From Ruegeria discodermiae (GTDB lineage: Bacteria > Pseudomonadota > Alphaproteobacteria > Rhodobacterales > Rhodobacteraceae): DNA of 64,000 bases. The translations under genes were made by a program, and so were the position numbers. The notes beneath the pieces were generated by a model, which did no database searches, had not been told where the DNA came from, and saw nothing but the letters and a program-made list of their open reading frames with translations. This document shows positions 1-64,000 of this stretch, piece after piece. The number at the start of each line of letters is the position of its first letter. Position 1 is the stretch's first letter. The stretch is taken from positions 310,001 through 374,000 of the forward strand of contig NZ_JAVAMO010000001.1 in NCBI RefSeq assembly GCF_030758345.1, in the 5' to 3' direction.

Positions 1-1
1 C

Positions 2-499
2 CGCAAGCACAAGAGCCGGCGGGATTTCCAGATCGAGGACAGTGCGTTGATCAGGGAATTGCAGGGCCGGGTCAATCGCCGTGTTGTACCGGAGATCGCC
101 AAGATCCATCAGTTCCATGTGACCCGCATGGAGCGCTATATCGTCTCTTGCTATTCGGCAGAGGATGGCGGGCATTTCAGGCCCCATCGCGACAACACGA
201 CCAAAGGCACCGCGCATCGCCGCTTTGCCGTCTCGATCAATCTCAATGCCGATTTTGATGGTGGCGAGGTCTCGTTTCCGGAATACGGAACCCGCAGTTT
301 CAAGGCGCCTCCGGGCGGGGCGGTCATCTTTTCCTGTTCGCTGTTGCATGCGGTGTCAAAGGTCACGCGCGGCAGGAGATATGCCTTCCTGCCCTTCCTC
401 TATGATGACGCGGCCGCAGAAATCCGCGAGCGGAACAACAAGTACCTCAGCGAAGAGGTCGGGACCTACAGGGATACTGCGCCCAGCCCTGCGGGCTGA
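2..499 (+). CDS. 2OG-Fe(II) oxygenase family protein, 5' end outside the window
   Basis: The frame is open from the first bases of the window to a TGA at 497-499, so only the C-terminal ~165 residues are seen and the start lies to the left. The fragment has the 2-oxoglutarate/Fe(II) dioxygenase core: an HxD iron-binding pair (His codon at 185, Asp at 191), a distal His (codon at 347) and, about ten residues later, an Arg pair (374-379) suited to bind the 2OG carboxylate. The order and spacing fit the prolyl-4-hydroxylase-like 2OG-FeII_Oxy_3 family. The substrate cannot be told. A TTG at 47 could be read as a start, but the family domain and the open frame extend upstream of it. Confident in the superfamily, not in the role. 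Confidence 0.8.
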   Translation, partial: RKHKSRRDFQIEDSALIRELQGRVNRRVVPEIAKIHQFHVTRMERYIVSCYSAEDGGHFRPHRDNTTKGTAHRRFAVSINLNADFDGGEVSFPEYGTRSFKAPPGGAVIFSCSLLHAVSKVTRGRRYAFLPFLYDDAAAEIRERNNKYLSEEVGTYRDTAPSPAG

Positions 500-674
500 G
501 TGGTGAAGCGCCAGATAATCTGACCTTTGGGCACGCCCCAAACACTGGTTTTCCGTCAGCGGAGAACCTGAATGAAGCAGTCGTTTGATCTCTGTCGACG
601 GACAGTTTGAATTGGGAATTCAGATTCCTTCGAAACCTGCTATTCATTGGTGCAGTGTCGAACGGCAGGTTTGT

Positions 675-2354
675 CCGGAGGCTGTGTGAAAACTCCTACG
701 ATGATCTGAGAGATGGTATGATTTCGGCATTCCTTTCGGAGGCATTCCATGGGGCAATTTATTGAGGGTGTGGATCGACATCAGGCGATGTTGCTCCCTG
801 AATGTTTGGACGATTATGTTTGCACGGGCAGCCCAGTTCGGGCGATTGATGCGTTTGTGGAGATGCTTGATCTTGCTGCGCTTGGCTTCAACGCAACGCC
901 GCCTGCGACGGGGCGGTCGGGCTATCATCCGGGGCTGATGCTTCGGATTTATCTTTACGGTTACCTCGATCAGGTTCAGTCATCGCGGCGACTGGAACGC
1001 GAGTGCGGTCGCAATCTAGAACTCATCTGGCTGCCCGGGCGCTTGAAGCCCGATTTCAAGACGATTGCTGACTTTAGGAAAGACAACGGACCGGCGATCC
1101 GTAAGGGGTGTCAGCAGTTTGTCGCACTCTGCCGCGACATCAATCTGCTGGACGGGAAACTGGTGGCCATCGATGGTAGCCGATTCAAGGCGGCCATTTC
1201 CAAAGCCAAAAACTACACGCGCGGTAAGCTGCGTCAGAAGCTTAGTGAGATCGAAAAAGCCATTGAGCCCTATCTGGGTGAATTGGATCGCGCAGATGAT
1301 GTGTTTGAGCAGACCGGAACGGTTTTGCCAGGGGCGCGCATCGAACGCGCTCTGCGGAAGCTGGAGCATCTCCGCAAAGAAGCGGCGCGCTATAGATCGA
1401 TCGAGAAACGCATGGATGAAACGGTGGAAAAACAGGTCTCGTTGAGTGATCCCGATGCGCGATCCATGGCAACCACGCCCCGCATGCCGCGCGTGGTTGG
1501 ATGCAATGTGCAGACAGCGGTTGAGGCGGAGAACCATCTGATCGTCGCGCACAAGGTGACCATGCAGGGCTATGATCGGGACGCTCTATCGCTGATGGCG
1601 GTGGCTGTACGCGACGCGATGGCTCCGGATCAGCTCGAGGCTATTGCTGACAAAGGATATTGCAAAAGCGAGGAAATCCTCGCCTGTGAAGAGGCTGGGG
1701 TTGCGGTGGTTGTTCCCAAGCCTCAGACATCGAATGCTGGTGCACTGGGACAATTCGACAAAGCTCACTTCGCCTACGACGCAGAGGCTGACGCTTACAT
1801 CTGCCCGGCCGGCCAACAACTGATCTATCGCTTCACGGGCCAGCAAGATGGCAAAGCGATCCGAACCTACTGGTCGAGCAACTGCGATGGCTGCGTGCTC
1901 AAGGATAAATGCACCAACAGCAAGGAGCGCCGCATTCGTCGGTGGCAACATGAAGATGTTCTAGAACATGTTCAGCAACGGCTACACAAAGATCCCACCC
2001 AACTGGCTGTGCGCAGCACGACCGTCGAACATCCTTACGGCACGATCAAATCTTGGATGGGTGCGACGCACTTCAAGATGCGAAGACTGAAAAACGTCGC
2101 CGCCGAGATGGCCTTGCACGTCCTTGCCCATAACATGACCCGCGTGATGAAGATCATCGGCACCCCCACCTTGATCGCAGCGATGAGGGCCTAAACGGCG
2201 ACAGATCGGCCAAACAGCACAGATAGATCGCCACTGCAATGCCATTGAGCCCAGCTCTGAAGGATCAGCAGCGATCAACCGGTCAAAAATGCATCCAAGA
2301 CCAAAAGCCGAAAACGCTGTGCAATCATCGCGAGTTCTCACACGGCCTCTCCGG
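675..2354 (+). mobile_element. IS1182-family-like insertion sequence
   Basis: A single transposase gene (749-2194) is flanked by imperfect inverted repeats. The left end, about 675-708, begins CCGGAGGCTGTGTGAAAACT; the complement of the right end, about 2321-2354, begins CCGGAGAGGCCGTGTGAGAA, and both continue into a shared CGATGAT block. The two match over roughly 25-30 bp with a 2-bp offset. No clear target-site duplication could be fixed, because the exact outer ends are uncertain. The element sits between an intact oxygenase gene and a DUF1214 fragment, so it may have caused the truncation of the latter. Confidence 0.75.
749..2194 (+). CDS. IS1182-family transposase
   Basis: A 481-residue protein that should cut and join the ends of its own element. 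The N-terminal part (about residues 20-110) has the helical DNA-binding region usual for this group (SGYHPGLMLRIYLYGY, then DFKTIADFRKDN). The DDE catalytic domain begins around residue 137 (LVAIDGSRFKA), continues through an ADKGYCK segment and ends with VEHPYGTIKSWMG carrying the last acidic residue. A cysteine cluster (YICPAGQ, then CDGCVLKDKC) lies before the final part, as in other IS1182 members. The frame is complete with no stop or shift, so it may be active. The start ATG at 749 follows a GGAGG at 737-741. Confidence 0.9.
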   Translation: MGQFIEGVDRHQAMLLPECLDDYVCTGSPVRAIDAFVEMLDLAALGFNATPPATGRSGYHPGLMLRIYLYGYLDQVQSSRRLERECGRNLELIWLPGRLKPDFKTIADFRKDNGPAIRKGCQQFVALCRDINLLDGKLVAIDGSRFKAAISKAKNYTRGKLRQKLSEIEKAIEPYLGELDRADDVFEQTGTVLPGARIERALRKLEHLRKEAARYRSIEKRMDETVEKQVSLSDPDARSMATTPRMPRVVGCNVQTAVEAENHLIVAHKVTMQGYDRDALSLMAVAVRDAMAPDQLEAIADKGYCKSEEILACEEAGVAVVVPKPQTSNAGALGQFDKAHFAYDAEADAYICPAGQQLIYRFTGQQDGKAIRTYWSSNCDGCVLKDKCTNSKERRIRRWQHEDVLEHVQQRLHKDPTQLAVRSTTVEHPYGTIKSWMGATHFKMRRLKNVAAEMALHVLAHNMTRVMKIIGTPTLIAAMRA

Positions 2355-2442
2355 ATAGTGTTGAAAAAGTCGATTGATTGGTTGGTCGGTCGCTGTTTCA
2401 CTCATTTTGAGAGTGGAGGTGGGGCGATAGGACGGTGTCTAG

Positions 2443-2979
2443 ATGAGCGGGGGCGGAACCGGACCGTTTGAGGCTCCAGACTGGGATCTTGAGGACCTCG
2501 CATTGATCCGTGGCGCTATGAATGACATTGCGATCTTTGGGTTCGATGCGAGCTATGCATTTGGTCTTCCTGACCAGGTCCGCCCGATTGATCACCTCGT
2601 TGGGACTGCAGCGGGTTGGGGCGGTCTGCCCCGAGACGCCGCCATGTATCTGCAGGACAGTGTCGACGCCAACGATGGCGAGACCTCGCACGCCGTCACC
2701 GTCAGCGATGTGCCGGTTGACGCGTTCTGGTCGGTAACGGTCTACAACGCGGACGGGTTTGTGGAAGCCAACGATCTGAACGTGAACGGCTTCAACGATT
2801 TCACCGTGAACCGAAACGACGATGGCACGATCACACTGCACTTTGGCGGATGCGAGGACGGGCGGCTCAACTGCATCCCGGTCAAGCCCGGTTGGAACTA
2901 CGGCATTCGCCTTTATGAACCGCAAGAGACGCTTTTGAACGGCGAGTGGGCCTTCCCGCAGATTACACCTGTTGACTGA
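2443..2979 (+). pseudogene. DUF1254/DUF1214 protein, N-terminally truncated
   Basis: The 178 residues match only the linker and C-terminal DUF1214 half of the usual 400-500 residue DUF1254-DUF1214 proteins: a GTAAGWGG segment near residue 58, the VTVSDVPVDAFWSVTVYN core and the ending GEWAFP. The DUF1254 half and signal peptide are missing. A TAG stands in frame directly before the ATG at 2443, and the IS element ends about 90 bp upstream, so the 5' part has been lost. It could still be translated, since the core domain is whole, but decay is the likelier reading. These proteins are often secreted or periplasmic and their reaction is unknown. Confidence 0.6.
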
Positions 2980-3022
2980 ACCCGCCTTGCGCGCACTTCC
3001 CCTTCACTTAGGAGACTTTCGT

Positions 3023-3766
3023 ATGGCCTCTGGCAAATGGATTGCAGCTATTGCCGGCGTGGTATTGCTCGTCACCGCCGGGGCGGATGAGACCTCGGAC
3101 CTTGCACAGGAATTGGCCAACCCGATTGCGGCAATCATCTCGGTCCCGTTCCAGTGGAACAGAGATGACAATATCGGTGCGACCGACAGCGGGCGCAGAA
3201 CCATGCTGAACTTTCAGCCTGTGATCCCATTTGGTCTGCACAATGGGGCCAACATCATCACGCGCACGATTGTCCCCTATATCGGGCAGGAGAATGGGGT
3301 GCCCGTCACATCGCAGAGCGGATTCGGAGATATCCTGCAGAACGCCTGGTATTCCCCCGCTCCGCAGGGCGATCTGATCTGGGGCGTTGGCCCGATCATG
3401 CGCATCCCCACCGGCTCGGATGTCTCATCCGACACATGGGCAGCGGGTATCACCGGGATCGGCGTTGTTCAGACGGGAAACTGGACCTACGGCGCGCTTG
3501 CAAATCATATCTGGGACATTGAGAGCAATCCGGACACACCGACCAACTCTACACTTCTACAACCGTTCGTGGCCTATACAACGGAAACCGCCTTGATGGT
3601 CTCGCTGCAAAGCGAAAGCACCTATGACTGGGAGGCTGAGCAATGGTCCATACCCGTCAACCTCGCAGTCTCGAAGCTTGCCATTCTTGGCCAAGTACCG
3701 GTGAATTTTCAAGGCGGCCTGGGCGATTGGGCAGAGGCACCGAGTACCGGCCCGGAAGGCATATGA
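3023..3766 (+). CDS. Outer-membrane beta-barrel protein (transporter/MetA-like), C-terminus probably lost
   Basis: A 247-residue protein with a short N-terminal hydrophobic signal-like segment (WIAAIAGVVLLVTAGA) followed by alternating polar and hydrophobic strands typical of an outer-membrane barrel of the phenol-degradation MetA-like or putative transporter group. The start at 3023 is preferred over the TTG at 2972 because AGGAG lies 8 bp before it and the signal segment follows directly. Barrels of this group usually end in a Gly-Pro-x-x-Gly-x-Arg strand with a terminal aromatic residue. Here the reading stops at GPEGI, so the last strand appears cut off. It follows the DUF1214 fragment by about 40 bp. 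Confidence 0.55.
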   Translation: MASGKWIAAIAGVVLLVTAGADETSDLAQELANPIAAIISVPFQWNRDDNIGATDSGRRTMLNFQPVIPFGLHNGANIITRTIVPYIGQENGVPVTSQSGFGDILQNAWYSPAPQGDLIWGVGPIMRIPTGSDVSSDTWAAGITGIGVVQTGNWTYGALANHIWDIESNPDTPTNSTLLQPFVAYTTETALMVSLQSESTYDWEAEQWSIPVNLAVSKLAILGQVPVNFQGGLGDWAEAPSTGPEGI

Positions 3767-3884
3767 TGCCGACTACAGGCACAGGTCGTCATACCTCGGG
3801 GCTAGATGCATTGTGACAACGCAGCCAAGAGCGGAGAAAGCTCACATCTGTTCATTTGATCTGAACAGGTTGAGCTGATCGGAC

Positions 3885-5657
3885 ATGAACAACGAGACCT
3901 TATTTGTCTTTGGGGTGATCGCTGTTTCGAGCGTGCTCTTGGCCAGCAACCGTGTTCGTTATGACTTTGTTGCCGTACTTGTCGTTTTGTCACTTATCCT
4001 GAGCGGTACGCTTTCCTTGCAAGAAGGCCTTGCCAGCTTTGGAAACTCGGTCATCATCCTCGTCGCCTGCCTTCTGATCCTTGGTGAAATGCTGGATCGC
4101 ACCGGAGTGGAAAAATGCGTCGGCGACACGATCATGCACTACGGCGGCCGGATCGAAGCCGTCCTGATCGCCCTGATCATGGTAAGTGCAACGCTTCTTG
4201 GCAGCATGATGTGTGCAACAGCAGTGGTTGCCATTTCCATACCGATTGTCCTGAGGATTGCGGCAGAGACGGGGAATGACAAATCCCGGCTTCTGATGCC
4301 GATGTCCTTTGCCGCGTTGATCAGCGGATCAATGACACTGATCGCCTCGACACCCAATCTGATTATCAGCGACGAGTTGATCTCACACGGCTACACAGGT
4401 TTTGGTTTCTTCTCGTTCTCGGCGATTGGCCTGATCATCCTGCTGTTTGCAGTTCTTTACATGGTTCTGATCGGGCGCCACAATCTTCGGTCAACCCCAT
4501 CAGGCCACCCGACTAACAGGGGTACCACCTCACCGACATTGAGTCAGATGTGGGCAAACTATGACCTGAAGCCGCAGATCGAAGCACTTGAAATCATCAC
4601 TCCCAAAGGCGTTGCCGCGCTGGCTGACCAGAAGATGAGGGTTTTTGCCCGGATTCGCCTGGATCAGAACGGGAAATTGAGTGCAGCGTTGTACCGGCCA
4701 ACAATGCAATTCGCGGTGGGTGACGTTCTGCTGTTGCCGCGTTATCCAAAGCAACAGAACCCGCTGGTGCAGTGCGAAGGCACACGGCGTGCGCCCAAGG
4801 TCATCGACCGCATGGACGAATGGGTGGCAACGCTGGGCTTTGCCGATGCGCTAGTCCACCCCGAGGCCACAATCCTTGGACAGCCTGCACAGACTGCGCT
4901 TGACGCTCTACCGGGGCAGATAGCCGTGGTCGGCATCATGCGCCACGGCACGGCCATCCCGGATGCCAAGTCATGCCCGCTGATGCCCGGAGACAGGTTG
5001 TTGTTGGCTGCAACTTGGGACAGGCTGGACGAACTGTTCAGACATCACAACGAGCTGGTTCTTTTGTTCTACTCCCGAGAACGCAACGTGCTGCCTGCAG
5101 CGCCCGATGGGTTCTGGCCCGCCATCGAGATTGTTCCGGTGGCAGTTGCGGTCGTGTTTGCGTCATTGGCCTCCGTCCTGCTGCGCTTGCTATCTGCCGA
5201 AGACGCGTAGCGAGCAGTCAAGTTGACAAGCCTGGTCGTAGTCGGGGGGATGCTGCCACTGGCTGACGCACTGGAAGTGACCGGCGGCTCGGACGTCCTC
5301 GTTCAAATACTCCTTGATCTGGTGAGAACGGCGAGTCCAAGAACGGTTATGGCGGCGATCTTCGGTCTGACGGCGATCATGGGGGTGCTTCTACCCAACA
5401 TTGCTGCCGCTGTTCTAGTTGCGCCCATCGCGATCACGGCCGCAAAAACACTTGGCATTTCACCCTATTCCCTGGCGCTACGCGTCCTCACCGCCGCATC
5501 GGCAACATTCTTCAGCCCCGTTTCGACACCTGTGATTACAGTTGTTGTCGCGCCGGGCGGGTACAGGTTTGGTGACTTTGTAAAGACAAGTCTGCCATTG
5601 ACCGTTCTGGTAGGGATTGTAACGGTGATGATCGCGCCCATTTTTTTTCCTTATTGA
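3885..5657 (+). pseudogene. SLC13-type permease with TrkA-C domains, interrupted by an amber codon
   Basis: Two segments in the same frame (3885-5210 and 5223-5657) together make a ~590-residue SLC13/DASS-like anion transporter: N-terminal membrane half (residues 1-195 with about six hydrophobic helices), a soluble middle with two TrkA-C/RCK-C-like domains (about 225-390), and a C-terminal membrane half. The only break is TAG at 5208-5210 within a SAEDA-stop-RAV context, where relatives have AY(R/x)(A/S)(V/I), so the stop most likely replaces a Tyr codon. No frameshift is needed to join the parts. Unless suppressed, translation yields a 441-residue protein lacking half its membrane domain. 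The neighbours are also damaged genes. Confidence 0.75.
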
Positions 5658-5677
5658 AATGAGTGTGTTAACCGATA

Positions 5678-6382
5678 TTGACCTACCTTTGTGTTTGTAT
5701 CAAAGCGCACGAACTGGACATCTGGTCAATCAGGCAGGCTGAGGTCGGATCCACCAAAACCATGCTGGACCGCGTAAGGGACAAGTTCGGCATGGTCCCA
5801 GACTGGATGATTGCCGATACCGCTTACGGCTCCGGCCCGATGCTCGGCTGGCTCGTGGATCGCAAGATCTATCCCTACATCCCTGTGATCGACAAGGCCG
5901 GGCGCCTCGACGGGACCTGGACGCGCACAGACTTCGACTGGGATGCGGAGAATGACCAATACATCTGCCCAGAAGGACACGCGCTCAAGCAGTTCCGACG
6001 CAATTACTCTGATCCGAACCGGGGTCCGACGGGCAAGGGTACCGCGAAGTATCGTGCTCTGAAACTGACATGCCAGGTGTGCCCGTCAAAACCCAAATGC
6101 TGCCCCAACGCCGATGCCAGATCGATCACGCGCGAAGAGCACGAAGACGCCCGTCAGGTCGCCCGAGAGCTGGCCAAGACGGATGAATACGCGATTGCGA
6201 TGAAGCTCAGGAAAAAGGTGGAAATCCTCTTCGCTCACCTCAAATGCATTCTCGGGTTGGGCCGGCTGCGACTACGTGGCCCATGTGGCGCGAATGATGA
6301 ATTTCTTCTCGCCGCCACCGCCCAGAACCTCCGCAAATTGGCCAAGCACTTTCCTGCACCGCAGAAAACGTGCAAAGCCTGA
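5678..6382 (+). pseudogene. IS1182-like transposase, C-terminal remnant
   Basis: A 234-residue piece of a DDE transposase of the same broad family as the one at 749-2194 but clearly a different element: DTAYGSGPMLGWL around the second catalytic Asp, a YICPEGH segment with a CQVCPSKPKC cysteine cluster, and a C-terminal KVEILFAHLKCILGL region holding the last acidic residue. The N-terminal DNA-binding half and first catalytic Asp are missing, and the piece begins 20 bp after the permease stop. It is therefore a 5'-deleted, inactive copy. The downstream end of the element is probably near 6450-6465, where a TTTCAACAGAATCGGC sequence resembles IS ends; no repeat partner was found. Confidence 0.8.
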
Positions 6383-6597
6383 TAAGAAATGCGCTTGCGC
6401 GCTCTTCAGAGCACAACTTTCTGCGCCTGCAACACTTTGTCTTTCAACAGAATCGGCTCTTCGCCGGCATTCGCCGCGCGTTGCATGAGCATTCGCTTGG
6501 CTCGGATTGGGCAGCGGTTCTGCTCGAAAAACAAACTCTCTTTCAATTCTTGCCAAAGTGCTGGCCAAAGGGGTCAAACTATGTGGCCACACACATT

Positions 6598-7938
6598 TCA
6601 GCCGCCCATCAGGGCGGGATCGAACGGGTAGGTGGTCAGGTTCTCATGGCCGTTCTCGGTGATCAGGACCTGATCTTCGAGCTTGATCGAGAAGTCGCCG
6701 CCAACCTCGCCCACCGCCGCTTCGACGCACAGCACCATGCCTGGTTCCAGCGTGTAGTCATAGGCGCCCGGAACGGCCTTGTCAGGATAGGCCACCAGCG
6801 GCCATTCATCGCAAAGGCCCACGCCGTGCATCAGGCAGCCATATTTTTGAGCCTGAAACCTGTCATCCAGACGATGCGTATTGGCGCTTAACTCCGGGAT
6901 CGTCACGCCGGGCTCGAGCATCTCCATATTGGTCATGATGTGTTCATGCGCGTGTTGCATCGCATAGATCATGTCCGCGCGGGGCGGCTCATCCCCGATC
7001 CACCAGGTGCGGCTGATATCCACGCAAATCCCGTAAGACCCGATCAGATCGGTATCAAAGGCAATGATCTCGTTCTTCTGGGTGATCCGCGGCCCGCATT
7101 CCTGAAACCATGGGTTGGTGCGCTGGCCCGAGGCGAGCAGGCGAGTTTCGATCCACTCGCCGCCGCGCCGGATGTTTTCGGCGTGCAATATCGCCCAGAT
7201 ATCGTCTTCGCAGGTTACGCCATCCCCCACATTGGCGCGCGCGAAATCCTCCATCGCTTGCACGGCGGTTTCGCAGGCATGGCTGGCGCAGCGCATGGCA
7301 AGGATTTCGTCAGGGCCTTTGACCGAGCGCGACTTTTCGGTGACCTCTTCGCCCTCCATGATCTCGAAACCCTGCGCCTCCAGCGCGCGCAGCCCGTGCA
7401 GCATCACCTTGTCCACCGCCAGCCGCATATTGCCCGGGGCATGTTCGGCCAGCAAAACCCGCACCTCGTTTGAGAACACATCCGCCGCCACATCCACCTT
7501 GTCGCCGCGGTCGAAATAGAACAGGTCCGCGCCCGAGCGCTGTTCGCGCACCAGCGGGTTGAATTTGCTCAGGAACGGCGAGTTCTTGTAGTCCCAGATC
7601 ACCATGTAGCCGTCGGCACATAGCAGCACTGCCCGGAACGGGTTGTGGGTGTTCCAGAGCTGCATATTGGTGCTGTCAGTGGCATAGCGGATATTAAGGG
7701 GATCAAACATCAGCAGCCCGGCATAGCCGCGATCAACGATATGCCGGGTCAGCCGTTTCCAGCGATGTTCGCGCATGCGCTCAAGGTTGGGTAGTTGCAG
7801 CCCGGCTGTCTTCCATTCGGCAAAAGCAAGCTGCGTTGGGCCGATTTCGACCCGATCCATGTCATTCGGAGTGCCGTCCCCCAGCGTTGCGCCGCGCGTG
7901 GGGTCAATCTTGCGGCTGTCCCTGTAATGCGTGTTCAC
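6598..7938 (-). CDS. dddP: DMSP lyase DddP (M24 peptidase-like fold)
   Basis: A 446-residue protein that cleaves dimethylsulfoniopropionate to dimethyl sulfide and acrylate in the cytoplasm. It is very close to the Roseobacter DddP sequences I know: KIDPTRGATLGDGTPND near the start, then RYATDSTNMQLWNTHNPF and a creatinase/prolidase-type C-terminal domain. The metal-ligand motifs are present in order: AFDTDLIG, CVDISRTWW, MHGVGLCDEWP, CVEAAVG and KLEDQVLI. The GTG at 7938 is chosen because AGGGGAGC lies just upstream and the protein then begins at the family N-terminus; the longer frame to 8037 adds unconserved residues. It is flanked by the decayed IS region, and a DUF3445 gene is divergent from it. 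Confidence 0.92.
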   Translation of the reverse strand: MNTHYRDSRKIDPTRGATLGDGTPNDMDRVEIGPTQLAFAEWKTAGLQLPNLERMREHRWKRLTRHIVDRGYAGLLMFDPLNIRYATDSTNMQLWNTHNPFRAVLLCADGYMVIWDYKNSPFLSKFNPLVREQRSGADLFYFDRGDKVDVAADVFSNEVRVLLAEHAPGNMRLAVDKVMLHGLRALEAQGFEIMEGEEVTEKSRSVKGPDEILAMRCASHACETAVQAMEDFARANVGDGVTCEDDIWAILHAENIRRGGEWIETRLLASGQRTNPWFQECGPRITQKNEIIAFDTDLIGSYGICVDISRTWWIGDEPPRADMIYAMQHAHEHIMTNMEMLEPGVTIPELSANTHRLDDRFQAQKYGCLMHGVGLCDEWPLVAYPDKAVPGAYDYTLEPGMVLCVEAAVGEVGGDFSIKLEDQVLITENGHENLTTYPFDPALMGG

Positions 7939-8062
7939 GGTGGCTCCCCTTTTTGCTGAGGTCAGTTGAGCGCAGATTTTTGCCCCGATGCCGGTCGATT
8001 GCGACCTGTAGACATGTCGTTTTTGGGCCGACAGCACGTTCGAGGAATGCTAAGCCCCTGTC

Positions 8063-8794
8063 ATGACGGGTCTTCTTCAGCGCAGCCTTCCCTATGATCC
8101 ACTGACGCCCCGGCCGCTGCCGGGTATCGCGCCCTTGCGCATAGAGGACTGGCTGATCCGGGACGAGGTCTTTGCCGGACAGATGGCGCGGCGCGAGGAG
8201 TTGCTGGCAGACCGCCGCGCCAAGGTTCTGGCGCTGGATGAGTCGGCACGCCCGGCTGCTGAAGAACTGCTCGATCTGGTGCTGCGCCTTGCCTACCCGC
8301 AGGCCGGCTCGCATGTGATGCGCCCCGATGGAGTGTCTGTCTTCATTGACCGTTCCGACCCGATGGGGACGCTGGGGCGGTTGGTGCAGGAGGATCTGTG
8401 TCTGTTGCAGAAACAGTGCGAGGAACATGTTCTGACCGGCGCGGTGCTATGCTTTCCGGCAAGCTGGCTGCTGGCAGAAAAGTACCAGCGCCCGCTGATT
8501 GCGATCCATGAGCCGGTCGCTTCTTATGACGGGGGCATCGCCAAGCGTGTGCAGCGCCTGTTTGATGGGGTACAGCCCGAGCGCCCGCTCTGGCGATTCA
8601 ACGCGCTTTGGTATGCGGACCCGGAATTGCACCAGCCCCGCAGTGCGGCGGCGCGGCGCGAAACGCCCGAGGCAACGGTGGCGGATTATCTGCGCAGCGA
8701 GCGGCAATGCATCCTGCGCCTGCCAACGACTGGCGCGGTGGTCTTTTCGATCCACACCTATGTTCTGGCCCGCCCAGACGTCGTGCAAACGTAA
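8063..8794 (+). CDS. DUF3445 haem-dependent oxidative N-demethylase-like protein
   Basis: A 243-residue protein of the DUF3445 group, which includes the alpha subunit of haem-dependent oxidative N-demethylases. Typical features are the N-terminal proline-rich LPGIAPL segment, the central SWLLAEKYQRPLIAIHEPV block with the conserved HxPV, and the C-terminal RLPTTGAVVFSIHTYV strand with a conserved His. Such enzymes remove methyl groups from amines; the substrate here cannot be told. It is divergent from dddP with 124 bp between the starts. The ribosome-binding site is weak. A bidirectional hairpin follows at 8792-8826. Confidence 0.75.
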   Translation: MTGLLQRSLPYDPLTPRPLPGIAPLRIEDWLIRDEVFAGQMARREELLADRRAKVLALDESARPAAEELLDLVLRLAYPQAGSHVMRPDGVSVFIDRSDPMGTLGRLVQEDLCLLQKQCEEHVLTGAVLCFPASWLLAEKYQRPLIAIHEPVASYDGGIAKRVQRLFDGVQPERPLWRFNALWYADPELHQPRSAAARRETPEATVADYLRSERQCILRLPTTGAVVFSIHTYVLARPDVVQT

Positions 8795-8826
8795 GACCGC
8801 CCCGCTCAGCGAACGGGGCGATCTTA
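8792..8826. terminator. Bidirectional hairpin between convergent genes
   Basis: CGCCCCG (798-804 of this kilobase) pairs with CGGGGCG (814-820), extended on the outside by TAAGA/TCTTA. It lies directly between the ends of the DUF3445 gene and the convergent unknown gene at 8861. The outer A/T pairs can serve as the U-tract in either direction. Confidence 0.65.
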
Positions 8827-8860
8827 CAGGCACGAGAGAGACGGTGAGAGAGAGACTACA

Positions 8861-9769
8861 TCACAAAAAGAAGGATGTTACGCTGTCGATCATGCCAGTA
8901 TTCTTATAGATCATTATCGAGCTGGTGAGCGCCAGCACATGGGTGTTGAGCCTGAAATCCTCGCCCTTGATCAGGTTGACCGCAGCCATCGACACTGCGA
9001 CCGGGGCCGAGACGAAGTAAAGGCAGCCGGTCATGCTCCAGCTGGTCAGCCGCCGGATGTCGCTTTCGGGCTGATCTTCCAGCGCGATAGCCTCCAGTTC
9101 GGCGGGCAGGGGTTCGGTCCGGAAAGACAGCGCAAGCGCCTCTTCCTCGGAAAGTTCAACCAGCCCCAGCCTGCCGCAATGCGGGGTCTGGGCCGCGACA
9201 TAGTCGTAATGGGTCGTCAGGTCAGCGACCTCTTCTTCGATGGGGGCGAACCGCGCGCCTTTGTTGGCGATGATGTGTTTGCGGTCGCCCACCCGTTTTG
9301 GGGAGAGATCTGCGAACGCTCCCATGAACTGCTCGACGGTTAATGTGACATCCGAGTCGAGCCATTCGATCGACTCGGTGGTTGCTAGATCCACCATGCG
9401 GTAGAGCATCACCACCAGGATCAGTTCGGATGTGTCCTGATCGGTAAGCTCTGCCGAGACCGGTGTGAGGGTGATGTTGAGACGGGACTTGCCCTGCGCG
9501 GTATCAGCCTGGCCTTTGGCGTTCAGGCCCGCGACACGGTCCAGTATCCTGGAACGGGATTCGGGGTTCGGCACGCGGTCATAGGCCAGCTTGACCAGAT
9601 ACTGGCTGGTGACGATGCGCGCCTCATGCGCATTCACCAGCGCCTGCCGTTCGACCCTATGGCCGTGATCTTCCAGAGTTGCCGAGGCGATCTGACCAAA
9701 GCGGTCAAGCGCGCCATCCTCATAGCCCTGGTTTACCAGTCCACCGTGATACCTGCCCGTATCCGTCAC
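8861..9769 (-). CDS. Unknown protein with a hydrophobic C-terminus
   Basis: A 302-residue protein I do not recognise. It starts with GTG, with AGGG about 8 bp upstream. The N-terminal two thirds are soluble and rich in Asp and Glu, with two helical segments (about 100-125, 150-165). Near residue 245 it becomes hydrophobic (SWSMTGCLYFVSAPVAVSMAAVNLI and then a second stretch near 275-285), so it may be attached to the membrane by one or two C-terminal helices. It has no signal peptide. It stands alone between convergent and same-strand neighbours with no shared theme. Confidence 0.7.
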   Translation of the reverse strand: MTDTGRYHGGLVNQGYEDGALDRFGQIASATLEDHGHRVERQALVNAHEARIVTSQYLVKLAYDRVPNPESRSRILDRVAGLNAKGQADTAQGKSRLNITLTPVSAELTDQDTSELILVVMLYRMVDLATTESIEWLDSDVTLTVEQFMGAFADLSPKRVGDRKHIIANKGARFAPIEEEVADLTTHYDYVAAQTPHCGRLGLVELSEEEALALSFRTEPLPAELEAIALEDQPESDIRRLTSWSMTGCLYFVSAPVAVSMAAVNLIKGEDFRLNTHVLALTSSIMIYKNTGMIDSVTSFFL

Positions 9770-9966
9770 TGTTCAACCCTCCACGCGATTGTGTTCAGCA
9801 ACCAAGCTAAAGGGCGAAGAGGGAAAAACTGTGACCGCGATTGCCAGATTCGAGGCAGTCCGGCGGATATCGGCGGATTGATGCCAATACGGAAACCCCT
9901 TCATTTTATGGTGATTATGCCGCTTCATGAGGGGAATGTGGCGATCTTGTGGCGGCGTTGCGGCGC

Positions 9967-10764
9967 TTAGCCGTCAATGCGTGCGCCCATTATGGCGATC
10001 GACTGCTGATAGACCGTGGCCGCGTTCCACTGCTTTATAACGGCAAAGTTGGGCTCTCCGGGCTGATAGCCTTTGCCGGGTTTCCAGCCTTTTTGGCGCA
10101 AAAAGTTGGCGGTCGAGGCCAGCGCGTCCGTCAAGTTGTAAAAGTCCACCCGCCCGTCGCCGGTCGCATCGACTCCATAGGTCATTGCATTGCCCGGCAG
10201 AAACTGCGTATGGCCCAGCTCGCCATGTTTGGCCCCCAAAGTGGCGGGGGTGATCGCGCCCTGATCGACCAGTTTCAGCGCGCCGATGGCGTGGGGGATG
10301 AAAAACTCCGAGCGGCGGCAATCATAGGCCAGCGTCACGATGGCCGAGACAACCTGACTGTCGCCCATGAAATTGCCAAACCCCGTTTCCATCCCGTGAA
10401 TGGCCAGCAAGACGCCGCTGGGCACGCCATATTGCCGCTCCAGCGCGGCATAGAAGTTGGGGTTGCGCGCCTTGCGCTTGCGTCCCTGCGCGACGATCGT
10501 ATCAGCGCCACGGATTCGCATGAACTTATCGAGCGTGTATTTGAAGCTCTTCTGGTTGCGGTCAGCGGCAATGGTGCGATTGGCATATTGTGCGCTGGCC
10601 AGCGCCTGCCGCCCCTTTTTCTTCACGCCCGCCTTGCGAGCCTGCTTGTCGAAATCCTGTTTCCAGGCCTCAAACCCGGCGCTTGTATTGCCGCAACTGG
10701 CGGCCTGCGCCCCAAGCGGCGCGGCAAGAGACAGGATCAGGGCAAGGCAGGGCAGGGATCGCAT
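9967..10764 (-). CDS. Lytic murein transglycosylase, MltB-like
   Basis: A 265-residue exported enzyme that cleaves glycan strands of peptidoglycan. A signal peptide is evident (residues 1-21, ending AQAA). The SLT_2/MltB domain follows: the catalytic Glu in AIHGMETGFGNFMGD (about residue 128), ELGHTQFLPGNAMTYGVDATGDGRVDFYN, and a helix with FLRQKGW. The usual MltB architecture is preserved, but the protein is shorter than the E. coli enzyme and has no lipobox or peptidoglycan-binding domain. It lies 27 bp downstream of the binding-protein gene on the same strand. Confidence 0.85.
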   Translation of the reverse strand: MRSLPCLALILSLAAPLGAQAASCGNTSAGFEAWKQDFDKQARKAGVKKKGRQALASAQYANRTIAADRNQKSFKYTLDKFMRIRGADTIVAQGRKRKARNPNFYAALERQYGVPSGVLLAIHGMETGFGNFMGDSQVVSAIVTLAYDCRRSEFFIPHAIGALKLVDQGAITPATLGAKHGELGHTQFLPGNAMTYGVDATGDGRVDFYNLTDALASTANFLRQKGWKPGKGYQPGEPNFAVIKQWNAATVYQQSIAIMGARIDG

Positions 10765-10791
10765 GGCAGGCTCGCTTCTTGTGAGAGGGGA

Positions 10792-11631
10792 TCAGGGCAG
10801 GGTCGGAGCGATGATGTGAAGGGCCTGAAGGGCGCCCCCCGGCTCGATCCCCGGCAATGTGGCTTCAAAGAACTCCTCCATCGAGCCGTCCTCGTAAAGC
10901 CCCGAGATCACCCGGTCCACAAACAGGCGGAATTCGGCATCGCCGCGGGTCAGCGCCAGCCCGTGTTTCTCGATGGTCAGGATCTGGTCGGACATCTTGA
11001 ACCCGTCCTGCATCTTGCCGCCCGCAAAACTGACCAGCATGATGCTCTGATCGGCGAAATAGGCGTCGATCTCGCCATCCGCCATCGCCTTGAACCCGGC
11101 CTGATGCGAGAGGAAGGGCACCATCTCGGCCTCGATTCCCGCCTGTTCGAAGCTGTTGTGCACCGCAATCTCGGTCGTGGTGGCGCCCCGCATGCCGACC
11201 TTCTTGCCTGCCAGATCGCTCAGGTTCTCGCCGCCCTCCTTGGGCAGGAGCAACGCGGTGCCGTCCACATAGGTGGGGATCGAGAAATCGACCTGCGCGC
11301 GCCGCTCAAGCGTGATCGTGGCGGCACCGCAGAGAATGTCGATCTCGCCGCTGGCGATCTTGTCAAACCGGTCCTTTGTGTCGACCGCTACAAAGGTTGC
11401 GTTGAGATTGTCGAACTCCAACTCGTTGGCCAGGCTTTGTGCGATCCGGTCGCAGATCAGCACGGAATAGCCTGCGGGCTGCTCTTCGGTGTTGATGTAG
11501 GACAGCGGGACAGCATCGGCGCGAAAGCCGATATTGAACTGCCCGGACTCGCGGATACGGTCCAGCGTCTGGGCCGGGGCGGCGGTTGCCAATGTGGTGG
11601 CCAGCGCAAAGCTTGTGAGAAGAAATCGCAT
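10792..11631 (-). CDS. Periplasmic amino-acid-type substrate-binding protein
   Basis: A 279-residue family 3 solute-binding protein (SBP_bac_3) of the kind that serves polar amino-acid ABC transporters. It has a signal peptide of about 20 residues ending APAQ, then RESGQFNIGFRADAVPLSY, the signature IDILCGAATITLERR (binding of the ligand carboxylate by the Arg), and the second lobe with VGMRGATTTEIAVHN. No permease or ATPase gene is next to it, so it may work with a system elsewhere or have a sensory role. The ATG at 11631 is preferred to a TTG one codon earlier. Confidence 0.85.
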   Translation of the reverse strand: MRFLLTSFALATTLATAAPAQTLDRIRESGQFNIGFRADAVPLSYINTEEQPAGYSVLICDRIAQSLANELEFDNLNATFVAVDTKDRFDKIASGEIDILCGAATITLERRAQVDFSIPTYVDGTALLLPKEGGENLSDLAGKKVGMRGATTTEIAVHNSFEQAGIEAEMVPFLSHQAGFKAMADGEIDAYFADQSIMLVSFAGGKMQDGFKMSDQILTIEKHGLALTRGDAEFRLFVDRVISGLYEDGSMEEFFEATLPGIEPGGALQALHIIAPTLP

Positions 11632-11795
11632 CAATCATCCAATCTGGTTACTTGGGGTGGACGATAGCGGGCGTTGTCCCGTCCAAAAAGGAAAAAGCGG
11701 CCTGGGCGTAAGAAAGGCAATTCCTTGACTTGGCAAAGGAGCCTACGCCCAATGATCCGACAAGGATCGCGACGAACCGGTGGCGAGGGCAACAG

Positions 11796-13133
11796 ATGGA
11801 CAAACGTTGGTGGATACTGGGCGCCATGGGTGCGATCCTGGGTGTGATCCTGCTCGATGAGACCGTGGTCGGCGTGGCGCTGCCAACCATCCAGAAAGAG
11901 ATCGGGCTAAGCGCGCTGGGCGCGCATTGGGTTGTGAACATCTATCTGCTGGTGCTCGCAGCGCTCTCGGGCGCGGCGGGGCGGTTTGGCGATATTGTCG
12001 GCACCCGCGTGCTGGTTGTCGCGGGGCTGCTGATCTTCGGCCTGTCCTCGGCGGTTGGCGGATTTGCCACGGATGGAACCATGCTGATCATTGCGCGTCT
12101 GGCGCAGGGCTTGGGGGCTGCGATTATCTTTCCGCTGTCTCTGGTTCTGGTGTCGATGTCGTTCAAGCCAGAAGAACGCGGCATGGCGCTGGGCATCTAT
12201 GGCGCGATCGGCACCAGCTTTCTGGCGCTCGGCCCGCTGGTGGGCGGGCTGCTGACCGAGTACCTGTCATGGCGTTGGGTCTTCTGGATCAACCCACCAA
12301 TCGTGTTGGTCGTGGCAGCGGTCACATGGCGGTTCTGGCGCGACCCGCCCCATGGGGTCGAGGGCAGCTTTGACTGGGGCGGCCTGCTTTTGATGGTCGG
12401 GGGGCTGGCGCTGACCGTCTTCGCCATTATGGAGGGGCCCGAGCGCGGTTGGTCGCGACCGGATGTCCTGATCCCACTGTGCCTGGGCGTCACGATGCTG
12501 GCCCTGTTCGTGTTCTGGGAATTGCGTGCAATCCCGCCGCTAATCGCGGTTGCTTTGTTCGCAAATCCGACCTTTGCCGCCGCGAACCTGATCGTCCTGC
12601 TGGCGCAATTCGTCAAGATCGCCACCTTCGTCTTTGGGGCGATGTATTTTCAAACAAAGGTTGGCCTGTCACCGCTGATGTCCGGCGTGGCCTTGCTGCC
12701 TGCTGTTGCGCCGCCGATGCTGATGGCGACATTTGCGGGCAAGGCCGCAGATAGACATGGCACGCGCGCGCCCTCGCTCTGGGGTGTGAGCGGGACCTTT
12801 GTTGGGATTTCGGCCATGGCCATCGGCATGGGGCTGGGCGTGACACTTCTGGTCTATGCCGGTCTGCTGATCTGGGGGATCGCTGTGTCCTATCTCTTTG
12901 TACCCCCGCAACGGGCGGTCATGATGTCGGTGCCGCCGCAGATGCAGGGGCAGGCGGGTGGGATCGTGCTGAGCAGCCAGCTTTTGGGCGGAACCATGGG
13001 GATGGCCATTTGCAGCACCATCTTCGCCACGACGGGGGCCTTTGCGGCGGTGTTCTGGCACACAGCCGCCGTGGCGGGGGTGGTGCTGATCTACGGCTAT
13101 CTCGCGTTGGAACGCCCGGCACAAACCGGCTAA
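11796..13133 (+). CDS. MFS multidrug-type exporter (DHA2 family)
   Basis: A 445-residue inner-membrane protein with about 13-14 hydrophobic helices, typical of the 14-helix DHA2 drug:H+ antiporters. The motif D1-like LLDETVVGVALPTIQKEIG stands in helix 1, and motif A-like RFGDIVGTRVLVVAG follows helix 2; the antiporter motif C region is near LGPLVGGLLTEYLSWRWVFWINPP. The start at 11796 has GAGGG 8 bp upstream; a TTG at 11730 would add an unlikely polar extension. The substrate is unknown. It is divergent from the binding-protein gene. Confidence 0.85.
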   Translation: MDKRWWILGAMGAILGVILLDETVVGVALPTIQKEIGLSALGAHWVVNIYLLVLAALSGAAGRFGDIVGTRVLVVAGLLIFGLSSAVGGFATDGTMLIIARLAQGLGAAIIFPLSLVLVSMSFKPEERGMALGIYGAIGTSFLALGPLVGGLLTEYLSWRWVFWINPPIVLVVAAVTWRFWRDPPHGVEGSFDWGGLLLMVGGLALTVFAIMEGPERGWSRPDVLIPLCLGVTMLALFVFWELRAIPPLIAVALFANPTFAAANLIVLLAQFVKIATFVFGAMYFQTKVGLSPLMSGVALLPAVAPPMLMATFAGKAADRHGTRAPSLWGVSGTFVGISAMAIGMGLGVTLLVYAGLLIWGIAVSYLFVPPQRAVMMSVPPQMQGQAGGIVLSSQLLGGTMGMAICSTIFATTGAFAAVFWHTAAVAGVVLIYGYLALERPAQTG

Positions 13134-13162
13134 CCGTTCCTTCCTGTGGGTGGCCTGTTTGC

Positions 13163-13441
13163 TTAAATGGCGCGTTGCAGGTCTTCGGCGGTCAGCACCG
13201 GCTGAATCTCGATCGCGGCATCAAGTGCAGCAAAAAGCGGCTCGTTGATCACCGGCATGCGCGCCTGATCCGTTTCTTCGAAAATCACGATGCCCATGCG
13301 TTTGCCATCCTCCAGAGCAAAATATGAGGCTTCGGCCTGCACCTCCTGCACGAGCGCTGCGATCGCCTTGCCGAGTGAGCCGTTGCGCTCGGCCTCATTT
13401 CCCTTTTCTACCGGGATGGTGAATTTCAGCATCAGACGCAT
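13163..13441 (-). CDS. Small unknown protein, possible alpha/beta dimeric-barrel fold
   Basis: A 92-residue protein with a good site (AGGGGAAC, 6 bp before the ATG at 13441). It begins MRLMLKFTIPVEKGNEAE and has a strand-helix-strand pattern with the central FALEDGKRMGIVIFEE, which resembles small dimeric alpha/beta-barrel proteins (DUF3303-like). No catalytic residues can be assigned. It is convergent with the MFS gene and lies downstream of glnA, but the glnA terminator separates them. Confidence 0.65.
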   Translation of the reverse strand: MRLMLKFTIPVEKGNEAERNGSLGKAIAALVQEVQAEASYFALEDGKRMGIVIFEETDQARMPVINEPLFAALDAAIEIQPVLTAEDLQRAI

Positions 13442-13518
13442 ATCAGTTCCCCTGTCGCAGATTGATATCCTGCCAGCTTCCGCGCGCTGCATCATCTGGT
13501 CAAGCGATATGCGCGGAC

Positions 13519-13544
13519 AAAAAAGGGCGCCCCGAAGGGCGCCC
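13519..13544 (-). terminator. Intrinsic terminator of glnA
   Basis: Read on the minus strand, GGGCGCCC, loop TTCG, GGGCGCCC and then TTTTTT. A perfect 8-bp GC stem with a tetraloop and six T, 25 bp after the glnA stop codon. Confidence 0.9.
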
Positions 13545-13569
13545 GCTCAGTTCTTCTCTCGCATTAAGA

Positions 13570-14976
13570 TCAGCAGCTGTAATACATGCCGTATTCAACC
13601 GGATGCGGCGTGTGCTCGTAGGTTTCGACCTCTTCCATCTTCAGCTCGATATAACCCTCGATCTGGTCCTTGGTGAACACGTCGCCCTGCAGCAGGAAGT
13701 CGTGATCCGATGCCAGAGCTTCCAGCGCTTCGCGCAGGCTGCCGCAGACGGTCGGGATACCGGCCAGTTCCTCGGCAGGCAGATCGTAGAGGTTCTTATC
13801 CATGGCTTCGCCCGGATCGATCTTGTTCTTGATGCCGTCCAGACCGGCCATCAGCAGAGCGGCAAACGCCAGGTAGGGGTTTGCGGCCGGATCGGGGAAG
13901 CGGGCCTCGACGCGCTTGGCTTTCGGGCTTTCGGTCCACGGAATACGCACGCAGCCCGAGCGGTTACGGGCCGAGTAGGCGCGCAGAACAGGCGCTTCAA
14001 AGCCCGGGATCAGGCGCTTGTAGCTGTTGGTCGAGGGGTTGGTGAAGGCGTTCAGCGTCTTGGCGTGCTTCAGAACACCACCGATATACCAGAGCGCTTC
14101 ATCCGACAGATCGGCATATTTGTCGCCTGCAAAGAGCGGCTTGCCGTCTTTCCAGATCGACATGTTCACATGCATGCCGGTGCCGTTGTCGCCGGCGATA
14201 GGCTTCGGCATGAAGGTCGCCGATTTGCCATAGGCATGTGCCACGTTGTGGATGACGTATTTGTATTTCTGCAGCTCGTCGGCCTGTTTGGTCAGGCTGT
14301 CAAAAATCAGACCCAACTCGTGCTGACACGACGCCACCTCGTGGTGGTGCTTGTCGACCTTCATGCCCAGACGCTTCATGGTGCTGAGCATTTCGGAACG
14401 CAGATCCTGGCTTTCATCCACCGGGTTGACCGGGAAATAGCCGCCCTTGACGCCGGGACGATGGCCCATATTGCCCATCTCATACTCGGTGTCGGTGTTC
14501 CAGGACGCATCCGTTGCGTCGACCTCGTAGGACACCTTGTTGATCGAGTTCGAGAAGCGCACGTCGTCGAACAGGAAAAACTCGGCCTCGGGACCCATAT
14601 AGGCCGCATCGCCGATGCCGGAGGATTTCAGATAGGCTTCGGCTTTTTCAGCAGTGCCGCGCGGGTCACGCTCATAAGCTTCGCCAGTGTCAGGTTCGAC
14701 AACCGAGCAGTGCAGGCAGATGGTCTTTTCCGCATAAAACGGATCGACATATGCGCTGTTGGTGTCGGGCATCAGTTTCATGTCGGAGGCTTCGATGGAT
14801 TTCCATCCCGCGATCGACGACCCATCAAACATGAAGCCTTCTTCCAGGAAATCTTCGTCCACCTGATCGGCCATCACCGTGACGTGCTGCAGCTTGCCGC
14901 GCGGATCGGTAAAGCGGATGTCGACATATTCGGCATCCTCGTCCTTGATCAGCTGAAGAACTGTGTCCTTGCTCAT
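13570..14976 (-). CDS. glnA: Glutamine synthetase, type I
   Basis: A 468-residue enzyme joining ammonia to glutamate with ATP, the main entry of ammonium into metabolism. The length is that of GSI-beta enzymes. Clear features are the beta-grasp N-terminus ([21 protein letters not shown]), [18 protein letters not shown], the metal site in [61 protein letters not shown] and the adenylylation-loop Tyr in [11 protein letters not shown], so activity is likely controlled by adenylylation. It lies 35 bp after glnB on the same strand, forming the usual nitrogen-regulated operon. Confidence 0.97.
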
Positions 14977-15011
14977 TCTATTCGGTCCCCTTGTTGGAAG
15001 ATGTTTCGGAA

Positions 15012-15374
<363 letters not shown>

Positions 15375-15485
15375 TCAGTCCGGCTCAGATCATGTCTGAA
15401 TAAGAGCCACAATCCGATAGTGGCGCCGGGACCATTGGAACGAGGCGATTTCTAACGCCCGGTCAAAAAATAGGCAAGTTGCATA

Positions 15486-15501
15486 AAAACTGCGCAGTTT
15501 T
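15486..15501. promoter_or_regulatory. Perfect 16-bp palindrome between glnB and nnr
   Basis: AAAACTGCGCAGTTTT is its own reverse complement. It lies 136 bp upstream of the glnB start and 20 bp upstream of the nnr ATG at 15521, in the only gap between these divergent genes. It could be an operator for a dimeric regulator; I cannot name the protein, and it does not match the NtrC consensus closely. Confidence 0.4.
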
Positions 15502-15520
15502 GAATCGCGAGGGGTTTTCG

Positions 15521-17095
15521 ATGAGTGAATTGCTGACCGCCGCCCAGATGCGGGCCATCGAAAAAGCGGCCATCGACAGCGGCGAGGTGACCGGGCTGGA
15601 GCTGATGGAACGGGCCGGTCAGGGGGTGGTCGAGGCGATCTTTGAGGAATGGCCGGAACTGGCGGAAAGCGCCGGTCGGGCGGTGGTGCTCTGCGGTCCG
15701 GGCAACAATGGCGGTGACGGGTTTGTCGTGGCGCGGTTGCTGAAGGAGCGCGGCTGGGAGGTGGAGGTGTTCCTCTACGGTGATCCCGAGAAACTGCCGC
15801 CGGATGCGCGGACGAATTATGAGCGGTGGTGTGGAAACGATTTGGGTCGGGGTTGGGATGATCGCGCGATAGAGGATCTGCTAGACGAGCAAAATCATGA
15901 TCTGGTCGTGGATGCCCTATTCGGCACAGGTATGACCCGCTCGATGCCCGACAACACCGAGAGGGTTTGGCACGGCCTTGTGCCGACCGTCACGCATACC
16001 CGACCGGAAAGGCGTCGACAAAAATATGTTGCAGTGGATTGCCCTAGCGGACTTTGCTGTGACTCTGGTGCAAATTTCGGGGCATTCCCGACTGATCTAA
16101 CGGTTACTTTCCACACAAGAAAAGTTGGTCAATTTCTACTAAGAGAGGGGCATTATGGTGGGGGTCCCGGACTCTGTAAGAAGCTTATTGTCACAGATAT
16201 TGGGCTGAACACGCCACCGGCGCGAGAGTATGTGAGGATGATCTCTTCGCCCTTGGAGGTTGGTTTTCACGGGAAATGGGAAAGCGACCACAAATATTTC
16301 CACGGCCACGCCCTGATCCTCTCCGGTGGCGCGGGTAAAACCGGCGCAGCGCGGTTGGCCGCAAGGGGCGCGCTCAGGATCGGTGCGGGGCTGGTGACGT
16401 TGGGGGTGCCGCCCTCGGCGCAGATGGAGGTGGCGAGCCAGATCACCTCGCTGATGCTGCGCCGGGTCGAAGGGGGCGATGGGCTGGCCGAATTGCTGAG
16501 TGATGAGCGGCTTAACGCGCTTTGTCTCGGGCCGGGGCTTGGGCTGGAGCGGGCGCGGGATCTGGTGCCAGGAGCGCTGAAAACCGCCCGCCCAACTGTT
16601 CTGGATGCAGATGCTCTGTCGGGTTTTGCGGATGCGCCGGAGGGGCTTTTTGCAATGCTGCATGAAACCTGTGTGCTCACCCCGCATGGGGGCGAGTTTG
16701 CGCGGCTCTTTCCTGATATCTCCGAAAAACTGAACGCGGTGCCCACCAAGGGACCGGCCTATTCCAAGGTTGACGCCACGCGAGATGCCGCAAAGCGGGC
16801 AGGCTGCGTCGTTCTGTTCAAGGGGCCCGACACCGTGATAGCTGCGCCGGATGGGCGCTGTTCGGTCAACTCCGCCCATTACGAGCGCGCCGCCCCGTGG
16901 CTGGCGACGGCCGGGTCAGGGGATGTGCTGGCGGGGTTCATCACCGGGTTACTGGCGCGGGGATTCGCACCGATGCAGGCGGCTGAGACAGGAGCGTGGC
17001 TGCACGTAGAATGCGCGCGCCATTTTGGTCCCGGCCTGATCGCAGAAGACCTGCCAGAGCAATTGCCAGCGGTGTATCGGGAACTGGGCTTTTAG
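15521..17095 (+). CDS. nnr: Bifunctional NAD(P)H-hydrate epimerase/dehydratase
   Basis: A 524-residue repair enzyme with an N-terminal YjeF epimerase domain (residues about 1-215, CGPGNNGGDGFVVARLL) and a C-terminal ADP-dependent dehydratase domain (about 240-520, ILSGGAGKTGAARLAARGAL; ATAGSGDVLAGFITGLLARG). Together they restore damaged NAD(P)HX to NAD(P)H. The ATG at 15521 has GAGGGG 6 bp upstream and starts the family N-terminus. The middle (about 16000-16200) is distinctly lower in GC and uses rarer codons such as CTA and AGA than the rest. It lies beside glnB-glnA but is divergent from it; its stop overlaps the stop of the convergent Hint gene. Confidence 0.93.
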   Translation: MSELLTAAQMRAIEKAAIDSGEVTGLELMERAGQGVVEAIFEEWPELAESAGRAVVLCGPGNNGGDGFVVARLLKERGWEVEVFLYGDPEKLPPDARTNYERWCGNDLGRGWDDRAIEDLLDEQNHDLVVDALFGTGMTRSMPDNTERVWHGLVPTVTHTRPERRRQKYVAVDCPSGLCCDSGANFGAFPTDLTVTFHTRKVGQFLLREGHYGGGPGLCKKLIVTDIGLNTPPAREYVRMISSPLEVGFHGKWESDHKYFHGHALILSGGAGKTGAARLAARGALRIGAGLVTLGVPPSAQMEVASQITSLMLRRVEGGDGLAELLSDERLNALCLGPGLGLERARDLVPGALKTARPTVLDADALSGFADAPEGLFAMLHETCVLTPHGGEFARLFPDISEKLNAVPTKGPAYSKVDATRDAAKRAGCVVLFKGPDTVIAAPDGRCSVNSAHYERAAPWLATAGSGDVLAGFITGLLARGFAPMQAAETGAWLHVECARHFGPGLIAEDLPEQLPAVYRELGF

Positions 17096-17601
17096 GCTGC
17101 GTGGCTCATCGCTGCGCCCGATGGTTCAGCCGCCAGTTCCAGCCCGCCCGCATAAAGTACATGGGGGGCATCGAATGCGATCTGATAAAGCACCATTTCG
17201 CGGATGCCCAAATCGCGGATGAACTCTCCGTCAAGCAGCGCATCGGCACGCACCATGGCGCGGTCTGCATTGAACAGCGCCTGCGCGCGCCAGTCGCGGA
17301 TCAGCACTTTCTGACCGGCGGGCAGAACCAGATCCTGATCGGGTCGCGTGTCGCCAAGCGAACCTGCAGCGAAGGAGATCGCGCGGCAGCGGCAGGTGGT
17401 CCGCTTTACGCCGCGCACCAGAACAAAGCCGCGATCGCGCGTGATGATCTTGTCGCCTTTGGCCAGATCCTCAACCGGGCATTCGCCGCGCTGGGCCATC
17501 ACCACGGTTCCGGACAGAAACCCCGTATCTGCCTTTGCCTTTGCCTGAAAGCGGGGCAGGGTGGGCTGATCGGTTCTGTGGTTGACACTGGTCTGGGTCA
17601 T
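17092..17601 (-). CDS. Hint-domain (hedgehog/intein-type) protein
   Basis: A 169-residue protein built around a Hint_2 domain: TGFLSGTVVMAQRGECPVEDLAKGDKIITRDRG is the typical opening (GT.V.T..G...VE.L..GD.V.T.D.G), followed by VRGVKRTTC and DLVLPAGQKVLIRDWRAQALF with the LSP..H..-like block. In this Rhodobacterales group such proteins are common and stand alone or at the end of large secreted proteins. The nucleophilic Cys/Ser at the start of a self-splicing Hint domain is represented here by a Ser (FLSGT), and the residues after the domain are few, so self-cleavage is uncertain. It ends 4 bp inside the nnr end. Confidence 0.7.
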   Translation of the reverse strand: MTQTSVNHRTDQPTLPRFQAKAKADTGFLSGTVVMAQRGECPVEDLAKGDKIITRDRGFVLVRGVKRTTCRCRAISFAAGSLGDTRPDQDLVLPAGQKVLIRDWRAQALFNADRAMVRADALLDGEFIRDLGIREMVLYQIAFDAPHVLYAGGLELAAEPSGAAMSHAA

Positions 17602-17794
17602 GGCGCTCTCACTTGACGGCATGCGCCAGTGTGGCGTTGGGAATGTGGCAAAAGCGTGAGGCTGGGGCGGCAATTTTTAAGCCACTGGTTTTGTCACCGC
17701 CAAATAGTGTGCGCCGAGACTGGCGAGGGTATCGATCCGAAGTTCACTGAAACCCCAGAACTTTGAACGCGTAGCCGGGAAGCGCCAATCGCCT

Positions 17795-18811
17795 CTAGAC
17801 CGCGGCCTTTTCCGGTGTGCGCGGGCGGGCCAGAATATTTGTCCACAAGACGGCAAGATCGTCGGGGTCGCGGGATCGAAAACGGGGTGCCAGCACCATC
17901 TCGTTCAGGGCATTTCTTGCCCCGGAATCCAGGATGGGTCGCTCCAGCACCAGGTCAAATCCAGCGGCATCCACCATCGCGACGTAATCGGAGTGGCGCA
18001 GGCGATTTGTGTAATCCTGCGGGTTCAGGCACAGAAGTTTCCAAATCGTTTCGCTATAGCGCAGGAAGTCGACGCGGCTCAGGCGCGCATCTCTGTGTGC
18101 TCGGTGGTCGGAATGATCAATGCCGTGGGAAATGACTCCGCCAGGGCGCAGGATGTCGCGACTTTGCTCCAGCAACGCGACAATGACTGCGGGCGGAACA
18201 TGTTCCAGCACCGTGTGACTTATGATGGCATCGACGCGGACATCCATTTCCTTGAGTGACGCCTGCACCCGATACGCCAACCCCAGCGCATCCAGGGCTT
18301 CATCTAGCGGTGCATCATGGGGAAAGGTAAGGGTCTCCTCGATCTTCTCGACACTGGTGCCCAGGCGCTCTGCCAGATCGGTGCGGCGCGCCCTCAGGAA
18401 ATCCACCGCTGCCTTCAGCGTTTCCCGGTCGAGCAGCGGGTGGGCGTCCGTCAGGATGACCTGCCTGGCGCCTGCCAAGCGCAACATTAGCGGAATCACC
18501 GGATACCAGCCGGTCCCTATCTCGAGAATCGTGCTGCCTTGAAGGTCCAGCCCCGCTTCGCTCAGGAAGTTGATTTGGTCGAAACCACCTGAATAAACCG
18601 ATTGCTCATGGATCTGATGCGCCTTGCCGGCGATGCGCCTCTTCAAGGCGCGCAGCCTTTGCTGAAAGGGCAACATCGCGGTGAGCGTGTTCTTTGCACA
18701 ATTGACTTGCCACATATTTGAGAACCCAAACCCTTCCAACCACCATGCAACACGTCGACAGGGCAGTTCCATCAAGCTTTTTGGGAACGCGGCTACCTGG
18801 GTCGCCCCCAA
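17795..18811 (-). CDS. SAM-dependent methyltransferase-like protein
   Basis: A 338-residue protein with a class I methyltransferase core: motif I ILEIGTGWYPVIPLML, the acidic end of strand 2 in VILTDAHPLLD, and motif IV-VI-like DAIISHTVLEHVPPAVIVALLEQSRDILRPGGVISHGIDHSDH. The last motif is common in methyltransferases of sugar or lipid biosynthesis. The first about 45 residues are not clearly conserved and the true start may be an internal Met (for example the MLPFQQ at about residue 46). No operon partner; the substrate is unknown. A tRNA gene lies 220 bp upstream. Confidence 0.75.
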   Translation of the reverse strand: MGATQVAAFPKSLMELPCRRVAWWLEGFGFSNMWQVNCAKNTLTAMLPFQQRLRALKRRIAGKAHQIHEQSVYSGGFDQINFLSEAGLDLQGSTILEIGTGWYPVIPLMLRLAGARQVILTDAHPLLDRETLKAAVDFLRARRTDLAERLGTSVEKIEETLTFPHDAPLDEALDALGLAYRVQASLKEMDVRVDAIISHTVLEHVPPAVIVALLEQSRDILRPGGVISHGIDHSDHRAHRDARLSRVDFLRYSETIWKLLCLNPQDYTNRLRHSDYVAMVDAAGFDLVLERPILDSGARNALNEMVLAPRFRSRDPDDLAVLWTNILARPRTPEKAAV

Positions 18812-19033
18812 ATTCCTCGGGTGCCTTCCGACTTGATCTGTTTGCCTGCGAAGATGATCGCCCGAACATGGTTACCGCTTGAGGAGGTTCACGTCCATGT
18901 AGTGAATGCTGCGGCAATGGTCGCGGCCTCTTACGCGAAGTTATCCTCGATGATGTAGAAACGCCCATCCGCGCCCATACCGTGAGCGGGCATGAATGGT
19001 TCTATATCGACGATCTTCTGTTTAAAAACAAAG

Positions 19034-19118
19034 TGGTGCGGGTGAAGGGACTTGAACCCCCACGCCTTGCGGCGCCAGAACCTAAATCTGGTGCGTCTAC
19101 CAATTCCGCCACACCCGC
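19034..19118 (-). tRNA. tRNA-Leu (UAG)
   Basis: On the minus strand an 85-nt cloverleaf begins GCGGGTGTGGCGGAATTGGT and ends with an encoded CCA. The acceptor stem GCGGGTG/CACCCGC is perfect. The anticodon arm is CCAGA-TTTAGGT-TCTGG with anticodon TAG, the T-arm reads GGGGGTTCAAGTCCC, and the variable arm CGCCGCAAGGCG is long, as required for a class II tRNA-Leu. Confidence 0.97.
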
Positions 19119-19247
19119 AGCCGCGCAGCCCCAGGGCCGCGCTGTGCGGCGGTGCATAACAAAGGTTGAAACCGAGTGCGAGCGAAAAAAGCGCAAGCTG
19201 CCGGTTTCCAATCCCCGAGCGCGCGCCCGGCCTGACTGCCGCAGGCT

Positions 19248-19913
19248 TTAGTAGTCTGACACCAGCAGATGGGAGGGCGAGACATCCTCGTCGATATCGG
19301 AAAAGCGTGCGATCGGGGCTTCGAAGACGTTGTCTGTCCGGTCGTCATTGACCGTCGACACCTCGCCGATCAGGCAATCGCCCTGTTCCGCCCAGAAGGC
19401 GTGCCAGATGCCAGGCATCAGGGTGACGCTCTGGCCCGGTTTCAGCCGCAGCAACCCACCGGGGTCGAGCGTGACCATCACACCATCGGAGGGCACGGTG
19501 ACCTTGGCCTCGCGATCGATATTGCCGCTTGCATCGGGCGACCAGAGTTCCAGCACCAGATCGCCGCCGCCGCGGTTGATGATATCCTCGGCCTTGATGT
19601 TGTGGCGGTGCATCGGGGACAGCTGCTTGTCCCGCGAGATCATGATCTTTTCGGCATAGAGCATACCCTTGCCCGCGCCCAGATCCTCGACCGCGCCGTT
19701 GCGGGTGGTGAACAGGAACAGGCCCAACTCGTGAAACCGGCCCTCGCCGTAATCGGTGATGTCCCAGCCCAGGCCGCGATCGCGGATCAACGCGGCGTTG
19801 TCGCCGCGCAGTTGTTCGGGCTGCCAATACGCAAAGGGGGGCAGAATGACGCCGTGCTGGCGCATGAAGGCATCACCTTCGGCGAGGATATCGTTGATCT
19901 CGGATCGTTTCAT
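19248..19913 (-). CDS. D-lyxose/D-mannose-type sugar isomerase
   Basis: A 221-residue cupin-fold enzyme of the D-lyxose isomerase family (formerly DUF1498), which interconverts D-lyxose and D-xylulose or D-mannose and D-fructose. It has the metal site HRHNIKAEDIINRGGGDLVLELW with two His and one Glu, and the second half GQSVTLMPGIWHAFWAEQG with the further His. It lies 17 bp downstream of a PfkB sugar-kinase gene on the same strand, so the two probably act in one sugar pathway, isomerase giving the ketose and kinase trapping it. Confidence 0.88.
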   Translation of the reverse strand: MKRSEINDILAEGDAFMRQHGVILPPFAYWQPEQLRGDNAALIRDRGLGWDITDYGEGRFHELGLFLFTTRNGAVEDLGAGKGMLYAEKIMISRDKQLSPMHRHNIKAEDIINRGGGDLVLELWSPDASGNIDREAKVTVPSDGVMVTLDPGGLLRLKPGQSVTLMPGIWHAFWAEQGDCLIGEVSTVNDDRTDNVFEAPIARFSDIDEDVSPSHLLVSDY

Positions 19914-19930
19914 GATGTGGCCTTTGGCAA

Positions 19931-20863
19931 TCAGTTGGTCAGGTCTTTGGCCCAGGGCGGGTTTGCGCCTGCGCGCGAGACGGTCACCGCCGCCACCTGA
20001 GCGGCAAAGGACAGGCAGGAGAGTAGATCGGTTTTGCTGGCGGTTTGCAGCTTCTGCCGAGTCAGCAGGCCAAGCTCTTGCGCCTTGGCCATGAACCCCG
20101 CGTTGAACGTGTCGCCCGCGCCCACCGTGTCCAAGACGGTGACCTTTCGGGCCTCTGCGCTGACTGGTTCGGCACCGGTGCGCAAAGCGGTGGCCCCGGC
20201 GCTGCCGCGGGTCAGCAGGACCAGCGCGGGACCGGCCTGCAAAAGCGCGTCGGCTCGGCTCAGGTCATCGGGAAGGTCGGGACGCAGCCAGGCGAGGTCC
20301 TCATCCGAGACCTTGATCAGGTCTGCGGCGGCGATCAGGCGCGTCAGCCTGTCCCGGTAGGCGACAGCGTCGCTGACAAAGCCCGGGCGGATATTGGGGT
20401 CGACCATGATGGTGCGCCGCCCGGCCTCGCGTTCGGCCAGCGCAACAAGACTGTCGCAGAAGGGCGGGTTGCACAGGCTGATGCCGCCAAAGAACAGCGT
20501 CTGGACCCGGTCGGGAATATCGGGCAGTTCTTGCGGCGTGATCCCGCGCCCGGCTGAGTTCTCGTCGTGAAAGCTGTAGCTGGCTTGCCCGTCCTTGAGC
20601 TGCACAAAGGCCAGCGTGGTGGGGCGGTTGCTGACAACCGAAAACTCGGGATCTACGTTGCTTTGGTTCAAAGCGTCCCGCAGCATCTCGCCCCAGAAGT
20701 CTTGCGACAACCCGGTCAGCAGGCCGGTTTCAATCTCAAGACGTCCCAGCGCAATCGAGGTGTTGAACACGGCACCACCGCAATGCGGCGCAAAGGCGTC
20801 TGCTCCGGCGGTGGTCCGGGCCGGGAGCATGTCGATCAGGGCTTCGCCACAACACAATATCAT
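19931..20863 (-). CDS. PfkB-family carbohydrate kinase (fructokinase-like)
   Basis: A 310-residue ribokinase-fold kinase. The N-terminal substrate motif is MILCCGEALIDMLP, then GGAVFNTSIALGRL; the C-terminal signature VLDTVGAGDTFNAGF holds the catalytic Asp. The best fit is fructokinase, in line with the mannose/lyxose isomerase gene directly downstream. The promoter should lie in the 334-bp gap toward the porin gene. Confidence 0.88.
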   Translation of the reverse strand: MILCCGEALIDMLPARTTAGADAFAPHCGGAVFNTSIALGRLEIETGLLTGLSQDFWGEMLRDALNQSNVDPEFSVVSNRPTTLAFVQLKDGQASYSFHDENSAGRGITPQELPDIPDRVQTLFFGGISLCNPPFCDSLVALAEREAGRRTIMVDPNIRPGFVSDAVAYRDRLTRLIAAADLIKVSDEDLAWLRPDLPDDLSRADALLQAGPALVLLTRGSAGATALRTGAEPVSAEARKVTVLDTVGAGDTFNAGFMAKAQELGLLTRQKLQTASKTDLLSCLSFAAQVAAVTVSRAGANPPWAKDLTN

Positions 20864-21197
20864 GCGACTGCTTTCAGACTTGGAGTGATTGCGCTAACGT
20901 TTCTGATATTTCCAAACATTAAACAAGTAATTTGATCGGGGTTGAGGCTAAAAAACGCCGGTCCAGAATATTGAGGCACCGGGTGGGGTCGCTTCGATCG
21001 GCGGATGTCGACCGAAACCAGCGGTGCGGCAATATGCGGTCTCCGCTTCTGGCGGCTTTGAAGTATCAGGGTGACATAAAGGTTGGGCGATCAGTCTGCC
21101 GATTAGAAGACAAGGTCGTTTGTTTAGATCAACAAAAACAAATCTATCGATCACGTCGAACAGGGTGTTCCAGCAACTACCGTTATGGGTGAATCCA
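20864..21197. other. 334-bp divergent intergenic region (sugar kinase/porin)
   Basis: No gene is seen here. The part near the kinase start holds TTGCGCTAACGTTT (about 20890-20903), whose GCGCTAACG core looks like a half-site for a LacI-type regulator, but no matching second half was found. Near the porin an imperfect palindrome TTTGTTTAGATCAACAAA (21119-21136) lies about 60 bp before the start codon. The sequence from 21105 to 21150 is richer in A/T than its neighbours and should hold the porin promoter. Confidence 0.4.
21119..21136. promoter_or_regulatory. Inverted repeat upstream of the porin gene
   Basis: TTTGTT (21119-21124) and AACAAA (21131-21136) are perfect complements across a 6-bp spacer TAGATC. 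It sits 62-79 bp before the porin start, where an operator or leader hairpin could be. Confidence 0.3.
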
Positions 21198-22325
21198 ATG
21201 ACTAAGACTCTCAGGGCCGTTTCCCTCACGGCGCTTATGGTTTCGGCGTTTGCCGCCCCCGCTGCAGCCGAACTGAAATATGAAAACAACTCGGGCGGTT
21301 ATGTGAAGCTCTATGGGCAGCTCAACCCGGCGATCATTTCGGTCGATGACGGTCAGGAGACCGAGACCAATGTCCGCGACTACGACGCCTCCAACAGCCG
21401 GGTCGGGCTGGAGGTGATCCAGCCCTACGGCGCGAACACCTTCCAGTTCCGCTTTGAAACCGCGCTGGGTCTGCCGAATTCGACGGAAACCAGCCAGCTT
21501 GGCAATGATTTCGGCGGCTGGACCCGTCAGGATATCCGGCATGTCGATTTTTCGCTAAAAGGCGACTGGGGCAAGGTGTCGGCCGGGCAGGGCAGCATGT
21601 TTGCTGATGGCGCGGCGGAGCAGGATCTGTCTTATGTCGGACTGGCGCTTTATTCCTTCACCGCAGATTCCAACTTCAGTTTCCTTTTCCGCGATTCTGC
21701 TGGAGTACTGAGCGGCCCGACTGTCGGGGACACAACGGATGATTTCGATGGCTCGCGCCGAGCGCGCATCCGCTATGACACCCCGTCCTTCAACGGCTTC
21801 AGCTTTGGCGCGGCCTGGGGTCGCAACGTTTTGGCCGATGATGATGACCGCGACTATTACGATTTTGGCACCTATTACTCGAACGAGTTCGCGGGCACCA
21901 AGGTGAACGCGGCGCTGGCCTACCAGGTTCGCGAAGGGGACGGCAGCGCCAAACGCGAGGATTTGATCGGCTCTGCCTCGGTTCTTTTGCAGAGCGGGCT
22001 GAGCTTTACCGTGGCCGCTGGTACCCGCGATGTCGATTCCGACATGGATACCGACCCGAACTACTATTATGCCAAGGTCGCCTATGAGACCGAGGACTGG
22101 CTGCCAAATGTCGGTAAGACCGGCATCGGTGTGCATTACTGGGACGGCGCGGACTTCAACACCGATGGCTCCGATTCCAGCGTCTGGGGTGTGGGTGTGG
22201 CTCAGCGGATCGAAGAATACAACGTCGATACCTACCTGACCTATCAGAACTATGCCTACGATGATTCGACCAACGATTTTGACGATCTGTCGACTATTGT
22301 GCTGGGCGCGCGCTGGAGGTTCTGA
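21198..22325 (+). CDS. Outer-membrane porin (Rhodobacter type)
   Basis: A 375-residue porin. The signal peptide MTKTLRAVSLTALMVSAFAA ends with AAPAAA before the mature start ELKYENNSGGYVKLYGQLNPA. Sixteen-strand porin features follow: many alternating strands, NSRVGLEV, QGSMFADG, RRARIRYDTPSFNGFSFGAAWG, and the C-terminal strand TIVLGARWRF with the terminal Phe needed for assembly by BAM. The start at 21198 is set by the signal peptide. A terminator follows directly. It takes up small solutes; specificity cannot be told. Confidence 0.9.
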   Translation: MTKTLRAVSLTALMVSAFAAPAAAELKYENNSGGYVKLYGQLNPAIISVDDGQETETNVRDYDASNSRVGLEVIQPYGANTFQFRFETALGLPNSTETSQLGNDFGGWTRQDIRHVDFSLKGDWGKVSAGQGSMFADGAAEQDLSYVGLALYSFTADSNFSFLFRDSAGVLSGPTVGDTTDDFDGSRRARIRYDTPSFNGFSFGAAWGRNVLADDDDRDYYDFGTYYSNEFAGTKVNAALAYQVREGDGSAKREDLIGSASVLLQSGLSFTVAAGTRDVDSDMDTDPNYYYAKVAYETEDWLPNVGKTGIGVHYWDGADFNTDGSDSSVWGVGVAQRIEEYNVDTYLTYQNYAYDDSTNDFDDLSTIVLGARWRF

Positions 22326-22350
22326 GCCGTCATCGGATTATACATGTGCG

Positions 22351-22385
22351 GGCCGCTCCGGGAATCCGGGGCGGTCTTTTCTTTT
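22351..22385 (+). terminator. Intrinsic terminator of the porin gene
   Basis: GGCCGCTCCGG pairs with CCGGGGCGGTC (11 bp, two G-U pairs) around loop GAAT, followed by TTTTCTTTTT. It starts 26 bp after the porin stop. Confidence 0.85.
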
Positions 22386-22508
22386 TGGCGGTCCGAATCG
22401 GGAATGATGCGCCAGATGGGCCTTGCACAGGCGGGGCAGGGCCAATAGAAGGCGTCAAATTTGCTTGGCGCGCCAGGGTTGCGCGCCCCAACCTCATGGG
22501 GATACCAG

Positions 22509-23840
22509 ATGCAGGTCACCGAGACGCTGAACGAAGGTCTGAAACGCGGCTATAACATCGTCGTCACCGCCGCCGAGCTGGACGACAAGGTCAACGAGAA
22601 ACTGACCGAGGCACAGCCCGAAGTCGAGATGAAGGGCTTTCGCAAGGGCAAGGTGCCGATGGCGCTGCTGAAGAAGCAGTTCGGCCAGCGTCTGTTGGGC
22701 GAGGCGATGCAGGAAAGCATCGATGGCGCGATGAGCCAGCATTTCGAAGACAGCGGTGAACGCCCTGCGCTCCAGCCCGAGGTCAAGATGACCAATGAGG
22801 ATTGGAAAGAAGGCGACGACGTGCATGTCGAAATGTCCTATGAGGCGCTGCCCGAAATCCCCGAGGTCGATCTGAAATCCATCGAGCTGGAAAAGCTGGT
22901 GGTCAAGGCTGATGATGCCGCCGTGGACGAGGCGCTGGGCAACCTGGCCGAGAATGCGCAGGATTTCAAAGCGCGCAAGAAAGGCTCCAAGGCCAAGGAT
23001 GGCGATCAGGTCGTGATGGATTTCGTCGGCAAGGTTGACGGCGAAGCTTTCGAGGGTGGCTCGGCCGAGGATTATCCGCTGGCTCTGGGCTCCAACAGCT
23101 TCATCCCCGGCTTCGAAGAGCAGCTGGTTGGTGTGAAGGCCGGTGAAGAAAAAGACGTCACCGTGACCTTCCCCGAAGAGTACCAGGCCGAGCATCTGGC
23201 CGGTAAGGAAGCTGTGTTCTCCTGCACCATCAAAGAGGTGAAGGAACCGGTGGCCGCTGAAATCGACGACGAGTTGGCCAAGAAATTCGGTGCCGAGGAT
23301 CTGGCCACGCTGAAATCGCAGATTTCAGAGCGTCTGGAAGCGGAATATGCCGGTGCCGCGCGCGCGGTGATGAAGCGCGGCCTGCTGGACAAGCTGGATG
23401 ATCTGGTCGCGTTCGACCTGCCGCCGACCCTGGTCGAGGCCGAGGCCAAGCAGATCGCGCATCAGCTGTGGCACGAGGAAAACCCCGATGTCGAAGGTCA
23501 TGACCACGAAGAGATCGAGGCGACCGAGGAGCACAACAAGCTGGCGTCGCGCCGTGTGCGTCTGGGCCTGTTGCTGGCCGAACTGGGCAAGAAGGCCGAG
23601 GTTGAAGTGAGTGACGCTGAAATGAGCCAGGCGGTGATGGCGCAGGCGCGTCAGTATCCCGGGCAGGAGCGTCAGTTCTTTGAATTCGTGCAGCAGAACC
23701 AGCAGATGCAACAGCAACTGCGCGCGCCGATCTTCGAAGACAAGGTTGTGGATTATGTCTTTGAGCTGGCCCAGGTCAGCGACAAGGACGTCAGCAAGGA
23801 CGATCTGCAGAAAGCCGTCGAGGCGCTTGAGGACGAGTGA
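22509..23840 (+). CDS. tig: Trigger factor
   Basis: A 443-residue ribosome-bound chaperone and peptidyl-prolyl isomerase that holds nascent chains at the tunnel exit. The N-terminal ribosome-binding domain carries the signature [17 protein letters not shown] (about residues 43-59). The FKBP-like domain follows (about 160-250: [20 protein letters not shown] and [20 protein letters not shown]). The helical C-terminal arms make the rest. Start ATG at 22509 has GGGGAT 7 bp upstream. It stands as a single gene here, without clpP/clpX downstream. Confidence 0.95.
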
Positions 23841-23873
23841 TCCTCTTTACTGCAATCGCACGATCCTAAAGGA

Positions 23874-23901
23874 GAGCCGCCTCAGATAACTGGGGCGGCT
23901 C
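23874..23901. terminator. Terminator hairpin between tig and luxI (convergent)
   Basis: GAGCCGCC (23874-23881) and GGCGGCTC (23894-23901) are perfect complements with a 12-nt loop, followed by TTTCC on the plus strand. It lies 33 bp after tig and 36 bp beyond the luxI stop. Confidence 0.7.
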
Positions 23902-23937
23902 TTTCCGTTCGCGAGTGAGTGGCGAGACGGGACGCGC

Positions 23938-24816
23938 TTAGGCGCCTTTGGCGAGAACGCGGCCCGCGCCCAAGCGCATCGCGTCCTTTTGTTCGCTGGA
24001 CAAGGTGTTGGACAGAGCATCCATCAAGCGCAGCGCCGCCTGGCGTTCGCTTTCGTTGGTCGCCTGGTCAAGCTGCTCGAAAAGGTAGTTCTCAAGCTGG
24101 CTGCGCGGAAGGTTGTCTTTGTTCGCGGCGGCCGGGGCAAAGGGGTTTTCGGGCGCTGGATCGGGCACTGTTGTGCCGAACCTGGATAACGCTGCTTCTT
24201 CATCGATGAAGACGTCATGGTTAATGCCCGAGAACTCACGCACCCGGTTGATCCGTTCCTCCGAACAGTCGAGCAGGGCGGCAAGCGCGGGTACCTTGCC
24301 CATTCCGACCTTCTTGCCGACGTAATCATAAGGGGCATTGTCAGAACGTTTCAGGACACGGTCCATCACCGGGTCGATGACGGTCACGATATCCGTTATC
24401 CCTGACCGTTGGGCAAACTCCAGCGAACCGATCATCAATTCGCATGTGGCGTAGGAGACAGAGTTGCGGTCCTTGCCGCGAGTCAGGCGGTTGGTATCCA
24501 CACAGAAGCGCGTCGATTCCCACACCGTCGCACTTCGGATCGGCGGTTCCCCGTCGAGGATCGCAGAGAACACGTCCGAGAGCATATGCGGGCCGGTGGT
24601 CTGCAGGGCGCGCACGCAAGAGACGACATTGCCATCGTCATTCAGGCCAACGACATAAGCCGGATCAAGGCTGTCGAAATCATCGATTTCCTTGCCGTCT
24701 TCCACATTGACTTCCCAGCCCAGTCTTCCCCCGAAGACGCGTGCACGGAGTTGGAACATGTCCTCAAGGATGTTTGTGAACAGGTGTTTATTTAAGGCAT
24801 CTATTACCAGTATCAT
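23938..24816 (-). CDS. LuxI-family acyl-homoserine-lactone synthase with long C-terminal extension
   Basis: A 292-residue autoinducer synthase that would make an N-acyl-homoserine lactone from S-adenosylmethionine and an acyl-ACP. The invariant residues are in place: Arg and Phe in FQLRARVFGGRLGW with the Trp, paired Asp in EIDDFDSLD, Arg in SCVRALQTTGPHML, and Glu/Arg in TVWESTRFCVD. The synthase domain ends near residue 205-210; about 80 more residues (Ala/Pro/Asn-rich linker, then a helical QLENYLFEQLDQATNESERQ region) are an extension not usual for the family. ATG with AAGGGGG upstream. luxR precedes it on the same strand. Confidence 0.93.
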   Translation of the reverse strand: MILVIDALNKHLFTNILEDMFQLRARVFGGRLGWEVNVEDGKEIDDFDSLDPAYVVGLNDDGNVVSCVRALQTTGPHMLSDVFSAILDGEPPIRSATVWESTRFCVDTNRLTRGKDRNSVSYATCELMIGSLEFAQRSGITDIVTVIDPVMDRVLKRSDNAPYDYVGKKVGMGKVPALAALLDCSEERINRVREFSGINHDVFIDEEAALSRFGTTVPDPAPENPFAPAAANKDNLPRSQLENYLFEQLDQATNESERQAALRLMDALSNTLSSEQKDAMRLGAGRVLAKGA

Positions 24817-24873
24817 GGTTTCCCCCTTAGCGAGTGGTTATGTAAACTGATAGTTACCCAACATAACCGGAAG

Positions 24874-24897
24874 CACTATTCGGGGATTCCCGTAGTG
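24874..24897. promoter_or_regulatory. Candidate lux-type box upstream of luxI
   Basis: A nested inverted repeat: CACTA (24874-24878) with TAGTG (24893-24897) outside, and CGGG (24881-24884) with CCCG (24889-24892) inside, centred about 70 bp before the luxI start. The place and size fit a binding site for the LuxR-type protein encoded just upstream, though the sequence differs from the classic lux box and the two arms are offset by 2 bp. Confidence 0.45.
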
Positions 24898-24932
24898 GAC
24901 GAACTTTTTGGTTTAGTTGGAGAAGTCCGAGT

Positions 24933-25634
24933 CTAGCTTGGGTAGATCAAACCGTTGGCTATGGCTCGTCCGACCGCTTGCGGCGTCGTCAGCGCGCAAA
25001 GCTTGTCGCGGCTGGATCGCAGGTGCACTTCAACTGTTCGGTGCGAGATCGAAAGGATGTCTCCGATATCCTGCTGCGATTTGCCTGCTGCGACCCATTG
25101 CAGGATTTCAACCTCGCGCGAGGATAGGGAGGGATGATAGAGGATGCGGCTCAACTCATCGGAATGCATGACCGAATCGTGGATATGGACCGCCATGGAT
25201 TGCAACTCGCCAATGACGTTGCCGACCACCTTTTTCCATTCTTCCGAACTGCAATCGCGGTTGACGCTCAGCAGCCCGATATCCCCGAAGGGGCCGCGAA
25301 CAGGGACGGTCAGCCCCTGATCGCAAATGCCGAAATCCGACGCATCTTTGAAAACATGCTGAAACTCGCCGCTGCGCTCCAGCCTGCTCCAGTCAACCGG
25401 AGCGATGCTGCGCTGACTCATATGCAGCGTCGGATCGATCAGCTGGAACTGATTTTCCTCGTAATGCGCCTTCCACTCGTCGTTGTAGGTGACGTGGCCA
25501 TGAATCGTGCCAGCGGCCGGGTTCATGCCCGCATAAGCGGCATGGTCCATTTCGAACTGGTCGCACAACTGATGCAGAAACTCTTTGTATTGAGTTTCCT
25601 GATCAGGCGCCGCCCCGAGATCGATCAGCTTCAC
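24933..25634 (-). CDS. LuxR-family quorum-sensing regulator
   Basis: A 233-residue transcription factor with an N-terminal autoinducer-binding domain (about residues 15-150: YNDEWKAHYEENQFQLIDP with the conserved Trp/Tyr/Asp set, and GPFGDIGLLSVNRD) and a C-terminal LuxR helix-turn-helix (about 170-225: LSSREVEILQWVAAGKSQQDIGDI). GTG start at 25634 with AAAGGGGA upstream. It lies 116 bp upstream of luxI in the same direction, so the two form the usual cognate pair. Confidence 0.93.
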   Translation of the reverse strand: MKLIDLGAAPDQETQYKEFLHQLCDQFEMDHAAYAGMNPAAGTIHGHVTYNDEWKAHYEENQFQLIDPTLHMSQRSIAPVDWSRLERSGEFQHVFKDASDFGICDQGLTVPVRGPFGDIGLLSVNRDCSSEEWKKVVGNVIGELQSMAVHIHDSVMHSDELSRILYHPSLSSREVEILQWVAAGKSQQDIGDILSISHRTVEVHLRSSRDKLCALTTPQAVGRAIANGLIYPS

Positions 25635-25671
25635 CGCATGTCCCCTTTCAAGCGGGTGGCGGCCCGGGCCG

Positions 25672-26073
25672 CTATTTGGCTTCGTCGAACCGCCTTATAG
25701 TTGCATCTTGCGTCAATGTACGCACAAAGGACAAGACCGCATGTTTATGTGCAGGCTTTAAACTGCGATAGATTGACAACATTTCAACAGCATCATGCTC
25801 TTTTAGGAAGCCGAATTCATCTTTTGGTGCAGATTTGTCACCAGAATCCGCATTTCCGGGCCGAATCCCGGCAAAAAAGTGGCTTACATGCACGTCTAGC
25901 GCCTCAGCGATCGCCCAAAGGCGCGATGCACTGACCCGGTTGGCACCGGATTCGTATTTTTGTACTTGCTGGAACCTTACGCCAATGGACTTCCCCAAAT
26001 CCGCCTGGCTGACCCCCATAGCTACGCGACGGGCCCGAATCCTCTGGCCCACGACAAAATCAACAGTCTCCAC
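25672..26073 (-). CDS. XRE-family HTH transcriptional regulator
   Basis: A protein of about 133 residues with an N-terminal HTH_3 domain (VGQRIRARRVAMGVSQADLGKSIGVRFQQVQKYESGANRVS, typical Cro/C1 type with FQQVQKYE as the recognition helix). It then has a short linker and a C-terminal helical part. Proteins of this design are common small regulators in Rhodobacterales. The start is uncertain: GTG at 26073 has an AGGTG upstream, while the frame stays open to a TTG at 26124. It lies 37 bp upstream of luxR and may be in one unit with it. The gene is richer in A/T than the neighbours. Confidence 0.8.
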   Translation of the reverse strand: METVDFVVGQRIRARRVAMGVSQADLGKSIGVRFQQVQKYESGANRVSASRLWAIAEALDVHVSHFFAGIRPGNADSGDKSAPKDEFGFLKEHDAVEMLSIYRSLKPAHKHAVLSFVRTLTQDATIRRFDEAK

Positions 26074-26226
26074 CTTGTCACCTACTAAACCTATTACGTT
26101 TCCCCTCACGACCGATCCGACCAAAACACACAGCCCAATCGATCAACGAACCTCACTGTGCATTATTGATTGTTATCAATCAACTATTTTCAGTTTTAAG
26201 TTGTTGTTGTGGTAACGTGGACGTGA

Positions 26227-26250
26227 TTATGCGGCCTTTTGGTCGCATAA
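26227..26250. promoter_or_regulatory. Hairpin/operator-like repeat upstream of the aquaporin gene
   Basis: TTATGCGGCC (26227-26236) and GGTCGCATAA (26241-26250) are complementary apart from one position, with loop TTTT. It lies 50 bp before the aquaporin start, in the 200-bp gap that must hold the promoters of both the aquaporin and the divergent XRE gene. Confidence 0.35.
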
Positions 26251-26299
26251 GTCAGAAACAATCGCTTTGAATGGCGGGTATTTCACGAGGGAGATAAAC

Positions 26300-26989
26300 A
26301 TGACGAAGAAATTGATTGCCGAATTCTTCGGGACGTTCTGGCTGGTTCTGGGCGGTTGTGGCAGTGCGGTTCTGGCCGCAGGGGTCGCCGATGTGGGAAT
26401 CGGCTGGCTTGGGGTCAGCTTTGCCTTTGGCCTCACGGTGCTGACGATGGCTTATACGGTTGGCCATATCTCGGGCGGTCATTTCAACCCGGCGGTGACG
26501 CTGGGCCTAGTGCTGGGGGGGCGGCATGAGGGTCGCGAACTGCTGCCCTATTGGGTGGCGCAGGTGCTGGGCGCAATCATTGCGGCACTGATTCTTTATA
26601 TCATCGCTTCGGGCAAGGCCGGGTTCGAAGGCGTCGGCGGATTCGCCTCAAACGGTTATGGCGCGGCCTCGCCCGAGGGCTATGGGCTGATGGCCGCCCT
26701 GGTGACCGAGATCGTGATGACCGCGTTTTTCCTGATCATCATCCTGGGGGCGACATCCAAGGGGGCACCGGCAGGTTTTGCGCCGATCGCGATTGGCTTG
26801 GGCCTGACGCTGATCCACCTGATCTCGATCCCGGTGACCAATACCTCCGTGAACCCGGCACGCTCCACCGGTGTGGCGCTATTCGCGGATGGACCGGCGC
26901 TGGCGCAGCTCTGGCTGTTCTGGGTGGCGCCGCTGATCGGGGCGGCCATCGGTGCGGTGATCTGGAAGATCATGTCGCCCGAAGACTGA
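26300..26989 (+). CDS. aqpZ: Aquaporin Z
   Basis: A 229-residue inner-membrane water channel with six hydrophobic helices and both NPA loops: [12 protein letters not shown] (about residue 60) and [14 protein letters not shown] (about residue 190), the latter with the selectivity-filter Arg. The start at 26300 has GAGGGAG upstream and begins [20 protein letters not shown], exactly the family N-terminus. It is a single gene, convergent with the lytic transglycosylase. Confidence 0.95.
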
Positions 26990-26992
26990 CAT

Positions 26993-27023
26993 GAAAAACG
27001 CGCCGGGCCTCTTGCGGTCCGGC
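26993..27023 (-). terminator. Intrinsic terminator of the small transglycosylase gene
   Basis: On the minus strand GCCGGACC, loop GCAAGA, GGCCCGGC, then GCGTTTTTC. The stem has 8 pairs including one G-U. It lies just beyond the stop of the gene at 27032. Confidence 0.6.
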
Positions 27024-27031
27024 ACTCGCTG

Positions 27032-27520
27032 CTATTTCGGCTGTACCAGCCCGGTTTCAACCAGCATTCCGGCCCGTTTGGCCTCGGGCCAGTAGCCTTT
27101 GGCATAAAGCCGGATCGCGTAGGCCTGATCGCCATCGGCCAGCAACCAGGCCCCGCGCAGGTATTTCCCGGCAAATTCCAAATTGGTGTCTGCGTCCAAT
27201 AGCCCTTTGGGCGAACCGCTATACCCCATCGAGCGGGCAGTCGCGGGCAGGATCTGCAGCAGACCGTAATAAGGTCGGTTCACCGCCCAGGGGCGATGGG
27301 TGCTTTCGCGGATAGCCAGCTTGTGGACCAGCTCGCGCGGGACCTCGTAGTGATCGGCCCATTTGTTGATCGAGGCGCGCAGTTCCGGCGTCTCGTTTGG
27401 GTAGAGCGGTGGGTCGAACGCGTCGGGCCGTTCGGTTCCGCGCGCCCGCTCGCCGCAGGCGGTCAGCAGGGTGGTTGCTGCGAGCATCGCAATCGTGTTT
27501 CGGCGGGTGATGGGGGGCAT
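27032..27520 (-). CDS. Lipoprotein lytic transglycosylase (SLT domain)
   Basis: A 162-residue exported protein. A lipobox LTAC (residues 19-22) ends the signal peptide, so it should be anchored to a membrane facing the periplasm. The SLT domain has the catalytic Glu in KLAIRESTHRPWAV (about residue 72), followed by YYGLLQILPATARSMGYSG. It is shorter than Slt70-type enzymes and is all catalytic domain. It would cleave peptidoglycan glycan strands. No operon partner. Confidence 0.88.
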   Translation of the reverse strand: MPPITRRNTIAMLAATTLLTACGERARGTERPDAFDPPLYPNETPELRASINKWADHYEVPRELVHKLAIRESTHRPWAVNRPYYGLLQILPATARSMGYSGSPKGLLDADTNLEFAGKYLRGAWLLADGDQAYAIRLYAKGYWPEAKRAGMLVETGLVQPK

Positions 27521-27616
27521 TGTGGTCTCCTGTTCGCGGCAGGTTAGCGCCCGGTGATCCCGAGGGGAACTGCAACCAGGAGGGTCTTTGCCAAATTTTG
27601 CCGATTCCAGACGCGT

Positions 27617-28357
27617 TCATCCGGGCAGGTAGTCGTGCACCACCTCTCCCAATCCGATGGTCAGATCTGCAAGGATATGGGTGGCCGAGAGAGTTTCGAG
27701 CACCGGCAGATCAGCCACCGGCGCAAAGGCATGCTGGTTGACAGTCAACCCGGCGGGTGCCTGCCACGCGCCCTTCACGGTGACGTCCTCAAGATAATAT
27801 CTGACTAACTCGCAGATTCGCGGCGTGCAATCGACATGCGGGATGATCTTCAGCAGGAAGCTGGGTTGCTGCAACGCCGACTGCACGGCGGCCTTGTCCA
27901 ACTCGCGGTGCTTATAGCCCATCGTGCCGGTGACGACCCGCACCGATCCCACATCCAGCGTTCCAACCAGCGTTTCTTTCTCGACCCGCAGGCTGGGTTC
28001 GGCGAGTTTTTTGGGAAAGCCCCAGATCTCGCGGCCACCGGCAATCGGGCTGTGGTCGTTGAGATACATGGAGTGCACGTAAGAGCCAGGCTTGCCCTGA
28101 TAGATCACAGGGATGACCTGACCGGATTCGGTGTAATCTCCGAAACCGGTCGAGTCGGGCATGCGGATGAATTCGTACTTTACGACGGGCTCGATGATCT
28201 CCAGCGGTTCAGGAACTACCGCACGCAAACCATCGATATCTGTGCGATAGGTGATGATCATAAATTCTCGGTCGAAGAACTTGTAGGGCCCGCGCGGATA
28301 AGACGGGCTGGTCAGCGGCATCGCAAAGGCTTTGGATTTTATGTCACCGGGCGTCAT
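27617..28357 (-). CDS. adc: Acetoacetate decarboxylase
   Basis: A 246-residue enzyme that would convert acetoacetate to acetone and CO2. It begins [20 protein letters not shown] like other Adc proteins, and the Schiff-base region [16 protein letters not shown] contains the two adjacent Lys, one of which is the catalytic base. The C-terminal barrel strands follow ([19 protein letters not shown]). The ATG at 28357 has AAGGA 7 bp upstream; the frame continues to 28573 but this part is not protein-like. It stands alone, without CoA-transferase genes. Confidence 0.88.
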
Positions 28358-28539
28358 CTGAATATCCTTCTGTCCCAAGAACGCGACCGCAGGCGATGGT
28401 CGCCCATCAAATAGGGGTTCTGGTGGTGCAGAATGTTCATGCACCCAGCAGCCAGAACGTTTCATCCTGAGATTAGACTTGGCGTGCGCGGATTTTCCAG
28501 ATCGAAGTTCAGCGCTTGGCTGGCAGATGCGTCGATAAC

Positions 28540-28574
28540 AAAAAAATGCCGCGCGAAGGGCTTCGCGCGGCATT
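28540..28574 (-). terminator. Intrinsic terminator of the rpsF-rpsR-rplI operon
   Basis: On the minus strand AATGCCGCGCGAAG pairs fully with CTTCGCGCGGCATT and continues into a T-tract. It lies 24 bp beyond the rplI stop. Confidence 0.9.
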
Positions 28575-28597
28575 GAAATCTGTCAAAGCCCAGGGGC

Positions 28598-29218
28598 TCA
28601 GTTGGTGCTGTCGTCCTCGGCGGGCGCTTCGGCGTCGGCAACCAGTTCTTCGTCTTCGGATGCGGCAGAGCCGATATCGTCGAAGAGTTCCGAGATTTCG
28701 AACTCGGCTTCGGCTTCTTCTTCGGCTGCCAATTCCTGGATCGACTTACCCGAGGCCTGCAGTTCGGCTTCTTCTTGCGAACGCGCAACGTTCAGCTGGA
28801 TCGAAGCTTCAACCTCGGGGTGCAGGATCACCGAAACCGAGTGCAGACCCAGTTCCTTGATCGGTGCAACCAGCGCGATCTGTTTCTTGTCGACGGTGAA
28901 CCCGTCGGCGGTGGCCGCATCGGCGGCGTCACGCGGGGTGACTGAGCCGTAAAGCGCGCCAGCGTCAGAGGCCGAGCGGATCACGATGAACTGCTGACCG
29001 TCGAGCTTCTCGGCCAGAGCCTCGGCTTCTTTCTTGGTCTCCAGGTTGCGCGCCTCAAGCTGCGCTTTCTGGGCCTCGAACGAGTCGATATTGGCTTGGG
29101 ACGCGCTCAGGGCCTTGCCCTGGGGCAGCAGGAAGTTGCGGGCAAAGCCGGGCTTGACGTCAACGACGTCGCCCATCTGGCCAAGCTTGGCAACACGTTC
29201 CAGAAGGATAACTTGCAT
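28598..29218 (-). CDS. rplI: 50S ribosomal protein L9 with acidic C-terminal tail
   Basis: A 206-residue L9; the classical protein has about 150 residues. The N-terminal RNA-binding domain ([28 protein letters not shown]) and the C-terminal domain (to about residue 150, [22 protein letters not shown]) are standard. The last 50 residues are strongly acidic and Ala-rich. Such tails are known in Rhodobacterales L9. Third gene of the rpsF-rpsR-rplI operon. Confidence 0.95.
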
Positions 29219-29229
29219 GATCAGTCTCC

Positions 29230-29457
29230 TTACTTCACGGCGTAGGGCAGCAGGGCCAGGAAACGGGCGCGTTTGATGGCGCGAGCCAGTTCACGCTGCT
29301 TCTTGGCCGAAACGGCGGTTATGCGGGACGGTACGATCTTGCCACGCTCAGAGATATAGCGTTGCAGCAGACGGGTGTCCTTGTAGTCGATCTTGGGCGC
29401 GTTCTCACCGGAGAACGGGCAAACCTTGCGACGGCGGAAAAACGGTTTTGCAGCCAT
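29230..29457 (-). CDS. rpsR: 30S ribosomal protein S18
   Basis: A 75-residue S18 ([36 protein letters not shown]), which binds S6 on the platform of the small subunit. Middle gene of the operon, 26 bp after rpsF. Confidence 0.97.
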
Positions 29458-29483
29458 TTCAGATGTCCTTTCTCAAGCTAAGA

Positions 29484-29837
29484 TCAGCGGCGCTCGCGGC
29501 GGCCTTCGCGCTCGTCGCGCTTCTGCATCTGGACCGAGGGGCCCTCGGCATGCTCGTCGACCTTGATGGTCAGAACGCGCATCACGTCGTCATGCAGGCG
29601 CATCAGACGCTCCATCTCCTGAACGGCCGGTGCGGGTGCATTGGTGCGCAGGAAGGCATAGTGGCCCTTGCGGTTCTTGTTGATCTTGTAGGCCATCGTC
29701 TTGACGCCCCAGTACTCGTGATCGACAAGGTTGCCACCATTGTCGGACAGCACGGCACCGAAATGTTCGATGAGGCCCTCGGCTTGCGTGTTGGACAGGT
29801 CCTGACGCGCAATCATGACATGCTCATAAAGCGGCAT
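29484..29837 (-). CDS. rpsF: 30S ribosomal protein S6
   Basis: A 117-residue S6: MPLYEHVMIARQDLSNTQAE, GVKTMAYKINKNRKGHYAFL, MRVLTIKVDEH, with a charged C-terminal tail. The ATG at 29837 has AGGAG 5 bp upstream. The first gene of the operon; the promoter is found at 29945-29972. Confidence 0.97.
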   Translation of the reverse strand: MPLYEHVMIARQDLSNTQAEGLIEHFGAVLSDNGGNLVDHEYWGVKTMAYKINKNRKGHYAFLRTNAPAPAVQEMERLMRLHDDVMRVLTIKVDEHAEGPSVQMQKRDEREGRRERR

Positions 29838-29944
29838 GTGAACTCCTGTTTCTGTCAAGGCGCACTTCAAAGACGGGGCGTTTGACCTTTCGCTGCCCCA
29901 CCACGAGAGGATGCGCGGTTCGAAATCCTGCGAAAGGATGGCGC

Positions 29945-29972
29945 TATATACACCCTCTGGCGGGCCATGCAA
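29945..29972 (-). promoter_or_regulatory. Promoter of rpsF
   Basis: On the minus strand TTGCAT (29967-29972), a 16-bp spacer and TATATA (29945-29950). It lies 108 bp upstream of rpsF, facing the operon. Confidence 0.65.
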
Positions 29973-30126
29973 GGGCAGAAACAGGGTGCGGCTGCCGCTC
30001 AAATTCCCCGCGCATGCCCCAATCTTTCGCGGGCGTGCCGCAATCCTGACGCTTTCTCTTTAGAAGCTTGCAACCAAGGGGAGAACTTCCCGCAAACGGA
30101 TCAGATGCGACAAGGATGCCAGAAGG

Positions 30127-30645
30127 ATGAAAGCAGTGCGCAAGGATATGATGGAGCAGGCGGTCGCCCTTCCCAGCTTTGAGGAAGCGATGCCATTGAT
30201 GATTGCCTTTGCGCCAAACTGGCCGGCACGAAAGGTGCTGTTCCGGATTTTCGGCACCGCGATGATCCTGGGCTCGGCGCTGATGTGGCTGTTGCCGGGC
30301 GCGGATATGTCGGCCGAGGCGGCAACGTTCAAACTTGGCGCATCGCTGTTTTTCCTGCTCTGCGGGATGGCATTACTGATGATGCACCATGTGGACAATC
30401 AGCCCGATGCCTATTTCGACCCGATCCGCCGCGAGGTACGGGTGTTGCAGAAGAACAACCGCGGACGCCCCCAGACGGTCCTGCGCCGCAGCTACGAGAG
30501 CCTTGGCGCCGCCCGGTTCACCGAAAACCTGCTGGAGGTCTTTGATGTGGATGGCACCATGCTGATGCGCCTGCCGATCGAGTCCCCCGAGGTGCGCGAT
30601 GCGCTGCGCGCGCAGTTGAGCGGGATGGTCAATATCACCGCCTGA
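30127..30645 (+). CDS. Small membrane protein of unknown function
   Basis: A 172-residue protein with two hydrophobic segments (about residues 38-57, FRIFGTAMILGSALMWLL, and 68-86, LGASLFFLLCGMALLMM) that should form a hairpin in the inner membrane. A soluble C-terminal domain follows with a strand-rich PH-like pattern (YFDPIRREVRVLQKN, then SYESLGAARFTENLLEVFDVDG, then LMRLPI). I do not recognise a named family; similar two-helix/PH-like proteins occur in Rhodobacterales. Confidence 0.65.
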   Translation: MKAVRKDMMEQAVALPSFEEAMPLMIAFAPNWPARKVLFRIFGTAMILGSALMWLLPGADMSAEAATFKLGASLFFLLCGMALLMMHHVDNQPDAYFDPIRREVRVLQKNNRGRPQTVLRRSYESLGAARFTENLLEVFDVDGTMLMRLPIESPEVRDALRAQLSGMVNITA

Positions 30646-30786
30646 TCGGCGGATGTTCACCTGATCACAGCAATTGTGAGCTTATAGAGACTTGCCGTCG
30701 CCCTCGGGCGGCGCAATTCTGTTGTCATGGCGTCGTATTCAGCGGCCCCGTACTGATGCGCAAACAATTGACCGGAGAAGACCCCT

Positions 30787-31359
30787 ATGAAAACCGCCCT
30801 TTTTGCCGCCGCTCTGGCGACAGCCGCGACTGCCGGCTTTGCCGCGCCGGAGAAATACCTATTGGATGCCAGCCACAGCCAGGTTGTGTTTGACTATAAC
30901 CATCTCGGGTTCTCGACCACCTACGGCATGTTCTCGGGGTTCGAGGGCGAGATCATGTTTGACGCCGAAAACCCCGCTGATTCCAGCGTCTCGGTCGCGA
31001 TGCCGGTCAAGTCGATGTTCACGGGTTGGGAAAAACGCGATGAGCATTTCATGTCCGACGACTTCTTTGGCGCAAGTGACGAAGATCTGGTCACATTCAC
31101 CTCGACCAGCATCGAGGTGACCGGTGAGGACACCGCCAAGATCACCGGTGATCTGACCATGAACGAAATTACAAAGTCGGTGGTTCTGGATGCAAAGCTG
31201 AATCAATCGGCTGAACATCCCATGGCCAAGAAACCCTGGCTGGGCTTTGACGCCACCACCACGCTGGTCCGGTCGGAATTCGATGTCGGCAATTTCGCGC
31301 CCTTCGTGAGCGATGAGGTTAACGTCTTCATCTCGGTCGAGGCGATGAAAGCGGAGTAA
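30787..31359 (+). CDS. YceI-family periplasmic lipid-binding-like protein
   Basis: A 190-residue secreted protein with a signal peptide (residues 1-20, AATAGFAAP). It then has the YceI lipocalin-like barrel: YLLDASHSQVVFDYNHLGFSTTYG, MFTGWEKRDEHFMSDDFFGA, AKITGDLTMNEITKSVVLDA and LGFDATTTLVRSEFDVG. Members bind polyisoprenoids; the role here is not known. A second YceI domain is fused to cytochrome b561 in the gene at 31956-33200. Its terminator is at 31385-31411. Confidence 0.9.
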   Translation: MKTALFAAALATAATAGFAAPEKYLLDASHSQVVFDYNHLGFSTTYGMFSGFEGEIMFDAENPADSSVSVAMPVKSMFTGWEKRDEHFMSDDFFGASDEDLVTFTSTSIEVTGEDTAKITGDLTMNEITKSVVLDAKLNQSAEHPMAKKPWLGFDATTTLVRSEFDVGNFAPFVSDEVNVFISVEAMKAE

Positions 31360-31384
31360 TCCGACCACAAAATATTTCTGATCG

Positions 31385-31411
31385 ACGCCGGGGCTCGCCC
31401 CGGCGTTTTTC
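31385..31411 (+). terminator. Intrinsic terminator of the yceI gene
   Basis: ACGCCGGGG, loop CTCG, CCCCGGCGT, then TTTT. A perfect 9-bp stem 25 bp after the stop codon. Confidence 0.9.
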
Positions 31412-31481
31412 ATGCAGGACCTATGTGCTTGCCGCATCTGCAGAGTTGCCGAGCAAAACCACATGGCTTATCCCAGCGGCT

Positions 31482-31940
31482 ATGCGCGATGCATTTACAA
31501 TCCGGGAAGCGGGCACAGATGACCTGGCCAGCCTGCTGGAACTCTACACCCATCTGACAATCAACAACCTACCGTTTTCAGTGGAAACCGCCGAAGATAT
31601 CTTTCGCAGGTTTTCGTTATACGACGGAAGCGCCCTGTTGCTGGGTGAGGTTGACGGAGAATTGGTGGCCTCTTGCGCCCTGGTGGTTATTCCCAATTTG
31701 ACCAGGGGTGGAACCCCTTATGCCTTGGTCGAAAATGTCGTGACACATACGGATCACCGATGCCGAGGGTATGGCAAGCGCATACTGGATGCAGCGTCAC
31801 AGCGCGCCTGGGATCAGGGCTGCTATAAGGTGATGCTGATGACCGGCTCGAAAAAGCCCGCGACCTTGGCATTCTATGAGAGAGCCGGGTTCAGGCAAAC
31901 CAAGACCGGGTTTCAGAAGCGGGCAGATGAGGGTCGCTAG
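31482..31940 (+). CDS. GNAT-family N-acetyltransferase
   Basis: A 152-residue acetyltransferase. The GNAT fold is clear: FTIREAGTDDLASLLELY at the start, the central strand ALVENVVTHTDHRCRGYGKRILD with the acetyl-CoA-binding R-x-x-G-x-G, and CYKVMLMTGSKKPATLAFYERAGF. The substrate is unknown. The ATG at 31482 fits the family start; a longer frame to 31425 adds unconserved residues. Its end is 16 bp from the convergent b561-YceI gene. Confidence 0.85.
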   Translation: MRDAFTIREAGTDDLASLLELYTHLTINNLPFSVETAEDIFRRFSLYDGSALLLGEVDGELVASCALVVIPNLTRGGTPYALVENVVTHTDHRCRGYGKRILDAASQRAWDQGCYKVMLMTGSKKPATLAFYERAGFRQTKTGFQKRADEGR

Positions 31941-31955
31941 CGCCTACCGGTGGCC

Positions 31956-33200
31956 TCAGTCATCATCGCGTTCTGCGGTCAGGGACACCACAACCTCCAC
32001 GCCGAAGGCGAGGGAGCTTTCGTCGGGCATGCTCTGACCGATGCCGAAATCAAGCCGGTTCAGCTGCAGCGATCCGGTCATGTCTGCGCGATCATCTTCA
32101 AGCGCCAGATCGAAGGGCAGGACCACATCCAACGATTGGTCGCGGATGGTGAGCGGGCCGCGTGCCTCGTAGCCGGTTTCGGTCTTGAAGAGCTCTGCGG
32201 TGAAATTGGCCGTCGGAAACTGCGCGGCGTCAAAGAAATCTGCTCCGAGCGCCTGGCCGGTGACCGAGCCGAGCGTCAGCGACGGGATCGAGACCACAAC
32301 CTCGACATCGCCCGCCTTGCCGGGGGCGTCTGGCGCGTCGAAACTGATGGACGCGGTCCAGTCGGCGAAACTGCCATCTACCTTGCTGCCCAACTGGGTG
32401 ACGGAAATGCCCAGGCTGCCTTCTTCGACCTCCCAGTCTGATTGCACCTCGGCCAGCTCTGCCTGGCCCGCATGATGGTCCTCGCTATGATCATGCGCGC
32501 CGTGGCTGAACGCGCCGATCATTGCGCCTCCGATGATGGCAGCGCCCCAGGCGATGAGGGCGGCAATCGGTGGCAGGGCCGAACGGTGCTGCGTGGGCGG
32601 TTCCGGCGCGGTATTGGGGCCGGGCAGCATCCGGCGCAGGGTCTGGTCATGGTCGATGATGTGATGCTTCACCGCCCCCGCGATATGCAGCACCAGCGCC
32701 CCGATCAGCACCCATTGCAGGATCCAGTGCAGCCCGGCGGAGAATTCCGCGACGCTCTCGCTTTTGGGAACAAAGGGCAGGGATTGACCGAAGGGCCACC
32801 AGATCGGCGCAAAGCCGGTGGTTGCCGCATGGTGTATCCAGCCGCTGAGCGGGACTGCGACCAGCGAGCCATAGAGCAGCCAATGCATCGTCTCGGCGGC
32901 AAAGGCCTCGGGCTTGTTATCGGCATTCAGCAGCCCCGGATGCGGTTGGGTCAGCGTCCAGATGATCCGCGCCAGCGCCACAAAGAAAATGGTCACGCCG
33001 ATGGTTTTGTGCATCGAGAACAGCAGCGCGGCGCGCGCGACCTGTGCGTCGGTTGTGGGGATGTCAGGATTGACGATCGCCTCGGCAAGCGAATTGGCGA
33101 TCAGGCCCAGCGGGATCACCGTCAAGATCAACAGGGCGGTCAGCCAGTGGAACCATTTCGAAACACTGCCATAGCTGTGGCTGGTATTGGCGATGGACAT
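31956..33200 (-). CDS. Cytochrome b561 fused to a YceI domain
   Basis: A 414-residue two-domain protein. Residues 1-180 are a four-helix cytochrome b561 (WFHWLTALLILTVIPLGL, MHKTIGVTIFFVALARIIW, MHWLLYGSLVAVPLSGWIHH, LHWILQWVLIGALVLHIAGAVKHH) with the haem-binding His residues; a fifth hydrophobic helix lies at about 210-232. After a His/Asp-rich linker (GAHDHSEDHHAGQ) comes a C-terminal YceI domain (about 255-414). This should place the haem domain in the membrane and the YceI domain in the periplasm, suggesting electron transfer to or from a bound isoprenoid such as a quinone. ATG at 33200 with AGGAG upstream. Confidence 0.88.
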   Translation of the reverse strand: MSIANTSHSYGSVSKWFHWLTALLILTVIPLGLIANSLAEAIVNPDIPTTDAQVARAALLFSMHKTIGVTIFFVALARIIWTLTQPHPGLLNADNKPEAFAAETMHWLLYGSLVAVPLSGWIHHAATTGFAPIWWPFGQSLPFVPKSESVAEFSAGLHWILQWVLIGALVLHIAGAVKHHIIDHDQTLRRMLPGPNTAPEPPTQHRSALPPIAALIAWGAAIIGGAMIGAFSHGAHDHSEDHHAGQAELAEVQSDWEVEEGSLGISVTQLGSKVDGSFADWTASISFDAPDAPGKAGDVEVVVSIPSLTLGSVTGQALGADFFDAAQFPTANFTAELFKTETGYEARGPLTIRDQSLDVVLPFDLALEDDRADMTGSLQLNRLDFGIGQSMPDESSLAFGVEVVVSLTAERDDD

Positions 33201-33359
33201 GGACGGCTCCTGACTGGGTCTGTGTCGCAACATTATCGTGCCCGCGAGGCGGGACAAGTCACCTCTGCGCACAGGTAACGTGTCCGGATGCAGAGCTTGT
33301 GCGGCGCGGGCTGGTTGTCTAAACGGGGCCGACAGGACAGAACGCAGGACCAAGCAGCC

Positions 33360-34292
33360 ATGACATTAGCATTCGTTTTTCCCGGACAGGGCGCGCAGAC
33401 CATCGGAATGGGCAAGGCGCTGGCCGAGGCCTATCCGGCCGCCAAAGCGGTTTTCGACGAGGTCGACGCGGCGCTGAGGGAAAAGCTGAGTGATCTCATC
33501 TGGGAGGGCGATATTGCCGAGCTGACGCTGACGCAGAACGCGCAACCGGCGCTGATGGCGACCTCGCTGGCCGCGATGCGCGCTTTGGAGGCCGAAGGCG
33601 TGTCGATTGACCGGGCGTCGTTTGTGGCCGGGCATTCGCTGGGCGAGTATTCGGCATTGGCGGCTGCCGGGGCGTTGAGCGTGGCGGACACGGCGCGGCT
33701 GCTGCGCACCCGCGGGCAGGCCATGCAAAGCGCGGTGCCGGTGGGCGAGGGCGCGATGGCGGCCATTCTGGGCCTCGATCTGGAGGCCGTGCGCGCGGTG
33801 GCTGATGAGGCGGCGCAGGGCGATGTGTGCCAGGCCGCCAATGACAACGATCCTACACAAGTCGTTGTTTCGGGCAGCAAGGCGGCGGTGGAACGCGCTG
33901 CGGTGATCGCCAAGGAAAAGGGTGCCAAGCGGGCGGTGATGCTGCCGGTCAGCGCTCCGTTCCATTGCGCGCTGATGCAGCCCGCCGCCGACGTGATGGC
34001 CGAGGCGCTGGCCGGGGTCGAGATCAAAGCCCCTGCCGTGCCACTGGTTGCCAATGTGCGGGCCGAGGCGGTCTCGGACCCGGATATGATCCGGCAATTG
34101 CTGGTCGAGCAGGTCACCGGTTCGGTGCGCTGGCGCGAAAGCGTGCAGTATATGGCGGCGCAAGGCGTGACCGGCGTGTGGGAGATCGGCGCGGGCAAGG
34201 CCCTGTCGGGCATGATCCGCAAGATCGACCGTGCCATCACCTCATACGCGGTCGGCACGCCTGACGACGTTGCGGCTGTTCTGGCACAATAG
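33360..34292 (+). CDS. fabD: Malonyl-CoA:ACP transacylase
   Basis: A 310-residue enzyme that moves the malonyl group from CoA to acyl carrier protein at the start of fatty-acid synthesis. AFVFPGQGAQTIGMGKAL, GHSLGEYSALAAAG with catalytic Ser93, VSAPFHCALMQPA with the catalytic His and VWEIGAGKALSGMI are all intact. ATG at 33360 with AGGAC upstream. First gene of the fabD-fabG-acpP block. Confidence 0.96.
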   Translation: MTLAFVFPGQGAQTIGMGKALAEAYPAAKAVFDEVDAALREKLSDLIWEGDIAELTLTQNAQPALMATSLAAMRALEAEGVSIDRASFVAGHSLGEYSALAAAGALSVADTARLLRTRGQAMQSAVPVGEGAMAAILGLDLEAVRAVADEAAQGDVCQAANDNDPTQVVVSGSKAAVERAAVIAKEKGAKRAVMLPVSAPFHCALMQPAADVMAEALAGVEIKAPAVPLVANVRAEAVSDPDMIRQLLVEQVTGSVRWRESVQYMAAQGVTGVWEIGAGKALSGMIRKIDRAITSYAVGTPDDVAAVLAQ

Positions 34293-34374
34293 AATTGACG
34301 AGCGCGGGTTTCCCCTGAATACCCCCGCGCGAAACGAAAACCTTGTGCTGCAAACGCAGCGGGAGACTTGAGAC

Positions 34375-35112
34375 ATGTTTGACTTGACCGGAAAGAACGC
34401 GCTGATTACCGGCGCCTCGGGCGGGATTGGTGGCGATATCGCGCGCGCGCTGCACGGGGCGGGGGCCACGGTGGGGCTGTCCGGCACCCGCGTCGAGCCT
34501 TTGCAGGCACTGGCCGATGATCTGGGCGAGCGTGCCCACGTGCTGCCCTGTAACCTGGGCGATACCGAGGCAGTCGAAGCGCTGCCAAAACAGGCGGCCG
34601 AGGCGATGGGCTCGGTCGATATTCTGGTCAACAATGCGGGCATCACGCGTGACAACCTGTTCATGCGGATGTCGGATGAGGAATGGCAGAACGTGATCGA
34701 CCTGAACATGACCGCCACGATGAAGCTCTGCAAAGGCGTGATCCGCGGCATGATGAAGAAGCGCTGGGGCCGGATCGTGAATATCTCGTCCGTGGTCGGG
34801 TCCATCGGCAATCCGGGGCAGGCCAACTATGCCGCCTCCAAGGCTGGCATGATCGGATTTTCCAAGGCACTTGCGCATGAGGTTGCGACCCGCGGCATTA
34901 CGGTGAACGCGGTGTCGCCGGGCTTCATTACCACCGCCATGACCGAAAAACTGACCGACGAGCAGAAAGAGGGTCTGCTGCGCAAGGTTCCTGCCGGTCG
35001 CATGGGAGAACCCGAAGAGATCGCGGCAGCCGTTTTGTATCTTGCCAGTCCCGAAGCCGCCTATGTCACCGGAAGCACCTTGCATGTGAATGGTGGCATG
35101 GCCATGTTGTAG
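34375..35112 (+). CDS. fabG: 3-oxoacyl-ACP reductase
   Basis: A 245-residue short-chain dehydrogenase that reduces 3-ketoacyl-ACP with NADPH. It has TGASGGIG for the cofactor, NNAGITRDNLFMRM, catalytic Ser in NISSVVGSIG, Tyr/Lys in YAASKAG and the FabG-typical MTEKLTDEQKE. It lies 82 bp after fabD and 208 bp before acpP. Confidence 0.96.
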   Translation: MFDLTGKNALITGASGGIGGDIARALHGAGATVGLSGTRVEPLQALADDLGERAHVLPCNLGDTEAVEALPKQAAEAMGSVDILVNNAGITRDNLFMRMSDEEWQNVIDLNMTATMKLCKGVIRGMMKKRWGRIVNISSVVGSIGNPGQANYAASKAGMIGFSKALAHEVATRGITVNAVSPGFITTAMTEKLTDEQKEGLLRKVPAGRMGEPEEIAAAVLYLASPEAAYVTGSTLHVNGGMAML

Positions 35113-35141
35113 GCTTCAAATCGGGCGGGCGGCGAAACCGT

Positions 35142-35169
35142 TTGCCTTGTGTGCCGACTATGCTATAGG
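35142..35169 (+). promoter_or_regulatory. Candidate promoter of acpP
   Basis: TTGCCT (35142-35147), 16 bp, TATAGG (35164-35169). It lies 30 bp after fabG and about 150 bp before acpP, which is normally transcribed strongly on its own. The leader it would produce contains two hairpins (35183-35203, GGGGCG/CGCCCC; 35213-35226, CCCGGC/GCCGGG). Confidence 0.4.
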
Positions 35170-35320
35170 CGGCGCACATCCCGGGGCGGTGATCATTCGC
35201 CCCGTCCTTTTGCCCGGCGAGCCGGGATCTAAACCGCCCGGACCGGGCAAAACCAAGCCAACCCGAGCGGGCAAGGGCAGACAATCGGGCCAAGAGGCCC
35301 TATGTGAATGAGGAATTGAC

Positions 35321-35554
35321 ATGAGCGACGTCGCAGATCGCGTTAAGAAGATCGTTGTAGAGCACCTGGGTGTTGAAGAGGACAAAGTGGCCGAGAATGC
35401 GTCGTTCATCGACGATCTGGGCGCAGACAGCCTCGACACCGTTGAGCTGGTCATGGCGTTTGAAGAAGAGTTCGGCATCGAGATTCCGGACGATGCAGCC
35501 GAGACCATCCAGACATTTGGCGATGCGGTCAAATTCATCAGCGAAGCTTCCTGA
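35321..35554 (+). CDS. acpP: Acyl carrier protein
   Basis: A 77-residue acidic protein that carries growing acyl chains on phosphopantetheine. The attachment Ser37 is in [14 protein letters not shown]. The usual four-helix pattern is complete ([25 protein letters not shown]). Its product is also the likely acyl donor for the LuxI synthase in this window. Confidence 0.98.
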
Positions 35555-35576
35555 GCCAACGCTGACGACTGACAAA

Positions 35577-35607
35577 ACGGCGTCTCCTGCGGGAGGCGCC
35601 GTTTTTT
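35577..35607 (+). terminator. Intrinsic terminator of acpP
   Basis: ACGGCGTCTCC pairs with GGAGGCGCCGT (11 bp, one G-U) followed by TTTTTT; 22 bp after the acpP stop. Confidence 0.9.
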
Positions 35608-35713
35608 GTTGTTTGTTTGCCGCGCTGTGCCGGTAAATCGACCATCGGTCTCTTGCCCGAATCTCTTGCTGGTCGCACGGTCCGCCTGAGGCACAAGATC
35701 AGACGAGCAGAAA

Positions 35714-36253
35714 ATGATCCGATCGGTCCCGATGATAAATACCGCCCGGCTGACGCTGAGCGGAATGCGGCCGGAGGATTTCGACCGCTATGCCGAGATC
35801 TGGGCGGATCCGGATGTGATTCGCTTTACCGGCGGGCAACCGCGTTCGCGCGGCGAGGCCTGGACCGCTTTTCTGCGCAATGCCGGGCACTGGCAGATGA
35901 CCGGGTTCGGGCAATGGGCGGTGATCGAACAGAAAACCCGCCGGATGATCGGACAGGCGGGGTTTTTCTTTACCGACCGCGCCTTAGGCGATGATTTCGA
36001 TCCTTTCCCCGAGGTCGGCTGGGTGCTGGCGCCCGAGGCGCGTGGCAAGGGCTATGGCTATGAGGCCGCTCAGGCTGCGCATGACTGGTTCGACAGGGTC
36101 ATTCCCGGACCGCTGGTGGCGATGATCGACGCTGACAACCCGGTGTCGCAGCGCCTTGCCGGACGCCTGGGCTATGCGCCGCTCAGGGATGCGGTGATCC
36201 ATGAAAAGAGCGTCAATCTCCTTTGCCGCAAGGGGCCGCCCGCCCGCGTCTGA
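35714..36253 (+). CDS. GNAT-family acetyltransferase (RimJ/RimL-like)
   Basis: A 179-residue acetyltransferase of the RimJ/RimL-like GNAT group: RLTLSGMRPEDFDRYAEIWADPDVIRFTGG at the start, then WAVIEQKTRRMIGQAGFFF, the CoA-binding GWVLAPEARGKGYGYEAAQAAHDWFD, and ADNPVSQRLAGRLGYAPL. The acceptor is unknown. It lies between acpP and a HisA-like gene; an internal Met at residue 7 is another possible start. Confidence 0.85.
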   Translation: MIRSVPMINTARLTLSGMRPEDFDRYAEIWADPDVIRFTGGQPRSRGEAWTAFLRNAGHWQMTGFGQWAVIEQKTRRMIGQAGFFFTDRALGDDFDPFPEVGWVLAPEARGKGYGYEAAQAAHDWFDRVIPGPLVAMIDADNPVSQRLAGRLGYAPLRDAVIHEKSVNLLCRKGPPARV

Positions 36254-36361
36254 GGCGAAGGCCGCAATTGACACATGCAATGCCGAAACTGGGTGATTTT
36301 TCCGAGCTATCGCGAGGTATGGTATGGTGATGAGTGCGTTGGCTCAGCGGAAGGACCGGCC

Positions 36362-37105
36362 ATGATAATTTATCCGACAATGGAACTTCAGAACGGGCAT
36401 TGCGTGACCCTGACTAAGGGGCGTCTTGAGGACCCGATGCTGTGGCATGTGGACCCTGTCGAAACCGCCCGTGGATGGGCGGCGGCCGGGGCCGAGTACA
36501 TGCAGATCACCGATTTCGACGCGATTGACGGCAAGGATGGCAATGCCGAACTGATCGAAGAGATCATTCGCGCCGTGGGCATCCCGGTGCAGCTTGGCGG
36601 CGGCATGCGCAGTCGCGAGGCCATCGAACGCTGGATCGACAAGGGCGCGGCGCGGATCGTGGTGGGCACGCTGGCGGCAATCGAACCAGATATGGTCAAG
36701 GAATTGGCCAAGCGGTATCCCGATCAGATCGTTCTGTCGGTCGATGTTTGGCGCGGCCAGGTTATGACCGAAGGCTGGCGCAGCGCCAGCGCGTTCGCGC
36801 CGGAAGCCTTTATTGAAGCATTTGAGGGCGTGCCGCTGGCCTCGATCATCGTCACGGATATCGACAGCGACATGGAAGACCTGGAGGCTCAATTGGGCCT
36901 GATTTCCGCATTGGCCAGCCATTCGCGGACCCCGGTGATCGCCAGCGGTGTGGTTCGATCGAGCGATGACATTTCGCGTCTGGCCTATATCCACAACATC
37001 TCGGGCGCGATTGTTGGCCGGGCGCTGTTTCTCAAGACTGTGGATCTGAGCGACGCGCTTGACGTTGCGCGCCAGGCGCATGAGCCGGTCGCGGAATTCC
37101 GCTGA
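36362..37105 (+). CDS. HisA-like TIM-barrel protein, divergent
   Basis: A 247-residue (beta/alpha)8-barrel protein related to HisA, the ProFAR isomerase of histidine synthesis. It has both phosphate-binding halves (IPVQLGGGMRSREAIERWIDKGAARIVVGT; TPVIASGVVRSSDDISRL). The general base Asp of HisA (in the PAIDL motif) is Glu here (PTMEL, residue 8), while the second catalytic Asp (residue 128, LSVDVWRGQV) is kept. It stands away from any his gene, between an acetyltransferase and fabF. It is therefore likely a paralogue with altered function rather than the pathway enzyme. AAGGA lies upstream of the ATG at 36362. Confidence 0.8.
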   Translation: MIIYPTMELQNGHCVTLTKGRLEDPMLWHVDPVETARGWAAAGAEYMQITDFDAIDGKDGNAELIEEIIRAVGIPVQLGGGMRSREAIERWIDKGAARIVVGTLAAIEPDMVKELAKRYPDQIVLSVDVWRGQVMTEGWRSASAFAPEAFIEAFEGVPLASIIVTDIDSDMEDLEAQLGLISALASHSRTPVIASGVVRSSDDISRLAYIHNISGAIVGRALFLKTVDLSDALDVARQAHEPVAEFR

Positions 37106-37301
37106 TCCGGCCTTGCTTATCGTCTCAGCCGCATGCCGCCTGTAGTGGCATGCGGGCGTGTATAGATGAACGGAACATTTGTGCTCTGACGCCCAGTTAG
37201 GCGGTGGATAGCCGGTTCCGTCACGTGCCGAACACTTGCCCCCGGCCCCCCGCGCAGGCTAAGAGCAGTGACGAACACGAAAAGCAGGCATGAGGCACTA
37301 T

Positions 37302-38567
37302 ATGCGCAGAGTCGTTGTAACCGGTCTCGGATTGGTCACTCCGCTGGCAAGCGGCGTTGAGGAAACCTGGTCGAGATTGCTGGACGGACAATCGGGTGCG
37401 GGCCCGATCACACGGTTTGATGCTGTGGCATCCGGGGTCACGACAACCTATGCCTGCGAGGTGCCGCGCGGGGACGGGACCGATGGCACCTTCAGCCCCG
37501 ATGACTGGATGCCCCCCAAAGAGCAGCGCAAGATCGAGGATTTCATCCTCTATTCCATCGCGGCCGCTGATATGGCCTGCCAAGATGCGGGCTGGACCCC
37601 CGAGGACGAGGCCGACCGGCTGCGTACCGGCGTTCTGATTGGGTCCGGCATCGGTGGTCTGGGCTCGATTGCCGAAACCGCCAACCTGATCAAGGAACGT
37701 GGCCCGCGCCGGGTCTCGCCCTTCTTTATTCCGGGTGCGCTGATCAACCTGGCCTCGGGTCAGGTGTCGATCCGTTTCGGATTCAAGGGGCCGAACCATT
37801 CGGTGGTGACCGCCTGCTCGACAGGCGCGCATGCCATTGGCGATGCCAGCCGTATCATCCGGGCCGGCGATGCCGATGTGATGATCGCGGGCGGCGGCGA
37901 GGGCTGCATCTGCGAGATCGGGATTGCCGGCTTCAACTCCTGCAAGGCGCTGTCGACTAAATATGGCGACGATCCGCAAGCGGCAAGCCGCCCCTATGAT
38001 GTTGATCGCGACGGGTTTGTCATGGGTGAAGGTGCGGGCATTGTCGTTCTCGAAGAGTATGAACATGCCAAGGCGCGCGGCGCAAAAATCTATGCTGAAG
38101 TTCTGGGCTATGGCATGTCCGGGGATGCCTATCACATCACCGCGCCATCTGAGGATGGCGACGGGGCCGAGCGCTCGATGAATGCCGCGCTGGCCAGCGC
38201 GGGCCTGCAGGCCTCTGATCTGGACTATATCAACGCCCATGGCACTTCGACCATGGCGGATACCATCGAGTTGGGCGCGGTTGAGCGGTTGCTGGGGGAT
38301 CATGCGGCGAATGTGACCATGTCATCGACCAAGTCCGCCACCGGGCATCTGCTGGGTGCGGCAGGCGCGATTGAGGCCATCTTTTCGATCCTGGCGATCC
38401 GGGATCAGGTCGCTCCGCCAACGATCAACCTGGACAACCCTGCTGTCGAAACGCCGGTTGACCTGGCCCCGAATGCCAAGCGGGAACGCAAGATCGATGT
38501 GGCCCTGTCGAACTCCTTCGGATTTGGTGGCACCAATGCGAGCGTGATCTTCGGAAAGGCCAGCTAA
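37302..38567 (+). CDS. fabF: 3-oxoacyl-ACP synthase II
   Basis: A 421-residue condensing enzyme of fatty-acid elongation. RRVVVTGLGLVTPLASG opens it; the Cys-His-His catalytic set is in VTACSTGAHAIGD, NAHGTSTMADTIE and STKSATGHLLGAAGA; the end NSFGFGGTNASVIF is typical. ATG at 37302 gives the usual N-terminus, with a GAGG upstream; an ATG four codons earlier (37290) is also possible. It is directly followed by mltG. Confidence 0.95.
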   Translation: MRRVVVTGLGLVTPLASGVEETWSRLLDGQSGAGPITRFDAVASGVTTTYACEVPRGDGTDGTFSPDDWMPPKEQRKIEDFILYSIAAADMACQDAGWTPEDEADRLRTGVLIGSGIGGLGSIAETANLIKERGPRRVSPFFIPGALINLASGQVSIRFGFKGPNHSVVTACSTGAHAIGDASRIIRAGDADVMIAGGGEGCICEIGIAGFNSCKALSTKYGDDPQAASRPYDVDRDGFVMGEGAGIVVLEEYEHAKARGAKIYAEVLGYGMSGDAYHITAPSEDGDGAERSMNAALASAGLQASDLDYINAHGTSTMADTIELGAVERLLGDHAANVTMSSTKSATGHLLGAAGAIEAIFSILAIRDQVAPPTINLDNPAVETPVDLAPNAKRERKIDVALSNSFGFGGTNASVIFGKAS

Positions 38568-39728
38568 ATGTGGCGCAGTCTTGCCTCGAACATGCTGACA
38601 TTCCTGCTGGTTGGCTTGTTTCTGGTTGCTGGCGTGGTGCTGTGGGGTCAATCGCAATACCGGTCCGCCGGGCCGCTGGAAAGCGCGATCTGTCTGCGGG
38701 TTGAATCCGGGTCGAACATGACACGGGTCAGCAATGATCTCGTCGATCAGGGCGCAGTGACAAATGCGCGGATCTTCCGGATCGGGGCGGATTATCAGGA
38801 CAAGGCCGGGGACCTGAAGGCCGGCAGCTTTCTGGTGCGCGAGGGTGCGACGATGGAACAGATCGTCGATCAGATCACCAAAGGCGGTGCAAGCACCTGT
38901 GGGACCGAAATCGTTTATCGCATCGGTGTGACCCGCAACCAGATGGAAGTGCGCGAGTTGGACCCCGAAAGCCTGCAATTCGTGGAACTGGCCGAATTTG
39001 ACCCCGATGCGGATGACGCGCCAGAGGTCTATGGCGAGAAACGGGATCAATCGGACACACGCTATCGCATCGCGATGGCCGAAGGTGTCACCACCTGGCA
39101 AGTGGCCGACGCGCTGAAGGCCTGGGATGTGCTGAGCGGTGATGCGGGTGAGCTGCCGGGTGAGGGCATGCTGGCCCCTGACAGCTATGAGGTGAGGCCG
39201 GGCACCGAGGTTTCGACGGTTCTGGCCGATATGCAGGACAAGCAGGAATTGCGGATCAACGCGGTCTGGGAAAGCCGTCAGGACGGGTTGCCGCTGAACT
39301 CGCCGGAAGAGATGCTGACCCTTGCATCGATCATCGAAAAGGAAACCGGCCTGTCCGAAGAGCGCGGCCAGGTGGCCAGCGTCTTTGTGAATCGGCTCAA
39401 TCAGGGGATGAAGCTGCAGACAGACCCGACCGTGATTTATGGGATCACCAAGGGGCAACGGGTGTTGGGACGCGGTTTGCGGCGCAGTGAGCTTCGCCGT
39501 GTAACACCCTGGAATACCTATCTGATCGACGGGCTTCCGCCAACGCCCATCGCCAATCCCGGACTGGCCAGCCTGGAGGCCGCTGTGGCGCCTGAGGAAA
39601 CGAATTTTGTGTTCTTTGTTGCCGATGGCACAGGGGGCCATGCTTTTGCCGAGACGTTGCAGGAGCATAACCGCAACGTCGCCAAATGGCGCGAGATCGA
39701 GGCGGAGCGGGCAAATTCCGGGAACTGA
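38568..39728 (+). CDS. mltG: Endolytic transglycosylase MltG
   Basis: A 386-residue inner-membrane enzyme that cuts nascent peptidoglycan strands and sets their length. One N-terminal transmembrane helix (MLTFLLVGLFLVAGVVLW), a LysM-like region (about 45-100, VESGSNMTRVSNDLVDQGAV) and the YceG catalytic domain (about 190-375) with the Glu in LASIIEKETGLSEERG and the LQTDPTVIYG and YLIDGLPPTPIANPG motifs. Its ATG is right after the fabF stop, so the two are one operon. Confidence 0.95.
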   Translation: MWRSLASNMLTFLLVGLFLVAGVVLWGQSQYRSAGPLESAICLRVESGSNMTRVSNDLVDQGAVTNARIFRIGADYQDKAGDLKAGSFLVREGATMEQIVDQITKGGASTCGTEIVYRIGVTRNQMEVRELDPESLQFVELAEFDPDADDAPEVYGEKRDQSDTRYRIAMAEGVTTWQVADALKAWDVLSGDAGELPGEGMLAPDSYEVRPGTEVSTVLADMQDKQELRINAVWESRQDGLPLNSPEEMLTLASIIEKETGLSEERGQVASVFVNRLNQGMKLQTDPTVIYGITKGQRVLGRGLRRSELRRVTPWNTYLIDGLPPTPIANPGLASLEAAVAPEETNFVFFVADGTGGHAFAETLQEHNRNVAKWREIEAERANSGN

Positions 39729-39831
39729 CCGGGTTTGTCCGAAAGGGAGTTTATTTCTTGCACGCAACGGGGTTTAGTATGGTGGGGCCTCATGGCCCTG
39801 CCTGACAAACATCCCCCACATCGGACCGCCC

Positions 39832-41046
39832 ATGCCCTGTTTTTGTGACACTGCCGCCTTCAGCATGCCGGTGATGCCGGCGAGCAGCCTGTCGGTCATG
39901 GCGGTGCCGCCGCAGATGGTAAAGCTGCAAAGCCTGCTGGGGTTGCAGGCACAGGCGCAGGCCGACATCCGTGCGGATATGAAACTGGCTGCGATGCTGC
40001 CGGACATGAGCTCGGATGCATACCTGCGGGCGACCCTTGCGGCCAATGCACCGACGATCCAGTTGCCTGCCGTGCTGCCACCGGGCGGCGGCGGGATGCT
40101 GTCGATGATGGTGAAACTGGCGATGGTTGCGCCGGTCTTTCCGGTCACCAATCCGCGTATGCTGATGGCCTATATCCAGCAGGCCGTTGCGAGCCTGGCG
40201 GCGAGTGTCCTGCCGCAGGCGCAAGCCTTGCCAGCCGTGCAGATGCAGAACATGGCCATCGCTGCGCGGGTGACGCTGGCGCTGCGGGCGCAGGGCATCT
40301 GCCCGATGGCGCTGGCCAATGTGGATGCAAGCTTTGCCGCGCAGGCGGGTGTCGCCAATTCGCAAGGCACATTTTCATCGGCCATGGGGTTTGCCGCTAC
40401 GCTGCCGCGCTTGCGTATGCCGCCTTTTGCCCTGCCCGGACCAAAGCTGGATCTTGCCTATCAGATGGCAATGGCGGCGCAGGCGGCCAATGCGCCTGGG
40501 GCGATGGGGTTGCCCGCCATGTCCGATCCCAACCTGACAAAGGCGCTGCTGAGCCAGCTTGGCGTCTTGTCGACCGTCCCGGTGCCTGCCTTGCCGATCC
40601 CGCTTGATGAGTTGAAGGCCATGGCCGAGCAGGTGCAGGATCTGGCGACGATACAGGAAGCCTTCGGGCCGGATGCGCTGACGCCTGCCGGTGTTGCGCG
40701 GGTAAACGCGATGCTCAGCTATATGGCCAGTCTGAAGATACCGATGCCGCTGCCTGCGCAGTCGCTGCAGGTGCAGCTGGATGCCTTGCCCAAGATCGAG
40801 GATGTGACGCAAGGGGCGCAAGCCGCGAGTTCGGGGGCCATGAATATGGCGGCCTCGATGAGTGTTGCGCCGCCTGCTGTGCCGATTCTGCCCTTGCTGG
40901 AAGAACTCGCCGCAATGAAGGCAAAGCTGACGCCGGGATCGTTGGTGCCATGCGTCATCTGCAATGAACAGATTGGGGAGATTGCGGCTGCTATGGCAAA
41001 TAATCGGCTGCCAGCGCCGCCGCCGCTGCCTCAACTGCCGTTCTAG
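39832..41046 (+). CDS. Unknown Ala/Met/Leu/Pro-rich protein upstream of the GTA cluster
   Basis: A 404-residue protein with very uneven composition: Ala, Met, Leu, Pro and Gln make most of it, charged residues are scarce, and there is no clear signal peptide or long transmembrane helix. Cys residues occur at the two ends (MPCFCD at the start, LVPCVICNEQIG near the end) and once in the middle (QGICPM), a pattern that may bind a metal or form disulfides. The rest reads as short amphipathic Ala/Met helices joined by Pro-rich turns. It begins about 100 bp after mltG and ends 93 bp before the GTA -35 box. I do not recognise a family, and the start codon is not certain. Confidence 0.6.
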   Translation: MPCFCDTAAFSMPVMPASSLSVMAVPPQMVKLQSLLGLQAQAQADIRADMKLAAMLPDMSSDAYLRATLAANAPTIQLPAVLPPGGGGMLSMMVKLAMVAPVFPVTNPRMLMAYIQQAVASLAASVLPQAQALPAVQMQNMAIAARVTLALRAQGICPMALANVDASFAAQAGVANSQGTFSSAMGFAATLPRLRMPPFALPGPKLDLAYQMAMAAQAANAPGAMGLPAMSDPNLTKALLSQLGVLSTVPVPALPIPLDELKAMAEQVQDLATIQEAFGPDALTPAGVARVNAMLSYMASLKIPMPLPAQSLQVQLDALPKIEDVTQGAQAASSGAMNMAASMSVAPPAVPILPLLEELAAMKAKLTPGSLVPCVICNEQIGEIAAAMANNRLPAPPPLPQLPF

Positions 41047-41102
41047 CTGGCGTCTGATCGCGCGGCGCGTCTGGCAGGGTTTTCCTAATTTTTCGTATAT
41101 TT

Positions 41103-41120
41103 AACGGATGGTTATCCGTT
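41103..41120. promoter_or_regulatory. Inverted repeat upstream of the GTA promoter
   Basis: AACGGAT (41103-41109) and ATCCGTT (41114-41120) are perfect complements around GGTT. It is centred about 28 bp upstream of the -35 box at 41140, a good place for an activator such as the GafA/GafY type. Confidence 0.5.
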
Positions 41121-41139
41121 GCATCTGTTGCGGGATTCC

Positions 41140-41168
41140 TTGACTTTCCGCACGTTAACGCGTATAGG
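41140..41168 (+). promoter_or_regulatory. GTA cluster promoter (sigma-70-like)
   Basis: TTGACT (41140-41145), a 17-bp spacer and TATAGG (41163-41168). It is the best promoter-like match in the 230 bp before g1. The spacer contains GTTAAC, a sequence akin to a CtrA half-site. The predicted transcript start is near 41175, 100 bp before g1, and the leader folds into the terminator at 41197-41229. Confidence 0.6.
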
Positions 41169-41196
41169 TTGTGTCATGCTGGAAGACATGGGTGAG

Positions 41197-41229
41197 CGGC
41201 CTCGGGGATGACCCCGTTGGCCGTTTTTT
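41197..41229 (+). terminator. Intrinsic terminator in the GTA leader, before g1
   Basis: CGGCC-T-CGGGG, loop ATGA, CCCCG-TT-GGCCG, then TTTTTT. Ten GC pairs with a small internal bulge and six T. It lies 30-60 nt downstream of the predicted start of transcription and 47 bp before g1, so most transcripts should stop here unless an anti-termination factor acts. Confidence 0.8.
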
Positions 41230-41276
41230 CATTTCTCTCGTGCGGAGATCACTCACGCAAGAGGTCACGAGCAAAC

Positions 41277-41621
41277 ATGACTTTGATTACCCCGGAGGAG
41301 CGGATTTCGCGGACGGCAGACCTGTTGGCGTCGTTCGAGGAAACCATTCGCGGTCTGCGAAACGCGGCGGAAGACCTGCGCAGACAGATCGAGGCCGGGG
41401 AGGATGCAGATCTTGCTGGCGGAGCCAGGCAATTGGGACAAGTGAGCGGCCTGATCCGCGACTGTCAGAAAGTGGAGAAAAGTTTTGTCGAACTACATCA
41501 TGCCCAAACCGGAATTGCCCAGGGCGGGTACGCCCTCGACCTTGAGCAGGCTCGATTTGAGGTCGGGTGCCGACTGGCTCGCCTCCGCGCCTGCTGCCGT
41601 CAGGGAGGAGTTCCTGAGTGA
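41277..41621 (+). CDS. GTA g1, small terminase-like subunit
   Basis: A 114-residue protein in the position of RcGTA g1, which binds DNA and works with TerL in headful packaging of random host DNA. It begins MTLITPEERISRTADLLASF and has a coiled-coil-like helix pair (FEETIRGLRNAAEDLRRQIEAG, then ARQLGQVSGLIRDCQKVEKSFVE). The last 137 bp overlap the start of g2, as in other GTAs. The site before 41277 is weak; a longer frame to 41208 would run through the terminator hairpin and is unlikely. Confidence 0.8.
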   Translation: MTLITPEERISRTADLLASFEETIRGLRNAAEDLRRQIEAGEDADLAGGARQLGQVSGLIRDCQKVEKSFVELHHAQTGIAQGGYALDLEQARFEVGCRLARLRACCRQGGVPE

Positions 41622-42900
41622 GATCGGGGAGGGAGGGCTGTGCGCCCTCCCTTTCCTGTTCGAGTTCTGGGCGCTGCCGCATCAGTTGCCGCCCGAGGGC
41701 GACTGGCGCGCCTGGGTGGTGATGGGTGGCCGGGGTGCGGGTAAGACGCGTGCCGGGGCGGAATGGGTGCGGTCTATGGTCGAAGGCGCGCGGCCTTTGG
41801 ATGCCGGGCGGGCGCGCCGTGTGGCGCTGGTGGGCGAGACCTATGACCAGGTGCGCGATGTGATGATTTTTGGCGATAGCGGGATACTGGCCTGCTCGCC
41901 GCCGGATCGTCGCCCGAAATGGAAAGCCTCGGAACGCAGGCTGGTCTGGCCCAACGGGTCCGAGGCGCAGGCGTTTTCCGCCTCGGACCCCGAGGCTTTG
42001 CGCGGGCCGCAATTTGATGCGGCATGGGTCGATGAATTGGCGAAGTGGAAGAAGGCAGGCGAGACCTGGGATATGTTGCAATTTGCCTTGCGGCTGGGGG
42101 ATGCGCCGCGCGTCTGTGCAACAACCACGCCGCGCAATGTGACGGCGCTCAGGGATTTGCTGGCGCCCCCCTCGACCGTGGTGACCCATGCGCCGACTGA
42201 GGCGAATCGGGCCAATCTGGCGGACTCGTTCTTGGACGAAGTGCGGGCACGTTATGCCGGGACAAGGTTGGGACGGCAGGAGCTTGAGGGCGTTCTGATG
42301 GCCGATGTCGAGGGCGCGCTCTGGAGTTCTGAGATGCTGGAGGGCGCGCAGGTTGACGCCGCGCCTGAGCTTGACCGGGTGGTGGTGGCACTAGATCCGG
42401 CGGTGAGTTCAGGCGCGTCTGCGGATGAATGTGGGATCGTTGTGGTTGGCGCGCGGATACAGGGGCCGCCGCAGGATTGGCGGGCTTACGTGCTGGCGGA
42501 CCGGACGGTGCACGGAAAGGGACCGGCGGGCTGGGCGCAGGCGGCCATTGCGGCGATGGAAGAATTTGATGCGGAGCGGCTGGTGGCGGAGGTCAATCAG
42601 GGCGGGCAGCTTGTCGAAGAGGTTTTACGTCAGGTTGATCCGATGGTGCCGTTCAAGGCGGTGCATGCGGCGCGGGGCAAGGCGGCGCGGGCGGAGCCGG
42701 TGGCGGCGCTTTATGAGCAGGGCAAGGTGTTCCACCTGCGAGGGCTTGGTGCCTTGGAAGAGCAGATGTGCCTGATGACAAACGAGGGCTTCGAGGGACA
42801 GGGATCGCCGGACCGGGTGGATGCACTGGTCTGGGCCTTACATGAACTGATGATCGCATCAGCCGTGCACTACAAGCGACCACGGTTGCGGGTTTTGTAA
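41485..42900 (+). CDS. GTA g2, large terminase subunit
   Basis: A 471-residue DNA-packaging motor and nuclease. The N-terminal ATPase has Walker A GGRGAGKTR (residues 81-89) and an adenine/Walker B-like segment FDAAWVDELAKWK with the catalytic Glu. The C-terminal RNase H-like nuclease starts at VVVALDPAVSSG, continues with LVAEVNQGG and ends with DRVDALVWALHEL. The TTG at 41485 has GGAG 8 bp upstream, while the first ATG (41500) has none, so TTG is chosen. It is followed by an intrinsic terminator before the portal gene. Confidence 0.93.
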   Translation: MSNYIMPKPELPRAGTPSTLSRLDLRSGADWLASAPAAVREEFLSEIGEGGLCALPFLFEFWALPHQLPPEGDWRAWVVMGGRGAGKTRAGAEWVRSMVEGARPLDAGRARRVALVGETYDQVRDVMIFGDSGILACSPPDRRPKWKASERRLVWPNGSEAQAFSASDPEALRGPQFDAAWVDELAKWKKAGETWDMLQFALRLGDAPRVCATTTPRNVTALRDLLAPPSTVVTHAPTEANRANLADSFLDEVRARYAGTRLGRQELEGVLMADVEGALWSSEMLEGAQVDAAPELDRVVVALDPAVSSGASADECGIVVVGARIQGPPQDWRAYVLADRTVHGKGPAGWAQAAIAAMEEFDAERLVAEVNQGGQLVEEVLRQVDPMVPFKAVHAARGKAARAEPVAALYEQGKVFHLRGLGALEEQMCLMTNEGFEGQGSPDRVDALVWALHELMIASAVHYKRPRLRVL

Positions 42901-42936
42901 GGCTCTCGGCTGCGGCCGCTCTACATCCAACAAAAT

Positions 42937-42964
42937 GGCGCTCGGGTTTCGGGCGCCTTTTTTT
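42937..42964 (+). terminator. Intrinsic terminator between terL and the portal gene
   Basis: GGCGCTCG pairs with CGGGCGCC around GGTTT, followed by TTTTTTT. An 8-bp stem with one G-U pair and a 7-T tail, 36 bp after the terL stop and 120 bp before the portal ATG. All genes downstream have the same direction and no strong new promoter is visible in the gap, so this terminator must be bypassed for the capsid genes to be made from the upstream promoter. Confidence 0.8.
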
Positions 42965-43084
42965 GTGCCCCGTTGCGCGGGGGGCGGACGGTGGGTTCCG
43001 AGGCTTTCAACCTCTTTGCGCGATAACGGTGTCAACGAAGCGGTGAGGCGTCACTGGCGCGGTGGGCAATGAGGAGCATCACGG

Positions 43085-44263
43085 ATGGTATTTGATTTCT
43101 TGCGGCGCGGGGCAAAGGCGGATGTGCCGGAGGCCAAGGCAAGTGCGGCGGGGCCGGTGGTCACCTGGCACAGTGCAGGCCGCGTGGCGTGGAGCGCGCG
43201 CGACACCGCCTCGCTGACGCGGACCGGCTTTGCGGGCAATCCGGTGGGGTTCCGGTCGGTAAAGCTGATCGCTGAGGCGGCGTCGGCGCTGCCTTTGGTC
43301 CTGCAGGATGCGGAGCAGCGTTATGAGACCCATCCTCTGCTGTCGCTGATCCGACGCCCGAATGTGGCGCAGGGCAAGGCCGATCTGCTCGAGGCGCTTT
43401 TCGCGCAACTGCTCTTGTCGGGCAATGCTTATGTCGAGGCGGTGCAGGGCGAGGGCGGCTTGCCGCTTGAGCTGCATGTTCTGCGCTCGGATCGGGTCAG
43501 CGTGGTGCCGGGGCCGGATGGCTGGCCGGTGGCCTATGAATACGCGTTGGGCGGGCGCAAGCATCGGTTCGATGTCACGGGCGTCAATCCGACGATCTGC
43601 CATATCAAGAGTTTTCATCCGCAGGACGACCATTACGGTTTTGCGCCGATGCAGGCGGCAGCGATGGCGGTCGATGTGCATAACGCGGCCTCGCGCTGGT
43701 CCAAGGCGCTTCTGGACAATGCGGCGCGGCCTTCGGGGGCGCTGGTCTGGAAAGGATCGGACGGGCAGGGAGTCATGGCCGAGGATCAGTTCCGCCGCTT
43801 GAGCGACGAGATCGAGGCGAATTATCAGGGCGCGCGCAATGCCGGGCGACCAATGGTTCTGGAAGGGGGGCTCGATTGGAAACCGATGGGGTTCTCGCCC
43901 TCGGATATGGAGTTTCAGAAGACCAAAGAAGCCGCCGCCCGCGAGATCGCGCTGGCCTTTGGGGTGCCGCCGATGTTGCTGGGCATCCAGGGTGACGCGA
44001 CCTACTCGAACTATCAGGAGGCCAACCGGGCGTTTTACCGCCTGACCGTGCTGCCCCTGGTGACGCGGGTGGCGGCGGCGCTGTCGGAGTGGCTGTCCGG
44101 GTTCAGTGGCGAGGCGTTCGAGCTGAAGCCGGATCTGGATCAGGTTCCGGCGCTGGCCGCCGAGCGCGATGCGCAATGGGCGCGGGTGAACAATGCGGAC
44201 TTCCTAAGTGGGGCGGAGAAGCGGGCGTTACTGGGACTGCCCGCAGGAGAGGCGGATGGCTGA
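43085..44263 (+). CDS. GTA g3, portal protein (HK97 type)
   Basis: A 392-residue protein that forms the dodecameric DNA gate of the head. It shows the phage_portal pattern: GFAGNPVGFRSVKLIAEAASALPLVL near the start, LLLSGNAYVEAVQ, DDHYGFAPMQAAAMAVDVHNAASRW and the AFGVPPMLLGIQGDATYSNYQEANRAF motif typical of HK97-type portals. GAGGAG is placed 9 bp before the ATG. Its 3' end overlaps g3.5. Confidence 0.94.
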   Translation: MVFDFLRRGAKADVPEAKASAAGPVVTWHSAGRVAWSARDTASLTRTGFAGNPVGFRSVKLIAEAASALPLVLQDAEQRYETHPLLSLIRRPNVAQGKADLLEALFAQLLLSGNAYVEAVQGEGGLPLELHVLRSDRVSVVPGPDGWPVAYEYALGGRKHRFDVTGVNPTICHIKSFHPQDDHYGFAPMQAAAMAVDVHNAASRWSKALLDNAARPSGALVWKGSDGQGVMAEDQFRRLSDEIEANYQGARNAGRPMVLEGGLDWKPMGFSPSDMEFQKTKEAAAREIALAFGVPPMLLGIQGDATYSNYQEANRAFYRLTVLPLVTRVAAALSEWLSGFSGEAFELKPDLDQVPALAAERDAQWARVNNADFLSGAEKRALLGLPAGEADG

Positions 44264-44480
44264 TGGGCCGGGATACGCGCCGTTTGATTGCGCGCCGGGG
44301 CTGCGGCTGGCGGCGCATGAGAAGGTCTCGGCGATCCAGCATGAGCATCTGTGCCGGAGGCTGGACCAGATGGAAGAGCTGATGCAGCGGCTGGAAAAAC
44401 GGTTGTGGCTGACGGTCTACGGGGTCGCGGCGGTGATACTGGCGCAGGCGTTTCAATCGCTGGTGATTGCAACGCCATGA
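44256..44480 (+). CDS. GTA g3.5, small head-formation protein
   Basis: A 74-residue protein (MADGPGYAPFDCAPGLRLAAHE) in the place of RcGTA g3.5, a short gene needed for head formation. It has a central amphipathic helix (HLCRRLDQMEELMQRLEKRL) and a hydrophobic C-terminal segment (VYGVAAVILAQAF) that could enter a membrane. It overlaps the portal gene by 8 bp and has AGGAGAGG directly before the ATG. Confidence 0.85.
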   Translation: MADGPGYAPFDCAPGLRLAAHEKVSAIQHEHLCRRLDQMEELMQRLEKRLWLTVYGVAAVILAQAFQSLVIATP

Positions 44481-44511
44481 GTTTCAGGGATTTGCGAGGA
44501 GGTGTTCACGT

Positions 44512-45063
44512 ATGAGCACGGAGTTGGAACACAAGTTTGCGCGCTTCGGCGACGGTCTGACGGTCGGGCAGGACGCAACGATCCAGGGCTATGCCAGCCT
44601 GTTTGGGCAGGTGGATCAGGGCGGCGACCGGGTGATGCCGGGGGCTTATGCGCGGTCTCTGGAAAAGCTCGGTACGGCGGGCCAGCGGGTCAAGATGTTG
44701 TGGCAGCACGACCCGGCGCAGCCGATAGGTGTCTGGGACGAGGTGCGCGAGGATGAGCGCGGGCTGTGGGTCAAGGGCCGACTTCTGGAGGATACCCAAA
44801 AGGGCCGCGAAGCGGTGGCGCTGATCAAGGCGGGGGCCATTGACGGGCTGTCCATCGGCTACCGCACCACCAGGGCGCGCAAGGATGAGAGCGGCCATCG
44901 GCTGCTGACGGAACTGGAGCTTTGGGAAGTGTCCTTGGTGACCTTTCCGATGCTGCCCAGTGCGCGGGTGACGGCCAAGGGCATCACGCCCGACGAGGCC
45001 GAGGCCTGGCGCAGCATTGCCGATGTGCTGGAGGGCGCACGGCAGGACCTGGCGCAGCGATAG
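44512..45063 (+). CDS. GTA g4, HK97-type prohead protease
   Basis: A 183-residue serine protease that trims the capsid protein during head maturation. The S78/U35 pattern is intact: FARFGDGLTVGQDATIQGYASLFGQVDQGGDRVMPGAY, the His in KMLWQHDPAQPIGVW, the Ser in IDGLSIGYRT, and LWEVSLVTFPMLPSARV. The start has GAGGAGGTG upstream. It lies just before the capsid gene, as in HK97 and RcGTA. Confidence 0.94.
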   Translation: MSTELEHKFARFGDGLTVGQDATIQGYASLFGQVDQGGDRVMPGAYARSLEKLGTAGQRVKMLWQHDPAQPIGVWDEVREDERGLWVKGRLLEDTQKGREAVALIKAGAIDGLSIGYRTTRARKDESGHRLLTELELWEVSLVTFPMLPSARVTAKGITPDEAEAWRSIADVLEGARQDLAQR

Positions 45064-45097
45064 CGCCGCGACAAACAGCAGAAAAAGGGGTGTTCCC

Positions 45098-46276
45098 ATG
45101 AGCAAGACCGATGCGTCGGCCTTGACCGGCGAGGCTGTGCCGCCGGTGCAGGAGGTGAAGCGGGCGATGGCTGGCTTTGTCAGCGAGTTCAAAGGGTTCC
45201 GGGCGGAACTTGAAACCAAACTCAAACAAACAGAAGAGCGAGTGAGTATGCTGGATCGTAAATCTCAACTGGCGGGCCGTCCGCCTTTGGCGGGCTCCAT
45301 CGAGGCGGGTCAGCCGCATCAGAAAGCCTTTGGCGACTATCTGCGCTCGGGCGATGACGACGCGCTGCGCGGGCTGGAGATGGAGGCAAAGTCTCTGTCC
45401 ACCGCCGTCAGTGGCGATGGCGGGTTTCTGATCGACCCGCAGACCTCGGATGTGATCAAGTCTGTGCTGAAATCGACGGCCTCGATCCGCTCCGTTGCGT
45501 CGGTGGTGAATGTTGAGGCCAATTCCTACGACGTGCTGGTCGATCATTCCGATGTTGGCGCGGGCTGGGCCGCCGAGAACACGCCCTCGACCGAAACCGG
45601 CACTCCCAGCATCGACCGTATCTCGATCCCGCTGCATGAGCTGTCGGCGCTGCCGAAAGCTTCGCAGCGCCTGCTGGATGACAGCGCCTTCGAGATCGAG
45701 ACCTGGCTGGCAGGTCGCATCGCCGACAAGTTCGCCCGTGCCGAAGCCGGTGCCTTCATCACCGGTGACGGTGTCGACAAGCCGCGCGGCATCCTGGATC
45801 ACGCCAAGGTGGACAATGACGTCTGGGCCTGGAGCAATCTGGGCTATGTGCCGACCGGTGTTGATGGCGGTGTCGAGGCGGATGCGATTGTCGATATCGT
45901 CTATGCGCTGGGGGCGCGGTACCGCGCCAATGGCAGCTTTGTGATGAATTCGAAAACGGCCGGCACCGTGCGCAAGCTGAAGGATGCCGATGGCCGCTTC
46001 TTGTGGTCGGATGGTCTGGCGGCGGGTGAGCCTGCGCGCCTTATGGGCTATCCGGTGGTGATCGCCGAGGACATGCCTGATCCCGGTACAGACAGTTACG
46101 CGATTGCCTTTGGTGACTTTGCGGCGGGCTATACCATCGCCGAGCGTCCCGATCTGCGGGTGCTGCGCGACCCGTTCAGCGCCAAGCCGCATGTTCTGTT
46201 CTACGCCACCAAGCGCGTGGGCGGTGATGTGAGCGATTTTGCCGCGATCAAGTTGCTGAAATTCGGCACCGCGTAA
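45098..46276 (+). CDS. GTA g5, major capsid protein (HK97 fold)
   Basis: A 392-residue capsid precursor. Residues 1 to about 65 form the delta/scaffold domain with a coiled coil (FVSEFKGFRAELETKLKQTEERVSML), probably removed by the g4 protease. The HK97 fold follows: SGDGGFLIDPQTSDVIKSVLKSTASIRSVASV, EIETWLAGRIADKFARAEAGAFITGDG, SFVMNSKTAGTVRKLKDADGRFLW, and the P-domain GDFAAGYTIAERPDLRVLRDPF. A strong GC hairpin lies 14 bp after its stop. Confidence 0.95.
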   Translation: MSKTDASALTGEAVPPVQEVKRAMAGFVSEFKGFRAELETKLKQTEERVSMLDRKSQLAGRPPLAGSIEAGQPHQKAFGDYLRSGDDDALRGLEMEAKSLSTAVSGDGGFLIDPQTSDVIKSVLKSTASIRSVASVVNVEANSYDVLVDHSDVGAGWAAENTPSTETGTPSIDRISIPLHELSALPKASQRLLDDSAFEIETWLAGRIADKFARAEAGAFITGDGVDKPRGILDHAKVDNDVWAWSNLGYVPTGVDGGVEADAIVDIVYALGARYRANGSFVMNSKTAGTVRKLKDADGRFLWSDGLAAGEPARLMGYPVVIAEDMPDPGTDSYAIAFGDFAAGYTIAERPDLRVLRDPFSAKPHVLFYATKRVGGDVSDFAAIKLLKFGTA

Positions 46277-46290
46277 GCGGTACCGAGTGG

Positions 46291-46310
46291 CGGGCCGGGG
46301 AACCGGCCCG
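46291..46310 (+). other. Strong GC hairpin after the capsid gene
   Basis: CGGGCCGG (46291-46298) pairs fully with CCGGCCCG (46303-46310) around GGAA, with no T-tract. A second small hairpin CGTGAA/TTCACG follows at 46326-46342. In the 167-bp gap between the capsid and g6 they could protect the capsid mRNA end or mark a processing site. Confidence 0.55.
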
Positions 46311-46443
46311 TGCGCGGGCGTGCGCCGTGAAGGCCTTTCACGTTGTCTAGCTGCTCCCCTCCGTTCGAGCGACGTGGGGTGGTGCGCGTCCGCATCAATC
46401 AGGGAACGCGACCCGGAGGGGTCCGAGTTTGCGGAGTGTATCT

Positions 46444-47043
46444 ATGATGTTGACCGAAGAAACCTCGATCCCGGACGCGGCGCTGCCGGTGGATCAGTTC
46501 AAGGCGCATTTGCGGCTGGGCACCGGGTTTGCCGAGGGCGACCTGCAGGATGGTGTGCTGCGCGGGTTTCTGAGGGCTGCGATCGCGGCGATCGAAACGC
46601 GCACGGGCAAGGCTCTGATTTCGCGGTCGTTTTCGCTGGTCCTGAACCGCTGGCGCGATCCGGCGGGCGAGGTGCTGCCGGTGGCGCCGGTCACCGAGCT
46701 GCGCTCGGTGGTGCTGGAAAACGCGCAAGGTCACGAGAGCGTGTTGAATGCTGAGAGCTATTGGCTGGAGAAAGACAGCCAGCGGCCAAGGCTGAAACCT
46801 GTGGGCGGAGCACTGCCCCTGATCGCGCAGGGCGGCAGCGCGCGGGTTGTCCTGAATGCCGGAATGGCGGCGGATTGGGGCGGGTTGCCCGCTGACCTGG
46901 GTCAGGCGGTGCTGATGCTGGCGGCGCATTACTACGAGTACCGCCACGAGACTGCGCTGGGCGATGGCTGCATGCCCTTTGGCGTGACCAGCCTGATCCA
47001 GCGCTACTGCAGGATGCGTCTAGGTCTGGGAGCGGGGCAATGA
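46444..47043 (+). CDS. GTA g6, head-tail connector (gp6-like adaptor)
   Basis: A 199-residue protein in the place of RcGTA g6, which docks under the portal. It has the head-tail connector helices (LPVDQFKAHLRLGTGFAEGD, VLRGFLRAAIAAIETRTGKAL) and a C-terminal segment typical of the phiE125 gp8/gp6-like group (GMAADWGGLPADLGQAVLMLAAHYYEYR). It starts with ATGATG at 46444; GGAG is 6 bp upstream. Its stop overlaps the start of g7. Confidence 0.88.
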   Translation: MMLTEETSIPDAALPVDQFKAHLRLGTGFAEGDLQDGVLRGFLRAAIAAIETRTGKALISRSFSLVLNRWRDPAGEVLPVAPVTELRSVVLENAQGHESVLNAESYWLEKDSQRPRLKPVGGALPLIAQGGSARVVLNAGMAADWGGLPADLGQAVLMLAAHYYEYRHETALGDGCMPFGVTSLIQRYCRMRLGLGAGQ

Positions 47044-47378
47044 GCGCGCCGCGTCTCAATCGCAAGCTGGTGCTGGAAGCCCCCGCGCGGGTGGCGGACG
47101 GGGCTGGCGGGTTCAGCGAAAGCTGGCAGGCGCTGGGCACGCTCTGGGGCGAGGTTAAGGCGCGCAGCGGCACGGTGCGGTCGCAGGCCGGGGCTACGGT
47201 GTCGCGGGTCAATTACCGGATCGTGTTGCGGGCGGCACCCCAGGGTTCGTCGATGCGACCCGAACCGGATCAGCGGCTGCGCGAAGGCGACCGGATCTAT
47301 ACGATCCGGGCGGTGGCTGAACTGGGATCGGACGGGCGCTATCTGACCTGTTTTGCGGATGAGGAGGTGTCGGCATGA
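47040..47378 (+). CDS. GTA g7, head-tail adaptor/stopper
   Basis: A 112-residue protein of the phage head-tail joining family (LNRKLVLEAPARVADGAGGFSESWQALGTLWGEVKARSG; LREGDRIYTIRAVAELGSDGRYLTC), a small beta-barrel ring that closes the head and joins the tail. ATGA overlap with g6 and with g8. Confidence 0.9.
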   Translation: MSAPRLNRKLVLEAPARVADGAGGFSESWQALGTLWGEVKARSGTVRSQAGATVSRVNYRIVLRAAPQGSSMRPEPDQRLREGDRIYTIRAVAELGSDGRYLTCFADEEVSA

Positions 47379-47788
47379 GCTATGGCATGGCGGCGGCCTT
47401 GCAGGCGGCGGTGTTTCAACACCTGTCGGCGGATGTGGATATCAGCGCGCGGGTTGGCGATGCGATCTATGACGCGCTGCCGAGCGGCACGGTGCCCGAA
47501 ACCTACATTGCGCTGGGCCCGGAAGAGGCGCGGGACCGCTCGGATGTGAACGGGCGCGGTTCGGAGCACCGGTTCATCGTTTCGGTGATCTCGGAGGCGG
47601 CGGGGTTTGCCGCGGCCAAGGAACTGGCGGGCCTGATCGGGGACGCGTTGGACGATGCGCCCCTGGCGCTTGGCCGAGGACGGCTGGTGGGGCTTTGGTT
47701 CGAACGCGCAGTGGCGCGCCGGACCGGCTCGGGTGGGGCCGTGCGGCGTATCGATCTGCGTTTTCGCGCGCGCGTCGAAGACAACTAA
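47375..47788 (+). CDS. GTA g8, tail terminator (DUF3168)
   Basis: A 137-residue DUF3168 protein: AALQAAVFQHLSADVDISARVGDAIYDALP, YIALGPEEARDRSD, HRFIVSVISEAAGFAAAKELAGLIGDALDD. It caps the tail tube on the head side. Overlaps g7 by ATGA; g9 follows after 23 bp. Confidence 0.9.
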   Translation: MSYGMAAALQAAVFQHLSADVDISARVGDAIYDALPSGTVPETYIALGPEEARDRSDVNGRGSEHRFIVSVISEAAGFAAAKELAGLIGDALDDAPLALGRGRLVGLWFERAVARRTGSGGAVRRIDLRFRARVEDN

Positions 47789-47811
47789 ATTTCTGGATTT
47801 GGAGACACGAT

Positions 47812-48225
47812 ATGGGTGCTCAAAACGGCAAGGACCTGTTGGTCAAGGTGGATATGAATGGCGGTGGTCTGTTCGAGACCATTGCGGGGCTGCGCGCCAC
47901 GCGGGTGAGCTTCAACGCGGAAAGCGTGGATGTGACCAGCCTGGAAAGCCAGGGCGGCTGGCGTGAGCTGCTGTCGGGTGCGGGTGTGAAATCGGCGGCG
48001 ATCTCGGGGTCGGGCGTGTTCAAGGACGCCAACACCGATGAGCGGGCGCGGCAGTTGTTCTTTGACGGCGAGACGCCCGAGTTTCAGGTGATCATCCCCG
48101 ATTTCGGCATTGTCGAGGGGCCGTTTCAGGTGACCTCGATCGAATATGCGGGCAGCCATAACGGCGAGGCGACCTATGAGATGTCCATGGCCAGCGCCGG
48201 GGCGCTGAGCTTTACGGCGCTTTGA
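47812..48225 (+). CDS. GTA g9, major tail tube protein
   Basis: A 137-residue tail tube protein of the phage major tail family (MGAQNGKDLLVKVDMNGGGL, ETIAGLRATRVSFNAESVDVTSLES, AAISGSGVFKDANTDERARQLFFDG, YEMSMASAGALSFTAL). A GGAG lies 9 bp before the start, and this gene has its own small spacing, fitting high translation. Confidence 0.92.
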   Translation: MGAQNGKDLLVKVDMNGGGLFETIAGLRATRVSFNAESVDVTSLESQGGWRELLSGAGVKSAAISGSGVFKDANTDERARQLFFDGETPEFQVIIPDFGIVEGPFQVTSIEYAGSHNGEATYEMSMASAGALSFTAL

Positions 48226-48228
48226 GCC

Positions 48229-48549
48229 ATGGCCAATCCGTGGGCGGGCGAGGTGGCCCTTGTGATCGATGGCGAGCGGCGGGTGCTGAAGCTGACGCTG
48301 GGCGCGCTGGCCGAGCTTGAGGCCACGCTGGACAGCGGTTCGCTGGTGGATCTGGTGCAGCGGTTTGAAGGCGGGGCGTTTTCGGGTCGCGATGTGCTGG
48401 CGCTGATCGTGGCGGGGCTGCGCGGGGGCGGGGCGGATGTGACGGCCTCCGATCTGCTGCGCGCCGAGATTGCGGGCGGTCCCATGGGGGCGGCCAAGGC
48501 GGCGGCGGAGCTGATCGCACGCGCCTTCATGGTGCCGGGCGAGGCATGA
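48229..48549 (+). CDS. GTA g10, tail assembly chaperone-like protein
   Basis: A 106-residue protein of the GTA gp10 family (VALVIDGERRVLKLTLGALAELEATLDSG; RDVLALIVAGLRGGGADVTASDLL). By position between tube and tape measure genes it corresponds to the G-like part of a tail assembly chaperone. Starts 4 bp after g9. Confidence 0.88.
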   Translation: MANPWAGEVALVIDGERRVLKLTLGALAELEATLDSGSLVDLVQRFEGGAFSGRDVLALIVAGLRGGGADVTASDLLRAEIAGGPMGAAKAAAELIARAFMVPGEA

Positions 48550-48752
48550 GCGGGTTTGACTGGCCCGATCTTATGCGGGCCGGGATGCAGGGGTTGCGCC
48601 TGTCGCCGCAGGCGTTCTGGCAACTGACGCCTGCGGAATTGCGGTTGATGCTGGGGCAGGCGGCGGCGGGCCGGCCATTGGACCGGACAGGGCTGGACGC
48701 GCTGCTTGCGGCCTACCCGGATGCGGGAAATGGAGAGAATGATGACGGATAG
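48546..48752 (+). CDS. GTA g10.1, small tail assembly protein
   Basis: A 68-residue protein (FDWPDLMRAGMQGLRLSPQAFWQLTPAELRLMLGQAA), typical of the short gp10.1 tail assembly chaperone family. It overlaps g10 by ATGA and overlaps the beginning of g11, so the pair g10/g10.1 takes the place of the frameshifted G/GT pair of phages. Confidence 0.88.
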   Translation: MSGFDWPDLMRAGMQGLRLSPQAFWQLTPAELRLMLGQAAAGRPLDRTGLDALLAAYPDAGNGENDDG

Positions 48753-49404
48753 CGACGGAATTTCCGATCTGCAGGAAAGCGGTGAGGCGCTGGGCGAAAC
48801 GCTTGGCAGCACGGCGGCGATGGCCGCAGGTTTCGACACCGAGCTGCGACGGGTGCGGTCTGCGCTTGCCGCGACTGGCAAGGACGTCGAGACGCTGGAG
48901 CGGGGCATGTCGAGAGGGTTGCGCCGGGCTTTTGACGGGATGGTGTTTGACGGCATGAAACTGTCGGATGCGCTGTCGACGATCCGGGATTCGATGATCC
49001 AGACCGCTTATTCGGCGGCGATCAAGCCGGTGACCAACCATGTGGGTGGGTTGCTGGCCGATGGCGTGGGCAATCTGGTGTCAGGCATCTTTCCTTTTGC
49101 CGATGGGGCGGGGTTTGCCCAGGGGCGCGTGATGCCCTTTGCCAATGGCGGCGTGGTCTCGGGGCCGGTGAGCTTTCCGATGCGCGGTGGCATGGGGCTG
49201 ATGGGTGAGGCCGGGCCGGAGGCGATCATGCCGCTGGCGCGCGGTGCCGATGGCAAGCTGGGCGTGCGCAGCGCGGGCGGCGGGCGGCCGGTGAGTGTTG
49301 TCATGAACATCTCGACACCGGATGTGCAGGGCTTCCGGCGCAGCCAGGGCCAGATCGCGGCACAGATGGGCCGCGCACTGAGCCGGGGCAACCGCAATCG
49401 CTAG
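48742..49404 (+). CDS. GTA g11, tape measure protein
   Basis: A 220-residue tape measure protein, short as expected for the short RcGTA tail. It begins with helical, coiled-coil-like parts (ESGEALGETLGSTAAMAAGFDTELRRVRSALA; DVETLERGMSRGLRRAFDGM). It ends with the Gly-rich region typical of phage lambda family tape measure ends (FADGAGFAQGRVMPFANGGVVSGP; GMGLMGEAGPEAIMPLARGADGKLGV). The start overlaps the g10.1 stop; ATG at 48739 or 48742 are both possible. Confidence 0.9.
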   Translation: MTDSDGISDLQESGEALGETLGSTAAMAAGFDTELRRVRSALAATGKDVETLERGMSRGLRRAFDGMVFDGMKLSDALSTIRDSMIQTAYSAAIKPVTNHVGGLLADGVGNLVSGIFPFADGAGFAQGRVMPFANGGVVSGPVSFPMRGGMGLMGEAGPEAIMPLARGADGKLGVRSAGGGRPVSVVMNISTPDVQGFRRSQGQIAAQMGRALSRGNRNR

Positions 49405-49416
49405 GGGAGAGCAGGG

Positions 49417-50052
49417 ATGGTTAACTTTCACGAGGTACGGTTTCCCGCATCGCTGAGCTTTGGCTCGGTGGGCGGGCCCGAACGGCGGACCGATGTCGTC
49501 ACGCTGGCCAACGGGTTCGAGGAGCGCAACTCGCCCTGGGCCCATTCGCGCAGGCGTTATGATGCCGGGCTGGGCATGCGGTCGCTGGATGATGTCGAGA
49601 CGCTGATCGCCTTCTTCGAGGCGCGGCGCGGGCAGCTCTGCGGCTTTCGCTGGAAGGATTGGTCGGATTTCAAGTCGTCATCAGCCTCGGCTGAGGTGTC
49701 CCATGATGATCAGGTGATCGGTGTCGGGGATGGCGTGCTGCGAACGTTCCGGCTGACCAAGCTCTATCGCTCGGGCGAGTTCAGTTACGAACGGCCCATC
49801 AAGAAGCCGGTGCGTGGCAGCGTTCGGGTTGGCATCGAGCAGGACGAGCAGCGCGAAGGGGTGGATTATGAGATCGACGAAACCTCGGGGCTAGTGAGTT
49901 TTGTGGTGGCCCCCGCGGCAGAAACGCAGATCACCGCCGGGTTCGAGTTCGATGTGCCGGTGCGTTTTGATACCGACCGCATCCAGACCAGCGTGGCCAG
50001 CTTTCAGGCAGGCGATGTGCCGAATGTGCCAGTGGTGGAGGTCCGGGTGTGA
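49417..50052 (+). CDS. GTA g12, distal tail protein (DUF2460)
   Basis: A 211-residue DUF2460 protein: FHEVRFPASLSFGSVGGPERRTDVVTLANGFEERNSPWAHSRRRYDAG, AFFEARRGQLCGFRWKDWSDFKS, and GLVSFVVAPAAETQITAGFEFDVPVRFDTD. It corresponds to the distal tail ring of RcGTA. The stop overlaps the ATG of g13. Confidence 0.93.
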   Translation: MVNFHEVRFPASLSFGSVGGPERRTDVVTLANGFEERNSPWAHSRRRYDAGLGMRSLDDVETLIAFFEARRGQLCGFRWKDWSDFKSSSASAEVSHDDQVIGVGDGVLRTFRLTKLYRSGEFSYERPIKKPVRGSVRVGIEQDEQREGVDYEIDETSGLVSFVVAPAAETQITAGFEFDVPVRFDTDRIQTSVASFQAGDVPNVPVVEVRV

Positions 50053-50939
50053 TGGCGGGTCTGACGCAAGGGTTTCAAGACCATCTTGACAGCGGGCTGA
50101 CCACGCTGTGCCGCTGCTGGGCGATCCGGCGCAAGGACGGCGCGCGGCAGGGGTTCACCGACCATGATTGCGATCTGGAGTTCGACGGGCTGCTGTTCCG
50201 CGCCGATACCGGGTTGACGGCGGCGGCCCTGCAGCAGGGCACCGGGCTGTCGGTCGACAATTCCGAGGCGGTTGGCGCATTGAGCGACGCTTCGATCCGG
50301 GCCGAGGATATTGAGGCGGGCCGCTATGACGGCGCCGAAGTTACGGCCTGGTTGGTGAATTGGACGGACCCGCAGATGCGGCTGATGCAGTTTCGCGGCA
50401 CGCTGGGTGAGTTGCGCCAATCGGGCGGCGCCTTTCAGGCCGAACTGCGCGGGCTGACCGACCAGCTGAACCGGCCGATTGGGCGGGTTTATCAAAAGCC
50501 GTGTACAGCGGTTTTGGGTGATCGCGCTTGTACCTTCGATCTGGATAGGCCGGGATATGCGACCGAGCTGGAGGTGGTGGAGATCGACGAGGATGTCAGC
50601 CTGCGCTGGCCCGCGCTGCCCGGCTTTGCGCCGAGCTGGTTCGAGAGAGGCAGGCTGGATGTGCTGGACGGGGCGGCAAAGGGGCTCTGGGGTGCGATCA
50701 AGACCGATCGACTTCTTGATGGGCGCCGCAAGATCGAGCTGTGGGAGCCGTTGCGTGCGGTGGTCTCGCCTGGGGACCGGGTGCGGTTGACGGCGGGGTG
50801 TGACAAGCGGATGGAGACATGCCGGCTGAAATTCAACAACCTGCTCAACTTTCAGGGATTTCCGGACCTGCCGGGCGAGGATTGGCTGATGGCAGTGCCG
50901 AAACGGTCAGGCGTGAACCAAGGCGGGAGCCGCAGATGA
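50052..50939 (+). CDS. GTA g13, tail hub protein (DUF2163), possible Fe-S site
   Basis: A 295-residue DUF2163 protein that forms the hub of the baseplate. TLCRCWAIRRKDGARQGFTDHDCDLEF opens it. The C-terminal half has four Cys in two pairs, C-x9-C (KPCTAVLGDRACTF) and C-x6-C (AGCDKRMETCRL). This resembles the [4Fe-4S]-binding pattern of the lambda tail tip protein L. It is overlapped with g12 and with g14. Confidence 0.92.
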   Translation: MAGLTQGFQDHLDSGLTTLCRCWAIRRKDGARQGFTDHDCDLEFDGLLFRADTGLTAAALQQGTGLSVDNSEAVGALSDASIRAEDIEAGRYDGAEVTAWLVNWTDPQMRLMQFRGTLGELRQSGGAFQAELRGLTDQLNRPIGRVYQKPCTAVLGDRACTFDLDRPGYATELEVVEIDEDVSLRWPALPGFAPSWFERGRLDVLDGAAKGLWGAIKTDRLLDGRRKIELWEPLRAVVSPGDRVRLTAGCDKRMETCRLKFNNLLNFQGFPDLPGEDWLMAVPKRSGVNQGGSRR

Positions 50940-51382
50940 TCGCGCGTGGCTCGGAGATCGTGGAGGTGGCGCGGGGCTGGCTGGGCACGCCTTACCGCCA
51001 TCAGGCTGCCGCCCGTGGGGCAGGGTGCGATTGCCTCGGGCTGATCCGGGGCGTCTGGCGCGAGTGCTATGGTGCCGAGCCCGAGGCCGCCCCGGCCTAT
51101 AGCATGGACTGGTCCGAACCCCAGGGCGAGGAACGGATGTGGGCGGCGGCGCGCCGTCATCTGATCCCGTGCGATGCGGGGCCATGGCGGCCCGGTGACA
51201 TGTTGCTGTTCCGAATGCGGTCGGGGTCGGTGGCCAAACATGTAGGCATCCTGTCCGAGGTGGGGGAGGTGCCCCGCTTCATCCATTCCTATTCGGGGCA
51301 TGGGGTGGTGGAGAGCGCGTTGAGCGCGCCCTGGCGGCGCAAGGTGGTTGCCCGGTTTGAATTTCCTGTGGAGGTGAAGTGA
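50936..51382 (+). CDS. GTA g14, NlpC/P60 cell-wall peptidase
   Basis: A 148-residue NlpC/P60-type Cys peptidase of the tail tip. VARGWLGTPYRHQAAARGAGCDCLGLIRGVW contains the catalytic Cys (C33 in GCDCLGL), SVAKHVGILSE the His and FIHSYSGHGVV the following residue region. It should open peptidoglycan for DNA entry into the recipient. ATGA overlaps on both sides. Confidence 0.93.
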   Translation: MIARGSEIVEVARGWLGTPYRHQAAARGAGCDCLGLIRGVWRECYGAEPEAAPAYSMDWSEPQGEERMWAAARRHLIPCDAGPWRPGDMLLFRMRSGSVAKHVGILSEVGEVPRFIHSYSGHGVVESALSAPWRRKVVARFEFPVEVK

Positions 51383-54300
51383 TGGCGACGATCGTCCTTT
51401 CTGCGGCCGGAGCGGCCATTGGCGGGTCCATCGGGGGCACCTTTACGGGTCTGTCCTCGGTGGCGATTGGGCGCGCGGTTGGCGCAACGGTGGGCAGGCT
51501 CATCGACAACCGTTTGCTGGGGCAGGGTGCCGAGCCGGTCGAAACCGGCAAGGTGGACCGGTTCCGCCTGACCCATTCGGGTGAGGGCGCGGCGGTTTCT
51601 CGGCTGCATGGCAGGATGCGGATTGCCGGGCAGATGATCTGGGCGTCGCAGTTCCGCGAACACGTCAGCCGCAGCGGTGGCGGAGGGGGCGGCAAGGGTG
51701 CGCCCAAGCCGCCGGAGCCGGAAGTGACCCAATACAGTTACACGGTGTCTGTGGCACTGGCGCTTTGCGAAGGAGAGATCGCGTCGGTGGGGCGTGTCTG
51801 GGCCGATGGTGAAGAGATCGAACATGACCGGCTGAACATGCGAGTCTATACCGGCAGTGCCGATCAATTGCCCGATCCGACCATGGAGGCAATTGAGGGC
51901 ACCGGCGCGGTCCCCGCCTATCGCGGCACCGCCTATGTGGTGATGGAGGATCTGCCGCTGGGTCAGTTCGGCAACCGGGTGCCGCAATTCTCGTTCGAGG
52001 TGGTCAGACCGGCGCAGGAAGAGGCCGAGGATTCCCGAGACGATCTGGGGCGGATCGTGCGCGCCGTGGCGATCGTGCCAGGGACCGGGGAATACTCGCT
52101 GGCGACCAGGCAGGTCAATTACAGCAAGGGCTGGGGGCAGCATTGGGCGGCAAATGTTCACTCGCCGACCGGCGGGACCGATTTCGTGCAATCCATGAAA
52201 GCCCTGCGCGAAGAGGTTCCGGGATGTGATGCCGCCTCGCTGGTAGTGTCCTGGTTCGGGGGCGATTTGCGTTGCGGAGAATGCCGGATCGAACCCAAGA
52301 TCGAGCGGCGCGAGATCGATGGCGCCAACATGCCCTGGCGGGTGTCGGGCGCGGGCCGCTCCGGCGTGGCCGAGGTGCCGCGCAAGGATGGCGAGCCGAT
52401 CTATGGTGGTACCCCGGCAGATGACTCGGTGGTCGAGGCGATCCGGCATCTGCAGGCGCAGGGCAAGCGGGTGATGTTCTATCCCTTCATCCTGATGGAT
52501 CAGGATGAAAACAACACGCTGCCCGATCCCTGGAGCGGGGCCGAGGCCCAGCCGGTTCTGCCTTGGCGTGGGCGGATCACGCTCAGCGTTGCGCCGGGGT
52601 GGATGGGCAGCCCGGACAAGACGGCGGCGGCGGATGACGAGGTGGCGGCGTTTTTCGGCACCGCGCAGAGGTCACATTTCCAGATCAGCTCGGGCCGAGT
52701 GTCCTATAGCGGTCCGCAAGAGTGGAGCTTTCGCCGCTTCATCCTGCATTACGCCGCACTCTGCGCGGCGGCGGGAGGTGTATCGGCCTTCTGCATCGGC
52801 TCGGAAATGCGGGCGTTGACGCAGATCCGGGGGGCGAATGGCTTTCCGGCGGTTGACGCGCTGCGCCAGTTGGCGGCGGAGGTGCGCGACATTCTCGGGC
52901 CGGATACCAAGATCAGTTATGCGGCGGATTGGTCGGAATATTTTGGCTATCAGCCCGGCGATGCGCCCGGCGACCGGTATTTCCATCTGGACCCGCTTTG
53001 GGCGGATGAGAATATCGATTTCATCGGCATAGACAATTACATGCCGGTGGCCGATTGGCGCGATGAGGAGGATCATCTGGACGCGCAGGCCGGTATCAAC
53101 TCGATCTACGATATCGACTATCTGCGCTCGAATATCGAGGGCGGCGAGGGGTTTGACTGGTATTATGCCTCATCCGAGGCGCGCGCGGCGCAGGTTCGCA
53201 CCCCGATCACCGATGGCGATCATGACGAGCCGTGGGTCTGGCGCTATAAGGACCTGCGCAACTGGTGGTCGCAGCGGCATTACGAGCGGATCGGTGGGGT
53301 GCGCCAAGCGCTGCCGACCGATTGGGTGCCGGGGTCAAAGCCGTTCTGGTTCACCGAACTGGGTTGCGCGGCCATCGACAAGGGGTCGAACCAGCCCAAC
53401 AAGTTTCTGGACCCGAAATCCTCGGAATCCCGGTTGCCGCACCATTCTAACGGGCTGCGCGATGACTTCGTGCAGATGCAGTATCTGAAGGCGGTTCTTG
53501 GCTATTGGACGCAGCCTCAGAACAATCCGGTGGCAAGCGAATATGACGGGCGCATGATCGACATGGCCAATGCCTATGTCTGGGCCTGGGACGCGCGGCC
53601 TTTTCCCGCCTTTCCGAACAATCGCGAACAATGGAGCGATGGGAGCAATTATGCGCGCGGGCATTGGTTGACTGGGCGGGTGAGCAACCGGTCGCTGGCC
53701 TCGGTCGTGGCCGAGATCTGTCGTGCCTCCGATCTGGTGGACAATCTGGATGTCTCGGAACTCTGGGGTGTGGTGCGCGGCTATGTGCTGGATCAGGTCG
53801 AAGATGCGCGCGCGGCCCTGCAACCACTGATGCTGCGCTATGGCTTTGATGCGATTGAGCGCGACGGCAGGCTGGTCTTTCGCCTGCGCGATGGCAAGCA
53901 GGCCATCGAAATCCTGCCCGACCAGTTTGCCGAGAGTCGCGAGCTGGACGGGGATGTCGAGCTGCGCCGCGAGGCGGATGTGGACATGACCGGGCGCGTG
54001 CGGCTGCGCTTCGTACAGTCAGGCGGCGATTTCGATGCGATCTCGGAAGAGGCGATCTTGCCCGATGACGCGACCCATGCGGTGGCGACGAGCGAGATTC
54101 CCCTGGCCATGACCCGCGCCGAGGGACGGCAGACGGTCGAACGCTGGCTGGCCGAGGCGCGGGTGTCACGCGACACGGCCCGGTTTGCTCTGCCGCCCTC
54201 GAAATTAGCGCTGGGCGCGGGCGATGTGGTGCAATTGCCCTCGTTGGATGGCAAAACGGCGCGGTATCGCGTGGACCGGGTGGAACAGACCGATTTGCAA

Positions 54301-55323
54301 CTGATCGAGGCGGTGCGGATCGAACCGGGCATCTACGAAACCACCCAAATGGTCGAGGATGTGCCTGCGCTACGCGCCTTCGCGCCACCCTTGCCGGTGA
54401 CGCCGATGTTTCTGGACCTGCCGCTCATGACCGGGGACGAGGTGCCGCATGCGCCTTATCTGGCGGTCGCGGCTGACCCGTGGCCAGGTTCGGTCGCGGT
54501 GTATCGATCCTCCAGTGACCAGGATTATGAGCTGGGTGAGATCATCGCGGCGCAATCGGTGATCGGCAGGACAGAGACGCCGCTGTTCCGGGCGGGGCAG
54601 GGGTTGTGGGACCGTGGGGCGGATTTGCAGGTTCGTCTGATCTCGGGGGAATTGGAATCACGTGGGATCGATGCGTTGCTCAATGGTGCGAATCTGGCGG
54701 CGATCGGAAATGGGTCGAGCGGGACCTGGGAATTGCTGCAATTTTCCGAGGCAGAGCTGATCGCACCGGACACGTACCTGTTGCGCAACCGGCTGCGGGG
54801 GCAGTTGGGCAGCGATGCGCTGGTGCCCGAGGTCTGGCCGGAAGGCTCGGTCTTTGTGCTGCTCGATCGCACGGTGACGCAGCTGGGCCTGTCCAGCTCG
54901 GCGCGACGGGTTGCGCGGCACTTCAGGATTGGTCCGGCGGCACGTGGTTATGATGACCCTTCTTATCTACACCGGGTCGAAGCCTTTGACGGCAACGGAT
55001 TGCGGCCCTATGCGCCGGTACACTTGCGGGCCGAGGCAAGCCTAAGCGGGCATCGGATCAGCTGGATTCGCCGGACCCGGATCGACGGGGATAGCTGGGA
55101 CGCGCCCGAGGTGCCGCTAGGTGAGGAGAGCGAGAGCTATTTGCTGCGGGTGACGCGTGAGGGGGCAATGCTGCGCGAGGTGGTGCTGGGTGGGACGGAC
55201 TGGACCTATACAGAAGCGATGCAGGCGCAGGATGGCGCTGAGAACGGCGTCCGGATCGAGGTTGCGCAGGTTTCGGCGCGGTTTGGACCGGGGCTTTTTG
55301 CGATTATGGACTGGGCGGCCTGA
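51382..55323 (+). CDS. GTA g15, megatron tail tip protein (TIM-barrel/phage tail)
   Basis: A 1313-residue protein, the largest of the cluster, forming the tail spike and host-contact part. The N-terminus has a Gly-rich hydrophobic segment (AAGAAIGGSIGGTFTGLSSV). A GTA TIM-barrel-like glycosidase-related domain spans about residues 420-740 (FCIGSEMRALTQIRG, ISYAADWSEYFGYQ, FIGIDNYMPVADWRD, FWFTELGCAAIDKG). The phage-tail domain follows (about 750-960). The C-terminal part (about 1000-1313) is strand-rich (PYLAVAADPWPGSVAVYRSS; SWIRRTRIDGDSWDAPEVPLGEESESYLLRV) and likely binds carbohydrate on the recipient. GAGGTGAA lies before the ATG. Confidence 0.95.
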   Translation: MATIVLSAAGAAIGGSIGGTFTGLSSVAIGRAVGATVGRLIDNRLLGQGAEPVETGKVDRFRLTHSGEGAAVSRLHGRMRIAGQMIWASQFREHVSRSGGGGGGKGAPKPPEPEVTQYSYTVSVALALCEGEIASVGRVWADGEEIEHDRLNMRVYTGSADQLPDPTMEAIEGTGAVPAYRGTAYVVMEDLPLGQFGNRVPQFSFEVVRPAQEEAEDSRDDLGRIVRAVAIVPGTGEYSLATRQVNYSKGWGQHWAANVHSPTGGTDFVQSMKALREEVPGCDAASLVVSWFGGDLRCGECRIEPKIERREIDGANMPWRVSGAGRSGVAEVPRKDGEPIYGGTPADDSVVEAIRHLQAQGKRVMFYPFILMDQDENNTLPDPWSGAEAQPVLPWRGRITLSVAPGWMGSPDKTAAADDEVAAFFGTAQRSHFQISSGRVSYSGPQEWSFRRFILHYAALCAAAGGVSAFCIGSEMRALTQIRGANGFPAVDALRQLAAEVRDILGPDTKISYAADWSEYFGYQPGDAPGDRYFHLDPLWADENIDFIGIDNYMPVADWRDEEDHLDAQAGINSIYDIDYLRSNIEGGEGFDWYYASSEARAAQVRTPITDGDHDEPWVWRYKDLRNWWSQRHYERIGGVRQALPTDWVPGSKPFWFTELGCAAIDKGSNQPNKFLDPKSSESRLPHHSNGLRDDFVQMQYLKAVLGYWTQPQNNPVASEYDGRMIDMANAYVWAWDARPFPAFPNNREQWSDGSNYARGHWLTGRVSNRSLASVVAEICRASDLVDNLDVSELWGVVRGYVLDQVEDARAALQPLMLRYGFDAIERDGRLVFRLRDGKQAIEILPDQFAESRELDGDVELRREADVDMTGRVRLRFVQSGGDFDAISEEAILPDDATHAVATSEIPLAMTRAEGRQTVERWLAEARVSRDTARFALPPSKLALGAGDVVQLPSLDGKTARYRVDRVEQTDLQLIEAVRIEPGIYETTQMVEDVPALRAFAPPLPVTPMFLDLPLMTGDEVPHAPYLAVAADPWPGSVAVYRSSSDQDYELGEIIAAQSVIGRTETPLFRAGQGLWDRGADLQVRLISGELESRGIDALLNGANLAAIGNGSSGTWELLQFSEAELIAPDTYLLRNRLRGQLGSDALVPEVWPEGSVFVLLDRTVTQLGLSSSARRVARHFRIGPAARGYDDPSYLHRVEAFDGNGLRPYAPVHLRAEASLSGHRISWIRRTRIDGDSWDAPEVPLGEESESYLLRVTREGAMLREVVLGGTDWTYTEAMQAQDGAENGVRIEVAQVSARFGPGLFAIMDWAA

Positions 55324-55327
55324 GCTT

Positions 55328-55663
55328 GTGTTGCCTCTGCTGCATGGTGACATCAGCAACGCCGCATGCGCCTTGCTGAGGGTCGCACCAGACATGCGCC
55401 GTCGGATATGCGTGCAAATGGTGGCGGACGCATCCCAGGCGGCGGAGCATGTGCGGCGCACCGGGCGGCTGCATCCGCGCTATGGCAACGGATCGCTGAT
55501 GGCGGCCGCACGCGCGCGCGGCATCGCCGATGAGCCGGGATTTGACGACCCGGACTATTGCGGCTGTGTGATTGAGGTCCTGCAAGCCGTGATGCGATAC
55601 CGCGAAACCGAAGGGTTTCACGTCAAAGATAGTCTCGATTACAAGGGGTTGCCAGAAAGTTGA
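55328..55663 (+). CDS. Small conserved protein directly after the GTA cluster
   Basis: A protein of about 111 residues beginning at GTG 55328, 5 bp after the g15 stop: LPLLHGDISNAACALLRVAPDMRRRICVQM, then HPRYGNGSLMAAARARG and DDPDYCGCVIEVLQAVM. It agrees with a short family found after g15 in related GTA loci and otherwise of unknown role (annotated as hypothetical/DUF7742 as far as I recall). A longer frame to 55157 lies within g15 and looks unprotein-like. It is helical, cytoplasmic, probably transcribed with the GTA genes. Confidence 0.7.
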   Translation: MLPLLHGDISNAACALLRVAPDMRRRICVQMVADASQAAEHVRRTGRLHPRYGNGSLMAAARARGIADEPGFDDPDYCGCVIEVLQAVMRYRETEGFHVKDSLDYKGLPES

Positions 55664-55733
55664 ACCTCCACCGCTTTCGGCTTGCTCCAAGATGCGCTAC
55701 ATATAAGAACTGCGCAAACATGGAGGCAGATTG

Positions 55734-56543
55734 ATGGCCGAAACGCGTGCACATATTTCTTCCGTTGATCCGGTTTGGGATCGCATTACCAAAGAAGCTG
55801 AAGAGGCGGTTCGCGATGAGCCGTTGATGGGTGGTCTGGTTCATGCCTGTATCCTGCATCACCGGTCGCTGGAAAAGGCTCTGTCTTATCGGATTGCCGC
55901 CAAGCTGGCCTCGAACGAGATGTCGATGGTGATCCTGCGAGAGATCGCGGATGACGCCTATGCGAAGGCGCCGGAACTTGTCGAAGCGGCGCGCGCCGAT
56001 CTGGTTGCGGTTTTTGAGCGCGACCCGGCCTGCCACCGCCTTTTGCAGCCCGTGCTGTATTTCAAGGGCTATCAGGCGATGCAGGGCTATCGCATCGCGC
56101 ATTGGCTGTGGCATCAGGGCAAGCACGACCTAGCCTATTTCTTCCAGATGCGAATATCTGAGATTTTCGGGATCGACATTCACCCGGCAGCGCGGATCGG
56201 CAAGGGGATCATGATCGATCATGCCCATTCCATCGTGATCGGTGAAACCGCTGTGGTGGGTGACAACGTCTCGATGCTGCATTCGGTGACGCTGGGCGGG
56301 ACCGGCAAGGAAGAAGAGGACCGCCATCCCAAGATCGCCGATGGGGTTCTGATCGGGGCCGGTGCAAAAGTGCTGGGCAATATCACTGTTGGCCGGTGCA
56401 GCCGGATTGCCGCCGGTTCGGTGGTTCTGTCCGAAGTGCCGCCCTGCAAGACGGTTGCGGGCATTCCGGCCAAGATCGTGGGCGAGGCGGGCTGCGACCA
56501 GCCTGCGGTCAGCATGAACCAGATGTTTCGGTCCGGGTTGTGA
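55734..56543 (+). CDS. cysE: Serine O-acetyltransferase
   Basis: A 269-residue enzyme that acetylates L-serine with acetyl-CoA, the first step of cysteine synthesis. The N-terminal helical domain (VWDRITKEAEEAVRDEPLMGGLVHACILHHRSLEKALSYRI) and the left-handed beta-helix (HPAARIGKGIMIDHAHSIVIGETAVVGDNVSMLHSVTLGGTGKE) with the catalytic His/Asp are intact. Long for a hexapeptide transferase, as usual for CysE. ATG with GGAGG upstream. The same gene neighbours the GTA cluster in R. capsulatus. Confidence 0.96.
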   Translation: MAETRAHISSVDPVWDRITKEAEEAVRDEPLMGGLVHACILHHRSLEKALSYRIAAKLASNEMSMVILREIADDAYAKAPELVEAARADLVAVFERDPACHRLLQPVLYFKGYQAMQGYRIAHWLWHQGKHDLAYFFQMRISEIFGIDIHPAARIGKGIMIDHAHSIVIGETAVVGDNVSMLHSVTLGGTGKEEEDRHPKIADGVLIGAGAKVLGNITVGRCSRIAAGSVVLSEVPPCKTVAGIPAKIVGEAGCDQPAVSMNQMFRSGL

Positions 56544-56576
56544 CGGCTAAGCGTCACTGACCTGATCCCAAAAAAT

Positions 56577-56610
56577 GAAAACGCCGCCGGAATTCGGCGG
56601 CGTTTTTTTG
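56577..56610. terminator. Bidirectional terminator between cysE and pdhC
   Basis: ACGCCGCCG (56581-56589) pairs with CGGCGGCGT (56595-56603) around GAATT, with TTTTTT on the plus side and, on the minus side, a TTTTCATTTTTT tail. It serves both convergent genes. Confidence 0.9.
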
Positions 56611-56625
56611 TATCTTGGCGATGCT

Positions 56626-57936
56626 TCAGGCCAGCATCATCATCGGGTTTTCCAGATTATCGACAATGGCTTGTAGCAATCGCGCGCCAAGTGCACCGTC
56701 GATGACCCGGTGATCGACCGACATGGTCACCGACATCACAGTCGCGACCGTCAACTCGCCATCATCTCCGACCACAGGCTTCTTGACGCCGGTGCCCACC
56801 GCCAGAATACCGGCATGGGGCGGGTTCACGATGGCGTCGAAATTGTCGATGCCGAACATGCCCAGGTTCGAGATCGCAAAGCTGCCGCCCTGATATTCAT
56901 GCGGCGCAAGCTTGCGGTCGCGGGCACGGGCGGCGAGGTCTTTCATCTCTGCCGACAGCGCCGAGAGCGATTTCATGTCGGCATCTTTCAGCACCGGCGT
57001 GAACAGGCCACCTTCGATCGCGACCGCAACGGCGACGTCGGAGGGTTTGAGCTGGAATACACGGTCCCCGGCCCAGACGGCGTTGCATTCGGGGACCTGT
57101 TGCAGCGCATTGGCCATCGCCTTGATGATGAAATCGTTGACGCTGAGCTTGGTGCCGCGCGATTCCAGCTGTTTGTTGAGCTGGCTGCGGAATTTGAGCA
57201 ACGCGTCGAGCTTGATGTCGCGGCGCAGATAGAAATGCGGGATCGACTGTTTTGCTTCGGTGAGACGTGCGGCGATGGTCTTGCGCATGCCATCAAGCGC
57301 AACCTCTTCGTATTCGCGGCCTTCATACATGCGCGCGACCATATCAGTCGAGGGGCCAGTCGCTGCGGCTGCGGCAGGGGCTGCGGCGGCAGGTGCGGCA
57401 GCGGCGGGCGCGGGTTTGGCGGCGGTTGGGCTGGCGCCTTCCACATCCGCCTTCACGATCCGCCCATGCGGGCCGGAGCCTGCGATCTGGCTGAGGTCCA
57501 GCCCCTTCTGGGCGGCAATGCGGCGGGCCAGCGGCGAGGCGAAGATGCGGGTGCCGTCAGCGAATTTGGCTGCGGCGGGGGCAGGGGCGGGTGCATCGGA
57601 GCCCCCTGCGGGGGCCGCCTCTTTACCCGCGTCGGCAGCGGGGGCTGCCTCCGGCGCCTTGGCGGGGCTGGCGGCGATATCATCGGCGCTTTCGCCCTCT
57701 TCCAGCAGCACGGCGATGGGGGTGTTGACCTGCACGCCTTCGCTGCCTTCGGCGACGAGGATCTTGCCGACGATGCCTTCATCGACCGCCTCGAATTCCA
57801 TCGTGGCCTTGTCTGTTTCAATCTCGGCCAGCAGGTCGCCGGACGACACGGTGTCGCCCTCCTTGACCAGCCATTTTGCCAGCGTGCCTTCCTCCATTGT
57901 TGGAGACAAGGCGGGCATCAGGATTTCGGTGGGCAT
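56626..57936 (-). CDS. pdhC: Pyruvate dehydrogenase E2, dihydrolipoamide acetyltransferase
   Basis: A 436-residue core enzyme of the pyruvate dehydrogenase complex; it moves the acetyl group from lipoyl to CoA. One N-terminal lipoyl domain (residues 1-80, lipoyl Lys in [14 protein letters not shown]), an Ala/Pro linker, the peripheral-subunit-binding domain (about 130-170, [28 protein letters not shown]), another Ala-rich linker and the catalytic domain (about 210-436) ending with the [15 protein letters not shown] active-site motif. The ATG at 57936 begins [12 protein letters not shown]; the frame runs 5 codons further. Third gene of the operon. Confidence 0.95.
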
Positions 57937-57937
57937 C

Positions 57938-58198
57938 TCAGCGGTCCTCAATCAAAGTAATTTGGTCGAAAGGCGCCCTGGGGCGCCCGGTGCCGCGGGC
58001 GAGGGTCTCGATCGCGGCTGTGATCTTCGTTTTGTTCTCGGCCATCCAGACATAAGCGGTCTGGTGGCTGGGGCGGGACCCGATCAGGCGCAGATCCGCG
58101 GCCAGCCGTTCGGGAACCAGGCCGGTCACCTCACGGCCATCGACCGTGAGGCTCACCCGGTAGCATTCCGTCGCTGGATCGCGGCCCCTGATCTCCAT
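57938..58198 (-). CDS. Small protein between pdhB and pdhC (DUF1488-like)
   Basis: An 86-residue protein, [36 protein letters not shown] at the start and [24 protein letters not shown] at the end, similar in layout to small DUF1488-type proteins (strand-rich front, then a helix ending with a short C-terminal strand). It lies 9 bp after pdhB and ends 1 bp from the pdhC start, thus it is co-translated with the complex. No role is known. Confidence 0.6.
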
Positions 58199-58207
58199 CC
58201 CAGTCCC

Positions 58208-59584
58208 TTAGCGGTAGGTCACTTCTTTGACGGCGGCGATCACCTCATCCGTGGTCACCAGCGCCAGTTTCTCAAGGTTGGCAGCATAGGGCATCGGCAC
58301 GTCCTTGCCGGTGCAGTTCACAACCGGCGCGTCAAGATAATCGAAGGCCTGTTGCATCACCACCGAGGAGATGTAGGAGCCGACCGAGCCCTGCGGCCAG
58401 CCTTCTTCGACCGTCACCAGGCGGTTGGTTTTCATCACCGAGTTGATAATTGCACCGGTATCCATCGGGCGCAGCGTGCGCAGGTCGATCACTTCGGCAT
58501 TGATGCCGTCGTCGGCCAGCTTGTCGGCGGCTTCCAGCGCGAATTGCATCGAGATGCCGAAGCTGACGATGGTGACATCGCTGCCCTCGCGGCAGATTTT
58601 GGCCTTGCCGAAGGGGATGGTGAAATCATCCAATACCGGCACATCGAAGCTGCGGCCATAGAGGATTTCGTTTTCCAGGAAGATCACCGGGTTGGGATCA
58701 CGGATGGCGGTTTTTAGCAGGCCCTTTGCGTCGGCGGCTGAATAAGGCATCGCCACTTTCAGGCCGGGCACCTGCATGAACCAGGCCGCATAGTCCTGGC
58801 TGTGCTGGGCGGCGACGCGGGCGGCGGCGCCGTTGGGGCCACGGAAGACCATATGCGCGCCCATCTGACCGCCGGACATGTAGAGCGTCTTGGCCGCCGA
58901 GTTGACGATGTGATCCATGGCCTGCATCGAGAAGTTGAAGGTCATGAATTCGACAATCGGCTTCAGCCCACCAAAGGCCGCGCCGACACCGATGCCGGTG
59001 AAGCCGTGCTCGGTGATCGGCGTGTCGATGACGCGTTTGTCGCCGAACTCGTCCAGTAGGCCCTGGCTGACCTTGTAGGCGCCCTGATATTCCGCGACTT
59101 CTTCGCCCATCAGGAAAACGTCCGGATCGGCGCGCATTTCTTCGGCCATGGCGTCGCGCAGGGCCTCGCGCACGGTTTGCGGTTTCAGTTCGGTGCCTTC
59201 GGGCCAGTCCGGGGTCAGATCGACCTGCGGGGCGGCGGGGGCCGCAGCGGCAGGGGCGGGCGCTTCGGAGCTCCCTGCGGGAGCCGCCTCATTACCCGCG
59301 TCAGCCGCTGGTGCGGCTTCCGGCAGGGCGGAGGCGTCTTCGCCTTCTTCAACGAGGATCGCGATGGGGGTGTTGACCTTGACCGCTTCGGTCCCTTCCG
59401 CGACGAGGATCTTGCCGACGATGCCTTCATCGACGGCCTCGAATTCCATCGTGGCTTTGTCGGTTTCGATCTCGGCCATGATGTCGCCGGACGACACTGT
59501 GTCGCCCTCCTTGACCAGCCATTTTGCGAGCGTGCCTTCTTCCATCGTGGGCGAGAGGGCGGGCATGAGAATTTCGGTTGCCAT
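58208..59584 (-). CDS. pdhB: Pyruvate dehydrogenase E1 beta with lipoyl domain
   Basis: A 458-residue beta subunit of pyruvate decarboxylase (E1). The first 80 residues form a lipoyl domain nearly identical to that of pdhC, with the lipoyl Lys in [14 protein letters not shown]; an Ala-rich linker follows, then the transketolase-like body (about 140-458: [76 protein letters not shown]). A lipoyl domain on E1-beta is a known feature of alphaproteobacteria. Confidence 0.96.
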
Positions 59585-59599
59585 GTCTGGTTTGTCCCC

Positions 59600-60589
59600 T
59601 CAGGCGTAGATGTCGGTCCAGAGCTCGTCGAGCGCGGGCTCGGGGCTCTCTTTCGAGAAGTCGGCGGCTTTGTTGACGATCTGCTTGATCTCTTTGTCGA
59701 TCGCCTTCAGGTCGTCCTCGCTGGCGTGTTTGCCGCTGAGCAGCAGCTCGCGCACATGTTCGATCGGGTCGCGTTCCTCGCGTACTTTCTGCACCTCTTC
59801 GCGGGTGCGGTACTTGGCCGGGTCGGACATTGAGTGACCGCGATAGCGATAGGTCTTGACCTCGAGGATATAGGGGCCCTTGCCCGCGCGGCAGTGCGCT
59901 ACGGCCTTTTCGCCCGCCGCCTTGACCGCCAGCACATCCATGCCATCGACAATCTCACCGGGAATGCCAAACGCCTCGCCGCGGTGGAAGATATCCTTGG
60001 TCGAAGTCGAACGCTGTTGCGAGGTGCCCATGGCGTATTGGTTGTTCTCGATCACAAACACCACCGGCAGATGCCAAAGCGCGGCCATGTTGAAGGTTTC
60101 ATAGACCTGGCCCTGGTTGGCGGCCCCATCTCCGAAATAGGTGAAGGTGACGCGGCCGTTTTCCTTGTACTTGTCGGCAAAGGCCAGACCCGCGCCTATC
60201 GGAACCTGCGCGCCGACGATGCCATGGCCGCCATAGAAATGCTTCTCTTTCGAGAACATGTGCATGGAGCCGCCCTTGCCTTTGGAATAGCCGCCCTCAC
60301 GTCCGGTCAGTTCGGCCATCACCCCGTCGGGGTTCATGCCACAGGCCAACATATGGCCGTGATCGCGGTAGGAGGTGACGCGCTTGTCGCCTTCTTCGGT
60401 GGCCGCTTCAAGCCCGACCACGACGGCCTCTTGCCCGATATACAAATGGCAGAACCCGCCGATCAGACCCATGCCGTAGAGCTGGCCCGCCTTTTCCTCG
60501 AATCGCCGTATCAACAGCATCTCACGATAGTATTCTTTCAGCTCTTCAGCGGAAACGTTTGGTTTCCTTGTGCTTTTACGCGCTGCCAT
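59600..60589 (-). CDS. pdhA: Pyruvate dehydrogenase E1 alpha
   Basis: A 329-residue thiamine-diphosphate-binding subunit of E1. YYREMLLIRRFEEKAGQLYGMGLIGGFCHLYIGQEA at the start, the GDGAANQGQVYETFNMA ThDP motif, VFVIENNQYAMGTSQQRST, and YRYRGHSMSDPAKYRTREEV are typical. It starts the pdhA-pdhB-(small gene)-pdhC operon; a long inverted repeat lies 23 bp upstream. Confidence 0.96.
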   Translation of the reverse strand: MAARKSTRKPNVSAEELKEYYREMLLIRRFEEKAGQLYGMGLIGGFCHLYIGQEAVVVGLEAATEEGDKRVTSYRDHGHMLACGMNPDGVMAELTGREGGYSKGKGGSMHMFSKEKHFYGGHGIVGAQVPIGAGLAFADKYKENGRVTFTYFGDGAANQGQVYETFNMAALWHLPVVFVIENNQYAMGTSQQRSTSTKDIFHRGEAFGIPGEIVDGMDVLAVKAAGEKAVAHCRAGKGPYILEVKTYRYRGHSMSDPAKYRTREEVQKVREERDPIEHVRELLLSGKHASEDDLKAIDKEIKQIVNKAADFSKESPEPALDELWTDIYA

Positions 60590-60611
60590 GGCCGGCGGAT
60601 CCCCTTATGCT

Positions 60612-60637
60612 GAGATAGTTTAGCGTTAAACTATCTC
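60612..60637. promoter_or_regulatory. Perfect 11-bp inverted repeat upstream of pdhA
   Basis: GAGATAGTTTA (60612-60622) and TAAACTATCTC (60627-60637) are perfect complements separated by GCGT. It is A/T-rich, lacks a T-tract and lies 23-48 bp before the pdhA start. It is probably an operator for a dimeric regulator of the complex; the protein is unknown. Confidence 0.6.
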
Positions 60638-60718
60638 TTAAAGCATTTCCGATGCCATTGCGAGACATAATATTACGTAGGGGAAAACGCGGCTGAAAAC
60701 GGCTGAAAATAAGGGCGA

Positions 60719-61018
60719 TCAGCGAATGACGATCTCATCAGAGCGCAGCAGACCCAAGACCGAACGCGCTTGCTGATCGAGCAGGTCGAGGTCAAGGTAA
60801 TCGTCGGACAGGCGCTTTGTGAGGTTTTCCATCCGCTCGATCTCGGCATCAAGCGTGGCCAGGTTCTGTTGCAGGTCACTGCGTTCGGCGCTGATTTCGA
60901 CCCGGCGAAACAGCCCGAAATCCCCCTGCACGGCGGCGAAGGTGAAATAGGTGCCGATGGCAAAGGCGAAGGCAAAGAACAGCAATGCGCCAAGGCTGGG
61001 TCGATTGGATCGGGTCAC
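60719..61018 (-). CDS. Septum formation initiator (FtsB/DivIC-like)
   Basis: A 99-residue single-span protein of the divisome. A short N-terminal tail, one helix (LGALLFFAFAFAIGTYFTFAAV, about 9-30), then the coiled coil ISAERSDLQQNLATLDAEIERMENLTKRLSDDYLDLDLLDQQARSVLGL. The DLLDQQAR-LG ending is the family signature. A GTG at 61018 gives the usual MTRSNRPSLG start; the site before it is weak. It is upstream of pdhA, an arrangement common in alphaproteobacteria. Confidence 0.85.
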   Translation of the reverse strand: MTRSNRPSLGALLFFAFAFAIGTYFTFAAVQGDFGLFRRVEISAERSDLQQNLATLDAEIERMENLTKRLSDDYLDLDLLDQQARSVLGLLRSDEIVIR

Positions 61019-61224
61019 GTTGAAACCGTTTATGAAAACTGCCTGTCTTGCGCCCTTTGCGGACGTCTCAGCGCAGTATGGCACAGGTGATTCGCGTTGT
61101 GAATCCAAGAAATGTGACGCGCGCGCAGTTTTTGTTGCGGGTGTTGCCCACCAAGACCGCGCATGCAGCTGGGATTAGACCTACGGGATATTGGAGCACT
61201 CAATACCGTTTCTCAGACGATCTG

Positions 61225-62502
61225 CTACTCGAACTCGACGATATAGCCTTTTGCCTTCTCCAGACCCGAGGCATCGCCCCATTGCGGCTTGCTGTCGCCG
61301 CCCCAGTAATGGAACCGCGCGACGCTTTCGTTTCCATCCCGATTGTCGGGCTGATGTTCATACCAGTTGCTATAGCCCAACGGCGCGCCGTTGACCCAGA
61401 TCCAGCCCTTCTCGGCGCTTTCTACGTCAGGCTGATGCAACAACCCGATCCACGGGCCGATGAAGTGACCGGGTTTCCATTCCTCCCAGAGCGTGTCCTC
61501 CTGCCGGATCAGGTCGGCGATGAAGTCGTTTTGCGCCTGCGAGGTAATCGAGACGAGGCTGCCCCCCATGGCGCGCGCTTCGGCATCGGCTTCGGCCCAG
61601 TTGATGCCATCGGCCGCCACGATCGAGTAATCATGCCCGTTAAACGCCTCGGTTCTGAGGATATCGCGCCCGGTGATGGCCTCTTTTGCGGCGGCCTCCA
61701 GCGCCTGCCGGTCCAGCGCGTCGCGTGCGGCGCTAAGCCCGTTTGCGCCTCCGCCTTCCCAGACATGATGATAGACCACCACACCAGCCGCCGCGCCAAC
61801 GCAGAGCAATGTGGTTAGGGCGAGGCCGGTTCCGCGCCCGCGCAACTGGCGTCTTAGAATTGCGATCACAGACAGGCGCGCGCCGTCCTCCAGCCCGATC
61901 TGATAGGCGCGAACCGGGCGGGGGATGTTCTTGAGCCGTTGATTGCCCAGCGACTGGACCTGCAAGGTCAGTTTGCCCTCGATCTGGTCGCGCACATCGC
62001 TGGAGACACAGATACCGCCCGGAGCGGCCAGCGATTCCAGACGGGCCGCGATATTGACGCCATCCCCCAGCAGGTCGCCCTCGCGTTCGATCACGTCACC
62101 GACGCCGATACCGATCCGAAACCGGATGCGCTTGTCGCTGGGCAGGGGATCGTTGCGATGGCGCAGCGCCTCTTGCACCTCGACCGCGCAGCGCACCGCC
62201 TCGACCGAACTGGTGAATTCGGCCAGCACGCTGTCGCCTGCGGTATTGGCGATGCGTCCGCCGTGATGGGCGATCAGCCCATCCATGATTTCGCGATACT
62301 GCGTCAGAGTGGTGGTGGTGAATTCCTCATCCGCCGCCATAAGCCGGCTATAGCCCGCCACATCGGCCGCAAAGAGCGCGGCGAGTTTGCGCTGAATGCC
62401 CGTGTCCTGCTGCAAATGGTCCGTCCCGGTTCTCTCTGTTGCCTTGCGCGGCTCTTCCGCCTTTCTCTCAAAGCCTATACTAACCAGGCGTTTTTGCACC
62501 AT
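61225..62502 (-). CDS. Adenylate/guanylate cyclase fused to a C-type-lectin-like domain
   Basis: A 425-residue three-part protein. The class III cyclase domain (about residues 35-205) has AALFAADVAGYSRLMAADEE with the first metal Asp, NTAGDSVLAEFTSSVEAVRCA with the second, and LLGDGVNIAARLESLA with the conserved Asn and Arg. One transmembrane helix follows (LALTTLLCVGAAAGVVVYH, about 228-246). The rest (about 290-425) reads as a C-type lectin-like domain: WAEADAEARAMGGSLVSI, WIGLLHQPDVESAEKGWIWVNGAPLGYSNWYEHQPDN and the closing GYIVEFE. The cyclase would be inside and the lectin outside, suggesting a surface sensor of glycans. ATG at 62502. Confidence 0.85.
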   Translation of the reverse strand: MVQKRLVSIGFERKAEEPRKATERTGTDHLQQDTGIQRKLAALFAADVAGYSRLMAADEEFTTTTLTQYREIMDGLIAHHGGRIANTAGDSVLAEFTSSVEAVRCAVEVQEALRHRNDPLPSDKRIRFRIGIGVGDVIEREGDLLGDGVNIAARLESLAAPGGICVSSDVRDQIEGKLTLQVQSLGNQRLKNIPRPVRAYQIGLEDGARLSVIAILRRQLRGRGTGLALTTLLCVGAAAGVVVYHHVWEGGGANGLSAARDALDRQALEAAAKEAITGRDILRTEAFNGHDYSIVAADGINWAEADAEARAMGGSLVSITSQAQNDFIADLIRQEDTLWEEWKPGHFIGPWIGLLHQPDVESAEKGWIWVNGAPLGYSNWYEHQPDNRDGNESVARFHYWGGDSKPQWGDASGLEKAKGYIVEFE

Positions 62503-62523
62503 GTCCTGTTTGAGGATATGCGT

Positions 62524-63432
62524 TCAGGCCTGCTGCTGATCGACAATTTCACTCAACTCGCGATCAAGCGCGCTCCAGACCCGCCGGATCAGCGGGCTGT
62601 TGCGAAGCGCCTCTGGCGTGGTCAGCCAGATCGGGAGTGTCGGCAGGGGCAGGGAGAGCGGTATTTCTTCCAGATTCGGATCGGCGCGCCCGACCGAGGC
62701 CTGCCCAAAGCCCAGGCCGCAGCCCGCACGGATGAGTTCCCAGTAAGCTGTCTGGAGATCGCATCTTGTCGTAAAGAACTCCCGATCGACGGCGAAGCCC
62801 GCGTCGCGAAAGCCCTGAATGATCTGATCGTTGCGGTCATAGCCGACGAATTCATGAGTCAATATGTCGGCATCCCGGGTCGGTCGCCCCGCCCGATCAA
62901 GGTAGTCCTTATGACCGAACAGGCCCACTTCCAACTTGCCCACATACCGGCTTACCACGTCCAGTTGGTCTGGCCGCACCATGCGCACCGCGATATCGGC
63001 CTCGCGAAACAGCAGATTTTCGGTTGTGTCCGAGGCCACAAGTTCCAGCGAAATCTCGGGCACCGCGCGCCGGAGGCGGGCAAAGATCGGCGGCAGCACG
63101 TGATGGGCCATGAAGATTGACGCAGTAATGCGCACGGACCCGCTTTCCGCCTGCGCCGCGCCCGCTGCGTGCAACTCCAGCAGATGCGCCGCCTCCTGCA
63201 TCCGGCGCGCCGGAGTGAGCAGGTCAAGCGCGGCTTCGGTCGGCTGCATGCCGCTCGCGGTGCGTGTGAACAGGTCAAGGCCAAGCCTGTCTTCCAGCGT
63301 TGAGATATGCCGCCCGACCGTTGGCTGGGTCAGTCCCAGACGACGCGCCGCCGCCGAGAGTGACCCGGTCTCAGCCACGGCAAGCAGCGTTTGAATATGG
63401 GCCCAGTCGAGCCGGGAGAGCGGAGCTTGCAT
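62524..63432 (-). CDS. LysR-family transcriptional regulator
   Basis: A 302-residue LysR protein. The N-terminal winged helix has DWAHIQTLLAVAETGSLSAAARRLGLTQPTVGRHISTLEDRLGLDLFTRT (residues 6-55); the substrate-binding part follows (about 90-300). The start codon is not certain: ATG at 63432 or 63444 are both possible. Two TGCATAC repeats lie around it (63428-63434 and 63440-63446), which may be part of its autoregulatory site. It is divergent from the Rossmann-fold gene, which it may control. Confidence 0.88.
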   Translation of the reverse strand: MQAPLSRLDWAHIQTLLAVAETGSLSAAARRLGLTQPTVGRHISTLEDRLGLDLFTRTASGMQPTEAALDLLTPARRMQEAAHLLELHAAGAAQAESGSVRITASIFMAHHVLPPIFARLRRAVPEISLELVASDTTENLLFREADIAVRMVRPDQLDVVSRYVGKLEVGLFGHKDYLDRAGRPTRDADILTHEFVGYDRNDQIIQGFRDAGFAVDREFFTTRCDLQTAYWELIRAGCGLGFGQASVGRADPNLEEIPLSLPLPTLPIWLTTPEALRNSPLIRRVWSALDRELSEIVDQQQA

Positions 63433-63525
63433 ACATAAATGCATACCAAATGAACATATTTTGGCAATTCTCAAACGAAGAAGAATATCTCAGATTGCCG
63501 TTCATACCTGAAAAGGAGCGTCGAT

Positions 63526-64000
63526 ATGGGTGGAACGGTTCTGATACTTGGCGCAAGCGGGCGCTTTGGTAGCGCCGCTGCGGATGCGTTCTGGAAAGCG
63601 GGATGGTTTGTGCGGTTCTTTAATCGCGAGGCAGATGATCTGGGCAGCGCGGCCTCGGGTGCCGATGTGATCGTCAATGGCTGGAACCCGCCTTATGACC
63701 AATGGGCCGCAACCGTGCCCGAGCTGACGCGACAGGTGATTGCCGCCGCCCGGACCAGCGGGGCGATGGTGATCGTGCCGGGCAATGTCTATGTCTTCGG
63801 GGTGGACTCCCCGGCGCGCTTTGATGCGGACACGCCGCATCACGCCACGAATCCGCTGGGCCGCATCAGGATCGAGATGGAAGACGCCTATCGCAAGTCG
63901 GGGGTCAAAACCCTTATCCTGCGGGCGGGCGATTTCATCGATACCGCACGCTCGGACAGTTGGCTGGACAAGGTCATTCTGGCCAAGCTCGACCGGGGCA
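63526..64000 (+). CDS. NAD(P)-binding Rossmann-fold (epimerase-like) protein, 3' end outside the window
   Basis: An open frame of 158 codons runs from ATG 63526 to the window end without a stop. AAAAGGAG lies 7 bp before the ATG. The protein begins MGGTVLILGASGRFGSAAAD, a GxxGxxG dinucleotide-binding loop, and goes on with GADVIVNGWNPPYDQWAA, MVIVPGNVYVFGVD and KTLILRAGDFID, typical of atypical short-chain dehydrogenases of the NAD-dependent epimerase type. The C-terminal half, which would fix the substrate, is missing. The divergent LysR gene suggests its regulator. Confidence 0.85.
   Translation, partial: MGGTVLILGASGRFGSAAADAFWKAGWFVRFFNREADDLGSAASGADVIVNGWNPPYDQWAATVPELTRQVIAAARTSGAMVIVPGNVYVFGVDSPARFDADTPHHATNPLGRIRIEMEDAYRKSGVKTLILRAGDFIDTARSDSWLDKVILAKLDRG

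Follow-up and report, generated by a model that had tools for sequence, protein, structure and literature searches.

In the window, by which we mean the whole stretch of 64,000 nucleotides of Ruegeria discodermiae DNA that was analysed, the main promoter of a GTA cluster is followed, before the first gene, by a hairpin and T-run that, judged by their sequence, have the form of an intrinsic terminator and not merely that of a hairpin, and that are conserved in the leaders of related clusters. We propose that transcription from this promoter is stopped at the leader terminator and that the stop is relieved by anti-termination dependent on the regulator GafA, and we put the probability of this reading at about two in three. 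Termination in the cell and its relief by GafA are what we infer from the architecture of the locus and from the action of GafZ in Caulobacter. The retention of a folded, terminator-bearing leader in many genera suggests that a dedicated protein must carry the polymerase through it before particles can be produced.

The GTA cluster and its promoter

The cluster is RcGTA-like: terminase, portal, protease, capsid, head-tail and tail genes are followed by the gene of a GTA_TIM protein and then by cysE (Table 1). The product of the first gene, g1, is 96.5% identical in the same-genus locus L003, 64-68% identical in L004 and L005 and more weakly so elsewhere, and g1 overlaps g2. The comparisons reported here use a set of 110 loci (L001 and L003 to L111) composed of the window locus and of 29 plus 80 loci from large-terminase searches. 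Of 61 genomes searched, 45 had a match, and the best of these supplied the 29 loci; the 80 are the best of 591 relatives. One member of the set, L031, belongs to a different family within the class. Since the set is made up of the loci with the closest terminases, the leader may be less frequent among more distant ones.

Table 1. Coordinates of the promoter, leader and gene features of the GTA cluster (positions in the window; D, terminator score)
Feature	Position	Strand	Remarks
Inverted repeat AACGGAT-GGTT-ATCCGTT	41103-41120		perfect, 7-bp arms, about 20 bp 5' of the -35
-35 hexamer TTGACT	41140-41145	+	TTGAC exact in 86 of 87 leaders
Spacer motif CGCACGTT	41149-41156	+	CGNRCGNT in the family consensus; candidate target of the C-terminal domain of GafA
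-10 hexamer TATAGG	41163-41168	+	17 nt after the -35; T 91% and A 97% at positions 1-2
Conserved transcript start CATGCTGGAAGACATGGGT	41175-41193	+	start inferred at A41176
P1a, 5' arm	41185-41190	+	pairs with 41230-41235; 5 of 6 pairs in the window
Terminator-like hairpin P1	41197-41223	+	D 49.2
Terminator T-run, six T	41224-41229	+	T conserved among 85 leaders
P1a, 3' arm CATTTC	41230-41235	+	partner of 41185-41190
Stem-loop P2, CTCGTGC/GCAAGAG	41237-41263	+	6 of 7 pairs in the window; just 5' of g1
g1, GTA small terminase-like protein	41277-41621	+	114 aa; no Pfam family
g2, large terminase (TerL) ORF	41485-42900	+	PF03237, PF17289
Second predicted intrinsic terminator, terL-portal gap	42937-42964	+	seven T; D 50.8
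Remaining GTA cluster, portal through GTA_TIM protein	43085-55323	+	ordered genes
Predicted terminator after cysE, cluster end	56582-56609	+	D 63.9

Candidate terminators were ranked by a score D of the d'Aubenton-Carafa type, the values of which are meaningful only against controls. From the promoter to the end of the cluster, three elements have D above 20: those at 41197 and 42937, and one at 41631 that is followed by no more than three T. The terminator of the cluster end begins at 56582. The element at 41631-41651 is a GC-rich hairpin, GGGAGGGC-TGTGC-GCCCTCCC followed by TTT, that lies in coding sequence near the overlap of g1 and g2. The predicted terminator in the gap between terL and the portal gene has D > 0 in 33 and D > 20 in 27 of the 108 loci examined (two of the 110 could not be scored), and it is absent in R. 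capsulatus.

The sequence-only reading had placed a promoter, TTGACT-17-TATAGG, ahead of a hairpin with six T (41197-41229), and both were found where it had put them, the hairpin reading CGGCC-T-CGGGG-ATGA-CCCCG-TT-GGCCG, with 47 nt between the T-run and the g1 ATG at 41277. The promoter hexamers alone are not above chance, the totals of a consensus scan of the window being equal to those of shuffles, and the scan listed neither the GTA promoter nor the leader hairpin; the -10 ends in G and the bulges of the hairpin are unequal. Since the scan missed both elements, folding, a covariance model and conservation were used instead. It is from conservation that the identification of this sequence as the GTA promoter gains its weight: where TTGAC is exact (86 of the 87 loci with a leader) it lies 32-35 nt 5' of the leader, and the spacer of the 87 leader loci carries the conserved motif CGNRCGNTC, the core of which is C in 84%, G in 94%, C in 92% and G in 84% of the 85 distinct promoters. 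The uniqueness of the spacer pattern says little as evidence. A loose form of the promoter pattern has a single match in the genome of the window, the GTA promoter, and the backward control also has one match there; across 37 genomes the pattern is not enriched, with 18 matches versus 19 for the backward control.

The perfect inverted repeat that the sequence-only reading had seen upstream of the promoter is present in the window, but it is not conserved in relatives, being absent even from the same-genus locus L003, and as an operator it is ruled out as a general element. Perfect 6-bp repeats within 60 bp 5' of the -35 were found in 20 of 86 loci versus 7 of 86 control stretches, which suggests that repeats are somewhat enriched in this region, partly as terminators of upstream genes. 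The repeat in the window is probably not part of the GTA control system. Directly 5' of the GTA promoter, at 39832-41046, there is a 404-aa ORF with no Pfam or NCBIfam match.

A conserved leader with the form of a terminator

Upstream of g1 the loci have in common a leader that reads TTGACTTTGCGNACGSTC..GTA.., then CAnGCTRGAAGAARTGGGC, a variable hairpin, TTTTT, C(A/G)TTTC and CTCGTGCGGA...GCATGAG. A covariance model, R1, was made from 27 leaders chosen by eye, with the P1 stem alone as its structure. The first search with R1 covered 100 loci and, at E <= 0.05, placed the leader where it was expected in 80 of them, four additional rows being opposite-strand or second matches. A second search of 94 loci, from which 16 without a match in the first were left out, identified it in 87 loci at E <= 0.005, all of them 228-376 nt 5' of terL. 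The leader is therefore present 5' of g1 in 87 of the 110 best-matching terminase loci, with L100 in addition at E 0.02.

The sequence-only reading had made its case depend on the hairpin being conserved, and the hairpin is kept, with covariation, among the relatives. The segment 41190-41232 of the window folds at -25.3 kcal/mol (z -4.24), and none of 200 shuffles folds as well. When P1 and the lower stem P1a are taken together in the 87-row alignment (85 distinct leaders), 93.8% of the cells are paired versus 78.7% in shuffles and two-sided changes are found at 16 of the 17 pairs (0 of 500 shuffles), the P1 part of this alignment leaning to the covariance model that built it. The MAFFT alignment A4 of 27 leaders, which was not fitted to the structure, gives 91.6% paired cells and two-sided changes at 10 of 17 pairs, again with 0 of 500 shuffles. 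We take these compensatory changes as signs of selection maintaining the P1 stem.

The features of a terminator are found together with this stem. Beside 59 different P1 5' arms in the 85 leaders there is a near-invariant T-run, with T in 80-82 of 85 at positions 1-4 and in 70 of 85 at position 5. D is above zero in 83 of the 87 leaders, with a median of 43.45 among the 86 that have a stem-loop and T tail. Among the controls it is above zero in 5 of 174 dinucleotide shuffles, where it never exceeds 20, and in none of 261 coding windows; the stem criteria differ slightly between the scoring of the 87 leaders and that of the controls and remaining loci. The four leaders without a terminator-like hairpin are L004, L007, L041 and L084, and three of the 23 remaining loci (L026, L076 and L100) have such a hairpin at the place of the leader, with D of 31-40. 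The terminator-like leader hairpin (D > 0) is thus found in 86 of the 110 best-matching terminase loci and is missing from 24. The hairpin of L057 has a D slightly below zero.

The beginning of the transcript is also conserved. Its columns 2, 4, 5 and 6 are A in 84, G in 85, C in 84 and T in 85 of the 85 leaders, and the sequence CAnGCTRG at the start of the leader is conserved and unpaired. The distance to the -10 and the RNA-seq described in the text available for R. capsulatus (PMC6363796) point to A41176 as the start. A leader peptide beginning at the ATG at 41176 was considered and rejected, because the T of this codon is T in just 55 of 85 leaders.

Position of the hairpin relative to the R. 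capsulatus start site

In R. capsulatus SP108 (L074), the positions counted back from the g1 ATG are -129 for the -35, -106 for the -10, -74 for the start of the hairpin and -51 for that of the T-run. In R. capsulatus, the fragment 76-125 upstream of g1 was reported to be bound by GafA, and the text of that paper, as far as it was available, gives RNA-seq coverage in support of a start within this fragment (Fogg 2019, PMC6363796); the distances come from another strain and are applied here to SP108. Placed in this way, the fragment comprises the end of the -35, the spacer motif, the -10, the start and the conserved first bases, and it stops just 5' of the hairpin. Sequence comparison through SP108 indicates that the window promoter is homologous to this GafA-bound fragment. 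Because the hairpin follows the published start and precedes g1, GTA transcripts of R. capsulatus must cross it, and a conserved terminator 3' of the promoter must be passed if the cluster is to be expressed. GafA has been published as an activator that binds the promoter and contacts the omega subunit (PMC6363796, PMC9638019); the word "terminator" does not occur in the available text of the 2019 paper (PMC6363796), nor do words beginning with "terminat-" in that of the 2022 paper (PMC9638019).

GafA and the proposed mechanism

A search of the genome for a GafA homologue, as the sequence-only reading had proposed, found one at L002:1468-2592 on the minus strand, with 374 aa. It contains DUF6456 at 229-364 (E 2.2e-61) and HTH_38 at 26-50 (E 1.4e-4, which does not reach the Pfam cut-off). 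We take DUF6456 to be the C-terminal domain of GafA and GafZ, and a PF20057 match in Caulobacter vibrioides among 14 control genomes agrees with this assignment. PF20057 was found in 224 of 248 genomes of the family. Strong leader matches are present in 142 of the 224 genomes with PF20057 and in 2 of the 24 without it (G139 and G221; Fisher p 1.4e-7), four of these 24 being inferred from missing entries in the match listing. This association is confounded with the possession of a GTA: any component of a GTA would show it, and it is no specific sign of regulation. Among the genomes whose loci have no terminator-like leader, G026 and G021 have GafA ORFs (381 and 397 aa) and G003 has a PF20057 match, and these are not accounted for by the model. 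In R. capsulatus, GafA is published to bind its own promoter and the lysis cassette and tspA promoters too, as far as the available text goes; set against these several bound promoters, the genome of the window has one strong match to the leader model. For Caulobacter GafZ, the available text likewise gives one target (PMC11150451).

GafA is the obvious candidate for anti-termination because its relative GafZ acts in this way in Caulobacter and because Tran and Le suggest the same for GafA. In the mechanism that we propose, the GafZ-like C-terminal domain of GafA would bind the region of the spacer and the start. Polymerase starting at about A41176 would meet P1 and the T-run, which end about 54 nt later, and without GafA most of the polymerase would halt there, with the consequence that neither leaky initiation nor read-through from upstream would switch the cluster on. 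Once GafA has joined the polymerase, the leader terminator would be passed, and, if Caulobacter GafZ is a guide, the GafA-modified polymerase would in this genome also pass the second terminator after terL. Promoter activation and anti-termination would be two locks held by a single protein, GafA. A leader terminator of this kind would help explain the silence of a lethal operon in cells, and the leader would mark those GTA clusters that are still under regulatory selection.

Other possible roles of the leader

Termination does not explain P1a or the conserved unpaired first bases. Among the 85 distinct leaders, P1a is 92.8% paired versus 88.0% in shuffles (0 of 500) and at most 71.4% when slid, and two-sided changes are found at 5 of its 6 pairs, a number equalled by 6 of 500 shuffles; the pairing of P1a was left out of the structure of the covariance model. 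The many G-U pairs of P1a indicate an RNA and not a DNA palindrome, and since P1a encloses the T-run and requires read-through RNA to form, termination would not be the only role of the leader. The consensus of P2 before g1 is CTCGTGCGGA...GCATGAG. In 38 of the 87 loci, chosen by eye, 91.7% of the P2 cells are paired versus 87.1% in shuffles, and the two-sided changes are matched by 44 of 500 shuffles. The P2 arms form 6.20 of 7 pairs versus 5.17 with shuffled downstream sequence (maximum 5.35 in 200), and in a swap among variant arms the own arm gave 5.49 pairs, the consensus arm 5.69 and swapped arms a mean of 5.30 and a maximum of 5.63. P2 appears to be a conserved sequence able to pair, in which it is mainly the sequence that is conserved.

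It is conceivable, but doubtful, that the leader represents a new class of cis-acting anti-termination RNA, similar to nut or put, or that the released leader of about 54 nt is a small RNA. In the nut- or put-like case, GafA would load at the spacer motif, and the emerging leader, with its conserved 5' tag, P1a and P2, would belong to the complex that makes the polymerase resistant; if true, this would be an RNA class without an Rfam entry that occurs in numerous genera carrying GTAs within a single family.

It is unlikely that the leader is a structured 5' UTR with a post-transcriptional job, such as protection of the mRNA, processing or translation of g1, in which the T-run is incidental or a weak brake. 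Such a function would agree with the pairing of P1a across the T-run, which includes G-U pairs and covariation and requires read-through RNA, with the conservation of P2 5' of g1 and with the folding of the full leader as one long hairpin plus P2. However, the T-run, which mostly faces G and A, is near-invariant: opposite G, a change from T to C would keep the pairing, yet it is rare. The terminator scores, far above those of the controls, likewise favor a terminator.

We consider it improbable that the hairpin is an insulator against read-through from upstream, the relevant GTA promoter being downstream of it or strong enough to outrun it. The window has no other terminator with D > 5 between the upstream ORF and the promoter, as an insulator would suggest, but the R. 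capsulatus start is 5' of the hairpin in the available text (PMC6363796), and a conserved promoter is found 5' of the hairpin in 86 of 87 loci. Moreover, in 7 of 87 loci, R. capsulatus included, a separate terminator (D > 20) precedes the promoter, so that in these loci the leader hairpin is not the terminator of the upstream gene. There is similarly little to be said for an attenuator that senses a ligand or temperature and in which an alternative fold, and not GafA, releases the terminator: the unpaired CAnGCTRG and P2 are sequence free for another fold, but RNAalifold and stepwise folding gave a single nested fold for the conserved part, and Rfam gave no match. It is hardly credible that the phage late-promoter parts are a relic kept by descent without present function, since compensatory changes and a T-run that stays constant across many genera speak for selection, even if the 24 of 110 best-matching loci without a terminator-like leader hairpin still carry a terminase gene.

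Comparison with known systems

In the lambda Q, phage 21 Q and AlpA systems, a promoter with the site of the protein in or beside it is followed by a terminator before the first gene, and the GTA leader resembles them in having a predicted, conserved intrinsic terminator between the start site and the first gene. It may differ from them with respect to a -10-like pause element, for which the beginning of the transcript offers no clear candidate; GCTRGAAG near the start is conserved, but at the position of the would-be key -10 adenine 47 of 85 leaders have A and 38 have G. Expression of the Bartonella BaGTA reportedly depends on anti-termination as well, going by the title of a 2025 report by Korotaev, which would make it likewise a GTA with anti-termination-dependent expression. 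The predicted structures of GafZ are reported not to resemble proteins of the Q or AlpA type (PMC11150451).

For the GafY/GafZ pair of Caulobacter crescentus, the available text describes anti-termination at the GTA terminator as shown for GafZ and as suggested for GafA (Tran and Le 2024, PMC11150451). That system and the one described here have in common a GTA main promoter, a homologous regulator, an element between the -10 and the -35 and a terminator to be passed. They differ in the terminator, which according to the same text consists in Caulobacter of three 150-bp repeats 3' of the first gene (PMC11150451) and here of one predicted hairpin in the 5' UTR and another that follows terL, in the sequence of the spacer motif, and in the activators, which are two proteins in Caulobacter and one fused protein here. 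A repeat terminator of the Caulobacter type was not found directly after the first gene of the window, where g1 and g2 overlap and the predicted terminators are in the leader and after g2; conversely, the available passages of the Caulobacter paper (PMC11150451) describe no leader terminator.

The GTA of R. capsulatus has the same promoter and leader, and SP108 (L074) carries the hairpin. To the promoter binding and omega contact described in the available text of the R. capsulatus papers (PMC6363796, PMC9638019), our analysis adds the predicted leader terminator, through which the remark made by Tran and Le 2024 (PMC11150451) becomes a prediction that can be placed exactly in a model organism. 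The predicted site in R. capsulatus is a hairpin of 23 nt, followed by six T, that comes after the published start and before the g1 codon. GTA anti-termination is already known in Caulobacter, and what we regard as new is the conserved leader terminator and structured leader RNA of Rhodobacterales GTAs, which was not found in Rfam or in the literature searched. That literature, as far as its text was available and with most subscription papers outside its scope, mentions neither a terminator nor a structured RNA for the leaders of Rhodobacterales GTAs, and in the RNA-discovery papers searched the word terminase was not found. Rfam 15 gave no match to the leader in window positions 40500-43200, its two weak matches (E 4.1 and 4.3) being elsewhere. 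The leader is a structured RNA that could be proposed as a new family.

Distribution of the leader

The survey of the family comprised 248 genomes from 247 genera. The leader model matched at E <= 0.1 in 189 of these genomes and at E <= 1e-4 in 144 (143 genera), the latter number being the 189 minus 45 listed above E 1e-4. The search was run with stricter filters, by which weak matches are lost. In the 19 strong-leader genomes with a known terminase position, all 19 matches are just 5' of terL and on the same strand. A sample of 289 genomes of the class gave matches at E <= 1e-4 in only two, both of them members of the family, and at E 3e-4 to 7e-4 in three genomes of other families; two more listed members of the family in this sample have no leader match.

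In the genome of the window the sole strong match to the model is the leader of the window, with 80.7 bits, and the next match has 28 bits. This second match (L113) was rejected as a leader because it lies between two ORFs and looks like an ordinary terminator; the second of these ORFs, judged by eye, presumably resembles carbonic anhydrase. L004 (G006), from a close relative with 79% terminase identity, has no recognizable -35 and no T-run, while P2 and g1 are conserved, and regulatory decay of its GTA cluster is possible. Five loci (L010, L012, L018, L067 and L111) share a sequence like CATACAGGCAA..AAGGTATCGAGC 5' of g1; all of them except L067 are without the usual leader, although a GafA match is present in G026, G021 and G003, the genomes of L010, L012 and L018.
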